Below, piece after piece: positions 1 through 64,000 of a stretch of 64,000 bases of DNA (the stretch's first letter is position 1; each line of letters begins with the position of its first letter). The notes below the pieces were generated by a model. It was given only the letters and a program-made list of their open reading frames with translations, did not search any database and was not told the DNA's origin. Origin of the DNA: Lachnospiraceae bacterium (GTDB lineage Bacteria; Bacillota; Clostridia; Lachnospirales; Lachnospiraceae); contig JAFRUR010000092.1 in assembly GCA_017438775.1 (NCBI GenBank), positions 1 to 64,000 of the forward strand. The letters are read 5' to 3'. The translations under genes and the position numbers were made by a program.

Positions 1-140
1 CCGTCGGACCAGAGGTTTGCCTGCAGCTTCTTTCAGATTTCACCTCGCGATGAACACCCTTGCTGTTCAGCTATACACTTCCCACTACCTGGGCGTGTTC
101 GGGACTTTCACCCGTTAGAGCGCGCCCATGGCGCGCATAC
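1..140 (-). mobile_element. 5' part of a group II intron (domain I), cut by window edge
   Basis: Read on the minus strand, the sequence starts with GTATG at position 140, close to the GUGYG consensus of group II intron 5' ends. It continues through a GCGCGCC/GGCGCGC stem and the block GGGTGAAAGTCCC (113-101), followed by a GGTAGTG block and a GTGTTC...GAGGTGAAA stretch, which is the look of domain I in bacterial introns. It begins a few bases after the terminator of the purF-like gene, which is where class C introns typically insert. The catalytic domains and any reverse transcriptase/maturase would lie left of position 1. The third base (A instead of G) departs from consensus. No open reading frame in this stretch is credible. 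The assignment rests on motif recall and position, not on a covariance search. Confidence 0.72.
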
Positions 141-142
141 AG

Positions 143-175
143 CAAAAAACGCAGGCATTGCTGCCTGCGTTTTTC
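143..175 (-). terminator. Intrinsic terminator of the purF-like gene
   Basis: Nine-base arms ACGCAGGCA (149-157) and TGCCTGCGT (162-170) with a four-base loop, followed on the minus strand by six T. It lies about 35 bases after the purF-like stop codon and serves as the probable landing site of the intron. Confidence 0.85.
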
Positions 176-208
176 CATGCTGTCTGTATTCTGTTCTGCG
201 CGGCCCGC

Positions 209-1618
209 TCAGTCCTTCCCGTTCCAGCAGTAGGTGCAGAGGTTCTCCGGCGCGATTCCCACGGACTCCACGAGGTCGTCCAGACGGTGATAGCGGAGCG
301 AGGTGAAGTTCATCTTCTTCGCGAGATGATCCACCATGGCGGCGTAGCGGCCGGAATCGGGGTTCGCGTATTCGGCCAGGACCTCCGGCGAAACGTCGCC
401 CTCCAGCTCCGCAATGGAACGCCGCGCCGTCAGTTCCATGTCGGAAGTGGCGCGGGAGAAATTCAGGAACCGGCACCCGAACATGATCGGAGGACAGGCC
501 GGCCTGGCGTGCACCTCCGTCGCGCCGCTGCGGAACAGGAACTCCGCGGTGTCGCGCAGCTGGGTGCCGCGCACGATGGAGTCATCCACCAGGAGCATGC
601 GGCGGCCCTTGATCAGGTCGTGCACCGGGATGAGCTTCATGCGGGCGATCAGGTTCCGCTGCGACTGAATGGTGGGCATGAAGGAACGCGGCCAGGTGGG
701 CGTGTATTTAATGAAGGGACGCGAGAACGGCACGCCGGATTCGTTGGCGTAGCCGATGGCGTGGGCGGTGCCGGAATCGGGCACGCCGGCCACGGTGTCC
801 GCGGACACGCCCGTGTCGCGGCGGGCCAGGGCGGCGCCGCAGCGGTAGCGCATCTCCTCCACGCTGATGCCCTCGTAAGACGAGGACGGATACCCGTAGT
901 AGACCCACAGGAAGGTGCAGATCTTCATGCGCTTTCCGGGCGCAACCAGGCTCTGCATGCCCTCAGCCGTGATCACGGCGATCTCTCCGGGCCCGAGTTC
1001 ACGGACTTCCGAATAGCCCAGATTCAGGTAGGCAAAGCTCTCAAAGCAGACGCAGTAAGCGCCGTCCTTCCTGCCGACAGCCACCGGCGTGCGCCCGTTT
1101 TTGTCGCGCGCCGCATAGATCCCGCGGGGCGTCAGGATCAGGATGGTCATGGACCCCTCGATCCGCTCCTGCGCGTACTGAATGCCCTCGATCAGATTGT
1201 CCCTGCGGTTGATGAGCGCGGCCACCAGTTCCGTCGCATTGATCTCTCCGCCGCTCATCTCCAGAAAATGCGAGTGGCCGGCCTCCAGGATCTCCTCTTC
1301 GATCTGGGCGGCGTTGTTGATCTTGCCCACCGTGGCGATCGCGTACGTCCCGTGGTGGGAGCGCACGATCAGGGGCTGCGGCTCGTAGTCCGAGATGCTG
1401 CCCAGGCCCAGCCGGCCCGACATCGACGTGGCGTCGCGGTCGAACTTGGTGCGGAAGGGCGCGTTCTCGATGTTGTGGATGGCGCGGTCGAAGCCGTTTT
1501 TGTCGTCGTAGACGACCATGCCCGCGCGCCGGGTGCCCAGGTGCGAATGATAGTCCGTCCCGAAAAACAGGTCAAAAACGCAGTTTTCCTTGGATGCCAC
1601 GCCGAAGAATCCGCCCAT
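209..1618 (-). CDS. PurF-like glutamine amidotransferase/phosphoribosyltransferase without the catalytic Cys
   Basis: Protein of 469 aa related to amidophosphoribosyltransferase, the first enzyme of purine synthesis. The C-terminal half carries the PRPP-binding loop (MLLVDDSIVRGTQ) and the N-terminal half the Ntn-hydrolase fold. In true PurF the chain matures to an N-terminal cysteine (MCGI...), the nucleophile that releases ammonia from glutamine. Here the start reads MGGFFG, so glycine replaces that cysteine. As far as I recall, a divergent PurF-like branch in gut bacteria shows the same change. The protein may use free ammonia or do something else with PRPP. The start is the ATG at 1618 behind GGAGAGGAGAAAC; an in-frame TTG upstream lies inside that ribosome site and is unlikely. 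It stands alone, with a promoter at 1685-1713 and a terminator at 143-175, away from other pur genes. The family is certain, the reaction is not. Confidence 0.85.
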   Translation of the reverse strand: MGGFFGVASKENCVFDLFFGTDYHSHLGTRRAGMVVYDDKNGFDRAIHNIENAPFRTKFDRDATSMSGRLGLGSISDYEPQPLIVRSHHGTYAIATVGKINNAAQIEEEILEAGHSHFLEMSGGEINATELVAALINRRDNLIEGIQYAQERIEGSMTILILTPRGIYAARDKNGRTPVAVGRKDGAYCVCFESFAYLNLGYSEVRELGPGEIAVITAEGMQSLVAPGKRMKICTFLWVYYGYPSSSYEGISVEEMRYRCGAALARRDTGVSADTVAGVPDSGTAHAIGYANESGVPFSRPFIKYTPTWPRSFMPTIQSQRNLIARMKLIPVHDLIKGRRMLLVDDSIVRGTQLRDTAEFLFRSGATEVHARPACPPIMFGCRFLNFSRATSDMELTARRSIAELEGDVSPEVLAEYANPDSGRYAAMVDHLAKKMNFTSLRYHRLDDLVESVGIAPENLCTYCWNGKD

Positions 1619-1684
1619 GTTTCTCCTCTCCTGCCGCAAAAAGTGTGCGCGCGGGGATGTCCCTGCGCGTTGCTCTCTGGATTT

Positions 1685-1713
1685 AGTTTAGCATGGTTTC
1701 CCGCCCCGGACAA
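1685..1713 (-). promoter_or_regulatory. Sigma-A-type promoter of the purF-like gene
   Basis: Minus strand -35 TTGTCC (1713-1708), 17-base spacer, -10 TAAACT (1690-1685) with a TG one base upstream (extended -10). It lies about 65 bases before the ATG at 1618. Confidence 0.6.
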
Positions 1714-1764
1714 TCCGAAAATATGACGATACGCGCCGGATTTGCGTGCGGTTTGAGGGCAGAA

Positions 1765-1793
1765 TTGACATTCCGGCCCGCTTGGGCGATAAT
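1765..1793 (+). promoter_or_regulatory. Sigma-A-type promoter for the small conserved gene
   Basis: TTGACA (1765-1770), 17-base spacer, GATAAT (1788-1793), about 25 bases before the ATG at 1819. Confidence 0.7.
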
Positions 1794-1818
1794 GAGACCC
1801 AGCAAAGGAGGTGCGGTC

Positions 1819-2094
1819 ATGTTTCGCGTCTGGGCCAAGATCTTCAAAGAAAATCGTCTGCTCCGGGACACCGTCGTCATCGACGATTCCGCCGCGACCC
1901 GCACGTCCAAGGTGTTTCACGCCCTGGAGGAGGCCTGCCGCGAACTGGATCTTTCCGTGCCCATCTGGCTGGACAAGAACATCGCGGAATTCAAGCGCAT
2001 CGCCAAAACACGGTTCACAAAGGACAGCTTTATCGAGACCGTGGACTTCGATTTTCTCGAATTCCACGTGATCGAAGAGGATGCCATCCTGTGA
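1819..2094 (+). CDS. Small conserved protein of unknown function (91 aa)
   Basis: A 91-residue acidic soluble protein starting MFRVWAKIFKENRLL, with no membrane segment or signal peptide. Similar short proteins occur in Clostridia genomes as conserved hypotheticals; I recall no function. The start at 1819 is set by AAAGGAGGTGCGGTC just upstream and by the promoter at 1765-1793; a longer reading from 1693 would run through the promoter. The gene stands alone on the plus strand between the purF-like gene and an SDR gene. The reading is supported by the strong ribosome site and promoter and by a sensible, well-mixed composition. Confidence 0.8.
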   Translation: MFRVWAKIFKENRLLRDTVVIDDSAATRTSKVFHALEEACRELDLSVPIWLDKNIAEFKRIAKTRFTKDSFIETVDFDFLEFHVIEEDAIL

Positions 2095-2262
2095 CGCAAG
2101 ACCGCCGGCTCAGCCGGTGTCATCAGGAAGAAACACTCATCGCGGCTTCCTCCGGCAAGCTCCCGGAGAACTGTCCGGAGAGATGCTGATGCTGTCATCC
2201 CCGGACTTCTGCCCTGCACCTGCGGGCGGCTGCCTGCCGGAACATCCCCGGAAGAAAAAAGA

Positions 2263-2290
2263 TGGAAAAACGCTCTTCCGGCAGTATAAT
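2263..2290 (+). promoter_or_regulatory. Possible promoter of the SDR gene
   Basis: TATAAT at 2285-2290 with a weak -35 (TGGAAA, 2263-2268, 16-base spacer), about 49 bases before the ATG at 2339. The -10 is exact; the -35 is poor. Confidence 0.4.
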
Positions 2291-2338
2291 CAATACGATC
2301 CATCTGCTTTAAATAAAAACGTGCGGAGGCATCAAAGA

Positions 2339-3091
2339 ATGCTGAAGGAACTGGGATTTAACGGAAAAACAGTTTTGGTGACCGGCGGGGCCACGGGACT
2401 GGGCCTCGCGATCGCGCAGGAACTGGACGAGCTGGGCGCCCGCGTGGTGATCGCCGGCAGAAGAGAGAGCCTGTTAAAGGAAGTGGCGGAGGAGCACGGC
2501 TGGGAGTATAAGCGCCTCGATCTGGCAGACCACGATTCTCTGGAGGGCTGGTGCCGGGAATTCTGCGAGGAGTTCGGCGTGCCCTACGGTCTGGTCAACA
2601 ACGCCGGCATCCAGAACAACAAACCGGCGCTTTCCTACACGAAAGAAGAGATCGAGCAGATCCTCTCCATCGTCGTGACCGGCACGTATCTGCTGACCAA
2701 GAACCTCGCAGCCGCGATGCTGGAGAAGGAAGCCGGCTCCATCGTATTCATCACCTCCAGCGCCGTCCACATGGCCCTGACCAACAATCTGCCGTATTCC
2801 ACGGCCAAGGGCGGTCTGAGCTCCATGACCCGGGCCTTTGCCTCGGAACTGTCCCCCAAGGGCATCCGTGTCAACAGCGTGGCTCCCGGCTGGATCGAGA
2901 CAGAGTTGGTCAAGGAGAGCATGCGGCGCGTGCCGGAGCGGCGGGCTCAGGTCCTGCACCGCTCCCTCCTGGGGCGCTTCGGGCAGCCCGGAGACGTGGG
3001 CCGGGCCGTGGCCTTTCTTCTCTCGGACGCGGCGGACGGAATCACGGGGGCGGAGCTCCGCGTGGACGGCGGCATCGGCGTGTCGCTGTAA
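2339..3091 (+). CDS. SDR family NAD(P)-dependent oxidoreductase
   Basis: A 250-aa classical short-chain dehydrogenase/reductase. Visible features are the cofactor loop TGGATGLG near residue 15, the NNAG motif near residue 90, the catalytic Ser of ITSS, the YSTAK active-site motif, and a C-terminal ELRVDGG typical of the FabG/gluconate 5-dehydrogenase type. The substrate cannot be told from sequence; a sugar acid or polyol is a reasonable guess. The start at 2339 follows CGGAGGCATCAAAGA; longer in-frame reading upstream gives no SDR-like sequence. It is monocistronic, with a hairpin terminator at 3150 and a convergent acyltransferase behind it. Confidence 0.88.
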   Translation: MLKELGFNGKTVLVTGGATGLGLAIAQELDELGARVVIAGRRESLLKEVAEEHGWEYKRLDLADHDSLEGWCREFCEEFGVPYGLVNNAGIQNNKPALSYTKEEIEQILSIVVTGTYLLTKNLAAAMLEKEAGSIVFITSSAVHMALTNNLPYSTAKGGLSSMTRAFASELSPKGIRVNSVAPGWIETELVKESMRRVPERRAQVLHRSLLGRFGQPGDVGRAVAFLLSDAADGITGAELRVDGGIGVSL

Positions 3092-3149
3092 ACCGGGGCC
3101 GTCTTATTTCCGTGCGGAACCGTTTGACACAACCGAACCGGAACAGCGG

Positions 3150-3185
3150 CCGGCATGATCTTCGGATCATGCCGGTCGCGCTTTG
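3150..3185 (+). terminator. Hairpin terminator of the SDR gene
   Basis: Eleven-base perfect arms CCGGCATGATC (3150-3160) and GATCATGCCGG (3165-3175) closed by a TTCG tetraloop, followed by a T-rich but interrupted tail. It sits in the convergent gap with the acyltransferase gene. Confidence 0.6.
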
Positions 3186-3193
3186 TCCCTGTT

Positions 3194-4252
3194 TTATCCC
3201 TGCCCTATCCCCGCCCCCTTCCTTCTCCCACAGATCCAGCGCGAGAGCCGGTTCACGCCCATGGCCGGAAGGAAGGTCAGCAGAAAGACCGCCGCGGTCA
3301 TAAGGATGCCCACGGGCAAAAACGCACAAAGGGGATACTCCCCGTAAAACAGGACATAGATGCGTGAATCGGCGATATAGGACAGGAGATAGAGCTCCAG
3401 GACCATATCGGAAACAAACGCCGCGGCGCGCTGCACGATTCTGTTTTCGCTCTCAAACTGGTACAAAAGCAGAAACGCCGCCGTGGCCATCGCGCCCGGA
3501 ATCAGCCCGTTGTACCACACATTCATACCCGAATAGAACCTGTCCGGTTCCGTGCGCGTCGCGATGTTCGCACAGGCCAGAAGCGCACTCCCGGCCAGAA
3601 GCAGCAGGGCGAGATGCCGCCTGCGCGGCCGCGGCTGATATGTCCGGATATAAGCGCCGATCACATACCAGGTCGCGTAGTAAAGCGAGGAAAAGTACTC
3701 CGGCATCAGGTTCCCCAGCACCGTGCCGTTCACTGTGGCCGGAAGAAACGTGACGCAGATCATGGTCAGAACCAGCCCCCGGTGTGCCCGACGGTCTGCG
3801 CAGGCACGCCAGGCCAGATTCAGCACCGGGCTCACAAGGAACAGTCCGAGATACATCCCGATGTACCAGCTGTAATTGGCCAGTTCAAACCGCAGGAGGC
3901 TCAAAAACCACTCCCCGGCCGAAGCCGCCTCCTTCAGGATCAGGGTCTTGTACAGCAGCTGAATCGCCGAGACCAGGACATAAGTGCACAGGACGGGGAG
4001 CAGGGACCGATAATAGTTCCGGTCCCACGGTTTTCCGCACTTTAAATACCCTGTCAGCATTAAGAACAGCGGTACGCAGCACATGCAGACAATGCGCCAC
4101 ATGACCGTAAAAAAACCGCCTGCATCGGTCACTTTGCTGTAGTAGAACCCGTTTCTCAGAAAAAAGTGTACCCATAAAACCATGAAGAGCGCTGCGATGC
4201 GGACCGCGTCCGCGCCGAAATCCCTCCCCCTGTTTTCAGCGTTTCGATTCAT
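3194..4252 (-). CDS. Acyltransferase family 3 membrane protein
   Basis: A 352-aa integral membrane protein of the acyltransferase-3 family (OatA/NodX type), which O-acylates sugars in envelope polymers, lipids or exopolysaccharide. The N-terminus carries the family's early membrane segment with a histidine (ALFMVLWVHFFLR, residues about 22-34), followed by about nine further hydrophobic segments. The periplasmic SGNH domain found in OatA is absent, so this is the membrane-only type. The start follows AGGAGGGCTTTTTCC. It faces the SDR gene and lies upstream of a two-component gene pair without overlap. The acceptor is unknown. Confidence 0.85.
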   Translation of the reverse strand: MNRNAENRGRDFGADAVRIAALFMVLWVHFFLRNGFYYSKVTDAGGFFTVMWRIVCMCCVPLFLMLTGYLKCGKPWDRNYYRSLLPVLCTYVLVSAIQLLYKTLILKEAASAGEWFLSLLRFELANYSWYIGMYLGLFLVSPVLNLAWRACADRRAHRGLVLTMICVTFLPATVNGTVLGNLMPEYFSSLYYATWYVIGAYIRTYQPRPRRRHLALLLLAGSALLACANIATRTEPDRFYSGMNVWYNGLIPGAMATAAFLLLYQFESENRIVQRAAAFVSDMVLELYLLSYIADSRIYVLFYGEYPLCAFLPVGILMTAAVFLLTFLPAMGVNRLSRWICGRRKGAGIGQG

Positions 4253-4324
4253 GGAAAAAGCCCTCCTGCTTCAAATTTACAGGACGGCTCTTTCAAATCC
4301 GCTGACACAATTCCGACAAAAACC

Positions 4325-5731
4325 TTACAGTTCTGTCCCGCCCTGTTTTCCGGTCTCCCGCGGCAGATACACCAGCGCATTAAACTGATCGCCGTCGATC
4401 TTCACCTCAAAGCGGCCGCCCACAGACTCCGTGTACGTCTGCGCGATGGCCAGCCCCAGGCCGCTCCCCTGCGAGGAGCGGGCCTTGTCTCCGCGGGCAA
4501 ATCTCCGCACGATCTCTTCGGGTGAAAAATCCATCTCATAGGACGCGGTGTTGACTACCCTTACCCGGATGTCCGGTCCTGCCTCCTCCGCGTAAATGTA
4601 GATACGCGATCCGCGCAGTGCGTATTTGCAGGCGTTTTCCAGCAAGTTCGCGAAGACCTGGTGCATGCGGGCGCCGTCGGTCCAGACAGGGATCCGGTCG
4701 GCAAAGTACGTCCGCTTCACGGTGAGACCGGCCTCGTCCAGTTCTTCCTGATACAGGCCGACGGTCTGTTCCAGGAGCTTCACCAGATCCGCCCCGGAGA
4801 GCGCCGGTTCCAGCGCCCCGCTGGAGACTTTCGTCAGTTCGAACAGGTCGTCCACCAGGTCCTTCATATAAGCCGCCTTGCGGTTCAGCCGCTCAAGCTG
4901 CTCCTCTCCCTTCTTCGAGAGGGTTTCCTCCTGCAGGAGCTCCCCGTACCCGAGGATGGCCGTGAGCGGAGTGCGCAGATCATGCGAGACATTGGAGATC
5001 AGTTCCACCTTGAACCTCTCGCTCGTGACAGCGTCCTGCATCGCCTGCGCGTTCTCCTTCTGGATCTCCCGAAGCTTTTCCTCCAGGCCGGCATATGCCC
5101 CATCCCCCGGCTCGACGTTTTCCCCTTCCCCAAACCGTTCCAGCTGCTCCTCAAGGTGGCGAAGATCCCGGCCGTATACTTTCTGCGCAAGTCCCAGCGC
5201 CGCGCGGGCAACCAGGAACCAGGCCGGACGGAGCCGCTTCCGGATCCAGCCGGTCCACTCGCTCAGGAAAAGCAGACACACAAAGACAAACAGTGCAAGC
5301 CCGATGACGGCGGCCCGGCCGTACAGACGCCTGAACGCAGCCAGGGCCAGCAGGAGAAGCGAGCCGTCCGGCCCGAGAATCGGAGCGCTCTGCGGAAATC
5401 GTATCAGTGCCGCTGCCGCTGCCGCCATCCCCGCCAGGATGCAGAGGCTTCCCGCAATCGGTCTCCACGGGGATGCGGCGGAGCTGCCCCCGTCTGACGC
5501 GATGACGGCGCTGTATGCCGTCTCCTCTTCTGCACCGTCTGCCCCGCTCATATCCTCCGCCGCGGTATTGGTCTCCCACACGAAAACCGCCGTCGTGGCG
5601 GGCGGCAAGGTCGTTTCCACGGGGTCCGAAAACAGTTCCCTGCCCTGCGCGATACGCAGGCCTGCCGCGATCAGCATCGCCGCGGCGGCCAGGAGCAGCC
5701 AGGCATAGGCGTTGTTCCTACTCGAAGACAT
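4325..5731 (-). CDS. Membrane sensor histidine kinase
   Basis: A 468-aa sensor kinase. An N-terminal membrane segment and a roughly 60-residue Thr/Ala-rich outside stretch are followed by three more hydrophobic segments, a coiled region, the dimerisation/phosphoacceptor helix (SNVSHDLRTPLTAILGY, H-box) and an ATPase domain with N-box (NLLENACKYAL) and G-box (GSGLGLAI). It phosphorylates the regulator encoded just upstream; the two genes overlap by 14 bases (5718-5731), so they form one operon and pair. The architecture resembles VanS/ResE-type kinases, but no resistance genes are nearby. The signal is unknown. Confidence 0.92.
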   Translation of the reverse strand: MSSSRNNAYAWLLLAAAAMLIAAGLRIAQGRELFSDPVETTLPPATTAVFVWETNTAAEDMSGADGAEEETAYSAVIASDGGSSAASPWRPIAGSLCILAGMAAAAAALIRFPQSAPILGPDGSLLLLALAAFRRLYGRAAVIGLALFVFVCLLFLSEWTGWIRKRLRPAWFLVARAALGLAQKVYGRDLRHLEEQLERFGEGENVEPGDGAYAGLEEKLREIQKENAQAMQDAVTSERFKVELISNVSHDLRTPLTAILGYGELLQEETLSKKGEEQLERLNRKAAYMKDLVDDLFELTKVSSGALEPALSGADLVKLLEQTVGLYQEELDEAGLTVKRTYFADRIPVWTDGARMHQVFANLLENACKYALRGSRIYIYAEEAGPDIRVRVVNTASYEMDFSPEEIVRRFARGDKARSSQGSGLGLAIAQTYTESVGGRFEVKIDGDQFNALVYLPRETGKQGGTEL

Positions 5732-6416
5732 AGCCGATTCCCCACACCACCTTCAGATGCTCCGGCTTCTTCGGATCGATCTCGAGTTTCGCGCGGATCC
5801 GTCGGATGTGCACCATCACCGTGTTCTCCACCGAAAAGCTCTCGCCATCCCAGACGCGGCTGTAGATCTCCTCCGCGGAAAAGACGCGGCCGGGATGCTC
5901 CATCAGCACCTGCAGGATCCCGTACTCCGTGGCCGTCAGATGTACGTATTCTCCCCGCACCAGGAGCTGTTTGCGGCTCCTGTCCAGGACGATATCCCCG
6001 ACGCGTACCAGGTCGTCTGCCCCCGTCTCCCGGATGGAGCCCAGATCGTCGTAGCGGCGCAGAAGCGCCTTGACCCGGGCCAGAAGTTCCTGCTGATAGA
6101 AGGGCTTCACCAAATAGTCGTCCGCACCGGATTCCAGTCCCAGAACGCGGTCGCTCCCCTCCGCCTTTGCAGAAAGCATCAGGATGGGGACGTTGTTTTC
6201 CTGCCGGATCTTCATGGTGGCCAGCATCCCGCTCATCCGCGGCATCATCACGTCCATGATGATAAGATCCGGCCGTGCGGAAGCAGCCAGCGCGCAGGCC
6301 TCGTCCCCCGCCGACGCGGTAATGACCCTGTAGCCGGCCGCTTCCAGCTCGCTCCGGACGATCTGAAGGATGCTTCGGTCGTCGTCCGCGACCAGAATCG
6401 TATACGTCTCATGCAT
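5718..6416 (-). CDS. OmpR/VanR-type response regulator
   Basis: A 232-aa regulator with an N-terminal receiver domain (acidic pair ADDD near residue 10, phospho-accepting Asp in LIIMDVMMP, conserved Lys in VKPF) and a C-terminal winged-helix DNA-binding domain ending in VVWGIGYVFE. The start chosen is ATG 6416 (MHETYTILVADDD); a longer reading from 6449 adds residues not typical of the family. It is the partner of the overlapping kinase. A response-regulator-first operon of this kind commonly controls envelope or nutrient responses; the targets here are unknown. Confidence 0.92.
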   Translation of the reverse strand: MHETYTILVADDDRSILQIVRSELEAAGYRVITASAGDEACALAASARPDLIIMDVMMPRMSGMLATMKIRQENNVPILMLSAKAEGSDRVLGLESGADDYLVKPFYQQELLARVKALLRRYDDLGSIRETGADDLVRVGDIVLDRSRKQLLVRGEYVHLTATEYGILQVLMEHPGRVFSAEEIYSRVWDGESFSVENTVMVHIRRIRAKLEIDPKKPEHLKVVWGIGYVFE

Positions 6417-6464
6417 GGGATCACCCGTTTCCGAAAGGCACACGGCCACGGACAGGACTGCGGC

Positions 6465-6498
6465 AAAACGTCCCCGAGATCACCGGATCCGGGGACGT
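6465..6498 (-). terminator. Hairpin terminator behind pgi
   Basis: Nine-base arms ACGTCCCCG (6468-6476) and CGGGGACGT (6490-6498), followed on the minus strand by four T. It lies about 28 bases behind the pgi stop. The T tract is short. Confidence 0.6.
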
Positions 6499-6525
6499 CT
6501 GCTCGCGGGTCCGCAGCCGCGTCTA

Positions 6526-7872
6526 TTACAGTCTCTTCAGCAGCTCTTCCCTCTCCTTCTCGTAGCCGGGCTTGCCGAGCAGCGCGAACATGTTGCGCTT
6601 GTAGCTCTCCACACCGGGCTGGTCGAAGGGGTTCACGCCGGAAAGGTATCCGGACACGCCGCAGGCGAACTCGAAGAAGTAGAACAGCTGGCCAAGGCTC
6701 TCCTCGTCCTTCGCGGGGATCTTCACCAGGAGGTTGGGCACCTGGCCGTCGGTGTGCGCCAGGATGGTGCCGTTCATCGCGCTCTTGTTGACGAAGTCCA
6801 TGCCCTTGCCGGCCAGATAATTCAGGCCGTCCAGATCCACCGGCTCTTCCCTGATGACGACGTCACCGGGGTACTCCTCGATGGAAAGCACGGTCTCGAA
6901 CATCACGCGGGAGCCGTCCTGGATGAACTGGCCCATGGAATGCAGGTCGGTCGTCAGGTCCACGGCGGCCGGGAAGATGCCCTTCCTGTCCTTGCCTTCG
7001 CTCTCGCCGTAGAGCTGCTTCCACCACTCGGAGACGTAGTGCATGGACGGCTCGTAGTTGGCCACCACTTCCACGGCCTTGCCCTTGCGGTGCAGGATGT
7101 TGCGGATGACGGCGTACTTCATGGCGATGTTCTCTTCGTACGGCTTGTTCAGGGCGTCCTCGCGGGCCTTCTGCGCGCCGCGCATCAGGGCGGAGATGTC
7201 CGCGCCGGAGACGGCGATCGGAAGCAGGCCGACGGCCGTGAGCACGGAGTAGCGTCCGCCGACGTCATCCGGCACCACGAAGGTCTCGTAGCCCTCTTCG
7301 TCCGCGAGTTTCTTGAGAGCGCCGCGGCCCTTGTCGGTGGTCGCGTAGATGCGCTTGGCGGCCTCAGCCTTGCCGTACTTCTCCTCCAGCATGGCCTTGA
7401 AGATGCGGAACGCGATGGCCGGCTCCGTGGTCGTGCCGGACTTGGAGATGACGTTCACGGAGAAGTCCTTGCCTTTCAGGACGTCGCACAGGTCGCGCAT
7501 ATAGGCCGGGCTGATGTTGTTGCCGACGAAATAGATCTCGGGGGTGCCGCGGTCTTCTTTGCAAATCACGTTGTAGAAGCTGTGGCGGAGGAACTCGATG
7601 GCCGCGCGGGCACCCAGATAGGAACCGCCGATGCCGATCACGAGCAGGACGTCGGAATCCGCGCAGATGCGGCCGGCCGCCGCCTCGATGCGGGCGAACT
7701 CTTCTTTATCGTAGTCCACGGGCAGGTCCACCCAGCCCACATAGTCGTTGCCGGCGCCGTTCTTTTCGATCAGCTTCCTGCGGCCGTCCTCCGCCATCTC
7801 CTTCATGTAGCCGATCTCCTCTTCAGAGAAGAAGGCCAGCGCCTTACTGTAATCAAATTTCAGCTCTTTCAT
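6526..7872 (-). CDS. pgi: Glucose-6-phosphate isomerase
   Basis: A 448-aa phosphoglucose isomerase interconverting glucose 6-phosphate and fructose 6-phosphate in glycolysis and gluconeogenesis. Family blocks are present: the phosphate-binding loops ([17 protein letters not shown] and [11 protein letters not shown]), [12 protein letters not shown], the [13 protein letters not shown] segment and the C-terminal [16 protein letters not shown] carrying the conserved catalytic-region Gln and Lys. The length matches the short Gram-positive PGI type. The ribosome site AGGAGG precedes the ATG. It is third in an operon behind the TSCPD gene and murG (74 bases after murG). Confidence 0.97.
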
Positions 7873-7946
7873 ACGGTCCTCCTGTGCTCTGTGTCCGTGA
7901 CAGTTCGAAATGTGTTTCCGTGATTCGGCCCTGCGGCCGGCAGGTC

Positions 7947-9035
7947 TTAAAACTTCCGCCCCTTACCGCCGCCGCTGCGGGCGCTGTCAATCAGGTCCGC
8001 CACCACGCGCACGCCGTCCGACTGCGCGGCGCCTTTCATGGCCGCGGCATATCTTTCGCGGTCCTCATACAGCGCGAAGACGCGGTCCGACAGGATGTGC
8101 GGCTCCGTGATCTCCTCTTCCTCCAGGACCATGGAAAAGCCCTGCTTTTCGAAGGAGCGGGCGTTTAAGATCTGGTCCCCGCGGCTGGCCGTCTTCGGAT
8201 ACGGGATCAGCAGGTTGGGCTTGCCGAGCGCCAGCAGCTCGCAGATGACGTTGGCGCCCGCGCGGGAGATAAAGACGTCCGCCGCGGCGTAGTAATCCGC
8301 GAGTTCCTCGTTGGCGAACTCCTGCTGCACGTAGCCGGGCGTGCCGTCGAGCTCCGGCGCGAGGTTCCCCCTGCCGCACAGATGCAGGACGTCAAACTTC
8401 TCCAGCAGCGTGGGCAGCACCGCGCGCACGGCCTTGTTGACCGCCACGGACCCGAGGCTCCCGCCGATGATCATCAGCACCGGCTTCTCCCCGGAAAAGC
8501 CCGCGCGGGCCAGTCCCGCCTCGCGGCTCCCGGACAGGAGGTTCGCGCGGATCGGCATGCCGGTCAGGACCGCCTTGTCTTTGGGGAGGTGCTCCAGGGT
8601 CTCCGGGAAGTTGCAGCAGACCGTGGTGGCCGTCGACAGACTCAGCTTGTTGGCCAGGCCCGGCGTCAGGTCCGCCTCGTGGATGACCACGGGGATGTGC
8701 AGGCCCTTCGCGGCCCGCACCACGGGCACGGCCACGTAGCCGCCCTTGGAGAAGACCACGTCGGGGCGCTCCGCCTTCAGGATTTTTTTGGCCTCTCCGA
8801 AGCCCTTCAGGACCCGGAACGGATCCGTGAAGTTCTTCCAGTCGAAATACCTGCGGAGCTTGCCGGAGGAGATGCCGAGATAGCGGATCCCCTCGCGCTC
8901 CACGAGGCCCTTTTCCATGCCGTTGTACGACCCGACGTAGACGATGTCGTAGCCGCGGGCCTTAAGTTCCGGGACCAGCGCCAGGTTGGGCATCACATGC
9001 CCGGCCGTGCCGCCTCCCGTCAGAAGGATCTTCAT
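7947..9035 (-). CDS. murG: MurG, lipid II GlcNAc transferase
   Basis: A 362-aa GT28 enzyme that adds GlcNAc from UDP-GlcNAc to undecaprenyl-PP-MurNAc-pentapeptide (lipid I), making lipid II on the inner face of the membrane. The N-terminal glycine-rich loop ([15 protein letters not shown]), [30 protein letters not shown] and [24 protein letters not shown] blocks identify it. The ATG overlaps the stop of the upstream TSCPD gene in ATGA, and AAGGAGG lies nine bases upstream. It is unusually far from a dcw cluster and shares an operon with pgi. Confidence 0.97.
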
Positions 9036-9289
9036 ACCTGCGCCGCCTCCTTCATGTGCAGCTCCAGGGCCCGGGCCAGCTGGTCCGGGCAGGAAGTCCC
9101 GCGCCCTGCGCAGTCGATGCCGCGCAGGAGGCGAATCACCTCTTCCACGGGGCGTCCCTCCACGAGGCGCGCGACGCCCTGGGTGTTGCCGTCGCAGCCG
9201 CCGTCAAAACGGACGTTGTGCACGATCCCGTCCGTCACCTCAAAACCGACCGCGCGGGAACAGGTCCCGCGGTTCATGTATACTGCCAT
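9032..9289 (-). CDS. TSCPD-domain small protein (TIGR03905 type)
   Basis: An 85-aa protein matching the small single-domain TSCPD family, which takes its name from the TSCPD motif seen here near residue 65 (RGTSCPDQLAR). Conserved CDGNTQGVARLVEGRP and DCAGRGTSC segments are present. The function of free-standing copies is unknown; the same domain occurs at the C-terminus of some ribonucleotide reductases. It starts behind AAAGGAGAACAC and is the first gene of the TSCPD-murG-pgi operon. Confidence 0.85.
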   Translation of the reverse strand: MAVYMNRGTCSRAVGFEVTDGIVHNVRFDGGCDGNTQGVARLVEGRPVEEVIRLLRGIDCAGRGTSCPDQLARALELHMKEAAQV

Positions 9290-9344
9290 GTGTTCTCCTT
9301 TGAATGTCCGTCACCCTTCGGATGACACAGATTCTTACATATAC

Positions 9345-9373
9345 ATTTTACCACAACCCGGGGGCGCTTTCAA
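9345..9373 (-). promoter_or_regulatory. Promoter of the TSCPD-murG-pgi operon
   Basis: TTGAAA (9373-9368), 17-base spacer, TAAAAT (9350-9345) preceded by TGTGG (extended -10). About 55 bases before the first ATG. Confidence 0.7.
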
Positions 9374-9432
9374 GGAGATTGCGCGCCGCGGGCCGCCGCG
9401 GCATCCCGCCGCCAAACGACCTCGCGGCCACG

Positions 9433-9460
9433 AAAAATGCCGGGGCCCGTCGGCCCCGGC
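9433..9460 (-). terminator. Terminator of the BspA-like gene
   Basis: GC-only arms GCCGGGGCC/GGCCCCGGC (9439-9460) with a CGTC loop, followed on the minus strand by five T. About 60 bases behind the stop. Confidence 0.85.
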
Positions 9461-9520
9461 GCAAAGAGGATGGCGGCGGGGATCTCTCCCCGCCGCCTCA
9501 GTCATCTGCCGGTCCCGGTT

Positions 9521-12500
9521 TCAGTGCTGGAAATATGCCTTCGCGGACCGGCTGTACTTCAGGACCGCACGGATCAGGGTCTTGAAGTTTTCATCGGTGG
9601 ACTTCTCCAGACGGTTGAAGAAGTAGTTCTCCAGGCCATACAGGATCGTGTCGCTCACCTTCTGATCATTCGCGTCGATGAACCACGCGCGCACCTGCTG
9701 CCCCATGTCCTTGGCCGCCACGCCCGCGAACGACAGTGCGTACTCGTGATTTCCCTCGTCGTACAGGGCGTCCGTGGCGTTCAGGGTCTCGGTCTTCGTG
9801 CTGCCGTCCACGGAGGTGTACTGCAGGCGCAGCCGCACGTCCTCGGGCGAAACGCCCTCCGCCAGCTCGAAGTAGTACTTGGGTTCGATGGTATTGCCGA
9901 AGACCGCGATCTTGCCGGTCCAAAGCACCATTGGCGTCCCGGACAGAGGTGCCGTGCCCGCCTCCGGCACGCCCTCGTTCGTGATGTCGGCCTGCGTTCC
10001 CAGGGCCTGCTGCGCCGGCGTGAGATCCGCGTTCACGGGTGCGTTCGTCCGGTAGTTGAAATAGGTCTGCGCCGCCGCGCCGTAGTTCAGCATATCCACA
10101 AGAAGGGTCTTAAAGAACGGTTTGGTACTCTTTTCCAGCCGGCTGCGGGCGTAGTCCGCCACGCTGTAGGCGTCCCACTCGGATTCGAAGGCAGCCGGCT
10201 CTTCTCCCGGCGCGCCGGGCATCTCTCCCACCAGCTTCACGCGCACCTCGTCGCCCATCTGCTTCGCGGCGATGCCCTTGAAGACGAATTTGTGTTCCGT
10301 GATCCCGGCCGTCGTCCCCGTGGTGTAATTCGTGATCTCGAAGGTCTCCACGGTCTTCGAAGACCCGTCCGCGTTCCAGACGTCCTTCTCTCCGACCAGT
10401 TTGAACGTCGCGCCCTCGGGGATGGCGTCCGCCTCGATGTAATAGTTGATGGCCAGGTCGTTGCCGAAGGACGCGGAGTGGGCGAAGTCGACGGGCAGAA
10501 TGCCTCCGGGCAGATACGCCACCCAGGTGACAGTGCCGTCATAGTCCCGCCGCACCTCTTCGGTCCAGGTCTCATCGCCCCAGGGGTAGTATGCCGTGAA
10601 CTCCGACCGGCTGAACGAGGTATCCGTGAACCTGGGCGCCTCGCCGCAGAAGGTGACCTTTTTGAGCGAGGAGCATATACAGATACAGTACGCTCCCACA
10701 CTGCTCACGGAGGCCGGGATCGTCATTTCTTCGGCCTTCAGCAGATCGTAGAAGAGATAATCCCCCAGTCCTCTCACGCCGTCCTCGACCACGACCGACG
10801 TGATCTCATCTCTGCGGTCATAGAAGGAAGGATAGGCCGTGGGATAGTCCCAGCTCTCCCCCGAGCCGAAGACTGTCATGACGCCCTCCGCGAGTCTCCA
10901 GAAGACGGTATTTCCGATGCGGTTTTCCATCGGCACGGCCACCCAGGTGATGGTCCCGCCGTAGTTCTGACGCACCGACTCGGTCCAGGTCGCATCGCCC
11001 TCCGGATAAAACGCGTCGGCCGTCACGTCCGCGAACGTGCCGTCGGCAGCAATCGTCGGCGCACTGCCCAGAAACACGACGGCTTCCAGACAGGTGCACT
11101 GTCCGAAGGCGCGGTAGCCGATCGACGTCACCGTCTCCGGCACCACAAGGCGGAAGACGGACGAGCAGCCGTAAAAGGCTTCGTTTCCGATGGTCGTCAG
11201 CCCCGACGGCATCGTGATCTCGGTCATCCGTGAGCACATGAAGAACGCATCCTTCCGGATGACCGTCACGGTCGAGGGAATCGTAAAGCCGAAGAATCTT
11301 CCTCCCGGACAGCAGATGATCTCCGTTTTCGCTTTGTTCGCCAGGACGCCGTCGATGTCTGTGAAGTACGGGCTGTCAGAGCCGACTTCGAATTCCGTCA
11401 TGGCATCGCAGTAGGAGAACGCAAAGTCTCCGAGAGAACGCACGTCCTCCGGGATGAAGATCCTCGGCAGACTGGTGCACTGGAAAAATGCGCGGGCCCC
11501 GATGGTTTCCAGTCCGGCCGGAAGCGTTGCCTCCGTCAGATTCGGGCAGGACTCAAACGCCATGTTGCCGATCCTTGTCACGCCCTGACCGACTGCCACG
11601 TAACGGATCTCGCTTCTCCTGCCGGCCCAGGGGGCGGGAGATGTTCTCGTGAAATCCGTCATTGCCCCGGTGCCGAAAATGCTCAGCAGACCCTCCTCCA
11701 GCGTCCACCAGACGCTTTCGCCGCAGGAATTCCCGGAGGAACACGGGATCCAGGTCAGGCGGCCGCCGTAATTCTGGCGCACGGAATCCGTCCAGCTGGC
11801 ATCGTCAGCGGGATACAGGACATCCGCCGTCACCTCGCAGAATGCGTAGCTCATGAGCGCGGAAGGCGCACTTCCCTGAAAGACGACTGTCGCCAGATTG
11901 CGGCATTCGTTGAAGGCGTACGCCTCCACCGTTTCCACCGAGTCGGGAATCGTGACCGACATAAGGCCGCCGCAGTTGCCGAAGGCATATGCCTTAATGG
12001 TGGTCACGCTGTCCGGAATAACATAGGCGCTGCTGTATGCGTTGGGATAGGCATACAGCGTCGTCCGGAGCTTGTTCATCAGGACGCCGTCCTCCGATCC
12101 GAAAACCGTGTTTGCGGGATCCACATAGATGGTGTTCAGGTCCGGGCAGCGGAGGAAGGCAAAATTCCCGATCTGCTTCACGCCGGGAGAAATATACACA
12201 GAATCCAGCTCCGGCATCTCGTAAAACGCCCGCGTGCCGATTCGGGTCACGCCGCTTCCGATCTCGGCGTAATTGATTTTGTTCCGGACCCAGTACCACG
12301 GCTGGGCGGAGGCGGAAGAGAAGTCCCACATGTCGCCGGATCCGGCGATGTAGAGATCGTTGCCCTCCTGGTACCACGTCGCGCTGTCGCCGCATGTGTC
12401 GTTCAGGACCCAGGTGAGGTGGCCGCCGTAGTCCTGACGCGATTCCTCGTCTTCCCAGCACTCCAGCGGGGGATACATCACCGTGGCGGTGACGTTCAGA

Positions 12501-13627
12501 AACACAGAGTCCGGATCCGCCACGATCTCCGGATCCTCTCCCAGGGTCGGGAGTTCTCCCTGAAACGTGATCTGCGTCAGCCCGGCACCGTCAAAGACAT
12601 TTCTCTGGATGTCGGTCACCCCGCCCGGAATCGTGATGCTCTGCAGGCTGCTGCAGTCATCGAAGGCGTAGGATTCGATCATTGTCAGACCCGTCGGCAG
12701 ATCGATGCCGGTCAGTCCGGTGCTGCCGGTGAACGAAAACCTTCCGATCGTCTTCACGGTGCCGGGACACGTATAGTTCCCCGTCTTTCCGGTGGGATAA
12801 CCGATGAGCTTCGTCTTCTGTTTGTCGAACAGGACGCCGTCCACCGACGTAAAACCGGTGTTTCCCGAATCGACGTTGATGGCCGTCAGCGCCTTGCACC
12901 TGCGGAAAGGGCTTTCGCCGATCGTATTGACCGTCGCGGGAATCGTCACTTCCGTAAGCGAGCTGCAGTGGCCGAACGCATTTCCGCCGATGTATTTCAG
13001 GTTGGACGGGAACGAGATCTGCGACAGCTTTGAGGCGTACTGAAAGGCGCCGGTGCCGATGTGTGTGATGCTGTCCGCGAACAGGATGGTCGTGAGATTG
13101 CTGAACCCGACGAAGCCGAGCCGGCCGGCGGACGTCACTCCCTCCTCAAACTTCAGTACCTTGACGTCCTCGCTGTATGCGCTGTAGGGGCGATTTCCCG
13201 ACGAATAAAGGTCCTGCATCGGGCCGGTGCCGGCGATGGTCATCAGGCCGCTGCTGTCCAGAGTCCACGTCACATTGTCGCCGCAGGTACCGGACGCGAC
13301 AACGCTCCGGGTCCCGGAGACGTCCTGCGTCTGTGCCGCGGGCTCCGGAAGCAGGTCCGGCGCAGGCTCCTCCGACCTGTCCGCACCGGTCAGTCCGGCA
13401 TCGTCCGGGGCTGGTTCGGCCTCTTCTTCGGCCACTTTCTCCGGCAGCGGTTCCTCCTGCGGCGCCTGCACAGTTTCTGCAGAGCCCCGCGCCGTCTCTT
13501 CCCACGCCTCCTGCACCTCCGAAACGGGGGCCGCCACGCCTGCCTCCGCCGCCAGCGCCGCGTTCGGCACCGCAGAGACAGCCAGCGCAAGCGCAAGACA
13601 CAGGCTCAGGATCTTTCTCATGTTCAT
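9521..13627 (-). CDS. Secreted BspA-like leucine-rich repeat protein
   Basis: A 1368-aa secreted protein. A signal peptide (MNMRKILSLCLALALAVSA..., cleavage near AALAAEAG) is followed by an acidic Glu/Pro-rich linker and four similar blocks, each opening with a CGDNVTWTL-like strand pair and continuing with LRR_5 (BspA type) repeats such as CSSLTEVTIPATVNTIG. Residues about 1050-1368 hold two related modules with a FGN...YY start, an IAAKxMG centre and an LNYGAAAQTYF-like end; the same pair ends the protein at 15108-17330. BspA repeats are known in host-protein binding and surface adhesion; the binding target here is unknown. No LPXTG, SLH or choline-binding anchor is seen, so the C-terminal modules may attach the protein. 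The start at 13627 gives the clean signal peptide. Confidence 0.9.
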   Translation of the reverse strand: MNMRKILSLCLALALAVSAVPNAALAAEAGVAAPVSEVQEAWEETARGSAETVQAPQEEPLPEKVAEEEAEPAPDDAGLTGADRSEEPAPDLLPEPAAQTQDVSGTRSVVASGTCGDNVTWTLDSSGLMTIAGTGPMQDLYSSGNRPYSAYSEDVKVLKFEEGVTSAGRLGFVGFSNLTTILFADSITHIGTGAFQYASKLSQISFPSNLKYIGGNAFGHCSSLTEVTIPATVNTIGESPFRRCKALTAINVDSGNTGFTSVDGVLFDKQKTKLIGYPTGKTGNYTCPGTVKTIGRFSFTGSTGLTGIDLPTGLTMIESYAFDDCSSLQSITIPGGVTDIQRNVFDGAGLTQITFQGELPTLGEDPEIVADPDSVFLNVTATVMYPPLECWEDEESRQDYGGHLTWVLNDTCGDSATWYQEGNDLYIAGSGDMWDFSSASAQPWYWVRNKINYAEIGSGVTRIGTRAFYEMPELDSVYISPGVKQIGNFAFLRCPDLNTIYVDPANTVFGSEDGVLMNKLRTTLYAYPNAYSSAYVIPDSVTTIKAYAFGNCGGLMSVTIPDSVETVEAYAFNECRNLATVVFQGSAPSALMSYAFCEVTADVLYPADDASWTDSVRQNYGGRLTWIPCSSGNSCGESVWWTLEEGLLSIFGTGAMTDFTRTSPAPWAGRRSEIRYVAVGQGVTRIGNMAFESCPNLTEATLPAGLETIGARAFFQCTSLPRIFIPEDVRSLGDFAFSYCDAMTEFEVGSDSPYFTDIDGVLANKAKTEIICCPGGRFFGFTIPSTVTVIRKDAFFMCSRMTEITMPSGLTTIGNEAFYGCSSVFRLVVPETVTSIGYRAFGQCTCLEAVVFLGSAPTIAADGTFADVTADAFYPEGDATWTESVRQNYGGTITWVAVPMENRIGNTVFWRLAEGVMTVFGSGESWDYPTAYPSFYDRRDEITSVVVEDGVRGLGDYLFYDLLKAEEMTIPASVSSVGAYCICICSSLKKVTFCGEAPRFTDTSFSRSEFTAYYPWGDETWTEEVRRDYDGTVTWVAYLPGGILPVDFAHSASFGNDLAINYYIEADAIPEGATFKLVGEKDVWNADGSSKTVETFEITNYTTGTTAGITEHKFVFKGIAAKQMGDEVRVKLVGEMPGAPGEEPAAFESEWDAYSVADYARSRLEKSTKPFFKTLLVDMLNYGAAAQTYFNYRTNAPVNADLTPAQQALGTQADITNEGVPEAGTAPLSGTPMVLWTGKIAVFGNTIEPKYYFELAEGVSPEDVRLRLQYTSVDGSTKTETLNATDALYDEGNHEYALSFAGVAAKDMGQQVRAWFIDANDQKVSDTILYGLENYFFNRLEKSTDENFKTLIRAVLKYSRSAKAYFQH

Positions 13628-13696
13628 CTTCACTTCAGGAACACCTCTCTTCCGATTCGGCTGTGTTTCCGACAGCCACCGCGAGTTCCGATATCC

Positions 13697-13753
13697 GAAA
13701 AATAAGCGCACCGCTCGACAGGGGCATCCTGCCTCTGTCCAAGCGATGCGCTT
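13697..13753 (-). terminator. Long-stem terminator in the leader of the BspA-like gene
   Basis: On the minus strand AAGCGCATCGCT... pairs with ...AGCGGTGCGCTT, with an inner stem GGACAG/CTGTC, followed by ATTTTTC. It sits between the promoter at 13826-13854 and the gene start at 13627, so it would end transcription before the gene unless regulated. Confidence 0.75.
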
Positions 13754-13819
13754 GATCCGCTGATGATACGTTTGGAACCCCAGCGTATCCTGCCCCTTGC
13801 GAGGCGGACGTCACCTTAC
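13697..13819 (-). ncRNA. Unassigned structured leader RNA or small RNA
   Basis: Between a good promoter and a strong terminator lies about 65 bases of structured sequence. A hairpin GCCTC-GCAA-GGGGC with a GNRA loop is followed by GATACG...CGTATC with a 13-base loop, and TCCGC/GCGGA can close the set. This could be a riboswitch-like attenuator for the BspA-like gene, or a roughly 120-base small RNA. It matches no riboswitch class that I can recall. No convincing small open reading frame is present. Confidence 0.5.
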
Positions 13820-13825
13820 ATGTTC

Positions 13826-13854
13826 TTTATACCATGGGACAGTCTCCGCCGCAA
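13826..13854 (-). promoter_or_regulatory. Promoter upstream of the BspA-like gene and its leader RNA
   Basis: TTGCGG (13854-13849), 17-base spacer, TATAAA (13831-13826) with TGG directly before it. The distance to the ATG at 13627 is about 190 bases, and a terminator lies in between. Confidence 0.7.
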
Positions 13855-13969
13855 CGAAAAATCCGTGCGGTTTTCGGCATATCCCTGCCGGCTGCGTTTC
13901 GCGGTCCGGCGCAGCCGCGCGGCCGCGGGCGCGGGATTCCATCACCCTCTCATACCATGTGTTTTGACA

Positions 13970-14008
13970 GAAAACAAAAATGCCTCTTTCCGGAAACAGA
14001 AAGAGGCA
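13970..14008 (-). terminator. Terminator of nth
   Basis: Ten-base arms TGCCTCTTTC/GAAAGAGGCA (13981-14008), followed on the minus strand by TTTTTGTTTT. About 90 bases behind the nth stop. The rest of the 13628-14096 gap holds the BspA-like promoter and leader described separately. Confidence 0.85.
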
Positions 14009-14096
14009 GAAAACGCCACAGGCGCATCGCTGAATCAGATCGGAAAGATGTCCGGCTTCTTTGTGCGTCCCCGGGGCGGCGGTCCGGACCGGCCCC

Positions 14097-14732
14097 TTAC
14101 TTCCCGCTTCCGTGCCGGCACACGTCCCTCAGGCAGCAGATCTCACACTGCGGACGGCGGGCAATGCAGACCGCGCGGCCGTGATGCACGAAACGGTGGC
14201 ACAGGTCGTTCCCCTCCTCCGGGGGGATGATCTTCCAAAGCTCCTTCTCCACCTTTGCGGGTTCCTTCAAATCGTCCACCAGGCCGATCAGGTTGCAGAG
14301 GCGGATGCAGTGAGTATCCACGACGATGGCGGGCTTGCCGAAGACGTCGCCCAGAATCAGGTTCGCGCTCTTCCTCCCGACGCCGGGCAGGGAGAGGAGC
14401 CCCTCCATGGTGTCCGGCACGTTCCCGCCGTACTCCGTCACCAGCATGCGCATGCAGGCCGAGATATCCCGCGCCTTGCTGCGCCCGAGGCCGCAGGGCC
14501 GCACGATGGCCTCGATCTCATCCACGTCGGCCGCGGCCAGCGCCTGCGGCGACGGGAACTTTTCATAAAGGAGCGGCGTGATCTGATCCACACGCGCATC
14601 CGTACACTGCGCGGCCAGGCGCACGCTCACCAGGAGCTGCCAGGCGTTCCGATAGTCCAGCGTGCAGTGCGCGTCCGGGTATTCCTTCTTCAGGCGCTCG
14701 ATCACCGCGAGCGCGCGTTCCTTTTTCCTCAT
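14097..14732 (-). CDS. nth: Endonuclease III
   Basis: A 211-aa DNA glycosylase/AP lyase for oxidised pyrimidines in base excision repair. Present are the helix-hairpin-helix (LLSLPGVGRKSANLIL) with the catalytic Lys (K in GRKSAN), the catalytic Asp region (VVDTHCIRL), and the C-terminal 4Fe-4S loop with spacing C-x6-C-x2-C-x5-C (residues about 188-204). Length and motif order fit E. coli Nth. It is monocistronic, with a promoter at 14826-14854 and a terminator at 13970-14008. Confidence 0.97.
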   Translation of the reverse strand: MRKKERALAVIERLKKEYPDAHCTLDYRNAWQLLVSVRLAAQCTDARVDQITPLLYEKFPSPQALAAADVDEIEAIVRPCGLGRSKARDISACMRMLVTEYGGNVPDTMEGLLSLPGVGRKSANLILGDVFGKPAIVVDTHCIRLCNLIGLVDDLKEPAKVEKELWKIIPPEEGNDLCHRFVHHGRAVCIARRPQCEICCLRDVCRHGSGK

Positions 14733-14825
14733 CGTTCTCTCCCATCGGAGCGGCCCTGCACGGGGAAGCGCATCGGCTCCGCCCCGGCTTTTTCCGCCTT
14801 CCCGCGGCCGTCTCCGGACGATTTA

Positions 14826-14854
14826 AGTGTACTACAAAGAGCCGCGCTTTACAA
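14826..14854 (-). promoter_or_regulatory. Promoter of nth
   Basis: TTGTAA (14854-14849), 17-base spacer, TACACT (14831-14826). About 95 bases before the ATG at 14732. Nothing else gene-like is visible in 14733-15107 apart from this promoter and the terminator at 14976-15005. Confidence 0.55.
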
Positions 14855-14975
14855 TCATCCGGCGCCGCGTTTCCGCTCTCCCTTCCGGCCACAGGACAGG
14901 TGCGGCGCGAACGGACTGCGGGTCTGTCTGCCGTTCCTGCCGCTGGCAGACATCCTGTTCCGCTGCAGCTGAGCC

Positions 14976-15005
14976 GCAAAAAAGAGGCCCCCGCAGGGGC
15001 CTCTT
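14976..15005 (-). terminator. Terminator of the InlB-repeat secreted protein gene
   Basis: Arms AAGAGGCCCC/GGGGCCTCTT (14982-15005), followed on the minus strand by six T. About 100 bases behind the stop at 15108. Confidence 0.88.
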
Positions 15006-15107
15006 GCCATGAGAAGATCCATTGCTTTTGTGATTATTCGGACGAAGCGCCACACCTGAACTTCGCTGCTCCCGGCGCAAATTCCGACGCTTCTGCCGCA
15101 TCTGAAC

Positions 15108-17330
15108 TCAGTTGCTCTCGAAGTATGCCTTGGCGGATCTGCCGTACTTTAAGGCCGCGCGGAGCAAGGCTTTGAACCTGGCGTTCCCGGAACCGTTCAA
15201 GCGCCCGAAGCAGTAGTTCTCGATGCTGTAATAAAGCGTGTCGCTGGCCTTGGCCCCGGTCGACTCAACGAACCACGCCTTCACCTGCTGCCCCATGTCC
15301 TTGGCCGCCACGCCCGTATAGGACAGGGCGTATTCGTCGTTCTGCGAATCGTATACCGCGGCCCAACCCCTCAGCAGGGCGCTCTTCTTCGTGCCGTCCA
15401 CCGAGGTGTAGGACAGGCAAAGATGCACTTTGCTGACGTCCGTCCCTTCAGCCGGCCGGAAGTAATACTTGAGTTCCACGCTGTTGCCGAACACCGCGCT
15501 TTTTCCCAGAATGGTGACCTTCGGCGTCACGGGGAGCGGCGTCACCGTCGCGGCGGGAACGCCCTCGCTCGACACGTCGGCCTGGGTGCCCCAGGCCCGC
15601 TGCCGGTCGGTGAGGCTCGCGTTCACGAGAGCGGACGGGTGATGGCGGAAATAGGTCTGCGCCGCCGCGCCGTAGTTCAGAAGATCCACCAGCAGGGTCC
15701 GGAACGCGGCATCCTTCGTCTTGGACAGACGGCTGTAGGCGTATGTCTGCACGCTGTATTCGTCCACGGCGGATTCGTACCGGACGCCGCCCTTGAAGAT
15801 GACCAGCTTCGCGCGGACGATCTCGAACATCTCTTTGGCGGCGATTCCGCTGTACACGAACTTGTGCTCGGTGATGCCGTCCGTGACAGCCGTCGTGTAA
15901 TCGGTGATCGTCTTCGTCCGCACCGGATTCGTGCCGTCCGAGGTCCACAGGAGCTGCTCGACCTCCAGCCAGAACTGCGCGCCGTCCAGCAGGGGGAAAT
16001 CATCGACGTAGTAGTTGATCGCCAGGTCGTTGCCGAAAGAGCAGCTGTGGCCGAACCTGACCTGCAGCTCCGGCGTGAATTCGTAATGGACCCGGCATAT
16101 GTCGGCCGGGTAACCCGTCGGGAGAGTGTCGGTCAGGTCTTCCCCGTTCAGAGAAATGCGGAACTTCTGCTCCGGCGACAGGGGGCCGGGCAGACCGCCG
16201 CCCTTCAGATAATATCCGGGCTTCGTCTCCACGGAAAAATCCAAATAATAGGTCCTGCCGGCCTCCAGAACAGCGGTTCTTCCCAGGATCACCCGGTTCC
16301 CGTCCTGCATGCTCGAGATCTCGACATCCCCAAATCCGTATCTGCCGGGCGCCCCCGACTGCAGCCGCTGTCCGGGATCCCCCAAAGCTTCGCCCGCCTC
16401 CGGCATGTCGAACACACAGGAAACCTCCGGAATCTCCTCGGAGCCCTGCGCGAAAACCGCCGTGACCGTCACGTCGTCATTGACCTGGAAGGACGTTTCT
16501 GCCGCATATTTGTCCGCGAAAACTGTTCCGGAATCGCTCGCGGTCCATTCCACGAAGCGCCAGCCCCGGGCCGGGACCGCGCGCACGTTCACCCACTCGG
16601 ACCAGGCCGCCTCGGTCGCATCCGCGAACACCTCGCCCTCTCCCTGGGCCGCCACGGAGATCTGCTTGATTCCGCCGTAGCCGGGATTGAGCGCCACGTC
16701 TTCTCCCGGCATCACGAAGATGATGGGATTCGCCTTGTGATCGATGGTGACGTACTGTCCCGAGGAAAGGCCGCGGTACTCGAGTTTGACCAGCCGCAGA
16801 CTGCTCGTTTTCATGCGCACGTTCAGCGTGACCAGGTCTCCCTCGCGCGCCTGTGCCGGCGACGCGGTGATCTCCGCGACCCAGCTGTTCACGGGAGTGA
16901 TGCTGTACAGCGGCATTTCCAGCGGAAAATATAACCGGATACGGTTTGAGTCACCGTACCAGCACCCCAATTCGCCAAAATCGTAAATGATCTCGGGATC
17001 TGAAGCCAGCGCATAGCCTGCCGGCGGCGAGATGAACCAGATCTCAATGCCGTACCGTTTTCCGGTTTCGAATACGTCGCTGTCCTCCAGCGAGGAGCCT
17101 GCCACATCCCAGACTAAGACAGACTGGAATGTGCAGTCTCCCCCGTGACTCGTGACCCGCAGGGCGCTTCGGAACTCCCCTGCGGTCAGGCCGGCGGCAG
17201 GCGCTGTGCCCGTGACGGTGAGCCGGTCGATCTGATTGTCCGCACGCGCGGTCAGCTCTGCACCCGGAAGAATCAGGAGCAGGAGCGCAGCCAGCAGCGT
17301 GCCGAGCAGGATGGAAAGGGCCTTTTTCAT
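15108..17330 (-). CDS. Secreted protein with InlB-type repeat and duplicated C-terminal module
   Basis: A 740-aa secreted protein. The signal peptide begins MKKALSILLGTLLAALLLLI and probably ends at LTARADNQ. The middle holds a divergent InlB B-repeat (residues about 220-300, with GWRFVEWTASDSGTVF) flanked by beta-rich segments. Residues about 430-590 and 612-740 are two copies of the FGN...YY / GIAAKxM / LNYGAAAQTYF-like module, clearly homologous to the end of the BspA-like protein at 9521-13627. This points to a common surface function or anchoring mode. AGGAGG precedes the ATG at 17330; the upstream codons in frame lie inside the ribosome site. Function is unknown. Confidence 0.88.
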   Translation of the reverse strand: MKKALSILLGTLLAALLLLILPGAELTARADNQIDRLTVTGTAPAAGLTAGEFRSALRVTSHGGDCTFQSVLVWDVAGSSLEDSDVFETGKRYGIEIWFISPPAGYALASDPEIIYDFGELGCWYGDSNRIRLYFPLEMPLYSITPVNSWVAEITASPAQAREGDLVTLNVRMKTSSLRLVKLEYRGLSSGQYVTIDHKANPIIFVMPGEDVALNPGYGGIKQISVAAQGEGEVFADATEAAWSEWVNVRAVPARGWRFVEWTASDSGTVFADKYAAETSFQVNDDVTVTAVFAQGSEEIPEVSCVFDMPEAGEALGDPGQRLQSGAPGRYGFGDVEISSMQDGNRVILGRTAVLEAGRTYYLDFSVETKPGYYLKGGGLPGPLSPEQKFRISLNGEDLTDTLPTGYPADICRVHYEFTPELQVRFGHSCSFGNDLAINYYVDDFPLLDGAQFWLEVEQLLWTSDGTNPVRTKTITDYTTAVTDGITEHKFVYSGIAAKEMFEIVRAKLVIFKGGVRYESAVDEYSVQTYAYSRLSKTKDAAFRTLLVDLLNYGAAAQTYFRHHPSALVNASLTDRQRAWGTQADVSSEGVPAATVTPLPVTPKVTILGKSAVFGNSVELKYYFRPAEGTDVSKVHLCLSYTSVDGTKKSALLRGWAAVYDSQNDEYALSYTGVAAKDMGQQVKAWFVESTGAKASDTLYYSIENYCFGRLNGSGNARFKALLRAALKYGRSAKAYFESN

Positions 17331-17386
17331 GGGAGCCTCCTCTTTCTCGCGCAAAAAGCGCGGGGACGGGGATTTAATCTGACCCT

Positions 17387-17415
17387 ATTATTCCATATTC
17401 AGATCAATTATTCAA
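17387..17415 (-). promoter_or_regulatory. Promoter of the InlB-repeat protein gene
   Basis: TTGAAT (17415-17410), 17-base spacer, AATAAT (17392-17387) preceded by TATGG. This spacer region is notably AT-rich compared with its surroundings. Confidence 0.55.
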
Positions 17416-17449
17416 GTATATCTTTACAGATATAGTATAAAATGTGCTT

Positions 17450-18193
17450 TCAGTGGCTGCATACGCTGATCAGATTAAGTGCGATGATCAGCAGGCCGAC
17501 CGCCGCCATCAGGGGACGCTCCGGGACTCTTTTGCAGATGCGGGACGCCAGCGGGGCCGCGATCACGCTGCCGATCACAAGACCCGCGATGATACTGCCG
17601 CAGCTTCCGATGTCCCGGATCAGGATCACGAACGCCGTCGCCTCCGCAGCCGTGACCGCGAACTCCGCAGCGTTCACAGTGCCGATCGACCGCTTTGCAT
17701 CTTCTCCCGCCGCGATCATGGAAGACGTGACGACAGGCCCCCAGCCGCCTCCGCCGACCGCGTCGAGAAAGCCTCCCGCAAGGCCCAGGGGAAGAATGAG
17801 CCTGCCGATTCCGCGTCCGCCCGGACGCCCCATGACGGCTCTGCGGAGGATCACGATTCCCATGAGGATGAGATAGATCTCGATGGCCGTTTCGATCCTG
17901 TCCCCGGCCGATGCGGCAAACCAGGCCCCCGCAGCGCCGCCGATGACCCCGGGGACCATCAGACGCAGCAGGAGATTCTTATTCACATTCCGTATCCTGT
18001 AATGCGAGATCCCCGAAACGAGCGAGGCCGGTATTTCGGCAATATGAATCACAGCGCTCGCAAGCGCAGACTGCAGGCCCGCAAATGTCCTTAGGAAGGT
18101 GCGCCCGCTGACACCGTATGCCATGCCCAGGGAGCCGTCGATGATCTGCGCGGCAAATCCGATTGCAATATAGATGAGTATTTCCCCGTTCAA
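17450..18193 (-). CDS. TauE/SafE family permease linked to the PAPS genes
   Basis: A 247-aa polytopic membrane protein of the TauE/SafE (DUF81) family, with two homologous halves and about seven to eight hydrophobic segments. Conserved features are the opening GFAAQIIDGSLGMAYGVSG and the repeat GLAGGFLDAVGGGGWGPVV. Members move sulfite, sulfonates, sulfate or other anions. The TTG start (18193-18191) overlaps the TGA of cysNC in the sequence TTGA, behind an AGGGGAG ribosome site, so translation is coupled. That linkage suggests a role in supplying sulfate to, or removing a sulfur anion from, the PAPS pathway; the direction of transport is an inference. It is the last gene of the cysD-cysNC-permease operon. 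Confidence 0.85.
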   Translation of the reverse strand: MNGEILIYIAIGFAAQIIDGSLGMAYGVSGRTFLRTFAGLQSALASAVIHIAEIPASLVSGISHYRIRNVNKNLLLRLMVPGVIGGAAGAWFAASAGDRIETAIEIYLILMGIVILRRAVMGRPGGRGIGRLILPLGLAGGFLDAVGGGGWGPVVTSSMIAAGEDAKRSIGTVNAAEFAVTAAEATAFVILIRDIGSCGSIIAGLVIGSVIAAPLASRICKRVPERPLMAAVGLLIIALNLISVCSH

Positions 18194-20013
18194 TCGAATC
18201 TCCCCTTCAGGCTCTCGAGAAGTTCTGCCGCCAACGCTGCGGCATCCGCGCCGCTCGTATCGATCTCGGCATCCGACGCAGCCGGCGCTTCGTAAGGACT
18301 GTTGATGCCGGTGAAGTTGGGAATCTCCCCCATCCTCGCCTTTTTGTACAAGCCCTTCACGTCCCGCTTTTCGCATTCCGCGAGGGGAGTGCTCACATAG
18401 ATCTCCATGAACCGCTCCGCCCCGATGATCTCTCTGGCCATGTCCCGGTCCGCTGCGAACGGAGAGATACAGGCCGCAAGCACAATGATTCCGGCATCGT
18501 TCAGCAGTCGGGATATCTCCGCGATCCTCCGGATGTTTTCGGTCCTGTCGTAGTCGTTGAAACCGAGGTCTTTGCTGATGCCGAGCCGCACGTTGTCGCC
18601 GTCGAGCAGCATCGTATGCCGGCCCTCGGCCGCCAGCAGTTTCTCAAGCTCGTTGGCAAGAGCGGATTTCCCGGAGCCCGAAAGCCCCGTGAACCACACC
18701 GTCCTCGGCGACTGACCGAGCGCCCTTGCCCGGTCCTCCGGGGTCACGTCGCAGCTTTGCCGGGCCACGTTTTCCGTTCTTCTCAGGGCAAAGCGTATCG
18801 TGCCGCACCCGGCCGTGCTGTTGGTGACCTTGTCGATCAGGATGAACCTGCCCATGGCAGGATGCCGGTCGAACCGGTCAAAGACCAGATCTTCATGACA
18901 CACGATATCTGCGCAGGCAAGGCCGTTCTTTTCCACCCTGCGGCAGGCGAGGTGCTTTCCCGTGTCCGGATCCACGCCGTACTTGAGTCGCAGGATACCG
19001 GCGTTCACGGTCTGGGAGGCAAGCTTCAGGAGGTAGTTTTTCCCTTCCATGAGTGGCTTTTCGTCCATCCAGAGGATATCCGCCTGCAGCATCCGGGCCT
19101 GCTTCAGATCTGTGCCCGATGCCAGGACGAATCCGCGGGAAACATCCAGATCGTCGGTCAGCGATACCGCCGCGGCTTCCCCTCTTACGGTGCGGGGCGC
19201 CGTTTTCCCCGAAACGAGAATCCCGTTTACCTTCGTTGCAACGGCCCCGGGATATACGGTCACATCCTCTCCTGCGCCGATTTCTCCCGAAACGACGTTT
19301 CCCTGGAGATAGCGGATGCCGCCGGCCCGCGCCACCCTCTGGACCGGCATGAGAAAACCCTGCTCCTCCCGCGCCTCGACGTCGACCGTCTCCAGATACC
19401 CGAGAAGCGTCGGTCCCTCATACCACGGCATGTGCGCCGACCGGACCGCGACATTATCCCCGCAGAGCGCGGAAAGCGGGATCATCTGGGCGCCGTGATG
19501 CGGAATGTCCGCCACAAAAGATTCGATGCCGGCCCGAATCCGATCAAACACGTCCTTCCGGTAGCCGGCCGCATCCATCTTGTTGACCGCAAAGACGTAC
19601 TCGCGGATGCCCATCATCGCGCAGATGCGCAAATGCCTGCGGGTCTGGGTCGTAACGCCCTTTTCCGCATCGATCAGCAGCACCGCGAGATCGCTCTGCG
19701 ATGCCGCGACCGCCATATTCCGCGTATATGCCTCATGGCCCGGCGTGTCCGCCACGACGAACGACCGTTTCTCGGTAGCAAAATACCGGTAGGCAACGTC
19801 AATGGTGATACCCTGCTCGCGCTCGGCGCTCAGCCCGTCCAGCAGGAGAGAGTAATCGAGCACGCCGTCTTCCCGCATCGCACGGCTCTCCAGTTCGAGG
19901 GCCCTCTTCTGGTCGGCAAAAAGCATCTTCGCGTCGTACAGGAGATGGCCGATCAGTGTGGATTTGCCGTCGTCGACGGAACCGCAGGTCATGATCTTCA
20001 GTACCGATTCCAT
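18190..20013 (-). CDS. cysNC: Fused sulfate adenylyltransferase subunit 1 / APS kinase
   Basis: A 607-aa bifunctional protein. Residues about 1-420 are the CysN GTPase of ATP sulfurylase (P-loop GSVDDGKSTLIGHLL, switch region EREQGITIDVAYRYF, DTPGHEAY, NKMD). Residues about 435-607 are APS kinase (P-loop GLSGSGKSALANELE, DGDNVRLGI, and EIYVSTPLAECEKRDVKGLY). With CysD it turns sulfate into APS and then PAPS. The fusion corresponds to NodQ/RaxQ-type enzymes. The ATG at 20013 overlaps the cysD stop in TGATG. No APS/PAPS reductase or sulfite reductase is in the window, whereas a PAPS-dependent sulfotransferase is divergently encoded next door, so PAPS is probably made for sulfation rather than assimilation. 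Confidence 0.95.
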   Translation of the reverse strand: MESVLKIMTCGSVDDGKSTLIGHLLYDAKMLFADQKRALELESRAMREDGVLDYSLLLDGLSAEREQGITIDVAYRYFATEKRSFVVADTPGHEAYTRNMAVAASQSDLAVLLIDAEKGVTTQTRRHLRICAMMGIREYVFAVNKMDAAGYRKDVFDRIRAGIESFVADIPHHGAQMIPLSALCGDNVAVRSAHMPWYEGPTLLGYLETVDVEAREEQGFLMPVQRVARAGGIRYLQGNVVSGEIGAGEDVTVYPGAVATKVNGILVSGKTAPRTVRGEAAAVSLTDDLDVSRGFVLASGTDLKQARMLQADILWMDEKPLMEGKNYLLKLASQTVNAGILRLKYGVDPDTGKHLACRRVEKNGLACADIVCHEDLVFDRFDRHPAMGRFILIDKVTNSTAGCGTIRFALRRTENVARQSCDVTPEDRARALGQSPRTVWFTGLSGSGKSALANELEKLLAAEGRHTMLLDGDNVRLGISKDLGFNDYDRTENIRRIAEISRLLNDAGIIVLAACISPFAADRDMAREIIGAERFMEIYVSTPLAECEKRDVKGLYKKARMGEIPNFTGINSPYEAPAASDAEIDTSGADAAALAAELLESLKGRFD

Positions 20014-20924
20014 CAGAAATACCCTTCCCTTTTTCGCTTTTCCATGCTGTACATGCCGGCGTCCCCATCGATGATTCGGCTGGTGCGCTCCGACCTGACC
20101 GCTGCGCAGGTCTCTGCGTACACGGCCTCGGCATCCGCGGCGTTCGATTCGATCCCGCCTGTCAGCGGATAGCATCCCAGTGTCCGGAACCGGACCTTCT
20201 TCCTCTCGATCCGCTCCCCCGGCAGGATCTCCATGCGGTCGTCGTCCACCATGATGAGATTGCCGTTTCTTTGTACGACCGGCCTCTCTTTTGCAAAATA
20301 CAGCGGCACGACCTCGATCTTCTCACGCACGATGTAGGCCCAGATATCCCGCTCCGTCCAGTTGGAAAGCGGAAAGACCCGGAGGCTCTCGCCCGGCCCC
20401 AGCCGGGTATTGTAAAGATCCCACAGCTCCGGCCTCTGCGCCCGGGGGTCCCATGTGTGATGTTCGTTTCGGAAGGAAAAGACGCGTTCCTTCGCGCGGG
20501 ATTTTTCCTCGTCCCGCCTGCCTCCGCCGAAAGCGGCGCGGAACCCGTACCGGTCCAGCGCCTGCCGCAGGGCCTCCGTCTTCATGACGTCCGTATAGAC
20601 GGCGCCGTCGCGGACAGGGTCCAGACCCAGCCGCAGGCCTTCCTCGTTGGTATAGACGATGAGCTCGATCCCCTCCTCCCGCGCGATGCGGTCACGGAAT
20701 TCGATCATCTCCCGAAATTTCCACGTCGTGTCGATGTGCAGCAGCGGAAAGGGAATCGGCTCCGGATAAAAGGCTTTCTTTGCCAGGTGCAGCATGACCG
20801 AGGAATCCTTTCCGATCGAATAGAGCATGACGGGATTCTCTATCTCTGCCGCAACTTCACGCATGATATAGATTGCCTCGGATTCGAGGCGGCTGAGTTG
20901 TTCCTGATTGCTTATCTTTGTCAT
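20013..20924 (-). CDS. cysD: Sulfate adenylyltransferase subunit 2
   Basis: A 303-aa adenylating subunit of ATP sulfurylase, an N-type ATP pyrophosphatase (PP-loop [14 protein letters not shown] near residue 36). [49 protein letters not shown] and the C-terminal TLGCYPLTG blocks match the family. With CysN it forms APS from ATP and sulfate. No clear ribosome site precedes the ATG at 20924; the start is fixed by the family N-terminus ([11 protein letters not shown]). It is first in the cysD-cysNC-permease operon and divergent from the PqqD-like gene. Confidence 0.95.
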
Positions 20925-20936
20925 ATTTGGTATAGT
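20908..20936 (+). promoter_or_regulatory. Promoter of the PqqD-like/sulfotransferase operon
   Basis: TTGCTT (20908-20913), 17-base spacer, TATAGT (20931-20936). It overlaps the first codons of the divergent cysD gene, so the two operons could be controlled together. The gap to the ATG at 21024 holds no other clear gene. Confidence 0.6.
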
Positions 20937-21023
20937 ATTCGGAAGGCGATGCTGTTTTATGGCATCTTGAGTCTACAGATGGCATGGCACGAATGACAGC
21001 CGTCGGAAGAGTGAGGCGACCTT

Positions 21024-21293
21024 ATGAAACTGAAAGACGATTACATCCTGTATAATGCCTCCGAGGAAGAGACGATCGCGGTGGCGACCGGCGATGAGGC
21101 CGAGCGCTTTTGCGGTCTCCTGCGCGCCAACGCGACGGCGGCCGATATCCTGGAATACCTGAAGGAGGAAACCACGGAGGACGAGATCGCAGCGCGCATG
21201 CTCGCGGCGTATGACGCGCCGGAAGAGGACATCCGCGCGGGAATTGCCGACGTTCTGAACACCCTGCGGTCGGTCGGCGCGCTAGAGGAATGA
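21024..21293 (+). CDS. PqqD-like RiPP recognition protein
   Basis: An 89-aa protein with the PqqD fold pattern: N-terminal strands (DDYILYNASEEETIAVATG), then helices (ILEYLKEETTEDEIAARML, YDAPEEDIRAGIADVLNTL) and a short C-terminal acidic end. PqqD-type domains are RiPP recognition elements that bind leader peptides and present them to tailoring enzymes. The ribosome site GTGAGG and the promoter at 20908 support the start. Its stop overlaps the sulfotransferase start in ATGA, so the two are made together. The precursor-like peptide at 22516, with a YxxPxL leader motif, is the obvious client. The family call is firm; the client is inferred. Confidence 0.85.
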   Translation: MKLKDDYILYNASEEETIAVATGDEAERFCGLLRANATAADILEYLKEETTEDEIAARMLAAYDAPEEDIRAGIADVLNTLRSVGALEE

Positions 21294-22414
21294 AGCGCGA
21301 ACCCCCGGCCGGTACGGCCCCCCCTTCGCATTCGTCCGAAAGGCGCCGTGGGAAGCGGATCCTGCTGCATGTCGGCATGCTCAAGACCGGAACCACCTCG
21401 CTGCAGAGTTTCCTGCAAAACAGCAGGGACGACCTGGCCGCGCGGGGAATCGGGTATTATCTTCCCCGGTTCGATGCCCATCCGTCGTTTTCCAACGCCG
21501 GGTTCCTCTGCCGGCGCTCCCTCTCGGAGGCGATAGGCCTCCCGCCGGAGCCGTCCTCCGACCGGGAAATGGCCGCTTTCTCCGCCTATGCCGGGGCCTT
21601 TGACACCCTGATTCTGTCCGAGGAGTTTCTGTCGGAACCGGGGGCGGAAGTGCCGGGCTACTGGGAGATCGTCCGGAAAAACCTTGCGGAGCTTGCCGGA
21701 GAGCACACGCAGATCGACGTGCTGCTCTTTGTCCGGCGGCAGGACGACTGGATCCTGTCCCGGTGGAAGCAGCAGGTGCTCAACGCCTTCTATGAAGACA
21801 GACCCACGCCCCCGGACATCCCGGATTTTACGACTTTCGCCGGCCAGGCAAAGGCCCGTGGCCTGCTGGACTATGACCGCGCGGCGGATCGGCTTGCGAA
21901 AGTGTTCGGAAGGGAGCATGTGACCGTCTGCGCGTACGGCGCCGCTGACGGGTCCTCTTTTGATGCGGTCGGAGCCTTCCTCGGCGCGGCCGGCATCTCC
22001 GCCGATGTCCCGGCCAAGCCCCTGAAAGAGAACCGGTCCCTTTCCGCGCGTGCCGTCAACGCCCTGCTGCGGATCAACGGCAGCGAACCGGCGTCCATCC
22101 CCCGCAGCCGCCTCCACCGCGCCGCGAGGACATTTTCCCGGCTGTATCCGGAGGAGCAGGCCGTCTATCCCGTCAGCCGGGACGAGCGTATCCGGTTTCT
22201 CTCCGAATTCGAGGAATCCAATCAACGCCTCTCCCTTGCGTACAATAACGGTATCCCGCTGTTCTCCCGCGTCGTTCCGGCCTGCTTTGCATGGCCGGAC
22301 GATCCGAAGCAGACCTGCGACGATGCCGCGCTTCTCTTAAAGCTCGCGACCCTTTCCCGGGAGACCGAAGCAGCCCTTCTGCGCGCCGCACGAAGCACAT
22401 CCGGAGAGCCGTGA
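21290..22414 (+). CDS. PAPS-dependent sulfotransferase, likely acting on the RiPP
   Basis: A 374-aa protein with a sulfotransferase P-loop-like 5'-phosphosulfate motif (HVGMLKTGTTSLQSFLQ, residues about 27-43) and a probable 3'-phosphate site (LLFVRRQDDWILSRWKQQ, about residue 148), as in PAPS sulfotransferases. It would transfer sulfate from PAPS to a hydroxyl. It is translationally coupled to the PqqD-like gene, faces the PAPS-forming operon and is followed 101 bases later by the Cys/Tyr-rich peptide, so peptide tyrosine is the best guess for acceptor. A sugar placed by the neighbouring glycosyltransferase is the alternative. It has no signal peptide or membrane segment, so it acts in the cytoplasm. 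Confidence 0.82.
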   Translation: MKREPPAGTAPPSHSSERRRGKRILLHVGMLKTGTTSLQSFLQNSRDDLAARGIGYYLPRFDAHPSFSNAGFLCRRSLSEAIGLPPEPSSDREMAAFSAYAGAFDTLILSEEFLSEPGAEVPGYWEIVRKNLAELAGEHTQIDVLLFVRRQDDWILSRWKQQVLNAFYEDRPTPPDIPDFTTFAGQAKARGLLDYDRAADRLAKVFGREHVTVCAYGAADGSSFDAVGAFLGAAGISADVPAKPLKENRSLSARAVNALLRINGSEPASIPRSRLHRAARTFSRLYPEEQAVYPVSRDERIRFLSEFEESNQRLSLAYNNGIPLFSRVVPACFAWPDDPKQTCDDAALLLKLATLSRETEAALLRAARSTSGEP

Positions 22415-22448
22415 CGCTCTGCGGCGTTCAAAAAGAACCATATCCGTA

Positions 22449-22477
22449 TTGATTTTTGGAACGAACTTTGCTAGTAT
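22449..22477 (+). promoter_or_regulatory. Promoter of the precursor peptide gene
   Basis: TTGATT (22449-22454), 17-base spacer, TAGTAT (22472-22477); the overlapping TATAGT (22475-22480) is an alternative -10 and resembles the one used by the PqqD-like operon. It lies about 40 bases before the ATG at 22516, with AAGGAG at 22497-22502. A separate promoter fits the need to make a precursor in excess of its enzymes. Confidence 0.55.
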
Positions 22478-22515
22478 AGTATTGCTTTTGATCTTATAAG
22501 GAGCGTACCTGCTTT

Positions 22516-22662
22516 ATGGAAAAGAAGAAATATGTGAAACCTGTTCTGTCTGTGCTCGAGCTGTCGGAAGACGTCATCGCCGCCTCCCTCTGCCCCGGAG
22601 ATTCTCCCTGCTACTGCAGCGGAGACTGCGGCGGCTATTGCTACGACTGCATGTCGGTATAA
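22516..22662 (+). CDS. Candidate RiPP precursor peptide, 48 aa, Cys/Tyr-rich core
   Basis: A 48-residue open reading frame too short for standard gene calls. Residues 1-24 are a Lys-rich, then acidic leader with Y6-V-K-P9-V-L11, a YxxPxL motif like the one that recognition domains bind in lasso peptide leaders, and a DVIAAS junction (19-24). The C-terminal half carries six Cys (26, 32, 34, 38, 42, 45) and three Tyr (33, 41, 43), plus Gly, Ser and Asp; Y43 is next to D44. This composition suits thioether formation by a radical SAM enzyme and sulfation of tyrosine. AAGGAG lies upstream with a longish spacing of about 13 bases. Its last 22 bases overlap the 3' end of the convergent glycosyltransferase gene. 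No paralogue was seen in the window. Translation and modification are inferred. Confidence 0.75.
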   Translation: MEKKKYVKPVLSVLELSEDVIAASLCPGDSPCYCSGDCGGYCYDCMSV

Positions 22663-23816
22663 CAGGAGCCGTTCTTTCCGGGTGTGGCACGGTTCGCGCT
22701 TCCGTCCCCACGGATGCGGTACAGATACAGATTCTGTATCTTTTTTGCGGCATCGGCGACGTGAAAGCCGGCGGCCGCGATCTCTTTTCCGCGCGACATA
22801 CGATTTGTTTTGCCCTGCAGGATCTGCAGGGCTTTTTTTGCCCAGATCTCCGGCCCTTTCTCCAGCGGCAGCATGTGCGCCAGGTCCGTGATCCTGACCT
22901 GGTCCGTCACCTCGTCCGAGATGAGACACGGCAGGCCGGACGCCTGCGCCTCGAGAAGGACGAAGGGGAATCCCTCCCGCAGAGACGGAAACAGGAGCAG
23001 ATCCGCGGCGCTGTAGAGCATATCGATGGAATCGTCCGTCTGAACAAAGCGCACCCGCGCTTCCAGTCCATACTCCCGGATCGCTCCGCGCAGCTTCGGA
23101 TCGGTATGATTCAGGCCGGCAAACAGCAGCACGCTCTCCGGCGAGAATTTTAACAGTTCACGGAAGACGCGCAATGCGAAGATGGGATTCTTGACCTCAT
23201 GGATGTTGGCAAAAAACCCCAGCACGCTGGTCTCTTCCGAAATGCGCAGCCTGCGCCGAATCAGCTCCCGGTAAAGCGGCCGGAAGGCAAACCGGTCCGG
23301 ATCGATCCCGTTGGGGACCACCTCAAAGGGCATACCCCGAAAGCCTTCTTCCCCGGCCAGATCCGAGCAGGCCAGGCGGTCGAAGCGGTCGCCGCGAATC
23401 AATTCCAGACGCTCCATGACCTCCGGCTCGGCCGGGCGCTCCTTCTGGTGCTTCGGCCGGCCCGTGTGAAACTGGATCACCTTGACCGGAAGACCCATAC
23501 GGTCGGCGAGCGCCAGCGGATAGGTCATCTGATGCATGTCGTGCACATGCACGCCGCAGAGATCCGGAATGGAGGCGAGGATGTCCCTCAGCTTTTCCCG
23601 GCTCGCTTCGGGAATCCCGTCCCTTGTGAAATCCAGATAATGGAAGCTGCTTCCGGCCGTATCAAACTGTGCGGGCAGCGGTCTGTCCCGATACTTCTCC
23701 ATCATCAGAAAATCATACCGGAACAAATCGTGATCCATATAGGGATAGGTGTTTTTGATAAATGTGTTGATCCCGCTGGCAAACGGCGTCAGTCCGATCA
23801 GCAGAATTCTGTTCAT
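22641..23816 (-). CDS. GT4-type glycosyltransferase in the RiPP cluster
   Basis: A 391-aa GT-B glycosyltransferase of family 4 type. The N-terminus reads MNRILLIGLTPFASGINTFI, the nucleotide-sugar domain has VVPNGIDPDRF and the family E-x7-E segment (LREGFPFVLLEAQASGLP). It transfers a sugar from a nucleotide donor in the cytoplasm. The start at 23816 follows GGAAGACGGGTCGT; the long in-frame extension upstream is out of character. It lies 61 bases behind the radical SAM gene on the same strand and ends inside the 3' end of the precursor gene. It may glycosylate the peptide, or belong to surface polysaccharide synthesis and be here by chance; the location favours the former. Confidence 0.82.
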   Translation of the reverse strand: MNRILLIGLTPFASGINTFIKNTYPYMDHDLFRYDFLMMEKYRDRPLPAQFDTAGSSFHYLDFTRDGIPEASREKLRDILASIPDLCGVHVHDMHQMTYPLALADRMGLPVKVIQFHTGRPKHQKERPAEPEVMERLELIRGDRFDRLACSDLAGEEGFRGMPFEVVPNGIDPDRFAFRPLYRELIRRRLRISEETSVLGFFANIHEVKNPIFALRVFRELLKFSPESVLLFAGLNHTDPKLRGAIREYGLEARVRFVQTDDSIDMLYSAADLLLFPSLREGFPFVLLEAQASGLPCLISDEVTDQVRITDLAHMLPLEKGPEIWAKKALQILQGKTNRMSRGKEIAAAGFHVADAAKKIQNLYLYRIRGDGSANRATPGKNGSCYTDMQS

Positions 23817-23877
23817 ACGACCCGTCTTCCGTTCCATCGCTTTCCAAACTGTCCATTCGGCACACAGACCGCTTCTG

Positions 23878-25509
23878 TCAGATCGCGGCCTCTTCCTGAC
23901 GCACCACCCGGTCAGCCCTGTAGTATCCGGGGAGCGTGATCTCCAGATTTCTTTCCGCAAACTCCCGCGTAGGCTCTGTGACGAGAACCTTCTCTCCGCC
24001 GACCGCGAGAAGCACCGGCGGCAGCCGCTCCTCATCCGCGAGCGCCTCCAGGGCGCGCTTTTCCAGCGCAAGCATCTCGCGCCGGCAGTCCCGGCAGACA
24101 GCCGGACATCCGACAAAGTCCGTGCATACCGGGAGGAACGGACACGCCCGGCACCTTGCGTCCTGAAGACGCGTCTTTGCCGGGTGCGCCTCCCGCCGAA
24201 TCCTCTGCCCGGAAAAGACGGTGCCGACCACCGGTGCATCGCTCACGTGCTCGCAGAGGCAGCACTCCCCGCCGGGCTTGATCACAGGTCCCGCCGCGGG
24301 GTCGTCCGCCATGCAGTAGTACCGCTTCAGGTGTCCGACCCTGTCGTACGGCCGCTCTTTCTTTCTGCTCTTCTCCTTCTCTCCGGAGGTCTCTCCTGCC
24401 CCGGAAAGCTCTTCCCATCCGGCATCCGTCTCCTCCCTCTCTTCCCGAATCACGATGCTGTCGATTCCGGAGGGCGGCTCTTCGCCGGTTTCCATTCGTT
24501 TTCGGTTGAAGGCCCGCAGGGTCTTTTCGAGCTCCTCCATCGCGTCATAGAATGCCGCGTCGTCCCGCTCACGGACGTCTCCCTCTTCCACAAAAATCGA
24601 GTGCGCGTAGAGCCGTATCCCGGTCTCGTCCGCGAACTCCCGGGACAGTTCTTCAACGAGGGCGTGCATCTCCTGAAGGTTTTCCTCTTCCACATTCAGG
24701 CGGATATTGACGCGGACCCTCTGCTCCAGCAGCGCACGGATCCCGTCGAGAACGGCCCGGTACGGCGATCCCGGAAAATCTTTGTAACGCTTGCGGGCGC
24801 AGTACATATCCTCCCTGCCGTCCAGCGTGATCTGAATGTTCTGAAGACGCCAGTCCTCCCGCATCTTTTTTGCCCGCGCCGGCGTGATGAGCGACCCGTT
24901 GGAGATCATGGAGGAACGGTAATCAACGCCCTTTCCGCGCAGCGCACCGCAGATGCGGTCGATCGTCTTCTCTCCCGCCATCGGCTCCCCGCCGAACCAG
25001 TGAAGTTCGATCGGAGCCCCCTTCCTGCAGGTGCTTTCAATGTACCGGACCGTCTCTTCGATGACGTCTTCCGTCATGCTCTCCGGCGCTATGCCCTCCT
25101 CGTAACAGTAGACGCATCTGGCGTTGCAGGCCGTGGTCGGAAGAATCGTGTAGCCGAGATACCCGTCTTTTCTTTTTGTCATCCGGCGAAGGAGCGTCAG
25201 AACCTTTTCGAACCGGTCAGCCTCGTCGATGCCTTCCTTTACGAGAAAGTCACAGCGGACGAGCGCGGACATCTCCCGGTCCGCCGGGTCAAACCGAATC
25301 TGAGAGGGCTCTCCCGTTTCCGGCTGAAACAGGAAAAAGTATTCCGTCTCAATGCACTGGCGGGTGAAGGTGTTCCAGACCACCTTTCTCCCGCCGATTA
25401 TCAAAGGAAGCGCAAACTGCGACGGCCTGAGCAGGCAGCCCTCCCTGATTCCTTTATTCTCTCCCAGCAGTGCGCCGACTTTCGGGTCCGGTCTCTGTAA
25501 TGTGATCAT
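23878..25509 (-). CDS. Radical SAM/SPASM peptide-modifying enzyme
   Basis: A 543-aa protein. Residues 1-115 form an N-terminal region of the kind found in peptide maturases. The radical SAM cluster motif is C128-x3-C132-x2-C135 (TTACNARCVYCYEEG), followed by WFGGEPMAG and SNGSLIT. A charged insertion (residues about 335-395) precedes a SPASM-type Cys-rich end with C399, C416, C417, C419, C453, C456, C462, C468, C472 and C475, for auxiliary 4Fe-4S clusters. Such enzymes make thioether or carbon-carbon crosslinks in RiPPs, as in sactipeptides and ranthipeptides. A client with six Cys is encoded nearby. The start at 25509 follows GAGGACCGCAGGT. The type of crosslink cannot be read from sequence. 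Confidence 0.9.
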   Translation of the reverse strand: MITLQRPDPKVGALLGENKGIREGCLLRPSQFALPLIIGGRKVVWNTFTRQCIETEYFFLFQPETGEPSQIRFDPADREMSALVRCDFLVKEGIDEADRFEKVLTLLRRMTKRKDGYLGYTILPTTACNARCVYCYEEGIAPESMTEDVIEETVRYIESTCRKGAPIELHWFGGEPMAGEKTIDRICGALRGKGVDYRSSMISNGSLITPARAKKMREDWRLQNIQITLDGREDMYCARKRYKDFPGSPYRAVLDGIRALLEQRVRVNIRLNVEEENLQEMHALVEELSREFADETGIRLYAHSIFVEEGDVRERDDAAFYDAMEELEKTLRAFNRKRMETGEEPPSGIDSIVIREEREETDAGWEELSGAGETSGEKEKSRKKERPYDRVGHLKRYYCMADDPAAGPVIKPGGECCLCEHVSDAPVVGTVFSGQRIRREAHPAKTRLQDARCRACPFLPVCTDFVGCPAVCRDCRREMLALEKRALEALADEERLPPVLLAVGGEKVLVTEPTREFAERNLEITLPGYYRADRVVRQEEAAI

Positions 25510-25549
25510 ACCTGCGGTCCTCAGCCTTCTTCCTTCCGCGTTTCGTTCC

Positions 25550-25607
25550 AAATAGAAAAGGATGCATCGAGCGGCCCCTGTGCGAACCGGGCCGATCCAA
25601 CACATCC
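25550..25607 (-). terminator. Terminator of the DUF5711/kinase/regulator operon
   Basis: Outer arms GGATG/CATCC with G-U pairs, inner arms CGGCCC/GGGCCG (hairpin 25560-25607), followed on the minus strand by TTTTCTATTT. It separates the response-regulator operon from the radical SAM gene, which begins only 40 bases further on. Confidence 0.75.
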
Positions 25608-25700
25608 TCTTATATCGCCGTTTCCTTCTCCGGTCCGCATCCGCACATCCACGGAAGCCTCCCGGCTCGTTTCCCGGCCCTCTGCCGCCTCAGGCCCGCC

Positions 25701-26390
25701 TCACACCCGGAAGCGGTATCCCACGCCCCAGATGGTCTCGATGTACTGGGGCTTGCTCGTATTGATCTCGATCTTCTCGCGGATCTTCTTGATGTGCACG
25801 GTCACGGTGGCGATGTCGCCCACACTCTCCATGCCCCAGATGTTCTCGAAGAGTTCGTCCTTGGTGAAGACGCGGTTCGGGTTCTGGGCCAGGAAGCACA
25901 GAAGGTCGAACTCCTTGGTCGTGAGCTGCTTCTCTTCTCCGTTCACCCAGACGCGGCGGGCCGTCTTGTCGATCTTGAGGCCGCGCACCTCGATGGTCTC
26001 GTTCTCGGGCGCCGCGGCCGTGACCAGGCGCTCGTAGCGGGCCAGGTGGGCCTTGACGCGCGCCACCAGCTCGCTGGGCGAGAAGGGCTTCGTGATATAG
26101 TCGTCCGCGCCCATGCCGAGGCCGCGGATCTTGTCGATGTCTTCCTTCTTCGCGCTCACCATCAGGATGGGCACGTTCTTTTCCGCGCGGACCTGACGGC
26201 AGATCTCAAAGCCGTCCACGCCGGGGAGCATCAGGTCCAGGATCAGAAGGTCGTACTCCTCCCGCAGGGCGCGGGTGAGACCGCGGGCCCCGTCCGGCTC
26301 CATCTCCACCTCGAAGCCCGACAGTTCCAGGTAGTCCCGCTCCAGCTCCGCGATGGATTCTTCGTCTTCGATGATCAGGATACGGCTCAT
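25701..26390 (-). CDS. OmpR-type response regulator
   Basis: A 229-aa regulator: receiver domain (IIEDEES, phosphorylated Asp in LLILDLMLPG, Lys in ITKPFSPSE) and winged-helix domain (GLKIDKTARRVWVNG ... IWGVGYRFRV). The ATG at 26390 is preceded by AAAGGAGCGCAA and overlaps the stop of the small membrane protein gene in ATGA. It is the partner of the kinase at 26770-27843. Last gene of a four-gene operon; targets unknown. Confidence 0.93.
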   Translation of the reverse strand: MSRILIIEDEESIAELERDYLELSGFEVEMEPDGARGLTRALREEYDLLILDLMLPGVDGFEICRQVRAEKNVPILMVSAKKEDIDKIRGLGMGADDYITKPFSPSELVARVKAHLARYERLVTAAAPENETIEVRGLKIDKTARRVWVNGEEKQLTTKEFDLLCFLAQNPNRVFTKDELFENIWGMESVGDIATVTVHIKKIREKIEINTSKPQYIETIWGVGYRFRV

Positions 26391-26773
26391 TTGCGCTCCT
26401 TTCTTCTGATTGCTCTTTCCGCTCTGCGCTCTCTGCGGGCAGCCCGCTTTTCCTGCAGCGCCTGCCGGCGCTCGTCGCGCTTTTTCTCCTTTGGAAACAG
26501 GGCATAAAACTGTTCCGGCCCCAGATCGTGCAGCAGGACCGCCTTTTCCCGCGGCCAGAGGATCCGGATCCGAATGAAGATCAGTGCCGCGATATACAGG
26601 AGCAGCAGGATCCCCCACCAATAGCCGAGGACCGGGGAATACTCAAAGATCAGGATGGGAATGACTCCGGCGCCCACCAGCACGGCCCCCTTGGAAAGGG
26701 CATACTGCAGAGGGGCGGGAGTATTCTCCGCAATGCGCTTAAGGATCGACTTTTTGCGGAGTTCCTTTTTCAA
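26387..26773 (-). CDS. Small membrane protein between kinase and regulator
   Basis: A 128-aa protein with a basic N-terminus, two hydrophobic segments (about residues 29-43 and 52-69) and a strongly basic Arg/Lys/Glu-rich tail (about 100-128). I do not recognise the family. The gene overlaps the kinase by four bases upstream and the regulator by four bases downstream, so it is co-made with both and may modulate the kinase. Function unknown. Confidence 0.8.
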   Translation of the reverse strand: MKKELRKKSILKRIAENTPAPLQYALSKGAVLVGAGVIPILIFEYSPVLGYWWGILLLLYIAALIFIRIRILWPREKAVLLHDLGPEQFYALFPKEKKRDERRQALQEKRAARRERRAERAIRRKERK

Positions 26774-27843
26774 TGGATCACTGCCTCCTGGTATTTGCGC
26801 AGCACGAAGTGCATGCAGGTGCCCAGACCCTCCCGGCTGGTCGCCCAGATGCGGCCGCCGTGGTCTTCGATGATCTTCTTCACGATCGACAGGCCGATGC
26901 CCGACCCGCCGGTGCTGGACGAGCGCGAGGCGTCCGTGCGGTAGAACCGGTCGAAGATGTTGGGCAGGTCCGCCGCGGCGATGCCGCGCCCGTTGTCCTC
27001 GATCTCGATCTGAACGAAGTCCCCCACGTCGAGCACGCGGATCTGAATGAGCCCGCGCTTTTTGTCCATGTATTTGATGGAATTGGAAATGATGTTGTGG
27101 ATGACGCGGCCCAGCTGCTCCGGGTCCGCGATCACCGTCGTGTCCTCAAGCAGGTCGTTCTCGTAGCGGAGCTCGATTCCGTAGGTCTCCAGCTCCGTTC
27201 CCACCTCCTCCACGCAGTCCGAGAAGTAGCTCATCACGCTGATCTTCGCGAAGTTGTAAGGGATGCGGTTGGTGTCGATCTTGGAATAGAAGGTGAGCTC
27301 GTCGATCAGCCGGTCCATGTCTCCCGCCTTGGCCAGGATGGTGCGGACATACTTCTCCATCTTCTCCGGCGAGGAGGCGACGCCCTCGAGGATGCCCTCC
27401 GCGTAGCCCTTGATGGCCGTCACGGGGGTCTTCAGGTCATGGGAGATATTGCTGATCAGCTCCTTGCTCTCCTGGTCGTAACGGACCTTTTCCTCCGCGC
27501 TCTCCTTGAGGCGGATGCGCATCGACTCGAAGTCCTCGCACAGTTCCGCGATCTCGTCTCCCTCAAGGGGCATGGGAAGCTGATAGTCCAGGTTCCCTTC
27601 CTTGATCTCCTGCGTGGCCTTTTTGAGGTCTGAGATGGGCGCGATGATCGAGCGGTAGACCCACAGCAGCATCGTCGCGCCGCTGGTGAAGAGCAGGATC
27701 GCCAGGATGACGGCCGTCTGCGCCGCGGTCTCGCGGATCTCCGGCATCACCCGGCCCAGGAGCCAGAGCAGGACGGCCGAGATGATAACGGCGAACACCA
27801 CGACGGTCAGGTAGGTGACCAGCAGTTTGGTCTTCAGTTTCAC
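26770..27843 (-). CDS. HAMP-domain sensor histidine kinase
   Basis: A 357-aa kinase with two membrane segments (about 8-28 and 43-62), only about 15 residues outside between them, then HAMP (PISDLKKATQEIKEGNLDY), the phosphoacceptor box SNISHDLKTPVTAIKGY, an N-box (IHNIISNSIKYM) and G-boxes (DNGRGI, GSGIGLSI). The minute outside loop suggests sensing in the membrane or through a partner, for instance the DUF5711 protein encoded 16 bases upstream. Confidence 0.93.
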   Translation of the reverse strand: MKLKTKLLVTYLTVVVFAVIISAVLLWLLGRVMPEIRETAAQTAVILAILLFTSGATMLLWVYRSIIAPISDLKKATQEIKEGNLDYQLPMPLEGDEIAELCEDFESMRIRLKESAEEKVRYDQESKELISNISHDLKTPVTAIKGYAEGILEGVASSPEKMEKYVRTILAKAGDMDRLIDELTFYSKIDTNRIPYNFAKISVMSYFSDCVEEVGTELETYGIELRYENDLLEDTTVIADPEQLGRVIHNIISNSIKYMDKKRGLIQIRVLDVGDFVQIEIEDNGRGIAAADLPNIFDRFYRTDASRSSSTGGSGIGLSIVKKIIEDHGGRIWATSREGLGTCMHFVLRKYQEAVIH

Positions 27844-27859
27844 GTCCGCATCACCGCCT

Positions 27860-29098
27860 TTACTTTAAACGAATGCGCCGCAGGCCCACCTCGCTGATCT
27901 GGAGATAGGTGTCTTCCGCAGTCTGCACGATGTGCGCGCTCCCGCCGGAAAGCGTCCCGTTGTAGCGCACTTTCCCGTTCTCGCGAAGCACCGTCAGGTG
28001 CTGTCCGCCGTAGAGGATGAGGCCGCGGTCCGTCAGTTCCATCTTCTCCGGGGTGTAGGTCGGCTCGTAGGTGAACACCTCGTCTCCGGAGGTGTTGTAC
28101 ACCGTGACCAGGCCCGGCGTGCCGGCGTTTTTGGTCAGCACGGCGACGCGGCTGTGCCCGTAGGCCACCCCGGAGATCTCCTGCCCGATCGGCACGGAGG
28201 CCCGCAGGGACGGCTCGTTGGAGCGCCGCAGGTTATAGAAGTCCACCCGGTCGGTCGCAAAGACCACCGCGGCCTGGTTGCTCAGGAACACGACGTCGCC
28301 GATCATGACCTCTTCGTATTCCTTGAAGCCGCCGACCACGCGGTCCACGTATTCCTTGCCCTCTTCGTCAAAGTTGTAGAAGACGACCTGGTTCTTCATG
28401 AGGCCCTGGTCGAAGTACACGTAGGCCACGGCCAGGATCTGTCCGTTCGGGGAGATGGCCACGTCCATGGGATACCCGCTCTGGGTGAGCAGGGCCTTGA
28501 TCTCGATGTCGAGGCGCGAGCCGTCCGAGGCGTAGATCTCCACGTAGCTGGCCTTCGCGTCCTCCATGACCACCGCGGCGATTCCGTTCTGCGACACGCT
28601 GATCCGGGTGATCGGAAGGGTCGTGCGGGCTTGCCCGAAGATACCCTTTTCGCTGCAGATCACGAGGTCGCGCCCCATGCGGTCCGCCACGGCAGCGTAC
28701 GGCCCGGCCACGGACGCCATGGGATCCTTCATCGAGTAGGCGGTGGACCAGACGGTCTGCCCCTTATCGCCCAGGTAGGAGACGCCGTCGCCCGTCACCT
28801 TGAGGGCGCCGGAGAGGTACTGGACAAAGGACGCGCCGGAGACGCCGGGGACGTCCACCTCTTCCAGAACCTCGCTCTCCGAAAAAACGCGGTTCTTGTG
28901 GCGGTTGTAAAGGTAGACGCCTGCCGCCGCGACAATGGCGAGCAGCACCAGAATGATGATCCACTTGCGGAGCCGGTGGGCGCGCAGCTGTTCGTCCAGA
29001 TCGGCTTCGTTCTCTTCTTCGGGCGCGGGCGTTTCCGGCCCGATGACGCGCCGTCTGAGGAAGCTTTTATTTCTCTCTTTGGTCTGATCGTTGTCCAT
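27860..29098 (-). CDS. DUF5711 membrane-anchored beta-propeller-like protein
   Basis: A 412-aa protein with a charged cytoplasmic N-terminus, one membrane segment (WIIILVLLAIVAAAGVYLY, about residues 45-63), then an outside domain made of repeated short beta segments (VQYLSGALKVTGDGVSYLG, ISVSQNGIAAVVMED, AVAYVYFD), suggesting a propeller. It fits the DUF5711 family of Clostridia, function unknown. GAGAGGAATCCCGG precedes the ATG at 29098. As first gene of an operon with a kinase/regulator pair it is a candidate sensor subunit. Confidence 0.85.
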   Translation of the reverse strand: MDNDQTKERNKSFLRRRVIGPETPAPEEENEADLDEQLRAHRLRKWIIILVLLAIVAAAGVYLYNRHKNRVFSESEVLEEVDVPGVSGASFVQYLSGALKVTGDGVSYLGDKGQTVWSTAYSMKDPMASVAGPYAAVADRMGRDLVICSEKGIFGQARTTLPITRISVSQNGIAAVVMEDAKASYVEIYASDGSRLDIEIKALLTQSGYPMDVAISPNGQILAVAYVYFDQGLMKNQVVFYNFDEEGKEYVDRVVGGFKEYEEVMIGDVVFLSNQAAVVFATDRVDFYNLRRSNEPSLRASVPIGQEISGVAYGHSRVAVLTKNAGTPGLVTVYNTSGDEVFTYEPTYTPEKMELTDRGLILYGGQHLTVLRENGKVRYNGTLSGGSAHIVQTAEDTYLQISEVGLRRIRLK

Positions 29099-29285
29099 CC
29101 GGGATTCCTCTCCGCACGGCCTGCGGCCGGGTGCTCCCGCACCGGTCTCCGGGGCCGTGCGTTCTATGTCTGCCCGCCTGCGGCGGGATACGATTCGGTC
29201 ATTTCCTTCCGCCGCGGGGCATGGCAGGATCCTGTCCGAAAGACCGGCGGCGGGGCATACTTCCACTCATACCTATTTGGATGTG

Positions 29286-29312
29286 ATTATACCATAGAAC
29301 CGCGGGTTGTGC
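29286..29312 (-). promoter_or_regulatory. Extended -10 promoter of the DUF5711 operon
   Basis: TATAAT (29291-29286) preceded by TGG, with only a weak -35 at about 29309-29314. About 188 bases before the ATG at 29098. Apart from this and the GH18 terminator nothing is seen in 29099-29517. Confidence 0.5.
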
Positions 29313-29445
29313 ACGGGAAATTCCGCAACTCAAAACAGAAATACGGAAATGATCGCGGGCGCAGAAGCCGGCCGAAAGCGCGACGCGTTCGATACGGGGA
29401 AAGCGCGGGGTACGGGACCTCAGAAACAGCGTCCGCACGGGCACA

Positions 29446-29479
29446 AAAAACTGCCGCCGCAGTCTCCCGCGGCGGCAGC
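29446..29479 (-). terminator. Terminator of the GH18 gene
   Basis: Arms CTGCCGCCG (29452-29460) and CGGCGGCAG (29471-29479), followed on the minus strand by six T. Confidence 0.85.
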
Positions 29480-29517
29480 GCCGATGTCAAATTGTCTTCA
29501 TCTTCGATCGGCCCGCA

Positions 29518-31296
29518 TTACGGCGTTTTGTCTGCACCGTCTCCGATCAGGGGCCAGACGCCGGGGTCCTCGAAGCCGAGACGCCACGCGGCGATTCCGG
29601 CGATGCCGGCCTCTTCGACCTCTTTGCATTTGAGCTTCACGGAACGCACGTCCTCCAGCCAGATCCGCACCGCGGCGCCGTCCTCCTCGTACTGCCCGTA
29701 CCAGCAGCCTTCCGTCTCCAGCCACGTCGGGGTCACGCCCGCGTCCGCAAGCATGGCCGCGGCGCGCCCCATCGAGACGCTCGAGACGTCCAGGGTGTAG
29801 ATCGGGTAGACGGGATCTCCGTCCGTGCGCGCGCCGGCATCGCCGATCTGCGCCGGGCGCTCCCGCCACACGGGCACATAAAAGGGAATGGCGTGCACCA
29901 GCTGATCCGCGGGCACGCCGCGGCCAAGCATCTCTTCGATACACTTTCGGGTGAAACCGATCGAGGCGTTGGTCCCGGCCCCGCTGCCGCGCCAGTGCTC
30001 TCCGTAGCCCATCGTGACGATGTAGTCCGCGAAGACCGCCTGCTCCTCCGGCTGATAAATGTGATGGTTGCCCGCCAGGGCAAAGTTGTCCACCGAGAGG
30101 ACGAGATCCTCTCTCCGGCAGGCCGCGGAAAGCTCCCGGACAAACTGCAGAAAGCCCTCCGAGCTCTCCTGCCGGATGCGCTCAAAGTCCACGTTGATGC
30201 CGTCCGCGCCCACCCGCAGCGTTTCTGCGAGAATCTGGCCGATCAGGCGCGAGCGGCGGGACAGCGTCCCGAGGGAGGCCGCGACGTCGTTTTCCTTATC
30301 GAAGTCGTCCAGACGAATCCAGACCTCCACGCCCAGCTCGTGGGCGCGGTCCACATAGGATCTCTCCGCGGCGGACGTGATCTCCCCCTGATCGCCCGTC
30401 AGGGAAAACCAGGTCGGGGAGACCGCGGTCAGTCCTTTCGCTTCTTTGACAACATCTTCCAGGGTAGCATTGGTGACGGGACCGTTTGCTGCGTGCCAGG
30501 AGAGCACCACCCGGCCGCTTCGGGGCGGACGGGAATAGTCCTGCACAATATACGAGCGCACGGGCTCCCAGGGCGTGCGGCCTTCCAGATGCCGCGCCTG
30601 GGTATATCCCAGGTGCCCGTCCTGCGTCCGGACCAGCGTCCAGTCGCCCGCCTCAGAAAGGAGCAGGGCCTTGGCCCCTTTCTCCTCCTCCGCGACGATC
30701 AGGCTCTTTCTTCCGGCGCCGGCGCGCAGCACCGCGTCATCCTTCAGAACGGCCTGCTCCTTCGGGGCCCCCGTCATCGTCCACAGATAGAGGCGGCTGG
30801 GGTCGGAAAACCGCTCTGCGGCGGCTCCCGTCAGGAGGCAGACGACCTCTGCGGAGACGTAGCGCTCCCCATCCTTCGTGAGGCCGGCAGGCGCGTTCAG
30901 ATTCCCCTTCGTAGGGCTGTCCGACGCGGGGCCGCCGTCGCTTGCGGGCAGGGTATAGGCCGTCCCCGTCAGGGGAAACACAGCGTTTCCGTTCGGAAGG
31001 GCGTAGAGCCAGGCGTCCTCCTCCGCCTCATAGAAGAGGCGCGGGACGAGGCTCTCCTTCACCCAGGATTCTTCCAGGTAGTATTCTTCTCCCTGACGGA
31101 CCGTCTTCACGGCTGCCTGCGAGGAATCCACATAGACCGCGGCGTCCCCCATGGCAGCGTAATAGGCCGCGGGGTCGGCCCGGTCGCTTCCGGGCGCGAA
31201 GGTATACCAAAGGAACGCTCCGGCACAAAGCACCAGAACGGCAAACAGCAGCGCAAGGGCTCCGCGGCCCGATTTTTGTTTTTTTCTGCTCTTCAA
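29518..31296 (-). CDS. Secreted GH18-family glycosidase-like protein with N-terminal binding regions
   Basis: A 592-aa protein with an N-terminal membrane anchor/signal segment (GALALLFAVLVLCAGAFLWY). Residues about 30-240 are a Cu-amine-oxidase-like/SH3-like region, and residues about 255-592 are a GH18 barrel. The catalytic motif is DGINVDFE, with the acid/base Glu present and Asn at the second Asp position, as in YaaH/SleL-like enzymes that cut peptidoglycan GlcNAc bonds. TTG (31296-31294) is chosen as start because it follows GAAGAGGT and gives the anchor directly; no ATG or GTG fits nearby. Likely a cell wall hydrolase outside the membrane. Confidence 0.85.
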   Translation of the reverse strand: MKSRKKQKSGRGALALLFAVLVLCAGAFLWYTFAPGSDRADPAAYYAAMGDAAVYVDSSQAAVKTVRQGEEYYLEESWVKESLVPRLFYEAEEDAWLYALPNGNAVFPLTGTAYTLPASDGGPASDSPTKGNLNAPAGLTKDGERYVSAEVVCLLTGAAAERFSDPSRLYLWTMTGAPKEQAVLKDDAVLRAGAGRKSLIVAEEEKGAKALLLSEAGDWTLVRTQDGHLGYTQARHLEGRTPWEPVRSYIVQDYSRPPRSGRVVLSWHAANGPVTNATLEDVVKEAKGLTAVSPTWFSLTGDQGEITSAAERSYVDRAHELGVEVWIRLDDFDKENDVAASLGTLSRRSRLIGQILAETLRVGADGINVDFERIRQESSEGFLQFVRELSAACRREDLVLSVDNFALAGNHHIYQPEEQAVFADYIVTMGYGEHWRGSGAGTNASIGFTRKCIEEMLGRGVPADQLVHAIPFYVPVWRERPAQIGDAGARTDGDPVYPIYTLDVSSVSMGRAAAMLADAGVTPTWLETEGCWYGQYEEDGAAVRIWLEDVRSVKLKCKEVEEAGIAGIAAWRLGFEDPGVWPLIGDGADKTP

Positions 31297-31422
31297 GGGG
31301 ACCTCTTCCGACCGGGCAGGGCGCGGTTTGAGATGTGCGAAACAACAGCTGCCGGCAGGCCGGCCGCAGCGCCCGACGGGGCGCAGGGACACAAAAAACA
31401 CGCTTCCGGCAGGGCCGAAAAC

Positions 31423-31433
31423 AGTATACCACA
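31423..31433 (-). promoter_or_regulatory. Extended -10 promoter of the GH18 gene
   Basis: TATACT (31428-31423) preceded by TGTGG, with no good -35 at the right distance. About 127 bases before the TTG start at 31296. Confidence 0.5.
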
Positions 31434-31441
31434 GGACGGGC

Positions 31442-31664
31442 AGAGCTTGACAGTCTTTTTTCTTACGGTTGGATGACAAAGACGGCCCGGGGCGGAGCCG
31501 GCACGCCGCGCTGCCGAAGAGGCGCTGCGGCAAACGGTTGGGTAGAACTTTAGACGTGATATAGAACAGAAAGATGATGGGGAAGGGCGCTCCCTTAAGT
31601 GACTGCCCTCCTTTCCGCCGCACATGGCACGTCCGTACGGGCGAAGGACCGCGCTTCCGCCTCC
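31442..31664 (-). other. Transcribed intergenic region without a gene
   Basis: About 220 bases between a strong promoter (31665-31693) and the GH18 promoter. No open reading frame with a convincing start is seen. One long imperfect hairpin (GCCGC...GCGGC, around 31500-31530 in plus coordinates) is present, and no clear terminator. It may be a leader of the GH18 gene or encode a small RNA. Confidence 0.35.
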
Positions 31665-31693
31665 ATTATACCGAAAGTGGACCATATGCGCAA
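31665..31693 (-). promoter_or_regulatory. Strong sigma-A-type promoter upstream of GH18 region
   Basis: TTGCGC (31693-31688), exactly 17 bases, TATAAT (31670-31665), with GG before the -10. It points toward the GH18 gene about 370 bases away. Confidence 0.65.
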
Positions 31694-31804
31694 GGTTTCG
31701 GGGGCGGACAATGATGGCCGGTCGCGGCCGCAGGCGGTACTACTGCGGCGGGCCTTAAGTGCACGGGCGGCCGTTCTGCATAACAGGCACTGTTTTCCGC
31801 ACAG

Positions 31805-31832
31805 AAGAAAACTCCGGGCCTGGCCCGGAGTT
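31805..31832 (-). terminator. Terminator of the Sel1-repeat gene
   Basis: Arms ACTCCGGGC (31812-31820) and GCCCGGAGT (31824-31832), followed on the minus strand by TTTTCTTC. About 35 bases behind the stop. Confidence 0.75.
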
Positions 31833-31865
31833 TTTGAAAATATCGGCTGCCTCGTTTCGGTTCCG

Positions 31866-34226
31866 TCACGCGCGGAAGGAAGGATTCAGCTCACCGGCCT
31901 TTTCCCGGCACTTCTTCGCGTACGCGGGGTCCTGACGGACACAGGTTTTGTATACGGGACTGCCGTACACATAAAAGAGGATCAGATACCCGTAAGAACG
32001 CTCCAGGGAACCGTTCCAGTTTGCTTCGGATTCCACGGTCCTGCGGAGGGTCTGCGCATCGGCCTCCATTTGACGGTAAAACTCCGCGGGGAGCCTGCTG
32101 CCGCGCTCTGCGGCCTCATCATGCTTCTTCATGTGGTATTCCAGACTGACGACAGCGGAATACGGCGTCATGACGCGATCCGCGGCCTTCAGAAGCCCCG
32201 CGGCGCGCTCGTCCTCGTTCGCGTCAAGGAGGAGCTTCGCGAGCTGTGTGCAGCAGAAGGATTCTTCGTGCCGGACCTCCTTGGACAGACGCGGCGGGGC
32301 GGTTTGCTTCAGTTCGCGGAGAGAATCCAGCATGTTGGAGAACACGGCAACGGCCCTGTCCTTATGCTGATTGACCACGGAAGCGTATCCGGAGAGATTG
32401 CCCAATTTGACAAAGCGGATCAGAATGTCCGGGTCGTGCGGGAACATCTCATGTCCCTCCACGATGATGTCGTTTGCCTTTGCCAGCCAACCCTCTTCTG
32501 ACTTGTGATTCCAGACCTCGTCAAAAAGTTCGACGATCTCTTTGGCCGCCATCGTTTTATACGTCGCCAGAGCGCTCTTCGCCTCCTCGAGGCCCAGATC
32601 CGCCGCCCTCTTCATGAGGCGCAGGCCTTCTTCCTCTTCGTCGTGCCCCATCATCCAGCCGCCCAGTTCGAACATCGCATGAGGGTCTTCCTCAGCGATG
32701 CCCATCTCGTAATACCTTCGGGCGGCCGCGGGATCGCCCTTCAGTTCATAAATGTGGGCGATGAACGAATCCGTCCAGGCACGTCCGTGCTCTTTGGCAA
32801 ACACGTAGTACGAAAGCGCCTTGTCCAGATCCTTCTCAAAGCCTTCCGACTCGCCGAATTCATATTCGATGCCGATCTTCACGGCCGCGTCCGCGCTGCC
32901 CAGCGAATACGCGGCCCGGTAATAATCCAGCCTCAGGACGTACCGTTCCCGATCGGATTCGTCCTCTTCGAACATCCGCCCGATCCAGTAATACGCCTTT
33001 GCGTTCCGCTCGTGCAGAAGGACCTTCCGGTACCACTGCAGCGCCTTTTCGCGGTCAGCCTCCACCCCCTGTTCGCCCAGACGGAAACGGGACGCGAGCT
33101 CGTACATGGCAACGGGGTCGGTCTCCGCGTTCTTCAGGACTTCAGAGATGTCTGCGGAATCATATCTGCTGTTATACGCCGTGACCACGGGCGTCTGTGC
33201 GGAGAGACTGTACTGCAGAAGCAGCCGGTCATGCGTCTGGACATAGGCCAGGGCGGGAGGAAACCCCTCCTCGGCCGACCGGAGCACGCAGCGGTGCATC
33301 TCCGCCTGGTTTGCCGTGGCCGCGTAGATAAGCGCAGAAGAAAACATGGCCTGGCCGATGTCGCTCTCATCTGCCTGCTGATAACAGAGCAGCGCGGCGT
33401 CCGTATCCACCTTTATCCTGTCCGGGATTCCGGAGAAGTACAGATCGCCGAGAAGCAGGTTCGCCTTTTTCATTCCCCCGGAGGAAGCCTCCTTCAGGTA
33501 CGAAAACGCGGCGGCCTTCTCCGAATCGCTGCCGTCCTTCAGAATCGTTCCGATCATCAGGGCCGCATACGGCGACTTATTATAGTCATAAGCGATGTGA
33601 AAGTATTCCTTTGCCTTGTCTTTATCCTCCGCGACGCCGTTCCCGGCGAAATACATGAACCCCAGATGATTCGCGTATTCTTTCTGTCCGTTTCTCAGGG
33701 CCGCCTCGTAGTATGCGCGGGCCTCGTCGTAATGCCCCTGATGATCTGCAGCGCGGCCGAGGTATCCGTCGATGTTCACCGCTCCGTGCTCTTTCGCGAA
33801 AAGGAGATACTGCTGCGCTTTCGCATAGTCCGTTTCCGCGAACTCGGGATGATCCATATGCATCATGCCCAGAAATACCGCGGCCTCCAGACCTCCCAGG
33901 CTGTAAGCGGTGTTCAGATATTTGAAGCCGTCGTCCCTGTGTTCCGGGAGCTCCGTCAGGCACAGAGCGCCAAGCCAGTACATCGCCGTGAGATTTCTCT
34001 GAGAATACAGTACTTTCTGATAAAGATCGAAAGCCTTCCCCATATCCTCTTCCACCCCGCGCACGCCTTCCCGGTACCGCTCGGCAAGTTCGAACAGGGC
34101 AAACGGGTCCTGTCTCAGACTGCTCTCCAGTAGAGCCGCGTCTGCGGCTGCGTACCGCCCGTCATAGCCGGAGACGAGCGGAAGATCGAATCTCAGATTG
34201 TTGGAAAGAAGTTCGTCCGCGTTCAT
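31866..34226 (-). CDS. Sel1/TPR-repeat protein
   Basis: A 786-aa cytoplasmic alpha-helical repeat protein. Sel1-like units recur, for example AKEYFHIAYDYNKSPYAALMIG, ALQWYRKVLLHERNAKAYYWIG and ARRYYEMGIAEEDPHAMFELGG. Two halves (about 1-330 and 350-600) look like a duplication, each opening with a PLVSGYDGRYAAAD / PVVTAYNSRYDSAD segment. There is no signal peptide or membrane segment. Such proteins are scaffolds. It follows the CFI-box gene by 16 bases in one operon. Partner and role unknown. Confidence 0.85.
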   Translation of the reverse strand: MNADELLSNNLRFDLPLVSGYDGRYAAADAALLESSLRQDPFALFELAERYREGVRGVEEDMGKAFDLYQKVLYSQRNLTAMYWLGALCLTELPEHRDDGFKYLNTAYSLGGLEAAVFLGMMHMDHPEFAETDYAKAQQYLLFAKEHGAVNIDGYLGRAADHQGHYDEARAYYEAALRNGQKEYANHLGFMYFAGNGVAEDKDKAKEYFHIAYDYNKSPYAALMIGTILKDGSDSEKAAAFSYLKEASSGGMKKANLLLGDLYFSGIPDRIKVDTDAALLCYQQADESDIGQAMFSSALIYAATANQAEMHRCVLRSAEEGFPPALAYVQTHDRLLLQYSLSAQTPVVTAYNSRYDSADISEVLKNAETDPVAMYELASRFRLGEQGVEADREKALQWYRKVLLHERNAKAYYWIGRMFEEDESDRERYVLRLDYYRAAYSLGSADAAVKIGIEYEFGESEGFEKDLDKALSYYVFAKEHGRAWTDSFIAHIYELKGDPAAARRYYEMGIAEEDPHAMFELGGWMMGHDEEEEGLRLMKRAADLGLEEAKSALATYKTMAAKEIVELFDEVWNHKSEEGWLAKANDIIVEGHEMFPHDPDILIRFVKLGNLSGYASVVNQHKDRAVAVFSNMLDSLRELKQTAPPRLSKEVRHEESFCCTQLAKLLLDANEDERAAGLLKAADRVMTPYSAVVSLEYHMKKHDEAAERGSRLPAEFYRQMEADAQTLRRTVESEANWNGSLERSYGYLILFYVYGSPVYKTCVRQDPAYAKKCREKAGELNPSFRA

Positions 34227-34242
34227 AAACCACCGCCCCGTT

Positions 34243-34752
34243 TCAGCCCAGCTGCTCCTCGAAATTAAGCGTCATCAGCATATAGCCTGCGATCGCGTCC
34301 TTTTCCCGCCCCTCGCGGATGAGCGCGATGATGTTTTTGATTTCCTCATAGAGACGGGCCAGGATCTCGTTTCTGTCGTTTCGCCCCTCCAGTTTTTGGA
34401 GGAGTTTGGGCGCGACCTCGTAATAGTGAAGCTTCAAGGAATGGCCCGTGATCGTGCGGTCCAGCACCTCGTCGCGGAAGCGCCGCAGCGTCTGGAGTTC
34501 TTCGCAGTCGTCAGGAAGGCCCATATACTCGCAGCAGGCGCTCGTCAGGAAGCAGCCGTCCGCGGAAGAGGAGCAGTCGTCCGCCTCTTCCCAGTTGGAG
34601 GAACAGGAGTCATCCTTGTAATAATAGGCATAGAAATGCGAACAGCGGTTTCGGTCGTCGTCGTCCTCGAACTCATAGTGTTTGCAGGAACCGCAGTGGT
34701 ATTTCTCCACCTCGCACTTGTTCCCGTATTTGTCTTCGCGTGTCATTGCCAT
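34243..34752 (-). CDS. CFI-box-CTERM-type Cys-rich protein
   Basis: A 169-aa protein. The N-terminal 60 residues are rich in Cys and acidic residues (YHCGSCKHYEFEDDDD, two Cys pairs likely to bind a metal), followed by a CFI-box-like segment (CFLTSACCEYMGLPDDC) leading to helices TLRRFRDEVLD and LLQKLEGRNDRNEILARL. The CFI-box is a recurring C-terminal domain of unknown function, here placed centrally. AAGGAGGTGCAGCT precedes the ATG. It is first in an operon with the Sel1-repeat gene, which is a recurrent companion for such proteins. Confidence 0.78.
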   Translation of the reverse strand: MAMTREDKYGNKCEVEKYHCGSCKHYEFEDDDDRNRCSHFYAYYYKDDSCSSNWEEADDCSSSADGCFLTSACCEYMGLPDDCEELQTLRRFRDEVLDRTITGHSLKLHYYEVAPKLLQKLEGRNDRNEILARLYEEIKNIIALIREGREKDAIAGYMLMTLNFEEQLG

Positions 34753-34784
34753 AGCTGCACCTCCTTCTGTCAGGTTCTAATCTC

Positions 34785-34813
34785 ATTCTATCCCAATGAA
34801 AAATACGCGTCAA
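34785..34813 (-). promoter_or_regulatory. Promoter of the CFI-box/Sel1 operon
   Basis: TTGACG (34813-34808), 17-base spacer, TAGAAT (34790-34785), about 33 bases before the ATG at 34752. Confidence 0.7.
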
Positions 34814-34941
34814 TAAGGCGCGCCATACAAAACCCTCTGCTTCCGGAGATTTACATGGCGGGACAACGGCGCCTCATCCAGGCCGACTGGCTCCACTCCC
34901 GCTATCAAAAATGAACTCTTTATGTCTTATAGCAGACCCCC

Positions 34942-34970
34942 TTGTCAAACGGGGACCCATCGTATATAAT
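34942..34970 (+). promoter_or_regulatory. Promoter of mecA
   Basis: TTGTCA (34942-34947), 17-base spacer, TATAAT (34965-34970), about 35 bases before the ATG at 35006. Confidence 0.8.
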
Positions 34971-35005
34971 CAGGTATCCAAAGAAAAATCAGATTGGAAA
35001 ACCTC

Positions 35006-35701
35006 ATGAAAATAGAACGAATCAACGACCATCAGTTCCGCTGCGTGCTCTCGCGCAAGGACCTGCTCGACCGAAGCATGAAGCTGGCCGAGCTGGCCTA
35101 CGGCTCCCCCAAGGCCCGCGAGCTCTTCAACGAGATGATGGAAAAAGCATATGAGGACCTCGGCTTCGAGATCGGAGACCTCCCCGTCATGGTGGAGGCG
35201 ATTCCCATGCCCGGAGAAGAGATCGTCCTCATCATCAGCCGCGTGGAGGACCCGGACGAACTCGACACCCGCTTCTCCCGCTTTACCCCTGCCGGCGCTC
35301 AGGAGGAATCTGCCCCCGGCCGCGACGGCCTGGACGACCTTCTCTCGGTCTTCCGCCGCGTCGCGGACGCCGTGAAGGACGCGCAGGAGCCCGCGCCCGA
35401 AGAGCCGGCCGACGCCACCCGCGTCTTCTCCTTCCCGGACCTCGATTCGGTCTGCGAAGCCTGCCGCGTCGTCGCCTCCTTCTTTGCGGGCGACAGCGCC
35501 CTCTACAAGAGCCCGGAGGGCCGCTACTACCTCTCCGTCTCCTGCGGCAAGGGCGAGAAGGAGGACTTCTCCCGCGTCCTCAACATCCTGGGCGAATACG
35601 GCGCGCGGGATGGACGGAGCGACGCGCACGCGGCGCACTTCACGGAGCACCTGCGTCCCCTCATGGAGAGCGGCGCCGTGCAGCGCCTGGCCCGGGTGTG
35701 A
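35006..35701 (+). CDS. mecA: MecA-family adaptor protein
   Basis: A 231-aa adaptor protein of the MecA/YpbH family. The N-terminal domain (MKIERINDHQFRCVLSRKDL ...) resembles the substrate-binding part of B. subtilis MecA. An acidic linker (about residues 95-135) leads to a C-terminal domain (FSFPDLDSVCEACRVV ... SALYKSPEGRYYLSVS), which in MecA contacts the ClpC ATPase. The family feeds proteins to ClpCP. ATG 35006 is chosen over the in-frame TTG at 34994. Monocistronic, with promoter and terminator. The exact substrates are unknown. Confidence 0.9.
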   Translation: MKIERINDHQFRCVLSRKDLLDRSMKLAELAYGSPKARELFNEMMEKAYEDLGFEIGDLPVMVEAIPMPGEEIVLIISRVEDPDELDTRFSRFTPAGAQEESAPGRDGLDDLLSVFRRVADAVKDAQEPAPEEPADATRVFSFPDLDSVCEACRVVASFFAGDSALYKSPEGRYYLSVSCGKGEKEDFSRVLNILGEYGARDGRSDAHAAHFTEHLRPLMESGAVQRLARV

Positions 35702-35733
35702 TCCGCACGCCCGACAGACTCCAAAAAACCACA

Positions 35734-35757
35734 GCGCGCCCCGCGGGGCGCGCTTTT
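35734..35757 (+). terminator. Terminator of mecA
   Basis: Perfect palindrome GCGCGCCCCG/CGGGGCGCGC (35734-35753), then TTTTCTT. Confidence 0.85.
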
Positions 35758-35862
35758 CTTCTGCCATAGCTTAAGAAGGCTCCGCCGGCCGTCTCCGGCG
35801 CCGTGAACCGCATGATATTGCCGGACTGTTTCTGAAACCGCCGCCGTGCGGCCTGACAATAC

Positions 35863-35896
35863 AAAAAAGCGCAGACACATCGTCTGCGCTTTTTTC
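35863..35896. terminator. Bidirectional terminator behind the DUF1858 gene
   Basis: Arms GCGCAGAC/GTCTGCGC flanked by A6 on one side and T6 on the other (35863-35896), so it can stop transcription from either side. It serves the DUF1858 gene (stop at 35915) and could back up the mecA terminator. Confidence 0.88.
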
Positions 35897-35914
35897 TGTC
35901 TCTTCGGAAAAAGC

Positions 35915-36169
35915 TTACGCCTCGGCGGCCAGCTCGCCCTCGGCAGGCTCCTCGTTCGCGATCTGCTGGGCACCGAAGTACTCCTGGATGTAGGCGATCA
36001 GGTCGTCCGGATCGATGCCGTGCACGTAGCAGGCCTCTTCCAGGGACTCGCCCGACGCGGCGATGCAGCCGATGCAGTGCATGCCCGCCGCCATGAGGAC
36101 CGGCGCCACTTCCGGCGACTGCTCCAGGATATCCGAAATGAGCATGTCCTTGCTGATGTTGATCTCCAT
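35915..36169 (-). CDS. DUF1858-domain small protein
   Basis: An 84-aa protein of the DUF1858 type. It shows [27 protein letters not shown], the family's H-C-x2-C motif near residue 31, then [21 protein letters not shown]. Related domains occur in ScdA/RIC-type iron-sulfur repair proteins and beside hybrid cluster proteins; a metal or redox role is plausible, not shown. Residues 66-84 are an Ala/Glu-rich tail. AGGAGGAGACAC precedes the ATG at 36169. Confidence 0.9.
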
Positions 36170-36257
36170 GTGTCTCCTCCTTTTTCGGTATGGCCGCCGC
36201 GGCGGCCGAAGGTCTCGATTTCGCGGCCGGAACCGTGCGGGCCCGGCCTGTTGCTGT

Positions 36258-36286
36258 ATCATACCACACCGCACCCCGTTGCGCAA
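36258..36286 (-). promoter_or_regulatory. Promoter of the DUF1858 gene
   Basis: TTGCGC (36286-36281), 17-base spacer, TATGAT (36263-36258) preceded by TGTGG. It is divergent from the mgtE promoter 70 bases away. Confidence 0.75.
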
Positions 36287-36333
36287 GTACAAGTCACGGC
36301 GGAAATCTCTACAAAACACGCCGAAAAACAGGG

Positions 36334-36362
36334 TGGACAAGTCCTGCGGCCGCTGTTATACT
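36334..36362 (+). promoter_or_regulatory. Promoter of the mgtE leader
   Basis: TGGACA (36334-36339), 17-base spacer, TATACT (36357-36362). Transcription would start near 36369, giving a leader of about 360 bases before mgtE. Confidence 0.7.
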
Positions 36363-36368
36363 GTGGTT

Positions 36369-36728
36369 GCGGATGTCATATCCGTCTGTTTAGGCGCGGT
36401 CTTTTTGCTCCGGCACGGCCGCAAAAATCTTGAGAAAGGTGAGGTGGAACAGCGTGGATAACTGTGATAGTTGCGGGCGAACGTGCAACCCAGGGACAGC
36501 CGCTTTCCTGATGGCCGCGCGCAAGAGCGCTTCCGCCTCTCCCGCACGCATCTGAGCCATCCGGCTGCGGGCATCGCCCGCGATCCCCATTTTGGACGTC
36601 ACTTGCAATACCACTTTTTTCTTCGCATGCAGAGGCTTTACACAAGGTAAAGTTCGGTTTGCGTGTTTTGGCATGCCCAGACGCAGCCGCGCCGTCCCGC
36701 GCGGCAACAAGGAAAAGAGGTATTTCTC
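36369..36728 (+). other. Long 5' leader of mgtE
   Basis: About 360 bases of transcribed sequence before mgtE. It holds a small open reading frame (36454-36555), a GCGGGC-ATC-GCCCGC hairpin near 36570, and a nested stem GCATGC...GCATGC enclosing CTTTAC-ACAAG-GTAAAG (about 36627-36677). Magnesium transporter genes often have sensing leaders (M-box). The M-box core blocks could not be matched here, so any regulation by this leader is only suggested by its length. Confidence 0.4.
36454..36555 (+). CDS. Possible 33-aa Cys-motif leader peptide
   Basis: A GTG-started 33-codon frame with a good ribosome site (AGGTGAGGTGG, six bases away) in the mgtE leader. The product has an N-terminal CDSCGRTC motif (residues 4-11), then a small, basic, Ala/Ser-rich tail. 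It could be a regulatory leader peptide, or the remnant of a longer Cys-motif protein. No homologue can be named with confidence. Confidence 0.35.
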   Translation: MDNCDSCGRTCNPGTAAFLMAARKSASASPARI

Positions 36729-38198
36729 ATGGAAGAAGTGAAAGATCTGCTGGAGGAGGAACTCCAGGAGGAAATGTAGGAGGCCCCTGAGTTTCCCGAC
36801 GGAGAGCCCGGCCGGGCTCCCGACTACGAGGCCGAGATCCTCTCCATCATCCGCTCGGATACGTCGCCCCGGGTGCTCCGCCAGAAGCTGGACGATTATC
36901 ACGAGAACGATATCGCCAGCGTGCTGCCGCAGCTCACCCTGAGCGAGCGGCGCAAGCTCTACCGCATCCTCAACCTCCCGATGCTGTCCGCCATCCTGGA
37001 CCGCGCGGACGAGGACGAGGCCGGCCAGTACATCAACGAGATGGACGTGCACCGCGCCGCGGACGTCGTCTCGGAGATGGAATCCGACACCGCCATCAAG
37101 GTCCTGCGGACCCTGCCCAAGGAGCGCCGCAGCCTCATCATCGACCTGATGGACTCGGAGTCCAAGCGCGACATCGCCCTGATCGCATCCTTCGACGAGG
37201 ATGAGATCGGCAGCCGCATGACCACCAACTGCATCATCATCCGCGAGAACCTCACGGTCAAGGAGGCCATGAGCGAGCTGGTGGCCCAGGCCGGAGAAAA
37301 CGACAACATTTCGACCATCTTCGTGGTGGACGATACCGGCGCGTTCTACGGCGCCATCGACTTAAAAGAGCTCATCATCGCCCGGCAGGATGCGGATCTC
37401 GACGATCTGATCCTCACCTCCTTCCCGTACGTCTACGGCAACGAGGAGATCGACGACTGTATCGAGCGCCTGAAGGATTACTCGGAAGACTTCATCCCGG
37501 TCCTGGACAACAACAACCGCATTCTGGGCGTCATCACGTCCCAGAGCATCATCCAGGTCGTGGACGACGCCCTCGGCGAAGACTACGCCCGTCTGGCCGG
37601 TCTGACCGCAGAGGAAGATCTGGAGGAGCCTCTGCGCGACAGCATGCGGAAGCGCCTGCCCTGGCTGCTGGTCCTTCTGGGCCTCGGCCTCGTGGTCTCT
37701 TCCGTGGTCGGCGTTTTCGAGACCGTCGTCTCGCAGCTGACCATCATCATGGCCTTCCAGTCCCTGATCCTGGATATGTCCGGCAACGTGGGCACCCAGT
37801 CCCTGGCCGTGACCATCCGCGTCCTCATGGACGAACAGCTCACCGGCAAGCAGAAACTCGGCTTCTTCTTCAAGGAGCTGCGGGTCGGCTTCTCCAACGG
37901 CCTCATCCTCGGGTTCTTCTCCTGCATCCTGGTGGGTCTGTACATCTACTTCTTCAAGGTGCACAACCTCGGCTTCGCCTACGCCATCGCCGGCTGCATC
38001 GGCATTTCGATGCTGTGCGCGATGATCATCGCCAGCTGCATGGGCACCCTGATCCCGATGACCCTCAAGAAGCTGGGCGTGGACCCGGCCGTGGCCTCCG
38101 GCCCCCTGATCACCACCACCAACGACCTGATCGCCGTGGTCACCTACTACAGCCTGAGCTGGGTGCTGCTCATCAACGTGCTGCATCTGGGAGGCTGA
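36729..38198 (+). CDS. mgtE: MgtE magnesium channel/transporter with an in-frame TAG near the start
   Basis: Magnesium channel of the MgtE family. An N-domain of helical repeats is followed by two CBS domains (about MTTNCIIIRENLTVKEAM to GVITSQSII) and five membrane segments (from WLLVLLGLGLVVSSVVG), including the conserved GNVGTQSLAV and the C-terminal TTTNDLIAVVTYYSL. Translating from ATG 36729 (ribosome site AAAAGAGGT) gives 16 codons and then TAG at 36777-36779, after which the frame is open to 38198. Homology to the MgtE N-domain seems to extend upstream of the first possible later start (GTG 36873, no ribosome site), so the stop falls inside the ancestral gene. It may be a real nonsense change, a sequence error or readthrough. 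Apart from this the protein is intact. Confidence 0.82.
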
Positions 38199-38220
38199 GC
38201 TCCTCTTTTCCGCATACATA

Positions 38221-38262
38221 AAGATCCGGTCCGCAGACGTCCTGCGCGGCCGGATCTTTTTC
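38221..38262 (+). terminator. Terminator of mgtE (repeat copy 1)
   Basis: Outer arms AAGATCCGG/CCGGATCTT (38221-38257 region) with an inner CCGC-rich stem, then TTTTTC. A near copy with the same flank occurs at 41829-41886. Confidence 0.85.
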
Positions 38263-38293
38263 TTTGCAGAGTTATAGGGCAAAACGTGTTGGT

Positions 38294-38334
38294 AAAAACG
38301 GCTGGAATCCACGTGTTTCTGCGGATTTCAGCCG
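38294..38334 (-). terminator. Terminator of the apbE-like gene
   Basis: Arms CGGCTGGAATCC (38299-38310) and GGATTTCAGCCG (38323-38334), 11 of 12 paired, followed on the minus strand by five T. About 50 bases behind the stop at 38386. Confidence 0.75.
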
Positions 38335-38385
38335 CTGTATCTTTTTTGAAGAAGTTGCAGGGCGGCCAGAACGAGCCGACCGCAT

Positions 38386-39282
38386 TTACATGAGAAGCCG
38401 CAGGTCCTTCGAGCGGACGACGGTCCCGTCCCGCAGCAGGAAGACGCCCTTCGTCCCGAACCGATGAAGAAGGCCAAGTCCCGCATCTGGCCCGAGAATG
38501 AGCGCCGCCGTCGCAAGCGCGTCCGCCGTCATCGATTCGGTCCCGATCACCGTCACCGACAGAAGATCCGTTTCCGCGGGACGGCCGGTCCTCGGATCGA
38601 TGATATGGTGATACCATTTCCCGCCGTGCTCAAATCCGCGCTCGGTAATGCCGGACGTGACGACCGTTCCGTCCGTCGACTCCACGGCCGCCCAGTACGC
38701 CTTCCCCCATGCGGCACCGGGCGTCTGGAGACCGATCCGCCACGGGCAGCCGTCTTCCTTTCCTCCGATCGTGACGATGTTTCCTCCGAAGTTCAACAGG
38801 CCGTGCCTTGTTCCCGCCTCCCGGAGGAGATCGGCGATCCGATCCGCGATATAGCCCTTCGCGATTCCGCCGAGGTCCAGATCTCCGTTTCCCGTTTTGA
38901 CGACCGCGTCCCCGCAGATCTCATACCCCGTCGACAGCGCTTCTTCGCGCGCGGCAAGGATACGGTCTTCCGACGGGGGCTCCGGCTTTTCCGCCTTGCA
39001 ATTCCAGAGGGAAACCAATCTTCCGACGGAGAGCGAAAACGCGCCGTCAGAGGCTGCGGAGACCTCCTCCGCAGCCCGGAGCATCCGGACCGTGTCCTCC
39101 GAGACCGGGACGGGCGCGCCGCTGCTTCGGTTGATCCGGGCGATCTCACTGTCCGGCTCGAAGCGGCTGAAACGGCGATGATACGCCTCGCACCGCCGCA
39201 CCGCCTCCTCCAGAACGGAATCCGGACAGTCCGCCGTGATCGTATTGACCGTATCAAACTGATAGCAGGTTCTCGTGTTCAT
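38386..39282 (-). CDS. apbE: FAD:protein FMN transferase (ApbE family)
   Basis: A 298-aa ApbE-type enzyme that attaches FMN covalently to a Thr/Ser of target proteins. Motifs: FDTVNTI at the start, FSLSVGRLVSLW, DLDLGGIAKGYIADRIADLL (FAD/Mg site), GLLNFGGNIVTIG, HHIIDPRTGRPA and SVTVIGTESMTADALATAALI. There is no signal peptide or lipobox, so this copy works in the cytoplasm. It lies 24 bases behind the reductase gene with two FMN-binding domains, its evident target. Confidence 0.94.
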   Translation of the reverse strand: MNTRTCYQFDTVNTITADCPDSVLEEAVRRCEAYHRRFSRFEPDSEIARINRSSGAPVPVSEDTVRMLRAAEEVSAASDGAFSLSVGRLVSLWNCKAEKPEPPSEDRILAAREEALSTGYEICGDAVVKTGNGDLDLGGIAKGYIADRIADLLREAGTRHGLLNFGGNIVTIGGKEDGCPWRIGLQTPGAAWGKAYWAAVESTDGTVVTSGITERGFEHGGKWYHHIIDPRTGRPAETDLLSVTVIGTESMTADALATAALILGPDAGLGLLHRFGTKGVFLLRDGTVVRSKDLRLLM

Positions 39283-39306
39283 CGATCCGCACCCGGGTCC
39301 GGCGCC

Positions 39307-41622
39307 TCAAAGCCCGTAGTTCTCCTTTACGAATGCCACCGTCTCTTTCGCGGCCGCCATCGCGGAGGCGATCAGCCAGCCCTGATTCACGCCGCCGAGG
39401 CCGATGTAATTCTTCTCGTTGCTCAGGATGACGCCGAAGGAATCCTGCCCAATCGCGTACAGACCGCGGATCGGCGTCTTCCCGTCTTTCCGAAGCACCC
39501 GCATCTTTGTGTCGATGTCGTATCCCCCGCCCGATCCATACATGACCGGCATGGCCTTGATCGCGTAATAGGGCCCCTCCGGGACAGGGCAGAGATAGCG
39601 CGCTTCCTTTCCGAAATCGTCATCCTTTTCCTGTGCGCAGAACGCATTGTAGCGCTTCACGTTTTCGGTCAGGACCGCCGGGTCCATGCCCGTCAGCAGG
39701 GCCAGTTCTTCAAGCGTATCCGCCTTCCATGCGAGACCTTCCTCCACCGCCGCATCCATCGCTTCCTGCATGACCGGAATCGGCACGTCCTTCGGCATGC
39801 CGCCCTGCTGGCAGTACGCCGCGGTTCGTTTGACGTTGTCGGACGTAAAGCCCTCCTTTGCGATGCGGTCGATCTGGGGCTGGGACCAGATGCTGTAAAA
39901 GTAAGGGCCGACCTCCCACGCGTTCGGCGGGACGTCGATGCCGCCCTTTCCGTTCCCGATGCCGTATTCGTTTCCGAAGCGCCGGCCGGTCCGGTCAACG
40001 GCAAGCGAGTTGATCGAACAGCAGAGCCAGAGCGGGATGTCGTTGTACGTCCAGGTCGCGGCGCGTCCGGTCCGGGGCGTGATCTTCCCTTCGACAAAGT
40101 GGATCGGGAAGTGATGCATGAAACGGGGCAGGCCGATCTCCATCGTGATCGGCGCCATATCCGCATTCCATGTCCCCGCGCCGATCGCAAGACCCGCTTC
40201 GAACAGTTTTCCGTCGTTTGCGCGGTTGCCGTTCTGCTTCCACCTGCCGGCCCAGCGCTGGTCCAGAAGGTTTTCCATCAGCTTTCCGTTCTGACCGAAG
40301 CCGCCGGTGTTGGAGACGACCGCGCGCGCATGAATGACGTATTCTTTTCCCGTCACGGTGTTGCGGGCCCGAACGCCGGTCACCGCACCCGTCTCGTCCT
40401 GAAGATATTGATACGCTTCCGTCTCCAGAAGATATCCGCCTCCGGCCGCGCAGACCTCCGCGAGCATGCGCTTCATATAGCTGTCGATGACGTTTCTGCG
40501 GTCCTCGTAGCTCTCGATGTGGTGGTCGATCCCCGTGCGTGCGAAGTAATTCCAGATCGACTGGAAATGATTGCTGGAGAAATCCGTTTTGTGCGTCAGC
40601 GTCCCGAACGTGTATCCCTCCCGGAAGGCGAGCCAGTCGATCGCCTCCGCGGATTCCCTGCAGTACAGGTCGACGAGTTCCGGTTTGCATTTGAACGTCC
40701 CGTCTTTCCCCCGCGCATGCTCCAGCAGCTCTTTTTTGTAGTCCTCCGTATCGAACAGCGGCTTTCCCCCGTTGACCTTCTCCAGCATCTTCGGCGGGTT
40801 CGGCGCGTTTGCCTCATGGGCGAGCGCAGACTGCCCGCCGATCTTCCCGCATTTGTCGATGCCGAAGACCCGGATCCGTTTCTGGTAATCCGTGTCCTCC
40901 AGCATCAGTTCCGACGCCTTCTTCATCAGCATAATGCCGGCCGTGCTGAGGCCGACGACCAGGATCTCGCATTCGATCTCTTCGGTCTGACCGCGCTCCG
41001 TCTTTTCAGGTCTCCTGCGGAAGTGTCCGATCGCGGAAGGGTCGGATCCGCCCGCCGCAAGCGCTTCCTGCAGGGACTTTTCCACGGCGGATTTAACGGC
41101 GTTGCTTGTCGCCGTGCAGCCGGTGATCGCATCGACCGCAACGGACTGGTTCAGGATCATCCGCGGAATCAGTTTCTCCTTCACGCAGTTTAGCATGACC
41201 TCTGTCTCGCCGTGCTCGTGGCGCTTTTCGGGAACCTCGATCCCGATCAGGGACGTTTCGTTCACCGTGACCGTCACCGGCAGGTCCCAGATCCCCCAGT
41301 AGCCTTTCGAGGCGTTCGTGTATTTCCCCGGCTTCATATGGACTTCTGCCGGCTCCCGCTTCTGTGCCAGCGCCTGCTGCGCGGCTTTTCGCACCGCTTC
41401 GGACGTCACTGTTGCGCCGGAGACCGCATCGACCTCGATCGTGTTTCTCTCCACGATCTCTTTCTTCAGCTGTTCCACGGCACGGTCTCCGATGCCCTCG
41501 GTTTCCTTCGGGGCGTCGATCGCGCACGCCGAGACCGCACCGTCCCGGATCTCCAGTGTGACGGTGACCGGACCTCCAAACCCCTGCGCACTGCCGCGGT
41601 ATACGCCGTTTTCGTTCTGCAT
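39307..41622 (-). CDS. Cytoplasmic flavoprotein reductase with two FMN-binding domains and a fumarate-reductase-like FAD domain
   Basis: A 771-aa protein. Residues about 1-85 and 95-190 are two FMN-binding domains with flavinylation motifs DAVSGATVTS (likely T71) and DAITGCTATS (likely T170; Cys replaces the usual Ala). Residues about 217-771 are a FAD-dependent domain of the fumarate/urocanate/methacrylate reductase group, ending GLYAIGQDSFGVILSNEKN ... GGVNQGWLIASAMAAA. The dinucleotide loop reads VVGLSTAG, deviating from the canonical GxGxxG. No signal peptide is seen, unlike most flavinylated respiratory reductases. It probably reduces a small unsaturated acid with electrons from a soluble donor; the substrate is unknown. 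Paired with the ApbE gene downstream. Confidence 0.88.
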   Translation of the reverse strand: MQNENGVYRGSAQGFGGPVTVTLEIRDGAVSACAIDAPKETEGIGDRAVEQLKKEIVERNTIEVDAVSGATVTSEAVRKAAQQALAQKREPAEVHMKPGKYTNASKGYWGIWDLPVTVTVNETSLIGIEVPEKRHEHGETEVMLNCVKEKLIPRMILNQSVAVDAITGCTATSNAVKSAVEKSLQEALAAGGSDPSAIGHFRRRPEKTERGQTEEIECEILVVGLSTAGIMLMKKASELMLEDTDYQKRIRVFGIDKCGKIGGQSALAHEANAPNPPKMLEKVNGGKPLFDTEDYKKELLEHARGKDGTFKCKPELVDLYCRESAEAIDWLAFREGYTFGTLTHKTDFSSNHFQSIWNYFARTGIDHHIESYEDRRNVIDSYMKRMLAEVCAAGGGYLLETEAYQYLQDETGAVTGVRARNTVTGKEYVIHARAVVSNTGGFGQNGKLMENLLDQRWAGRWKQNGNRANDGKLFEAGLAIGAGTWNADMAPITMEIGLPRFMHHFPIHFVEGKITPRTGRAATWTYNDIPLWLCCSINSLAVDRTGRRFGNEYGIGNGKGGIDVPPNAWEVGPYFYSIWSQPQIDRIAKEGFTSDNVKRTAAYCQQGGMPKDVPIPVMQEAMDAAVEEGLAWKADTLEELALLTGMDPAVLTENVKRYNAFCAQEKDDDFGKEARYLCPVPEGPYYAIKAMPVMYGSGGGYDIDTKMRVLRKDGKTPIRGLYAIGQDSFGVILSNEKNYIGLGGVNQGWLIASAMAAAKETVAFVKENYGL

Positions 41623-41672
41623 TTCGACTCCTTTCTTTTTCCAGACTGTCGAAATTACACCTTCTCGATTTT

Positions 41673-41701
41673 ATTATACGGCGTGTCGGTTCGGATTCCA
41701 A
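41673..41701 (-). promoter_or_regulatory. Promoter of the flavoreductase-apbE operon
   Basis: TTGGAA (41701-41696), 17-base spacer, TATAAT (41678-41673), about 50 bases before the ATG at 41622. The rest of 41623-41979 holds only the repeat at 41829-41886. Confidence 0.75.
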
Positions 41702-41828
41702 TTGATTTCACGCCGGGCGGCCTTTTCGGATGAAAGGGTTTCCCGTTTCATTCACTGGATGTAATTATTCACGCGGCAGGGGCGCGCGACGGTCATCTCC
41801 GTCCTGTATTCGTGAAGCCGGGAACCTT

Positions 41829-41886
41829 TTCCCGCATACGCAAAGATCCGGCCGCGCAGACATCCTGCGGACCGGATCTTTTTCTC
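41829..41886 (+). repeat. Second copy of the mgtE terminator element
   Basis: Terminator-like hairpin AAGATCCGG (41843-41851)/CCGGATCTT (41872-41880) with five following T on the plus strand, preceded by CTTTTCCCGCATAC. The mgtE terminator at 38206-38262 has the same flank and arms, with the inner part in the reverse order. No plus-strand gene ends here. Confidence 0.7.
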
Positions 41887-41979
41887 TGTCAAAGGAACCT
41901 CTCAGCCGGAACGAACTCCCTCCGGCACCCAGACGAGCGCCGCGGCGCTCCTCCCGGTTTCATATCCCGTGCTTCCCCG

Positions 41980-42627
41980 TTATTCTTCCTGCCGCTTCTC
42001 CGCGTGCGCATGCAGGCACTGCCCCAGCCCCAGCCCCGCCGCCGCGATCACGGCACCGGCGATCAGCAGGGACCAGTGCGGGGTGTTGACCTTGTCGAAG
42101 GCCAGGTTATTGGACATGGAAAAGGTCGCGTATTCCGCGAGCATGTACGCGAGGCCGAGCACCGGCGCGGCCCACCATTTTTTCACGCCCCAGAAATCGT
42201 TTCTCCCGATCAGGAAGGCGGTCACAAAGGTGGTCACGGGCAGAACGATCCACAGGAAGATCAGCGCGTATCCCATGGCGTCGCTCCCGTCCGTAAAGCA
42301 CCAGAAGGCCACGATGGCCAGGGCCCACACCACCAGATACGCGGCGATGGTGATCAGTTTCGAGAGCCGGGTCCGGCTCTTCACGGTGTTGGTGCTCTCC
42401 TCCAGATATTCCACGTACGTCTTCATCGGTTCCTCTCCTTTCAGAAGGTAATCGAGACTGACGCCGTAGATGTCGCTCATCTTCAGCACGCTGACGATGT
42501 CCGGGTAGGACTTCCCGGTCTCCCAGTTGGAGATCGTCTGGCGGCTGACGCCCAGATGCTCCGCGGCCTGCTCCTGCGTGAGGCGGGCCTCGGTGCGGCT
42601 GTTTCGGATCTTGCTTGCGATGTCCAT
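41980..42627 (-). CDS. XRE-family HTH regulator with C-terminal membrane segments
   Basis: A 215-aa protein with an N-terminal helix-turn-helix (RLTQEQAAEHLGVSRQTISNWETG, residues about 15-38) of the Cro/XRE type, then a linker and four hydrophobic segments (from about residue 90). This membrane-anchored HTH layout is common in Firmicutes. AAGGAGACGCC precedes the ATG at 42627. Three TTGACA/TGTCAA half-sites lie 69-96 bases upstream and suggest self-regulation. Targets are unknown. Confidence 0.88.
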   Translation of the reverse strand: MDIASKIRNSRTEARLTQEQAAEHLGVSRQTISNWETGKSYPDIVSVLKMSDIYGVSLDYLLKGEEPMKTYVEYLEESTNTVKSRTRLSKLITIAAYLVVWALAIVAFWCFTDGSDAMGYALIFLWIVLPVTTFVTAFLIGRNDFWGVKKWWAAPVLGLAYMLAEYATFSMSNNLAFDKVNTPHWSLLIAGAVIAAAGLGLGQCLHAHAEKRQEE

Positions 42628-42695
42628 GGCGTCTCCTTGCTGTGTCGATACCGAAAGGATACGGAAAAAGGGGGAAAAACGTCTACCAAAAAGCG

Positions 42696-42723
42696 TTGAC
42701 AGGGGTGTCAAAATGGTTTGACA
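42696..42723. promoter_or_regulatory. Putative operator with three palindromic half-sites
   Basis: TTGACA (42696-42701), TGTCAA (42706-42711) and TTGACA (42718-42723), giving overlapping inverted repeats with spacers of 4 and 6 bases. They lie directly upstream of the HTH gene and probably bind its product. One half-site may double as a -35 element. Confidence 0.5.
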
Positions 42724-42792
42724 TCGGGGCAAAAAGCCGGTTCTGCGTCCGGAACGGAGGACCGGACCGGGGAAATCCGATGCACCGGAAGC

Positions 42793-42827
42793 GAAAACGA
42801 GGGAGAGACGTCTGCATCTCTCCCTCG
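42793..42827 (-). terminator. Terminator of the EF-G-like gene
   Basis: Arms CGAGGGAGAGA (42798-42808) and TCTCTCCCTCG (42817-42827), followed on the minus strand by TTTTCGC. About 50 bases behind the stop. Confidence 0.82.
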
Positions 42828-42877
42828 CTGTTGCTTCACGGGCCCGGAAACATCCGCTTTTCCCGTGCGGTCGTATC

Positions 42878-44959
42878 TTATTCCTCTTCGCTCTTTCTCG
42901 CGGCGATCTCCTTCTCCTGGATGTCGGCCGGCGCCTGCTCGTAGCGGACGAACTCGTAGGAGAACGTTCCCATGCCGCCCGTCATGGAGCGCAGGGTGGT
43001 GGAGTAGCCGTAGAGCTCGGACGCGGGGATGTCCGCTTCCACAATGGTGTTGCCCTTGTGGTCGGGGTGCATGCCCAGCACGCGGCCGCGGTTCTTGTTC
43101 AGGTCGCCCATGATGTCGCCGGTGAACTTATCGGGAGCGACGACCTTGAGGTTGCAGATCGGCTCAAGCAGCACGGGCTTGGCGTCGGGCTCCGCAAAGG
43201 CTTTCTTGAACGCCAGGATGGCGGCCGTCTTGAAGGCCATTTCGTTGGAGTCCACGGGGTGGTAGGAACCGAAGACCAGGGTGGCCTTCAGGCCCACGAC
43301 GGGATAACCGGCCAGCGGTCCCTTCTGGACGCATTCCTGGATACCCTTTTCCACGGCGGGGAAGAAGTTCTTCGGCACGACGCCGCCGACGATCTTCTCT
43401 TCGAAGACGTAAGGCTTGTCCATATCGCCGCTCGGCTCGAACTCGATGGTGACATCGCCGTACTGGCCGTGGCCGCCGGACTGCTTCTTGTGCTTGCCCT
43501 GGACCCTGACCTTGCCGCGGATGGTCTCGCGGAAGGCGAACTTGGGCTTCATGGTCTCGACCTCGACCTTGTAGCGGCTCTGCAGCTTGCTGACCGCGAC
43601 TTCGATCTGCTGGTCGCCGATGCCGTACAGCAGGGACTGACGGTTCTCGGAATCCGTGACGGTCTTCAGGGTGAGGTCCTCATCAGTGAGACGGGCCAGA
43701 GCCGTCGCGATCTTGTCTTCCTCGCCCTTGTTCTTCGCGGCGTAGGCCACGTAGGTGTAAGGGGTGGAGACTTCGGGCGGATCAAAGAGGACCGGGGTGG
43801 CCTTGGTGGCCAGGGAGTCTCCGGTGGAGACGTTGCTCAGCTTGGAGACGGCGCCGATATCACCGGCGCGCAGTTCCTTGACCTCGATCGGCTCCTTGCC
43901 GCGCAGGATGTACAGACGGGAGAGCTTTTCCTCGTTCTCCTTGTTCACGTTGTAGATGGTGGAGTCCGCGCGCAGGACGCCGGAGCACACCTTGATCAGG
44001 GAGTACTTGCCGATGAAGGGATCCACCAGGGTCTTCCAGACCTTCGCGGTCATGGACTTGGAGTCGTCATAGTCCGCATCGAAGGCGACTTCCGTACCGG
44101 CGACCTTGCCCTGGATCTTTCTCTTGCCGGGATCCGGCAGGTACTTGCAGATGTCGCGCAGCAGCATGCTGGCGCCGAGGGCCTCCGTGGAGGCGCCCAG
44201 CATCACGGGGACGATGCCGCCGTCTTCCACGTGCTGGCGCAGGGCCTGGGAGATCTCGTCGTAGGTGAACTCTTCACCCGCGAAGTAGCGCTCCATATAC
44301 TCTTCGCTGCTCTCCGCAACGGCCTCGACCAGGGCGCCGCGGGCAGTTTCGAGGTTGTCCTTGATGTAATCCGGGATGCCGCAGGGCTCGTAGTTGAGGC
44401 CCTTGAAGCGGCGGCCCTCCATCTTGACGACGTTCACGAAGCCGACCAGCTTCTCGTTCTCGCGGATCGGGATCTGGAACGGGGCGATGTGGGAGCCGTA
44501 CAGGTTCTGGAGGTCTTCCACGACCTGGCGGAAGGAAGCGTTGTCGTCGTCCATGTTGCTGACGAAAATGATGCGGGGCAGGTTGTACTTCTCGCACAGA
44601 TCCCACGCCTTCTGCGTGCCGACCTGGACGCCGTCCTTGCCGTTCACGACGATGACGGCCGCGTCCGCCACGGAGACCGCCTCTTCCACTTCGCCGACAA
44701 AATCGAAGTAGCCGGGCGTATCCAGAACGTTGATCTTCACTCCCTCGTACTCCAGCGGGATGACGCTGGTGCCGATGGAGAACTGACGCTTTGCCTCCTC
44801 TTTATCAAAGTCGCTGATGGTATTTCCGTCTGCGACTTTGCCCATGCGGGTGATCACTCCGGCAGCGAACGCCATGGCCTCAGCCAGCGTCGTCTTTCCG
44901 GCGCCACCGTGTCCCATCAGGACCACGTTGCGGATCTGAGCTGTCTCATACGTCTTCAT
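42878..44959 (-). CDS. EF-G-like translational GTPase
   Basis: A 693-aa protein with all EF-G domains: GTPase P-loop GHGGAGKTTLAEAM, G3 DTPGYFDFVGEV, G4 SNMDDDNASF, domain II, domain IV (GGHGQYGDVTIEFEP; GGVVPKNFFPAVEKGI) and domain V (EPICNLKVVAPDKFTGDIMGDLNKNRGRV). The switch I segment differs from canonical EF-G: where RGITI is expected it reads RQFSIGTS, and the P-loop is HGGAGK rather than HIDAGK. This fits the EF-G-like paralogue branch, whose role is not settled, so it is not called fusA. It is away from rpsL-rpsG. ATG 44959 follows AGGAGGTATCACAC. Confidence 0.9.
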   Translation of the reverse strand: MKTYETAQIRNVVLMGHGGAGKTTLAEAMAFAAGVITRMGKVADGNTISDFDKEEAKRQFSIGTSVIPLEYEGVKINVLDTPGYFDFVGEVEEAVSVADAAVIVVNGKDGVQVGTQKAWDLCEKYNLPRIIFVSNMDDDNASFRQVVEDLQNLYGSHIAPFQIPIRENEKLVGFVNVVKMEGRRFKGLNYEPCGIPDYIKDNLETARGALVEAVAESSEEYMERYFAGEEFTYDEISQALRQHVEDGGIVPVMLGASTEALGASMLLRDICKYLPDPGKRKIQGKVAGTEVAFDADYDDSKSMTAKVWKTLVDPFIGKYSLIKVCSGVLRADSTIYNVNKENEEKLSRLYILRGKEPIEVKELRAGDIGAVSKLSNVSTGDSLATKATPVLFDPPEVSTPYTYVAYAAKNKGEEDKIATALARLTDEDLTLKTVTDSENRQSLLYGIGDQQIEVAVSKLQSRYKVEVETMKPKFAFRETIRGKVRVQGKHKKQSGGHGQYGDVTIEFEPSGDMDKPYVFEEKIVGGVVPKNFFPAVEKGIQECVQKGPLAGYPVVGLKATLVFGSYHPVDSNEMAFKTAAILAFKKAFAEPDAKPVLLEPICNLKVVAPDKFTGDIMGDLNKNRGRVLGMHPDHKGNTIVEADIPASELYGYSTTLRSMTGGMGTFSYEFVRYEQAPADIQEKEIAARKSEEE

Positions 44960-45033
44960 GTGTGATACCTCCTCGTTTCTATCTGAGAGCCGCCCTGGCG
45001 GCCTTCTCTGTCGCGGGCAGACGCCCATCGTTC

Positions 45034-45062
45034 ATTCTACTAAAAAACGCCGGAACTGACAA
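45034..45062 (-). promoter_or_regulatory. Promoter of the EF-G-like gene
   Basis: TTGTCA (45062-45057), 17-base spacer, TAGAAT (45039-45034), about 75 bases before the ATG at 44959. Confidence 0.7.
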
Positions 45063-45127
45063 GTCACTTTCGGCGCTTTTTACATAGGAATTGCTGTGGA
45101 ATCCCGCATTATCCGGGGCAGAATGCC

Positions 45128-45160
45128 CACAGGCCGGCAGATATGATCTCCCGGCCTGTG
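45128..45160 (-). terminator. Inverted repeat behind the polysaccharide deacetylase gene
   Basis: Ten-base perfect arms CACAGGCCGG/CCGGCCTGTG (45128-45160) with a 13-base loop, 13 bases behind the stop. No T tract follows on the minus strand, so termination may be weak or factor-dependent. Confidence 0.45.
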
Positions 45161-45172
45161 TCTTCGTCTGAT

Positions 45173-46453
45173 TTAGTTGAGGATCGTCTGGTGCGCCATG
45201 GGCGAACTCTGGTCCATGGGGAGGAAGCGGTATCCGTTTTCCAGACCCCATTTGATGATGTCCTCGATGGCGTCCACCGTGTAGGATTTGATGTCGTGCA
45301 TCAGGATCACGGCGGGTTTCGTGCGGTTCTTCAGGCCCTTGACCACGATGTTGTACACGCTCTTGGCGTCCTTGGCCTCGTCCGCATCTCCGGAATTTAA
45401 GTTCCAGTCCGCATATTTGTAGCCCTTTTCGTCCACCATGCGGGTCAGCTTGGTCATCAGGCCCTCTTCGTACCGGCGGCTGATGGTGTTGGAGGCGCCG
45501 CCCGGGAAGCGGATGATGTTCGCGTAGGATCCCGTCTGCTCCTTGATGATCTCGTTCATCGCGTTCAGGTCCTTGAAGTACGCTTCCGCGCTGGCGTAGA
45601 CCTCCTTGTACTCATGCGAGTAGGTGTGGACGGCGACGGTGTGGCCGCGGCGGGCTTCCTCGCCGATCAGATCCTTGTAGGCAGGCCACTGGTTGGTCAC
45701 AAAGAAGGTGACCTTGACGTTATACTTGTCCAGGATGTCCAGGAGGCGCTGGGTGTGCTTGTAGGGACCGTCGTCAAAGGTCAGATAAACCACGCGCTCG
45801 CCCGGATTCGTCTCGCCCTGCAGGACCTGCACCTTGCGGGTGACAAGGCTCTCGTTCCCGGAGGAATCCTTCGCGTGATAGACCAGGGTGTACTCTCCCA
45901 CCGTGGCCGTGTCCACTTTGCCCTCCACGGTGACCAGGGCGGAGACGTCTCCCTCGATGCCGTCGGTCGCCGTGACGCCCGGATCCACAAACTCCGAGTT
46001 CTGTGCCACGAAGAGGGTCTCATCCCCGTTTAAGGCCACTTCCGGCGGAGTCTTGTCCGTGACGCGGACGTTGAGGACCGACGCGGCGGACTTGTTCTTG
46101 TACTCCGCGGTGTAGGTGAGCTTGTACGTCCCGGGAACGGCCGTGTTGACCGTGCCGGACCGGCGAACCGTGACCGGCGTCCCCTTGCGGTTGAAAATCG
46201 TCCCGCGGTAGACCGCGGTGACCGTAGGCTCGGTAAACGTCGTGCCCGCCGCCACCTCGGTGATGTCCTCTTCCGGCGCGCTCATGACCACGCTGTTGCG
46301 GTTGAGGAGCGCGGCGATCACCAGCACGAGGGCGACCGCGACCACCGCGAGAAGGGCAAGGCGAATCAGCCGGCGCCTGCGCGCCCGCTTACGTCTGCGA
46401 AGTCTTGCTGCATTGCTCGAATACGATCTAGAATTTGAAGTCTGAATATCCAT
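45173..46453 (-). CDS. Membrane-anchored polysaccharide deacetylase with Ig-like domains
   Basis: A 426-aa protein. A very basic N-terminus (RRRKRARRRRLIR) precedes one membrane segment (LALLAVVAVALVLVIAALL), then two Ig-like domains of the DUF5011 type (TVTAVYRGTIFNRKG ...; DKTPPEVALNGDETLFV...FVDPGVTATD) and a C-terminal NodB-type deacetylase domain (VVYLTFDDGPYKHTQRLLDIL, HTVAVHTYSHEY, RFPGGASN). It removes acetyl groups from peptidoglycan or another amino sugar polymer outside the cell. The ATG at 46453 lies only six bases after a -10 box, so the mRNA may have no leader. Confidence 0.93.
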   Translation of the reverse strand: MDIQTSNSRSYSSNAARLRRRKRARRRRLIRLALLAVVAVALVLVIAALLNRNSVVMSAPEEDITEVAAGTTFTEPTVTAVYRGTIFNRKGTPVTVRRSGTVNTAVPGTYKLTYTAEYKNKSAASVLNVRVTDKTPPEVALNGDETLFVAQNSEFVDPGVTATDGIEGDVSALVTVEGKVDTATVGEYTLVYHAKDSSGNESLVTRKVQVLQGETNPGERVVYLTFDDGPYKHTQRLLDILDKYNVKVTFFVTNQWPAYKDLIGEEARRGHTVAVHTYSHEYKEVYASAEAYFKDLNAMNEIIKEQTGSYANIIRFPGGASNTISRRYEEGLMTKLTRMVDEKGYKYADWNLNSGDADEAKDAKSVYNIVVKGLKNRTKPAVILMHDIKSYTVDAIEDIIKWGLENGYRFLPMDQSSPMAHQTILN

Positions 46454-46459
46454 ACCCGC

Positions 46460-46470
46460 AGTATACCACA
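46460..46470 (-). promoter_or_regulatory. Extended -10 promoter abutting the deacetylase start codon
   Basis: TATACT (46465-46460) preceded by TGTGG; no fair -35. The start codon is six bases downstream, which predicts a leaderless or nearly leaderless transcript. Confidence 0.55.
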
Positions 46471-46539
46471 AACCGGAAAAAAGAAAACCACTTCCCGAAA
46501 AGTGTCATCAAATTGTAATGGGATCGGCGGGTTTCTCCC

Positions 46540-46568
46540 TTGCACCCGTCCCCGCCTTCCGATATAAT
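46540..46568 (+). promoter_or_regulatory. Promoter of the AI-2E-family transporter gene
   Basis: TTGCAC (46540-46545), 17-base spacer, TATAAT (46563-46568), about 39 bases before the ATG at 46608. Confidence 0.78.
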
Positions 46569-46607
46569 GTCATATGAGAAGGTGTCTTCTTCGGAAAGGA
46601 GCCGTAC

Positions 46608-47933
46608 ATGGAAGAAAAGAGCGGCAACCGCTTCGAATCGAATAAAAAGTATTTCACCATCAGCGTGTACGCTCTGGCGGTGCTGGTCATCGCCGCCCTG
46701 GTCATCCGCGCCCTCTTCATGTGGGGCTCCACGGTGCAGGGCATCCGCGCTTTCTTCCGCATGATGTCGCCCTTCATCGCCGGCGCCCTGATCGCCTTCG
46801 TCTTAAACCCCCTGGTCAAGTACCTGGACAGCAGCTTCTTCGGGGAACGCCTGCACATGAAAAAAGGCGGCCTGCGCGGGGCTCTCGCCATCGCCGTCGT
46901 CTACGTGGTCTTCCTCGGCCTGGTCGTTCTCTTCTTCGCCTTCCTGGTCCCGAACATCGTCCAGAGCAGCATCGAGCTGTGGCCCTCGATCAAAAACGCC
47001 GCCGTCAATCTTCAGCACTTCGTGATGGGTCTGGAGCAGCAGTATCCCGACATCGATTTTACCGCCCTCAACAACGCCATCCAGCGCATCGGGGAGGACT
47101 TCCTCAACTTTGACAAGATTCGCGAGGCCATTGCCAGCGTCGTGCCCGTCATCTTCTCCACGTCGATGAGCATCGTGCGCGGCGTCTTCAACATCATCAT
47201 CTCCATCGTCACCAGCGTCTACCTGCTGGGCGACAGCGGCCGCTTCGCGCGGGCCATGCGCCGCTTCGCCTACGCCATCCTGCCCAAGCGCGTGGGCTAC
47301 CGCACGATCCACACCGTCAAGGAGTGCGGCAAGATCTTCCAGAACTTCATCTCCGGAAAAGCGGTGGACTCCCTCATCATCGGCATCCTCTGCTTCATCC
47401 TGATGACCATCCTCCGGATCTCCAAGCAGTACAACCTCATGATCAGTGTGATCGTGGGCGTGACCAACATGATCCCCTACTTCGGACCGTACATCGGCGG
47501 CCTTATCGGCCTTTTGATCCTGCTGATGGTCAACCCCGTCAAGGCCCTGATCTTCCTGATCCTCATCGTCGCGCTCCAGCAGTTTGACGGCCTCATCCTG
47601 GGGCCCAAGATCCTGGGAAGCTCCATCGGCCTTCGCCCGGTCCTCATCCTTTTTGCGGTCACCATCGGCGGCGTGCTCTTCGGCATCGTCGGCATGTTCC
47701 TGGGCGCCCCGATCCTCGCCTCCATCCTCTACGTGGTGGAGCAGTTCGTGAACCGGCGCCTGCGCCGCAAAGACCTCCGGCTCGATCCCGAGACGGGCCG
47801 TCTCCTGCCCGCGGAGATCCCGCGGGACGACGTCCCCGCCGGCGCTGCCTCCCTCGATGCGGACGCGGCGGACAGCGCGGAGGAGGAGCCGGAACCGCCT
47901 TCCGCCCCCGACGAACACATCGGCGCGGTCTGA
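46608..47933 (+). CDS. AI-2E family transporter
   Basis: A 441-aa membrane protein of the AI-2E/PerM family, with about eight membrane segments and the family's late blocks (GVTNMIPYFGPYIGGLIG, LQQFDGLILGPKILG, GGVLFGIVGMFLGAP). Members include TqsA (autoinducer export) and sodium-proton antiporters, so the cargo cannot be named. The tail after residue about 395 is acidic and Ala/Pro-rich. AAAGGAGCCGTAC precedes the ATG. Confidence 0.93.
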   Translation: MEEKSGNRFESNKKYFTISVYALAVLVIAALVIRALFMWGSTVQGIRAFFRMMSPFIAGALIAFVLNPLVKYLDSSFFGERLHMKKGGLRGALAIAVVYVVFLGLVVLFFAFLVPNIVQSSIELWPSIKNAAVNLQHFVMGLEQQYPDIDFTALNNAIQRIGEDFLNFDKIREAIASVVPVIFSTSMSIVRGVFNIIISIVTSVYLLGDSGRFARAMRRFAYAILPKRVGYRTIHTVKECGKIFQNFISGKAVDSLIIGILCFILMTILRISKQYNLMISVIVGVTNMIPYFGPYIGGLIGLLILLMVNPVKALIFLILIVALQQFDGLILGPKILGSSIGLRPVLILFAVTIGGVLFGIVGMFLGAPILASILYVVEQFVNRRLRRKDLRLDPETGRLLPAEIPRDDVPAGAASLDADAADSAEEEPEPPSAPDEHIGAV

Positions 47934-47954
47934 CGCCGCACCCAAACCGAATCG

Positions 47955-47985
47955 AAAAAGAGCCTCCCGCAGGGGAGGCTCTTTT
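47955..47985. terminator. Terminator of the AI-2E-family gene
   Basis: Arms AAGAGCCTCCC/GGGAGGCTCTT around GCAG, with A5 before and T4 after, so it works for the plus-strand gene and perhaps both ways. Confidence 0.85.
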
Positions 47986-48055
47986 GCTGCACCGGGGCAG
48001 GGGGCTGCGCCGACAGGAAAGGTCTCCGGGACGCCCCCCGAATCAGCCCCATAAC

Positions 48056-48082
48056 AGGAAAGAGCCCAAGCAAAGGGGCTCT
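48056..48082 (-). terminator. Weak hairpin behind the lysoplasmalogenase gene
   Basis: Arms AGAGCCC (48061-48067) and GGGCTCT (48076-48082), followed on the minus strand by TTTCCTG, directly behind the stop at 48086. Confidence 0.45.
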
Positions 48083-48085
48083 CTT

Positions 48086-48793
48086 TTAGAATACGAGCGC
48101 GGACGCGATCAGAAACTGGCCGGCATAATAGGTGAGGTAGTTCGACGCCAGATCGACGGGGCGCCCCCTCCCGGTCCCGAAGTAGGTTCCGGAGAGGATG
48201 AGGTCGGAGACCGCGAACAGGACGCCGCCCGCGAACATCAGTGTCAGGGGCGTCTCCCTCCACCCGCCCGCGAGCGCGAGGCCCCCGGCCAGAAAGAGCA
48301 TCGAGAACAGCAGGAAGCCGTAGAGGATCACCGGCTTTCTCATCTCTCCGAAGTTCAGCTTCATCGGCTTTTCGAGAGCCGCGTTTGCCGCGCTGGCCGC
48401 GGCGCCCAGAACAAAAGGAAGCACAGCGAACATCGGGCGCCCCGACGGGAAGTACCGGAGAAGCATCCCCGTCATGTAGAAGACGTGCCCGATCCCGAAG
48501 GCCGAAAAGCCCGCCAGCGTGAAGCTCCGGTTCTTCTCCGGGAAGACGTACTTGAGGTCGAGCCAGATGTCCCCCAGCAGACCGGACAGGAGCCCCATCA
48601 GCACGAAGGGGTGCATCCGGGTCATGGCGCCGCGCACGCCGGCGGCATAGGCCCCATGGATCCCGACCGCGATAAACAGCGCGGACACCACGGACTTGAG
48701 GACCAGGGCGCGGACCGAAAACGCGCGGATCTTTTCCCGGATGTAGAGGACCAGGACGGCCGCCCCGCACAGGAGCAGAAACGGATACATCAT
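48086..48793 (-). CDS. YhhN/TMEM86-type lysoplasmalogenase
   Basis: A 235-aa protein with about eight hydrophobic segments and the family blocks GLLSGLLGDIWLDLKYVF, FGIGHVFYMTGMLLRY and GGVLFAVSDLILSGTYFG, with conserved Asp residues in the membrane. Members hydrolyse the vinyl ether bond of lysoplasmalogens; plasmalogens are common in anaerobic Clostridia. GGAGGTGACGAT precedes the ATG. It lies 77 bases behind the ABC permease gene and may be read with it. Confidence 0.9.
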   Translation of the reverse strand: MMYPFLLLCGAAVLVLYIREKIRAFSVRALVLKSVVSALFIAVGIHGAYAAGVRGAMTRMHPFVLMGLLSGLLGDIWLDLKYVFPEKNRSFTLAGFSAFGIGHVFYMTGMLLRYFPSGRPMFAVLPFVLGAAASAANAALEKPMKLNFGEMRKPVILYGFLLFSMLFLAGGLALAGGWRETPLTLMFAGGVLFAVSDLILSGTYFGTGRGRPVDLASNYLTYYAGQFLIASALVF

Positions 48794-48870
48794 ATCGTCA
48801 CCTCCGACAAAGGATGTTCGGGACTGCAGTTCTGAAGCAGAGCAAAAGCGTTCGGCCGCGGAGGGGCCGG

Positions 48871-49686
48871 TCAGATCCCCCGGCGGCGGCTGTCAAGAAA
48901 CAGGCGCGCCCCCACGAGGCAGAAGCCGGTGGCCAGCGCCTTGACCGCGATGGAGAGATAGAAAAAGGCGTCGGAATAATCGCCGTGCACCGACATCGGC
49001 AGAAGCTGGAGCGCTTCCGCGAGGAGGCTGTCCCGCCCCGTCTGCACGCGCAGAAGCCACCCGAGATCCGTGAACGGATTGAGCAGAAGCGTCACGGGCG
49101 TGCCCCGGGAGGATCCCCACGGCGCGAGCAGGAGGGTCCCCACGGACAGCAGGAGGGCCGCTGCGTAAGACACCGTCACGCCGGTCGAGGCGCGCCGGCA
49201 CAGCGCCGACAGCAGCAGGCTCACGGAGGCGATAAACAGGCACATGCCGAAGGTGAAGAGCATGAGGACGGCGGCGCGCGCCGCGCCCATCCCGCTCCCC
49301 GGAAGGGCGACGGCAAGAAACGGCAGGGTGCTGACGTGGAGCAGCAGGATCTGCTCCATGACCGAAACATACTTCCCGGTCACGATGCGCCAGGTGGGCA
49401 TCGGCCCCGTCATCAGGACGTCCAGCCGCCCCGATTCCCGTTCCCCCGCAATGGTGCCTCCCACCAGCGCCGGCGTGATCAGTATCATGACCAGAAACTG
49501 CAGAAAGCTGAAGATCGCGTAATACTTTTCCGGATGACTGCCGGCGCCCCACTTTTCCCGATAGACCAGATAAAACAGGAAGAGGAGGATGCCCAGCAGG
49601 CCGTTCACGATCATCAGCAGGGTGGCGGAGAACATGGAGCGGCTGCGCCTCAGGCGCGCCGCATTCACGATGGGATCACGCTTCAC
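48871..49686 (-). CDS. ABC-2 type permease
   Basis: A 271-aa membrane protein with six hydrophobic segments of the ABC-2 type (GldF/NatB-like). TPALVGGTIAGERESGRLDVLMTGP is the typical coupling helix region after the second segment. It forms a transporter with the ATPase whose gene overlaps its start by 11 bases. The cargo is unknown. Confidence 0.9.
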   Translation of the reverse strand: MKRDPIVNAARLRRSRSMFSATLLMIVNGLLGILLFLFYLVYREKWGAGSHPEKYYAIFSFLQFLVMILITPALVGGTIAGERESGRLDVLMTGPMPTWRIVTGKYVSVMEQILLLHVSTLPFLAVALPGSGMGAARAAVLMLFTFGMCLFIASVSLLLSALCRRASTGVTVSYAAALLLSVGTLLLAPWGSSRGTPVTLLLNPFTDLGWLLRVQTGRDSLLAEALQLLPMSVHGDYSDAFFYLSIAVKALATGFCLVGARLFLDSRRRGI

Positions 49687-50620
49687 TGCGGCTCACCACC
49701 TTTCTCTGCGGCCCCAGCAGCGTCTGGAGCTCTCCGTCCAGATCCGTCGTGCGGCGGGCAAAATGCGTCACGGGCAGTCCCTCTCGCACCAGATACGCGA
49801 GGAGTTCTTCGGGGCGGGCGTCTTGCTCCAGGTGGATGGCCAGACGGCCTCCGCTGCGGGAGAGGCTCCGCACCTGCGGAAGTTCCGAGAGCAGGGTCTC
49901 CGCGCGGTCGGCATCGGACGAGACGCGCACCTCCCAGGCGTAGCCCGAGGACATCCGCGTGCGGAATTCCCGGGGCGTGCCGGACAGGAGGATCCTCCCG
50001 TCGCGCATCACCGCCAGGTGTGTACAAAAGTCCGCGACCGCAGCCGCGGAAGAGGACGAAAGCAGCACCGTCGTGCCGCCCGCGGCCGCCTCGGTCAGGG
50101 CCGCAGCCGGCGTCATACCGCGCTCCATCCAGCCGCTTGTCTCCCACTCCTCGATCACGAGGAGCCGCGGCTGCTCGATGATGCACCGCGCAAAGGCCAG
50201 GGCGCGGTTGTCGGTGCCCCCCAGATCCAGAGACATCTCCCTTGCCACGGGTTCCAGCCCCACATAAGCCAGCGCCTCCATGGCACGGCTGCGGGCGGAG
50301 AATCCCTCGTACCCGCACATCTGCGCGCAGTACTCCGCGTACTCCGCCACGGTCATGTGATCCACGCCCTCGCGCGTCCAGGGGATAAAGGACACGAGCC
50401 GGCGCAGGACGTCACGCCCGTGCAGCAGATCCTCTCCGTCCCATTCCACGGTCCCGGCCTGCGGGCGCACGAGGCCGCAGACCGCGCGCAGGAGGGTATC
50501 CTTGCCGCTCCCGGCGCCGCCCACGAGCCCGCAGATGCTGCCCGTCTCCACGGTCAGGTCCGCGCCGCGCAGGGGTTCGCTTCCCTTTCGTTTGACTGTG
50601 AGACCCTCAATCTTCAGCAT
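49676..50620 (-). CDS. ABC transporter ATP-binding subunit with degenerate catalytic motifs
   Basis: A 314-aa ABC ATPase-like protein (GldA/NatA-like, with a C-terminal extension from about residue 230). Core motifs are altered. Walker A reads GGAGSGKDTLL (Asp 41 instead of Ser/Thr after the Lys), the Q-loop Gln is Trp (IPWTREG), the signature is LDLGGTDNRA instead of LSGGQ, Walker B is LLVIEEWE (Glu for Asp), and the H-loop His is Ser (LLSSSSAA). It may bind nucleotide poorly or act without hydrolysis. It overlaps the membrane protein gene by 14 bases and the permease by 11, so expression is coupled. Start ATG 50620. Confidence 0.85.
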   Translation of the reverse strand: MLKIEGLTVKRKGSEPLRGADLTVETGSICGLVGGAGSGKDTLLRAVCGLVRPQAGTVEWDGEDLLHGRDVLRRLVSFIPWTREGVDHMTVAEYAEYCAQMCGYEGFSARSRAMEALAYVGLEPVAREMSLDLGGTDNRALAFARCIIEQPRLLVIEEWETSGWMERGMTPAAALTEAAAGGTTVLLSSSSAAAVADFCTHLAVMRDGRILLSGTPREFRTRMSSGYAWEVRVSSDADRAETLLSELPQVRSLSRSGGRLAIHLEQDARPEELLAYLVREGLPVTHFARRTTDLDGELQTLLGPQRKVVSRSEA

Positions 50621-53036
50621 GCAGACGGTCTCCTTTCCACACCGGGACGGGAATCGGCACCGGGCTCTCCGGCTCCTCCTCCAGGGAGTAGCGCACCCGG
50701 AAATGCCCGGCCGGGTCCAGACAGGCCCGCACGGCATCGCCGGACAGTTCCTGCCCCTCGCGCACAAAGCGGAAATACTCCGCCTCGAAATCATACAGTT
50801 CCAGCGTCACTTCCGGAAGGCTCCGGTCCCCGCGCTCCGGGAAGAACAGACGCTCCGCCGCGCACTGCGGGTCGACGGCGTATTCGATCACGGCCGACTG
50901 CGACCCCATGAACCAGCCGCCTTCGGTGATGTAGCCCTCGCGCAGCTTGCCGTGCCGGGCCCCTTCCCTCTCCTCAAAGGCGTACTCTCCCGGAAGGAAA
51001 GACACCTCCTGCGCGTAGAGGACCGTGCCGGAGGCGTCGCAGCCCTCGGACGACGCGAAGGGATTTTCCTCGGGCAGCCACCCGAAGATGACCGGGCTCG
51101 TCCCGCCTTTTTCCTGCCACCAGACCAGGAAGTAGGTCAGCAGGCTGTCGCGCGATTCGTCCTCCGGCGTTCCCAGCCGTTCCCGCATCTTCACGTCGGT
51201 CAGCGTGCCGCGCATCGGCACACCGCTCACGCTGATCCCGCGGTCCGCGGCGACCGTGCCCAGAGGCAGGATGCCCCCGCCGCACAGAAGGTAGGCGTCT
51301 TCCAGGCGCCGGCTGCCGGACACCGTGCCGCTGATGCCCGCGTCGTTTCGGGTAAGCGAGACCGTCAGAAGCTCCGTTTCCTCCGCCGTTCTGTCCCTGC
51401 GGAAGAGCCGCGGCTCGTAGGCCCGGCCTCCCTGCACCGAGATCTCGGTCTCGCCGCCGAGGACCTCCACCGAGGCGCGGGAAGTGCTTTTCTCTTCTCC
51501 GTCCACCTCCGTCCAGACCGCGTGCGCCGCGCCGGATCCCTCCAGCTCGACCGCATAGGCGTCCGTATACGGAACGCGCAGGGAAAAGAGACTGCTCTCC
51601 TCCCGCACCGCCCCCCGCTGATACAGCACCGTCGCATAGCGAAGCGAAGGGGCCGTCCGCCGTCCGCCGGTGACCAGAATGGAAACGACGGCAAAAAACA
51701 GCAGGGAAACAAGGACGACCGCGGCCGGAATGTAGGACTCACGCTTCGCCCACGTCAGCAGGAAAAAGACACCCGGTCCGACGATCAGGATATACAGGAT
51801 AAACAGCGGGAAATAGACCAGCGGAGAATAGCCGTCCTCTTCGTCGCCGCCAACGGCCTCCTGTACAAGCCACGCCTGCCGGAAAGCCGCCTGGCGGCCC
51901 TCCGCGACGGTGTTGCCCGCAAAGCTCTCCTGCATCAGACCCGAGAACCACTCTCCTCCCGTGGGAAGGAGCAGCTGGTATTCGTCGCTGTTGTCGTTCA
52001 GAAAGTGAAGGACATCCGCGATGCCTGCGGCGTAGACGATGACGCTTCCGCCCCCGTATCGGCGCTCATGCGCAAGGACCCGTCCCTCCTCCTGCGTCAG
52101 CACGGCGCTGTCGGGGAGAGAGACGAAATACATCTCCGTCTCGCACCCGTGGGTGTAAGCCACGTCCGCCGCGGAAAGCAGGGCAAAGCCGGTCCTCACC
52201 GTCTGCGTCTCCCCGGGGCCCGCCCCGAGGCGCTCCAGGAGCCCCGCCGCACGGCCGCCGTGCGCGCCCGTGCCGAGAAGCAGAAGGCCGCCGCACCGGA
52301 TCCATTCCTCCACGGCATCCTCCCGCGCGGCGCCGAAGTCCTCCATGGCCTCAGCCTCCAGAATCAGCACGTCCAGGCCGTCGATGGCCGTCTCTCCGGC
52401 AGAGAAGACGTCCCGCGTCAGGAAATGCACCGCCAGAGGCGCGGCGTATTCCCCGTAGCCCTGCTCTTCCAGGTCGGAAAAAGGCGAGGGATCGGAAGCC
52501 AGTATACCCACATGGATCTTCCTGTCCGCGGTCAGGATCTCTTCCATCGGAATACCGCACCTTCCCCAGAGATTCCCGCGCGCATCGCGCACCTCGACGT
52601 GCATCGTCCGAAACAGGAGTTCCGGGCAGACGGCGGCGGTCCAGACGTTCTCTCCCTCCCGCACCTCGACCCCGGTCCGCGTCACGTATTCCTTCCCGTC
52701 GTAGGCGGTGCCCACGACGTCCAGATACGCCGTTCCCGACGCGTCTCCGCGCGCCGTCACGGTGATCAGCGACGTGTGCTCCAGACGAAGAAGACCCGGA
52801 ACGGCGGGTTCGGCCATGAGGGTGAGCAGGGTGCCGTACGCCTCCGCGGACGTCTCTGCGTCTGCCGCGCGTGCGGCCCGGTCCGGGGCTGCGATTTCCT
52901 GCCCTGCCGCACCGGCCGCTTTCGCGGGCGCAGGCGCAGCAGACAAAATCAGGGCGAGGCAGAGGAGCATGCCAAGCAGGCGCCGCATCCGCCGCGCCCG
53001 TTCTCCACGTCTTCTGTTTTTCTCCGGCTGCCTCAT
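50607..53036 (-). CDS. Large membrane-anchored extracytoplasmic protein of an ABC operon
   Basis: An 809-aa protein with a signal peptide (RRLLGMLLCLALILSAAPAPAKA, residues about 18-41), an outside region that includes a GATase-like stretch (LDVLILEAEAMEDF ... WIRCGGLLLLGTG, about 219-255), two membrane segments (about 405-455, FPLFILYILIVGPGVFFLL and AAVVLVSLLFFAVVSILV), and a large C-terminal beta-rich region. I cannot name the family with certainty; similar proteins accompany ABC-2 transporters in Firmicutes. The ATG overlaps the kinase stop in ATGA. It may work with the transporter encoded downstream under control of the kinase and regulator upstream. Confidence 0.78.
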   Translation of the reverse strand: MRQPEKNRRRGERARRMRRLLGMLLCLALILSAAPAPAKAAGAAGQEIAAPDRAARAADAETSAEAYGTLLTLMAEPAVPGLLRLEHTSLITVTARGDASGTAYLDVVGTAYDGKEYVTRTGVEVREGENVWTAAVCPELLFRTMHVEVRDARGNLWGRCGIPMEEILTADRKIHVGILASDPSPFSDLEEQGYGEYAAPLAVHFLTRDVFSAGETAIDGLDVLILEAEAMEDFGAAREDAVEEWIRCGGLLLLGTGAHGGRAAGLLERLGAGPGETQTVRTGFALLSAADVAYTHGCETEMYFVSLPDSAVLTQEEGRVLAHERRYGGGSVIVYAAGIADVLHFLNDNSDEYQLLLPTGGEWFSGLMQESFAGNTVAEGRQAAFRQAWLVQEAVGGDEEDGYSPLVYFPLFILYILIVGPGVFFLLTWAKRESYIPAAVVLVSLLFFAVVSILVTGGRRTAPSLRYATVLYQRGAVREESSLFSLRVPYTDAYAVELEGSGAAHAVWTEVDGEEKSTSRASVEVLGGETEISVQGGRAYEPRLFRRDRTAEETELLTVSLTRNDAGISGTVSGSRRLEDAYLLCGGGILPLGTVAADRGISVSGVPMRGTLTDVKMRERLGTPEDESRDSLLTYFLVWWQEKGGTSPVIFGWLPEENPFASSEGCDASGTVLYAQEVSFLPGEYAFEEREGARHGKLREGYITEGGWFMGSQSAVIEYAVDPQCAAERLFFPERGDRSLPEVTLELYDFEAEYFRFVREGQELSGDAVRACLDPAGHFRVRYSLEEEPESPVPIPVPVWKGDRLHAED

Positions 53037-54172
53037 GCGTCGCTCCGAACAAAGGCCGCTGCCCCGGCACGATACTTCAGGGGCAGGTCCACAAAGAAAA
53101 CCGTACCTTCCAGACCGCTCGTGACGCCGACACTGCCGCCGTGCATCTCCGCGATGCTCTTCACGATGGCGAGCCCCAGGCCGTTCCCCTCGATCTGCTG
53201 CCCGCGGGATTCCTCCACGCGGTAAAGTTTGTCAAACACATAGGGGAGCTTCTCTTTCGGGATCACGCGGCCGTAGTTCTTGACCTCCACGTGGGCGAAG
53301 CTGCCGCGGCGCGAGGCGAAGACCTCCACGCGCTTGCCGCTCGCGCCGTACTTGATGGCGTTGCCCACCAGGTTGTCGAAAAGGCGCGCCAGAAGATTCC
53401 CGTCTGCCGTCAGCAGAAGCTGCGGCTCCTCCGCGGAGAGTTCGTAGGTCATACCGTGGTCCTCGAAGGCCGGATAGAACTCGTCCAGGAGCTGCTGCAG
53501 GAGGCTGATCAGATCCAGTTCCTGCGGATCCATCTTGATCTTCTCCACCGACAGCTTGGTGAAATCGAAGAGGTTCTCGATCAGGGTCTCCAGCCGCTGC
53601 GTCTTGTTCCGCGTGATGGTCAGGTACCGGCGGCGGTCCTCCTCGGAGATGTTCTCGCTCTCCAGCAGGCGCAGGTAGCCGCTGATGGACGTCAGCGGCG
53701 TGCGCAGGTCGTGTGCCACATTGGTGATGAGTTCGCTCTTCTGCTCCTCGGATTCCCGCTCCCGCTCGATCAGGTCCTTCATGCTGACGGCCAGGGTGTT
53801 GAGGTCCTCCGCCATGACGGAGATCTCGTTGTCGCCCTCCACGGGCACGGAGACGGTCAGGTCCCCGGAGGCGAGGCGCTCCATCCCGCGCGAAACGTCC
53901 AGGATATACGCGATGGTCTTTCTCTCCAGCAGAAAGAAGGAGACCGTGAACACGAGCAGTCCCAGGAAGACAAAAAACAGCATCCAAAGATACGGAGCCG
54001 CCCCGTAGCCGATCAATATTCCGCGGTGCCCCCGCTCCACATAGTGGTCGCTGATGCGTATGAGGTTGAACAGCAGAAAAAACTCCGCGAGGGCTGCCAG
54101 CAGAGCGCTCAGAGCAATGCTCATCACGATCTGACGGGACAGCCCCCTCACTCTCGTCTGATCACTTTTCAA
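53033..54172 (-). CDS. HAMP-domain sensor histidine kinase
   Basis: A 379-aa VanS-like kinase: two membrane segments (about 17-38 and 61-83) around a short outside loop, HAMP (GMERLASGDLTVSV), phosphoacceptor box TNVAHDLRTPLTSISGY, N-box (DNLVGNAIKYG) and G-box (GNGLGLAIVKS). The usual DxGxG motif is replaced by NYGRVI. It overlaps the regulator gene by 11 bases and the next gene by 4, so it is in one operon with the membrane protein and ABC genes, which are its likely output or sensing partners. Confidence 0.93.
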   Translation of the reverse strand: MKSDQTRVRGLSRQIVMSIALSALLAALAEFFLLFNLIRISDHYVERGHRGILIGYGAAPYLWMLFFVFLGLLVFTVSFFLLERKTIAYILDVSRGMERLASGDLTVSVPVEGDNEISVMAEDLNTLAVSMKDLIERERESEEQKSELITNVAHDLRTPLTSISGYLRLLESENISEEDRRRYLTITRNKTQRLETLIENLFDFTKLSVEKIKMDPQELDLISLLQQLLDEFYPAFEDHGMTYELSAEEPQLLLTADGNLLARLFDNLVGNAIKYGASGKRVEVFASRRGSFAHVEVKNYGRVIPKEKLPYVFDKLYRVEESRGQQIEGNGLGLAIVKSIAEMHGGSVGVTSGLEGTVFFVDLPLKYRAGAAAFVRSDA

Positions 54173-54863
54173 TTTTGTATCCGACTCCCCAAACCGTGGT
54201 GATGATCTTGTCCGCGCGGCGGTCGTCGCCCAGCTTGCTGCGCAGCCGGCGGATGTGCACCATCACCGTATTGTTGGCCTCGTAGGCCTCTTCCTTCCAG
54301 ACCTGCTCAAAGATCTCGTTCGTGGAAAAGACGCGGCCCGGAGACGCCGCCAGAAGATACAGGATATCGAATTCGATGGGCGTGAGCCGCAGTTCCTCCC
54401 CGTCCACGGTGACCTTGTGGTCCGGCCGGCTGATAACCAGGTCGCGCACCGTGAGAACGCCCTCCTTCGCGGCCGGCGCCGGAGCCCCGGAGAGCTCGCG
54501 GAAGCGGCGCAGTTGGGCCTTGACCCGCGCGGACAGTTCCAGCGGGTTGAACGGTTTGGTCATGTAGTCGTCCGCGCCGACGGAAAGACCCATGATCTTG
54601 TCCAGATCTCCGCTTTTCGCGGTCAGGAAAATGATCGGGATGTTGCGGGATTCCCGGATCTTCCTGCACATGTCGATGCCGCTCATGTCGGGCATCATCA
54701 CGTCCAGGACGGCCAGGTCCACGTGTTCCTTTTCCAGGACGGAAAGGCCCTGGGCGGCGTTGTAGGCCTTGAAGACGCGGAAGCCGTCTCCGGTCAGATA
54801 GATCTCCACAAGATCCGCGATCTCTTTTTCGTCGTCCACCACCAGGATGTTTGCGCTTGCCAT
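54162..54863 (-). CDS. OmpR/VanR-type response regulator
   Basis: A 233-aa regulator: receiver domain (LVVDDEKE, phospho-Asp in LAVLDVMMPD, Lys in MTKPFNPLE) and winged-helix domain (TPIEFDILYLLAASPGRVF ... TTVWGVGYKIEK). GGGAGGAACA precedes the ATG at 54863. First gene of the regulator-kinase-membrane protein-ABC operon, a layout seen in peptide-sensing and detoxification systems, although no BceAB-type permease is present. Confidence 0.94.
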   Translation of the reverse strand: MASANILVVDDEKEIADLVEIYLTGDGFRVFKAYNAAQGLSVLEKEHVDLAVLDVMMPDMSGIDMCRKIRESRNIPIIFLTAKSGDLDKIMGLSVGADDYMTKPFNPLELSARVKAQLRRFRELSGAPAPAAKEGVLTVRDLVISRPDHKVTVDGEELRLTPIEFDILYLLAASPGRVFSTNEIFEQVWKEEAYEANNTVMVHIRRLRSKLGDDRRADKIITTVWGVGYKIEK

Positions 54864-54947
54864 TGTTCCTCCCGCCGCGCCCGCAGCCCGGGCCTGAGTG
54901 AAGTCTGCCGCGGCGCATCCCCTTCGCGCCGCACTCACTTATAGTAT

Positions 54948-54976
54948 ACTATATTCCTCCGCATATGAATTTACAA
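54948..54976 (-). promoter_or_regulatory. Promoter of the regulator-kinase-ABC operon
   Basis: TTGTAA (54976-54971), 17-base spacer, TATAGT (54953-54948). The -35 overlaps the 3' end of the AraC-family gene. Confidence 0.65.
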
Positions 54977-55816
54977 GTTTCTTAAGGAAGATGCGGAGGC
55001 CATCTGCGGACTCACCCCGTAATTGCTCCGGAAGGCGCGGTAAAAGTTTGCGTAGTCCCGGAAGCCGCAGGCGCGGCAGGCCTCTCCGGCGCTGCTGCCC
55101 TCGGCCAGCATCTGCCGGGCGTGCTGCAGGCGCTTTAAGAGGATGTAGCGGTAGACACCCACACCCGTGGCGAGGCTGAAGCGATGCTCGAGATGATACT
55201 TGTTCACGAAGAACCGGTCCGCCAGCTTCTCGAGGTTCAGGTCCTCGCGGTAGTGCCCGGCGATGTATTCGAGCGCCTGATCGATCAGGGGGTCTGTCTC
55301 CTGCGAGGCCGCGCTGCGCCGGCTCCCCGCGCACAGGCGCAGGAGCTCCGCCATCAGCTGGAAAAAAAGGCCCCTGGCATAAAGCGGGCCGCCCGGACGG
55401 CCGGAATCCGCCTCGCGGGCCAGCTGCAGCATGAGGGGGCCCACCTCCGTTCCCCCGCTGTGGAAGAGGTTCCTGCCGGTGCCGAAGCACGTCTCCGCCA
55501 CGCTTTCCTCCCCGGGCAGTTCGTTCAGATAGTCCGCACCGATCCAGAGAACGACGCGCTCGCAGGCCTTCTCCGGCGAGGCGGCGGGGCGGTGAAGCTC
55601 CATCGGGCTGATGAGGAGGACGTCTTCCGGGCGCAGGGAATACGTCCTCCCCTCCACCAGATAATCCACGCGGCCGTCCAGAAAATAGTAGACCTCGTAG
55701 AAATCGTGGTGGTGGAGCGGAACGTCGTGCAGGTGCTGGTCGCGGTAATGAAAGATCTCGAAGTCCGGCCGCCCCATCACCTGCCGCGGATCAAAACTGC
55801 GCACGGTTTTTGCCAT
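54971..55816 (-). CDS. AraC-family transcription regulator
   Basis: A 281-aa regulator. The N-terminal cupin-like sensor domain (HDVPLHHHDFYEVYYFLDG ... RPEDVLLISPMELHRP) resembles those that bind sugars or sugar acids. The C-terminal two helix-turn-helix motifs (LNLEKLADRFFVNKYHLEHRF and GEACRACGFRDYANFYRAFRSNYGVSP) bind DNA. GAGGTGAGCAT precedes the ATG. It is divergent from the damaged SDR gene, its probable target. Confidence 0.93.
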   Translation of the reverse strand: MAKTVRSFDPRQVMGRPDFEIFHYRDQHLHDVPLHHHDFYEVYYFLDGRVDYLVEGRTYSLRPEDVLLISPMELHRPAASPEKACERVVLWIGADYLNELPGEESVAETCFGTGRNLFHSGGTEVGPLMLQLAREADSGRPGGPLYARGLFFQLMAELLRLCAGSRRSAASQETDPLIDQALEYIAGHYREDLNLEKLADRFFVNKYHLEHRFSLATGVGVYRYILLKRLQHARQMLAEGSSAGEACRACGFRDYANFYRAFRSNYGVSPQMASASSLRNL

Positions 55817-55833
55817 ATGCTCACCTCATCCGC

Positions 55834-55862
55834 AGAATAGCGCAAGAATCACAATGCGTCAA
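55834..55862 (-). promoter_or_regulatory. Promoter of the AraC-family gene
   Basis: TTGACG (55862-55857), 17-base spacer, TATTCT (55839-55834). The predicted start lies about 10 bases before the ATG, so the leader is very short. Confidence 0.6.
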
Positions 55863-55955
55863 GCAAAGATAGCAATTTCTATTGTATTCATTGGGGCTTA
55901 CGATAGAAACGTCCCGAGGCGGGACCACGGATCACATATTACAGGAGGAACTGTT

Positions 55956-56809
55956 ATGAAGTCCAATGTGCTCAATACCGATCTGACCGGAAAAGTCGCG
56001 GTCGTCACCGGCGCCGGCGGCGTGCTCTGCTCCGCCTTTTCCAAAGACCTGGCCCGCGCGGGCGCGAAGGTCGCCCTGCTCGACCTCAACGAGGCCGCCG
56101 CGCAGAAGTACGCGGACGAGATCGTCGCCGAGGGCGGCTTCGCGAAAGCCTATGCCTGCAACGTCCTCGACAAGGACATCTGCTATGACGTTGCCGACAA
56201 GGTGATGGCGGACCTCGGTCCCTGCGACATCCTCTTGAACGGCGCCGGCGGCAACAACCCCCGCGCGACCACGGATAAAGAATACTATGAGGACGGCGAT
56301 ATCGACGCCGACGTCAAGAGCTTTTTTGATCTGGACAAGAGCGGCGTGGAGTTCGTGTTCAACCTGAACTTCATCGGCACCCTGATCCCCACCCAGGCGT
56401 TCGCCCGCCAGATGGTCGGCCGCGAGGGCTGCAACATCCTGAACATCAGCTCCATGAACGCCTACACGCCCCTGACCAAGATCCCGGCTTACTCCGGCGC
56501 GAAGGCCGCCATCACCAACTTCACCCAGTGGCTGGCCGTGCACTTCTCCCACCAGGGAATCCGCGTGAACGCCATCGCCCCGGATTCTTCTCCACCCAGC
56601 AGAACGCCGCCCTGCTCTTCAACCCGGACGGCACCCCCACGGAGCGCACGAAGAAGATCCTGGCTGCGACGCCGATGGGACGCTTCGGCAACAGCGAGAC
56701 GGAGCTCTCCGGCGCGGTGCTCTTCCTTCTCAACAACGAGGCGGCCGGCTTCATCACCGGCGTGACCATCCCGATCGACGGCGGCTTCTCCTCCTACAGC
56801 GGGGTGTAA
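55956..56809 (+). pseudogene. SDR oxidoreductase (fructuronate/mannonate type) with a one-base frameshift
   Basis: A short-chain dehydrogenase of about 284 residues if one base is restored. The first frame gives the cofactor loop TGAGGVLCSAF, NGAGGNNPR and the YSGAKAA active site, then runs out of family after IRVNAIAP at about 56580. The next frame resumes at once with GFFSTQQNAALLFNPDG and ends GFITGVTIPIDGGFSSYSGV. The junction reads GCCCCGGATTC, where one more G would restore the frame. The divergent AraC regulator and the sequence suggest a sugar-acid (fructuronate/mannonate) reductase. The rest is clean, so the change is recent, programmed, or an assembly error in a C/G run. ACAGGAGGAACTGTT precedes the ATG. 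Confidence 0.85.
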
Positions 56810-56973
56810 GAAGCGGGACGCGCAGGGACAGGCCGCTTTCCGCAGCTTCTCTGAAAGCCGCGCGGGTCTGACCTGCCCTCAGAAGTTCTCCCTAAGCTGC
56901 GCCCGACCGCCTTCCGGCCCGGCGCGGAGAAGACCTATACGGGGCAGCCCCGGTTTCCGTCATCCATGACACA

Positions 56974-57010
56974 CAAAAACAGGCACCGGCCTTTCGGCCG
57001 ATGCCTGTTT
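56974..57010 (-). terminator. Terminator of the foldase-like lipoprotein gene
   Basis: Arms ACAGGCACCGGCC/GGCCGATGCCTGT with a TTTC loop and one mismatch (56979-57008), followed on the minus strand by TTTTTGTG. Nothing else is recognised in 56810-57029. Confidence 0.8.
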
Positions 57011-57029
57011 GATTCTCAGAAACTGCGAT

Positions 57030-58187
57030 TTAGTTAGCTGCGGTGGACGCGGGCGCCTCGGTCGTGGCCGGGGCCTCCGTGCTGGCAGGAGCCTCCGTGC
57101 TGGCGGGAGCCTCCGTGCTGGCCGGGGCCGTCGTCTCCGGCTGCGTCGGGGCGACGTAGATCGGGGTATCCGCGAAGGTGATCAGGGACCAGACGCCCTC
57201 CTGCACGGTAAACTTGGGCATGGTCTTCTGCCACTCGGTGACGACCTGCTTGAACAGATCCGCGCGGCGGGTCTCCAGGATGGACTCCTTCTTGGTCTCG
57301 TTGGACTTCTCGTCGTTGTCCGACGTGCAGTGCACGGCATAGAAGGTGGAGCCGTCCACTTCGACGACCTTATTCTCGCCCTCGGCCATGGTGCGGGCCT
57401 CTCCGGCCAGACCGGTCAGGGTGGCGTCGCTCCGGGTGTAGCTGCCCGTTCCGACGGTCTTCTCCATTTCCTTGGCGATATCTTCGATCTTCTCTCCGCT
57501 GTTCAGGCGCTCCACGGCCTTCTGGGCGCGCTCCTTGGGCGTTTCTTTGGGAGTCTCTTCCTTGTCCGCTTCGGTGGATTCGGGCTGGGACTCGTTCGGA
57601 TCGTCCGCAAAAGCAAGATACTGCACGGCCACCTGGCGGTACTCATCCTCGGGCACGTTGGTGTCGATATCGGCGACCACCGCCTCGTACACCTTGTTGG
57701 CCAGGGCGTTGCGCTCGAAGATGGGGGTGAGCTGCTCCTCCGTCATGGGGACGACCTTCAGGAGCGTTTCCGAACTGGTCTCGAAAAAGTCCTTGACGCT
57801 CTTCTGGACCTTCTCCTTGTCCGCGTCGGTCAGGGAGACGCCCTTCTCCTCCGCGTGGGAGTTGAGAAGGTAGGTCTGAAGGATAGCCGCCATCACGTCT
57901 TCCTTCGTGGACTTCTCCAGCGTCGTATCCTGGGCGATCTCCATGGTCCAGAATTCATCTCCGAAGAAGGCCTTGTAGATGGCCTCGCTGTAGTACTGCT
58001 GCAGACGCGCGAAGAGGTTGGCCTCGTGCAGATAGATCTTCTGATCTCCGAAGGATGCGACCTCGGTCTTCGCGTAATCTTCCGGCTTGACCTTGGACGG
58101 CACGCGGTTTCCGCAGCCGGCGAGCATCCCTATGACAAGGACCAGCGCCAGAATGAGCGCCAGGCCCCGTTTGCCTGTGGCTTTCAT
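57030..58187 (-). CDS. PrsA/SurA-like lipoprotein (putative foldase)
   Basis: A 385-aa lipoprotein with signal peptide and lipobox LAGC (ALILALVLVIGMLAGC, lipidated Cys about residue 25). A SurA/PrsA-like helical N-domain (YAKTEVASFGDQKIYLHEAN ...) precedes a region resembling a PPIC rotamase (ERAQKAVERLNSGEKIEDIAKEM, GSYTRSD), interrupted by an acidic insert (about 195-215). The last 40 residues are Ala/Pro/Ser/Thr/Glu repeats (APASTE units), a likely flexible linker. It probably assists folding of secreted proteins at the outer face of the membrane. AGGAGGATACTC precedes the ATG at 58187. Confidence 0.82.
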   Translation of the reverse strand: MKATGKRGLALILALVLVIGMLAGCGNRVPSKVKPEDYAKTEVASFGDQKIYLHEANLFARLQQYYSEAIYKAFFGDEFWTMEIAQDTTLEKSTKEDVMAAILQTYLLNSHAEEKGVSLTDADKEKVQKSVKDFFETSSETLLKVVPMTEEQLTPIFERNALANKVYEAVVADIDTNVPEDEYRQVAVQYLAFADDPNESQPESTEADKEETPKETPKERAQKAVERLNSGEKIEDIAKEMEKTVGTGSYTRSDATLTGLAGEARTMAEGENKVVEVDGSTFYAVHCTSDNDEKSNETKKESILETRRADLFKQVVTEWQKTMPKFTVQEGVWSLITFADTPIYVAPTQPETTAPASTEAPASTEAPASTEAPATTEAPASTAAN

Positions 58188-58223
58188 GAGTATCCTCCTA
58201 ACATGAAAAAAGTCCTTCGACGC

Positions 58224-58252
58224 ATTATACCGCGTTATTTGAAAATGCGCAA
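58224..58252 (-). promoter_or_regulatory. Promoter of the foldase-like gene
   Basis: TTGCGC (58252-58247), 17-base spacer, TATAAT (58229-58224) preceded by GG; the same -35 as the promoters at 31665 and 36258. Confidence 0.75.
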
Positions 58253-58302
58253 CTGTTTTTACGTAAACCGGGAGAAGCCGGTCGTTCAAAAACGGCGCAG
58301 AA

Positions 58303-61300
58303 TCACGGTTCTTCTCCTTCCTCAAAGCGAATCGAGGCGATCTTCTCCAGCACCCGGGACACTTCGTCGAGCAGGGCGCCGGCGTTCGCGAAGCCCCCGC
58401 GCGGCCCAACCAGCACGAACGCGGGGTCGCCCGCGGTGCGGAACACCAGACTCTCTCCGAAGGCCGCCAGCACCTCGGGAATCTTCTCCACGTGGATGCG
58501 GGCCCGCGGCTGCATGACCAGCTGAGCGCCGGCCAGGCTTCCGGTGATCTCCCGCACGTCGGCCTCCTCGGCCTTCGCCCGCAGCAGGGCCGTGCGCAGC
58601 AGGTTCTGCGCCGCCTCGGGGATGTCGCCGAAGCGGTCGATCAGCTCGTCCTGCATGTCGGCGAGTTCCTCCGGCGACCCGATCGCCGCGATGCGCTTGT
58701 AGACCTCGAGCTTTAAGGCCTCGTTGCGCACATAGGTCACGGGCAGGAAGGCGTCGATGGACAAATCCACCCGCGCCGGCTCGCGCTCCTGCTCGGTCTT
58801 TTCACCGCGCATCACGCGCACCGCCTCGTTCAGGAGCTTGCAGTAGAGCTCGTATCCCACGGCCTCCATGTGGCCGTGCTGCTCCGCGCCCAGGATGTTG
58901 CCCGCGCCGCGGATCTCCAGGTCGCGCATGGCGATTCGGATGCCGCTGCCCAGGTCCGTGTACTCGCGGATGGCCTGCAGGCGCTTTTCCGCGACCTCCT
59001 TGAGGAGCTTGTCGCGGCGGTACATCAGGAAGGCGTAGGCGGTGCGGTCCGCCCGGCCCACGCGGCCGCGCAGCTGGTAGAGCTGGGACAGGCCGTACCG
59101 GTCCGCGTCGTGCACGATGATGGTGTTCACGTTGGAGATGTCCAGGCCGGTCTCGATGATGGTGGTGGAGACCAGCACGTCGATCTCGCCGTTCATGAAA
59201 TCCAGCATAATGCGCTCGAGCTCGCGCTCGGCCATCTGGCCGTGGGCGCAGACCACGCGCGCCTCCGGGATCAGGGCGGCGATCCTTCCGGTCACGTCGG
59301 CGATGTCACGCACCCGGTTGTAGACGTAGTAGACCTGGCCACCCCGCCCCATCTCGCGGCGGATGGCCTCGCGCACCATCTCATCCGAGTACTCCATGAC
59401 GTAGGTCTGAATCGGGACGCGGTCCTGCGGCGGCTCCGTGAGCACGGACATGTCGCGGATGCCGGCCAGGCTCATGTGCAGGGTGCGCGGGATGGGCGTC
59501 GCAGACAGGGTGAGGACGTCCACATTCGTCCGCAGGCGCTTGATCTTCTCTTTGTGGGAGACCCCGAAGCGCTGCTCCTCGTCGATGATCAGCAGGCCGA
59601 GGTCCTTATAAACAACATCTTTGGAGAGCACGCGGTGGGTGCCGATCAGGATGTCGACGAAGCCCTTCTTTACGTCCTCCAGAATCTTCTTCTGCTCTCC
59701 CGCGGTCTGAAAGCGCGACAGGAGGGCGATCTCCACGGGATACCCCTTCATGCGCTGCAGGAAGGTGTGATAGTGCTGCTGCGCCAGGATGGTGGTGGGC
59801 ACCAGCATGACCACCTGCTTGCTCTCCTGCACGGCCTTGAAGGCGGCCCGCAGGGCGATCTCGGTCTTGCCATAGCCGACGTCGCCGCAGATGAGGCGGT
59901 CCATGATCTTGCGCGATTCCATGTCCGCCTTGGTGTCGTCGATGGCCCGCTTCTGGTCCTCGGTCTCCTCGTAGGGGAAGAGTTCCTCAAACTCGCGCTG
60001 CCACACGGTGTCCGGCCCGAAGGCGTAGCCGGCCATCTCCTGACGGGCGGCGTACAGGCGCACCAGATCCGCGGCGATGTCCTTGACCGCGGCCTTCACG
60101 CGGCTCTTGGTCTTCTGCCACTCCGCGGAGCCCAGGCGCGAGAGCTTGGGAGCGCGGGCCCCCGCCCCGGCGTACTTCTGCACCATCGAGAGCTGCGTGA
60201 CCGGGGTGTACAGACTCGCGTTGTTCGCGTAGGAGATCTTGAGGTAATCCTGCGTCATCCCGCGGGTGGTCACCTTCTCGATGCCCTGGTAGATGCCCAG
60301 GCCGTGCTGCTCGTGGACCACGTAGTCGCCCACGGACAGCTCGGAAAAGTCGCCGATGCTGGTGCCCTCGTACTGCGTATGGCGCTTCTTTTTGCGCCGC
60401 TGCGCGCCGAAGAGGTCTCCCTCCGTGAGCACGACGAAGCGGATCGCGGGGTAGGAAAAGCCGGCGCTGAGGCCGCCCTGGGTGACCAGGACCTCGCCGG
60501 GGCCGATCTCCTCCTCGCCGGTCTCGCCGAAGCGCACGGCCAGCTCATATTCGCGCAGGTCCTGCGCCAGGCGCGCCGTGCGGGTGCGCGAGGGCGACAG
60601 GAGCACCACGCGGAACTTTTTCTTCTTCCAGGTCTGCAGGTCCCGGATCAGTTCCTCAAAGTGATCCTGATAGGACGGGGCGGCCTGCGCATCCAGCGGG
60701 AAGCGGGCCGTCTCTGGCAGGTGCCGCAGCTTCGCGTCCAGGCCGGTGAGGCTGCAGAAAGGCACATTTTCCAGAAGGCCGAAGGTCTCCGCGGGGGTGC
60801 GCAGGAGCCCGGCCTGCCGGGGAAGGACCTGTCCGGACAGGAGCCGGCCCTCCATGCTGACGCGGAACTCCTCGTGCGCGGCCGACGCGCTCTCCCAGAG
60901 GCGGTCGGGTTCGTCCAGGAACACGGGGCTCCCCGCAGGGAAATACGAGAGCAGGCTCTCGGTCTGTTTCTTGTAATATCCGATGCAGTTCTCCGGGACG
61001 CGGCGGATCCAGCCCTCGGAGAGGCCCTCGGCCAGTTCTCCGACGCCGGCCGCAAGGCGCGCCGCGGCCTCGCGTCCCTCCGCGCCCTTCGCGGACTTTA
61101 AGAGACGCTCTTTCTGCTTTTCATATTCTTTCCGGAGCGCGGCCGTGCCGGCCTCGCGTTCCTCGTCGGTCACGATCAGCTCCGCCGCGGGCTCGATCCG
61201 GATCTCCTGCAGGTTCTCCACGGAGCGCTGGCTCTGCACGTCGAAGAATCGGATCGAATCGATCTCGTCGCCCCAGAGCTCCACGCGCACCGGGCTGTCC

Positions 61301-61863
61301 CCGGTGATCGGGAACACGTCCAGGATGCCGCCGCGCACCGCGTAGTGGCCGGGCTCCTCCACCCGTCCCACAAGTTCGTATCCGCAGCGCTCCAGCTCCT
61401 TCCGCGTCTCCGCCAGATCCAGGACGTCCCCGTTCTTCAGGACGATCCCCAGGTCCCGCGCCTGTGCGGCGGGCATCAGGGGGTCCATCAGTCCGAGGAC
61501 GGTGGTGACGATCAGCCCCGTCCCCTCCCGCAGGAGGCGGCGCAGGGCGCTCTGGCGCGCGATCGTCAGGGCGTTGCCGTGCACGTCCGCGCTGAAGAAA
61601 AGAAGGTCCCGCGCCGGATACAGGACGGCATCGCCCGTGAGGGCGGCAAGATTCTCCCGGAGCTGACGCGCCCTCTGGTCCGAATACGTGACCACCAGGG
61701 CCGCGCCGGCTCCGGTCTCCCGCACGAGGCCGGCGATCAGGTGCGCCTTGGCCGCATCGGCGCAGCCGGAAAGAGAGACGGGTCTCCCCGTCCCCAGAAG
61801 GCGCGGCGCCTCGGCGAGGCCCGCCAGTTCCCCGAAGGGTTTTTGCAGCATCCGGATCTTCAA
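58303..61863 (-). CDS. mfd: Transcription-repair coupling factor Mfd
   Basis: A 1186-aa Mfd: UvrB-like N-terminal domain (about 1-350), RNA polymerase interaction domain ([20 protein letters not shown], about 500-560), a RecG-like SF2 translocase (Walker [22 protein letters not shown] box [12 protein letters not shown], motifs [15 protein letters not shown] and [11 protein letters not shown]) and a C-terminal TRCF domain. It frees RNA polymerase stalled at DNA damage and recruits UvrA. The start is taken as the TTG at 61863, which overlaps the pth stop in TTGA and follows GGAGG; ATG 61851 is an alternative. Operon pth-mfd, as in many Firmicutes. Confidence 0.96.
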
Positions 61864-62447
61864 TTCTGCGGTCCCTCCGCCTCAGGTTTGCGGTTGTAGA
61901 GATTCATGGCCGAATCGATCCCGTTCCGCAGAATCTCCTCCACGGCGCGGGCGGCCTCCTCGGCGGCATCCGCCATACGGCGCCTCTCCTCCGCGGCAAA
62001 GTGCCCCAGCACGTGCGAGACCATCTCCACGTGCTCCGCGGCGCCGCCGACGCCGATGCGGATCCGGGGGAATTCCTGCGTCCCCAGGCGTCCGATGATG
62101 CTCTTTAAGCCGTTGTGGCCGCCCGCGGACCCCTTCTTGCGGATCCGCAGCTGGCCGGCGGGAAGCCAGACATCGTCGCAGAGCACGACGATGTTCTCCG
62201 GCTCGATCTGGTAGTAATCCGCCGCGGGGCGCACACAGTCCCCCGAGAGGTTCATATAGGTCGTGGGCTTGACCAGGACGACCTTCTCTCCCTCGAGAAA
62301 TCCGGTGCCGATGAGGCCGTGGAACTTGACGGTCTCCACCCGAATCTGCGCGCGCGAAGCGAGGGCATCCAGGGCCATGTAGCCCGTGTTGTGCCGCGTT
62401 CCCTCATATTTCTTTCCGGGATTGCCCAGTCCGACGATCATGAACAT
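61860..62447 (-). CDS. pth: Peptidyl-tRNA hydrolase
   Basis: A 195-aa Pth that recycles peptidyl-tRNA released from ribosomes. The catalytic His is in TRHNTGY (about residue 19) and the Asp in VVLCDDVWLPAG; KPTTYMNLSG, GSAGGHNGLKSII and FPRIRIGVGG complete the family blocks. GGAGGTGATTCGCC precedes the ATG. It is followed by mfd with overlapping stop/start. Confidence 0.97.
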   Translation of the reverse strand: MFMIVGLGNPGKKYEGTRHNTGYMALDALASRAQIRVETVKFHGLIGTGFLEGEKVVLVKPTTYMNLSGDCVRPAADYYQIEPENIVVLCDDVWLPAGQLRIRKKGSAGGHNGLKSIIGRLGTQEFPRIRIGVGGAAEHVEMVSHVLGHFAAEERRRMADAAEEAARAVEEILRNGIDSAMNLYNRKPEAEGPQN

Positions 62448-62562
62448 GGCGAATCACCTCCTGTAAAAACTAAATCTGCTGCAATCCGGGCATGCGCAGG
62501 CGCCCGGCGCGGGCAAAAACGGCCCGTCCCGGCGCAGCGGCAATTTCGGTCGGGGAAAAAAC

Positions 62563-64000
62563 TCACCCCATGAAGATGTGTTCGTGCAGAAGCCCCTCCG
62601 CCTCGCAGATCTCCCCCTCGCGGTCGTGACAGGTGAAGAGGATGACCTGGCCCTCGTAGGTCAGCGTCAGGTACTTCAGGGCCGCCAGCAGGCGGTCCGC
62701 ATCGTAGAAGGCAAAGCAGTCGTCCAGCAGGAGGGGCATGCTCTCCTCCGGCCAGAACAGCCGGACCGCGCCGATGCGCAGGGCCAGATACAGCTGCTCC
62801 ACCGTGCCGCGCGAGAGCGAGTCCACATAGACGCGGCGGTATCCGTCCATCACCGAGGGGCGGCCGCTCTCGTCGTAGAGGAGCTGCGTGTAGCGCCCCT
62901 CCGTCAGGGCCGCGATGACTTTGGAAGCCTCCTCGTTCAGGGGCGCGCCGTAGCGGGAGCGAAGCTCCTCCGCCACCTGGCCGTAGACCTCCAGCACGCG
63001 GTCGCAGACCGCGATCTCCTCGCGGATCTTTTCGTTCTCGGAGAGTTTTCCGCGCACGCCGGCCAGTTCCATCTGGGCCGCCGCGGCCTCCTTCTCCCTG
63101 CGTTCCTGCTCCCAGACGCGGCGCTCCATCTCCGCGCGCCGGCTCTCCCAGGCCGACAGCTGCGTGCGCAGGGACACCACGCGGTCCGCCTGCGCGGCCG
63201 CCTTGGCCCGCAGATCGGAGACCTCGTCAAAGAGCTCCTCGTCCGCGCGAAGCCTCGCCGCGGTGTCGTCCGCGCCCTCCCGGGTGTAGCGCCTCTCTCC
63301 GGTCTGCTCCTCCAGGACGTCACGCACATAATCGTCCGCCATCCGGTAGGTCTCGGTCCGGGCGCGCCGCACCTCGAGATACCGGGAGCCCAGGAACAGG
63401 ACCACGGCCCGGCCGAACAGCAGGAAAAACCCGAGATATTTTCCCGTCAGGAAGTAAAATTCTCCGATCAGAAAGACGGCCAGCATCAGATAATACAGGA
63501 CATCCGACAGAAGGCCCAGGGTCTTCTCCGTCCCCTCTTCCCCGGCGTAGGGGCGGTGGGAGCGGCGCGTCGCGAGGGCGTTTTCGAACCGGTTCCGGGC
63601 GAGAGACGCGGCGGCCTTGTTCTCAAAGGGGCTCTCCGAGAGCTCCTCCTCCGCTGCGGACAGGCGCGCGGTCAGGTCCTCGTAGCGGGCGCGCTCCTGT
63701 GCGAAGTCCTGCGAAAGCCCCGTGCCTTCACTCTCTCCGGAGAGGTCTTCCTGGGTCCCGGTCAGGGCGAGGATCTTCTCCTCCAGGCGCTCCGCGTCCG
63801 TTCCGGAGAGCGGATTCAGTTTCCGCTCCAGGGCGCGGCGGCGCTTCCGGATCGCGTCCGAAGCGGCCGTCAGGCGCAGGCTCACGGCGCCCGTATCGCG
63901 GATGGCCCCGAAGTGATCCTGAAACGAGGTCAGGAGCGATTCGTCCGTCGCTCCGTGCCGAAGCTGTCCCACGGACAGCGTGTTGTCAAACAGGGCCGGC
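62563..64000 (-). CDS. YhaN/SbcC-like coiled-coil ATPase, 5' end beyond the window
   Basis: The last 478 residues or so of a larger protein; the frame stays open to the right edge. It begins with ALFDNTLSVGQLR, typical of the region before the coiled coil, continues with long coiled coils, two hydrophobic segments (about LYYLMLAVFLIGEFYFLTG and LGFFLLFGRAVVLFLG), and ends with the C-terminal half of an ABC-like ATPase: signature DSLSRGTVEQLYLALRIG, Walker B MPLLLDDCFAFYD and a His switch in ILFTCHDRE. Relatives include B. subtilis YhaN, which works with the nuclease-like YhaM/YhaO group. The membrane segments inside the coiled coil are characteristic of YhaN. The Walker A part is outside the window. 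Confidence 0.82.
   Translation of the reverse strand, partial: PALFDNTLSVGQLRHGATDESLLTSFQDHFGAIRDTGAVSLRLTAASDAIRKRRRALERKLNPLSGTDAERLEEKILALTGTQEDLSGESEGTGLSQDFAQERARYEDLTARLSAAEEELSESPFENKAAASLARNRFENALATRRSHRPYAGEEGTEKTLGLLSDVLYYLMLAVFLIGEFYFLTGKYLGFFLLFGRAVVLFLGSRYLEVRRARTETYRMADDYVRDVLEEQTGERRYTREGADDTAARLRADEELFDEVSDLRAKAAAQADRVVSLRTQLSAWESRRAEMERRVWEQERREKEAAAAQMELAGVRGKLSENEKIREEIAVCDRVLEVYGQVAEELRSRYGAPLNEEASKVIAALTEGRYTQLLYDESGRPSVMDGYRRVYVDSLSRGTVEQLYLALRIGAVRLFWPEESMPLLLDDCFAFYDADRLLAALKYLTLTYEGQVILFTCHDREGEICEAEGLLHEHIFMG

Follow-up and report, generated by a model that had tools for sequence, protein, structure and literature searches.

What does the short open reading frame at 22516–22662 on the forward strand of this 64,000-nt stretch of a genome from a gut-type Lachnospiraceae bacterium (hereafter the window) encode, and which neighboring genes could act on its product? 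The frame starts with ATG and specifies 48 aa (MEKKKYVKPVLSVLELSEDVIAASLCPGDSPCYCSGDCGGYCYDCMSV), and the ORF listing returned the frame, the YxxP leader, the six Cys and the three core Tyr at exactly the positions given in the original prediction. The leader (approximately residues 1–24) contains Y6xxP9xL11 and DVIAAS (19–24, with the pattern D19VI21..S24), and the core (approximately 25–48) contains Cys 26, 32, 34, 38, 42 and 45 together with Tyr 33, 41 and 43.

The leader family and expression signals of the peptide gene

We found that the leader belongs to a clostridial family with the pattern YxxP...D[VI]IxxS. Members were first collected with an eight-leader profile to which the window peptide contributed; a second profile, built from 28 members from other genomes only and leaving the window peptide out, ranked the window frame 1st of 1332 stop-to-stop frames (E = 1.7e-4, against E = 3.3 for the 2nd), a test that is not fully independent, as the window peptide had entered both the motif and the profile used to assemble the family at the outset. 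The other members are far closer to each other than to the window peptide, whose match is weaker. The motif Y..P.{5,14}[DE][VIL][IV].{1,2}S had 0 short-frame matches in 1.4 Mb of reversed sequence, and the leader motif was absent from the short frames of 80 loci around sulfotransferase relatives but occurs in short frames around relatives of the window RRE.

With the eight-leader profile, family peptides were found in 17 genomes besides the window’s own, nearly all with a good ribosome-binding site; a match in G291 is not counted among the 17, because its frame belongs to an ATP synthase. A relative of the window RRE was present in 15 of these 17 genomes vs 34 of 379 others (Fisher p = 3e-13, an approximate value since the peptide and RRE searches sampled overlapping, perhaps not identical, genome sets), and many of the peptides lie ≤12 kb from an RRE gene. 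The window peptide retains the Ser that closes the leader motif, and this residue is invariant in the first eight aligned members, partly by construction because the collecting motif demanded it.

Cores in the family are otherwise different from that in the window. None of 26 distinct members from other genomes has Cys in the core, compared with six in the window peptide, so that judged from sequence its six-Cys core is exceptional. A search of 145 relatives with the 48-aa peptide gave only chance-level matches, the best at E = 0.005; in no case was the core the same, and it is not conserved among them.

The expression signals named in the original prediction survived in part. AAGGAG is present upstream of the peptide ATG at 22498–22503, but at a rather distant 12-nt spacing. 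The promoter-like pair, TTGATT at 22449–22454 and TAGTAT at 22472–22477 with 17 nt between them and TGC before the −10 (an extended −10), is readable at 8 of 12 matching positions but falls below the threshold of a consensus scan, which returned 0 sites. Because this strict scan finds none, the forward-strand element read at 22449–22503, a weak possible promoter plus AAGGAG, is only suggestive. The terminator-like hairpin 3' of the peptide (22718–22740, forward strand) is also weak, since the scan found 3 sites vs 1.8 expected and shuffled sequences gave about as many. Overall, we consider 22516–22662 very probably a RiPP precursor gene.

RRE, sulfotransferase and PAPS supply

Two genes upstream of the peptide gene lies a discrete 89-aa RRE of the PqqD family (21024–21293, forward strand; PF05402, E = 1.6e-11, 44.8 bits). 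It is 32–54% identical to RREs in LPP-type operons, and a profile search of the PDB linked it to TbiB1 and TfuB1, two lasso RREs. The proposal that the YxxP leader is read by a PqqD-type RRE is supported by these matches and by the co-occurrence of the leader family with this RRE subfamily, the binding itself being a prediction; we regard it as highly likely, from sequence, that the window RRE reads the leader. Relatives of the window RRE normally reside in kinase–RRE–signal peptidase–ABC operons that match the LPP RiPP gene set. Of 74 stretches around such relatives, some of which overlap at a single locus, 54 contained an HprK-like kinase, 48 a SipW-like peptidase, 23 an ABC exporter, 17 a nucleotidyltransferase and 0 a sulfotransferase. 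The host genome itself has one RRE on the window’s contig (C52) and two on contig C94.

Between the RRE and peptide genes is a 374-aa protein (21290–22414, forward strand) assigned by motifs and AlphaFold fold as a PAPS-dependent sulfotransferase, the ATG of which overlaps the RRE stop (ATGA at 21290–21293). The protein has no Pfam or NCBIfam match of its own; Sulfotransfer_1 was weakly matched by 4 of 32 relatives, and a PDB sequence search was likewise weak. KTGT and RRQDxxxxS motifs are common to the window protein and 31–32 relatives, with KTGT and S157 invariant or near-invariant. The AlphaFold model (pLDDT 85.7) aligned with human 3-OST-3, NDST1 and bacterial 3rnl at Z ~14, and with the tyrosylprotein sulfotransferases TPST1/2 at Z ~9, below the glycan enzymes. 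As modeled, the protein carries the fold and motifs of a PAPS-dependent sulfotransferase, and this predicted fold is nearer to heparan-sulfate 3-O/N-sulfotransferases than to tyrosylprotein sulfotransferases.

Genes for making PAPS are adjacent on the reverse strand. CysD, the ATP sulfurylase small subunit (20013–20924; TIGR02039/NF009214 above cut-off), is divergent from the RRE gene and is accompanied by CysNC, a fusion of ATP sulfurylase large subunit and APS kinase that makes PAPS (18190–20175; NF004035, 750 bits, above cut-off), with its true start probably near 20020, and by a TauE/SafE-type transporter (17450–18376; PF01925, E = 8e-29). cysD-cysNC is also close by in roughly half of 80 sulfotransferase relatives, and likewise at L034, which makes sulfation the natural reading for the family. 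In the host genome (98% complete), neither a PAPS/APS reductase passing its cut-off nor another member of the window enzyme’s sulfotransferase family turned up, such that few other known outlets for PAPS are present, and PAPS from CysD/CysNC is probably meant for the window sulfotransferase, as far as gene content indicates.

The combination of RRE, sulfotransferase and peptide was found in no second genome in the collections searched, and neither was the RRE–sulfotransferase pair by itself, giving no sign that this arrangement is maintained and leaving its evolutionary support limited. There was no RRE in any of the 80 loci of sulfotransferase relatives, and these relatives may have polysaccharide as their substrate; a scan of genome contigs with the sulfotransferase alignment gave relatives at ≤32% identity, and the surroundings of all of them, including the best relative (L036), whose contig spans 3.1 kb, were free of RREs and leader-family peptides. 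Viral contigs gave no match, and plasmids only distant alphaproteobacterial ones. In the clostridial genomes at L043, L056, L065 and L072, 2–5 sulfotransferase genes of this family stand in a row, sometimes with cysD-cysNC.

Candidate sulfate acceptors and cross-links

Tyrosine sulfation, as originally proposed, is a possible outcome: genes for a sulfotransferase and PAPS-making enzymes flank that of the peptide, but the modeled fold resembles heparan-type enzymes more closely (Z ~14 vs ~9). A family 4 glycosyltransferase (GT4; 22641–23818, reverse strand, 23818 being the chosen ATG; PF00534, E = 4e-20) is encoded convergently with the peptide gene, the 3' ends overlapping by 22 nt. Given this glycosyltransferase and the glycan-type fold, a sugar may be the acceptor, and core Tyr and a peptide-linked sugar are about equal candidates. 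That either the peptide or a sugar upon it would be sulfated is likely.

Downstream, also convergent with the peptide gene and sharing no operon with it, is a protein resembling radical SAM peptide maturases, in which inspection by eye showed a cluster of Cys at the C-terminus (23878–25605, reverse strand; PF04055, E = 3e-15, above cut-off). It matches PDB 5wgg but scores 119.7 bits against TIGR04463, the cut-off of which is 525, and is below cut-off for PapB and other maturase equivalogs. Of the relatives recovered from the searched genomes, the closest is a paralog on C94 of the host genome, where its gene immediately follows that of an RRE; two leader-family peptides lie near it, and the tail of one carries two Cys (MKREYKEAAVEVVEFMNSNIIVTSDCPIKDENECGREERD). 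Other relatives are mostly in unrelated contexts. In this C94 stretch (L161, G000:C94:26500–40000), the second RRE and then the radical-SAM paralog occupy 6623–8455, with the leader-family peptides at 5717 (+) and 385 (−). The six-Cys core and the radical-SAM gene in the window, set beside other family members without Cys, suggest that core and enzyme fit together, and the likelihood that this enzyme cross-links the window peptide is, on these grounds, a little better than even.

Two further loci combine a radical-SAM gene with a Cys-containing peptide. Near a radical-SAM relative in G005 (L216, C46), a frame at 1857–1991 encodes a YxxP leader plus four Cys (MKYEKPDFSEVEVSTTQNTVDSSGKEGASQCSASCCWGEGCWWA), and at L050 a radical-SAM gene and a six-Cys SCIFF-like peptide (3639–5266; MKHIKTINRADLSATAKKGGCGKCQASCQSACKTSCTVGNQKCANNDDNK) lie upstream of a sulfotransferase, probably a common SCIFF system there by chance.

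Relation to known systems and a possible split pathway

The closest known family is LPP RiPPs, not lasso peptides. LPP RiPPs are linear polyphosphorylated peptides encoded by lppA-K-B-S-D-N in Paenibacillus alginolyticus (Nat Commun 2026, PMC13381572), in which the RRE binds YxxP, the kinase polyphosphorylates the Ser just after the cleavage site (Ser3 in Paenibacillus) and the SipW-like LppS removes the leader with RRE help (PMC13381572). Common to both are a discrete RRE beside the precursor gene and a short precursor with a YxxP leader and Ser ~18 residues after the Tyr; window-RRE relatives in the same family and order also accompany an HprK-like kinase, SipW-like signal peptidase, ABC exporter and nucleotidyltransferase. 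By contrast, the window has a sulfotransferase where a kinase or peptidase adjoins the RRE elsewhere, a Cys-rich core and a radical-SAM gene, and a leader that does not match the Bacilli consensus YxxPxVLxHQxIxFETxxS (PMC13381572) throughout. Neither “Clostridia” nor “sulfotransferase” occurs in the main text of that paper. No HprK-like kinase, MsbA-like exporter or NTP transferase was found among the flanking genes scanned, nor a SipW-like signal peptidase in the window; kinase, peptidase and exporter are on another contig.

This contig, C16, encodes a kinase (7339–8130), a SipW-like peptidase (8313–8771; 49% identical) and an ABC exporter (8768–10507) in the usual order, and an RRE is absent both from the 182-bp gap between kinase and peptidase and from the whole contig. 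The stretch (L228, G000:C16, 7339–10507) is an LPP-type operon lacking the RRE gene that its relatives have between kinase and peptidase, which raises the possibility of a split pathway. The simplest reading of this gene content would be that the C16 operon is served in trans by an RRE from elsewhere, and the RRE, sulfotransferase and peptide of the window may be combined with the peptidase and exporter of C16. The genome’s HprK-like kinases are one on C16 and one on C94, which also has an NTP-transferase-like frame seen by eye. A further C94 stretch (L167, G000:C94:67500–80500; 4543–10296, reverse strand) contains the third RRE, an ABC exporter, a different radical-SAM protein and an HprK-like kinase, and also codes for a 99-aa YxxP peptide (MKEQYVRPVVYVESF...).

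Three other systems are alike in part. Bacillota lasso peptides have a YxxP leader and a PqqD-type RRE matching TbiB1/TfuB1, and an HPr kinase and a sulfotransferase have been noted with some of their clusters (PMC4289311, PMC8498205), but the window peptide lacks Thr at the expected leader end. A scan of eight proteins encoded around the peptide gene revealed neither a macrolactam synthetase nor a B2 protease, and on this ground we rejected a lasso peptide. RaxX of Xanthomonas, sulfated on Tyr and in 2019 called the sole known bacterial tyrosine sulfation (PMC6637879), is similarly a small precursor beside a PAPS-dependent sulfotransferase, RaxST, with Tyr near an acidic residue; it differs in a double-glycine leader cut by RaxB, the lack of an RRE and reliance on housekeeping PAPS enzymes, and the predicted fold of the window sulfotransferase is nearer to that of glycan sulfotransferases. 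Ranthipeptides and sactipeptides (5wgg, PapB and the TIGR04463 group) share the radical-SAM maturase-like protein and Cys-rich core, but the window has a separate RRE, convergent gene order and a sulfotransferase, and scores below all family cut-offs. No report combining RiPP, radical SAM and sulfated or sulfotransferase appeared in the literature searched.

Starting from the computed leader family, RRE, sulfotransferase fold, PAPS enzymes, gene order and RRE-less C16 operon, we infer an action of the window enzymes on the peptide, an acceptor, cross-links and a split pathway as follows. Leader residues 1–24 would be bound by the discrete RRE (21024–21293), which would pass the peptide to the co-translated PAPS-dependent sulfotransferase, fed by CysD/CysNC; sulfate would be accepted by core Tyr (Tyr33/41/43) or by a sugar put on the core by GT4. 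The convergent radical-SAM enzyme would probably join some core Cys by thioethers, and the leader would be removed and the product exported by the C16 signal-peptidase-like protease and ABC exporter. An RRE-dependent, LPP-type RiPP, sulfated, cross-linked and processed in trans, is the best explanation as a whole and a fairly probable one. The specific course with RRE-guided sulfation on Tyr or sugar, radical-SAM cross-linking and peptidase and exporter supplied in trans from the RRE-less LPP operon is put forward tentatively. A leader acting as docking tag, an adjacent RRE and a sulfotransferase replacing the kinase together point to what is probably a new kind of sulfated, cross-linked peptide.

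The nearest competitor, a possible one, overlaps with this explanation and differs in what the RRE mainly serves: the radical-SAM enzyme would be the main maturase of a ranthipeptide or sactipeptide, and sulfotransferase and glycosyltransferase late tailoring enzymes. The six-Cys core, the maturase and 5wgg matches, the C94 paralog directly after an RRE gene and the G005 YxxP peptide with a Cys-rich end near a radical-SAM relative are consistent with this, whereas no maturase model is reached at cut-off and the gene is convergent to the precursor gene, in no shared operon. It is doubtful that the peptide is the RRE’s precursor while the sulfotransferase, merely in between, acts on something else such as a surface polysaccharide; its structural neighbors are glycan sulfotransferases, and many Lachnospiraceae-type genomes combine cysD-cysNC with a sulfotransferase gene, in some cases several consecutive ones, while lacking both RRE and precursor, but the ATGA overlap with the RRE gene, the location between RRE and precursor and the single family member in the genome argue otherwise.

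A plain LPP-type precursor, with Ser24 phosphorylated by the C16 HprK-like kinase and neither sulfation nor cross-links, would account for the conserved leader-end Ser, the kinase, SipW-like peptidase and ABC exporter of C16 and the parallel with Paenibacillus Ser3 (PMC13381572), yet is improbable given six core Cys where 26 distinct members from other genomes have none and a sulfotransferase in the place of kinase or peptidase. Least probable by far is a chance open frame: the frame is short, its promoter weak and its whole length not conserved in other genomes, but it lies beside an RRE, and we rejected chance on the first-ranked leader profile match (E = 1.7e-4) and the 0 matches in the reversed-sequence control.

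If the preferred explanation, a sulfated and cross-linked LPP-type peptide, is true, the locus would represent a pathway in which an RRE guides sulfation, a modification with very few documented cases among bacterial peptides; the LPP-type RRE module would then swap tailoring enzymes, and the family would extend to the clostridial side. Sulfated peptides can be potent signals, which would lend interest to an anaerobic producer. At L150, L162, L163, L165 and L166, leader-family peptides often adjoin genes whose large protein products are secreted and in some cases carry LRR-like repeats, and the family may be connected with the cell surface. The window also contains two large secreted-protein genes, at 9521–13711 and 15108–17354, with a common C-terminal SFGNDLAINYY domain.
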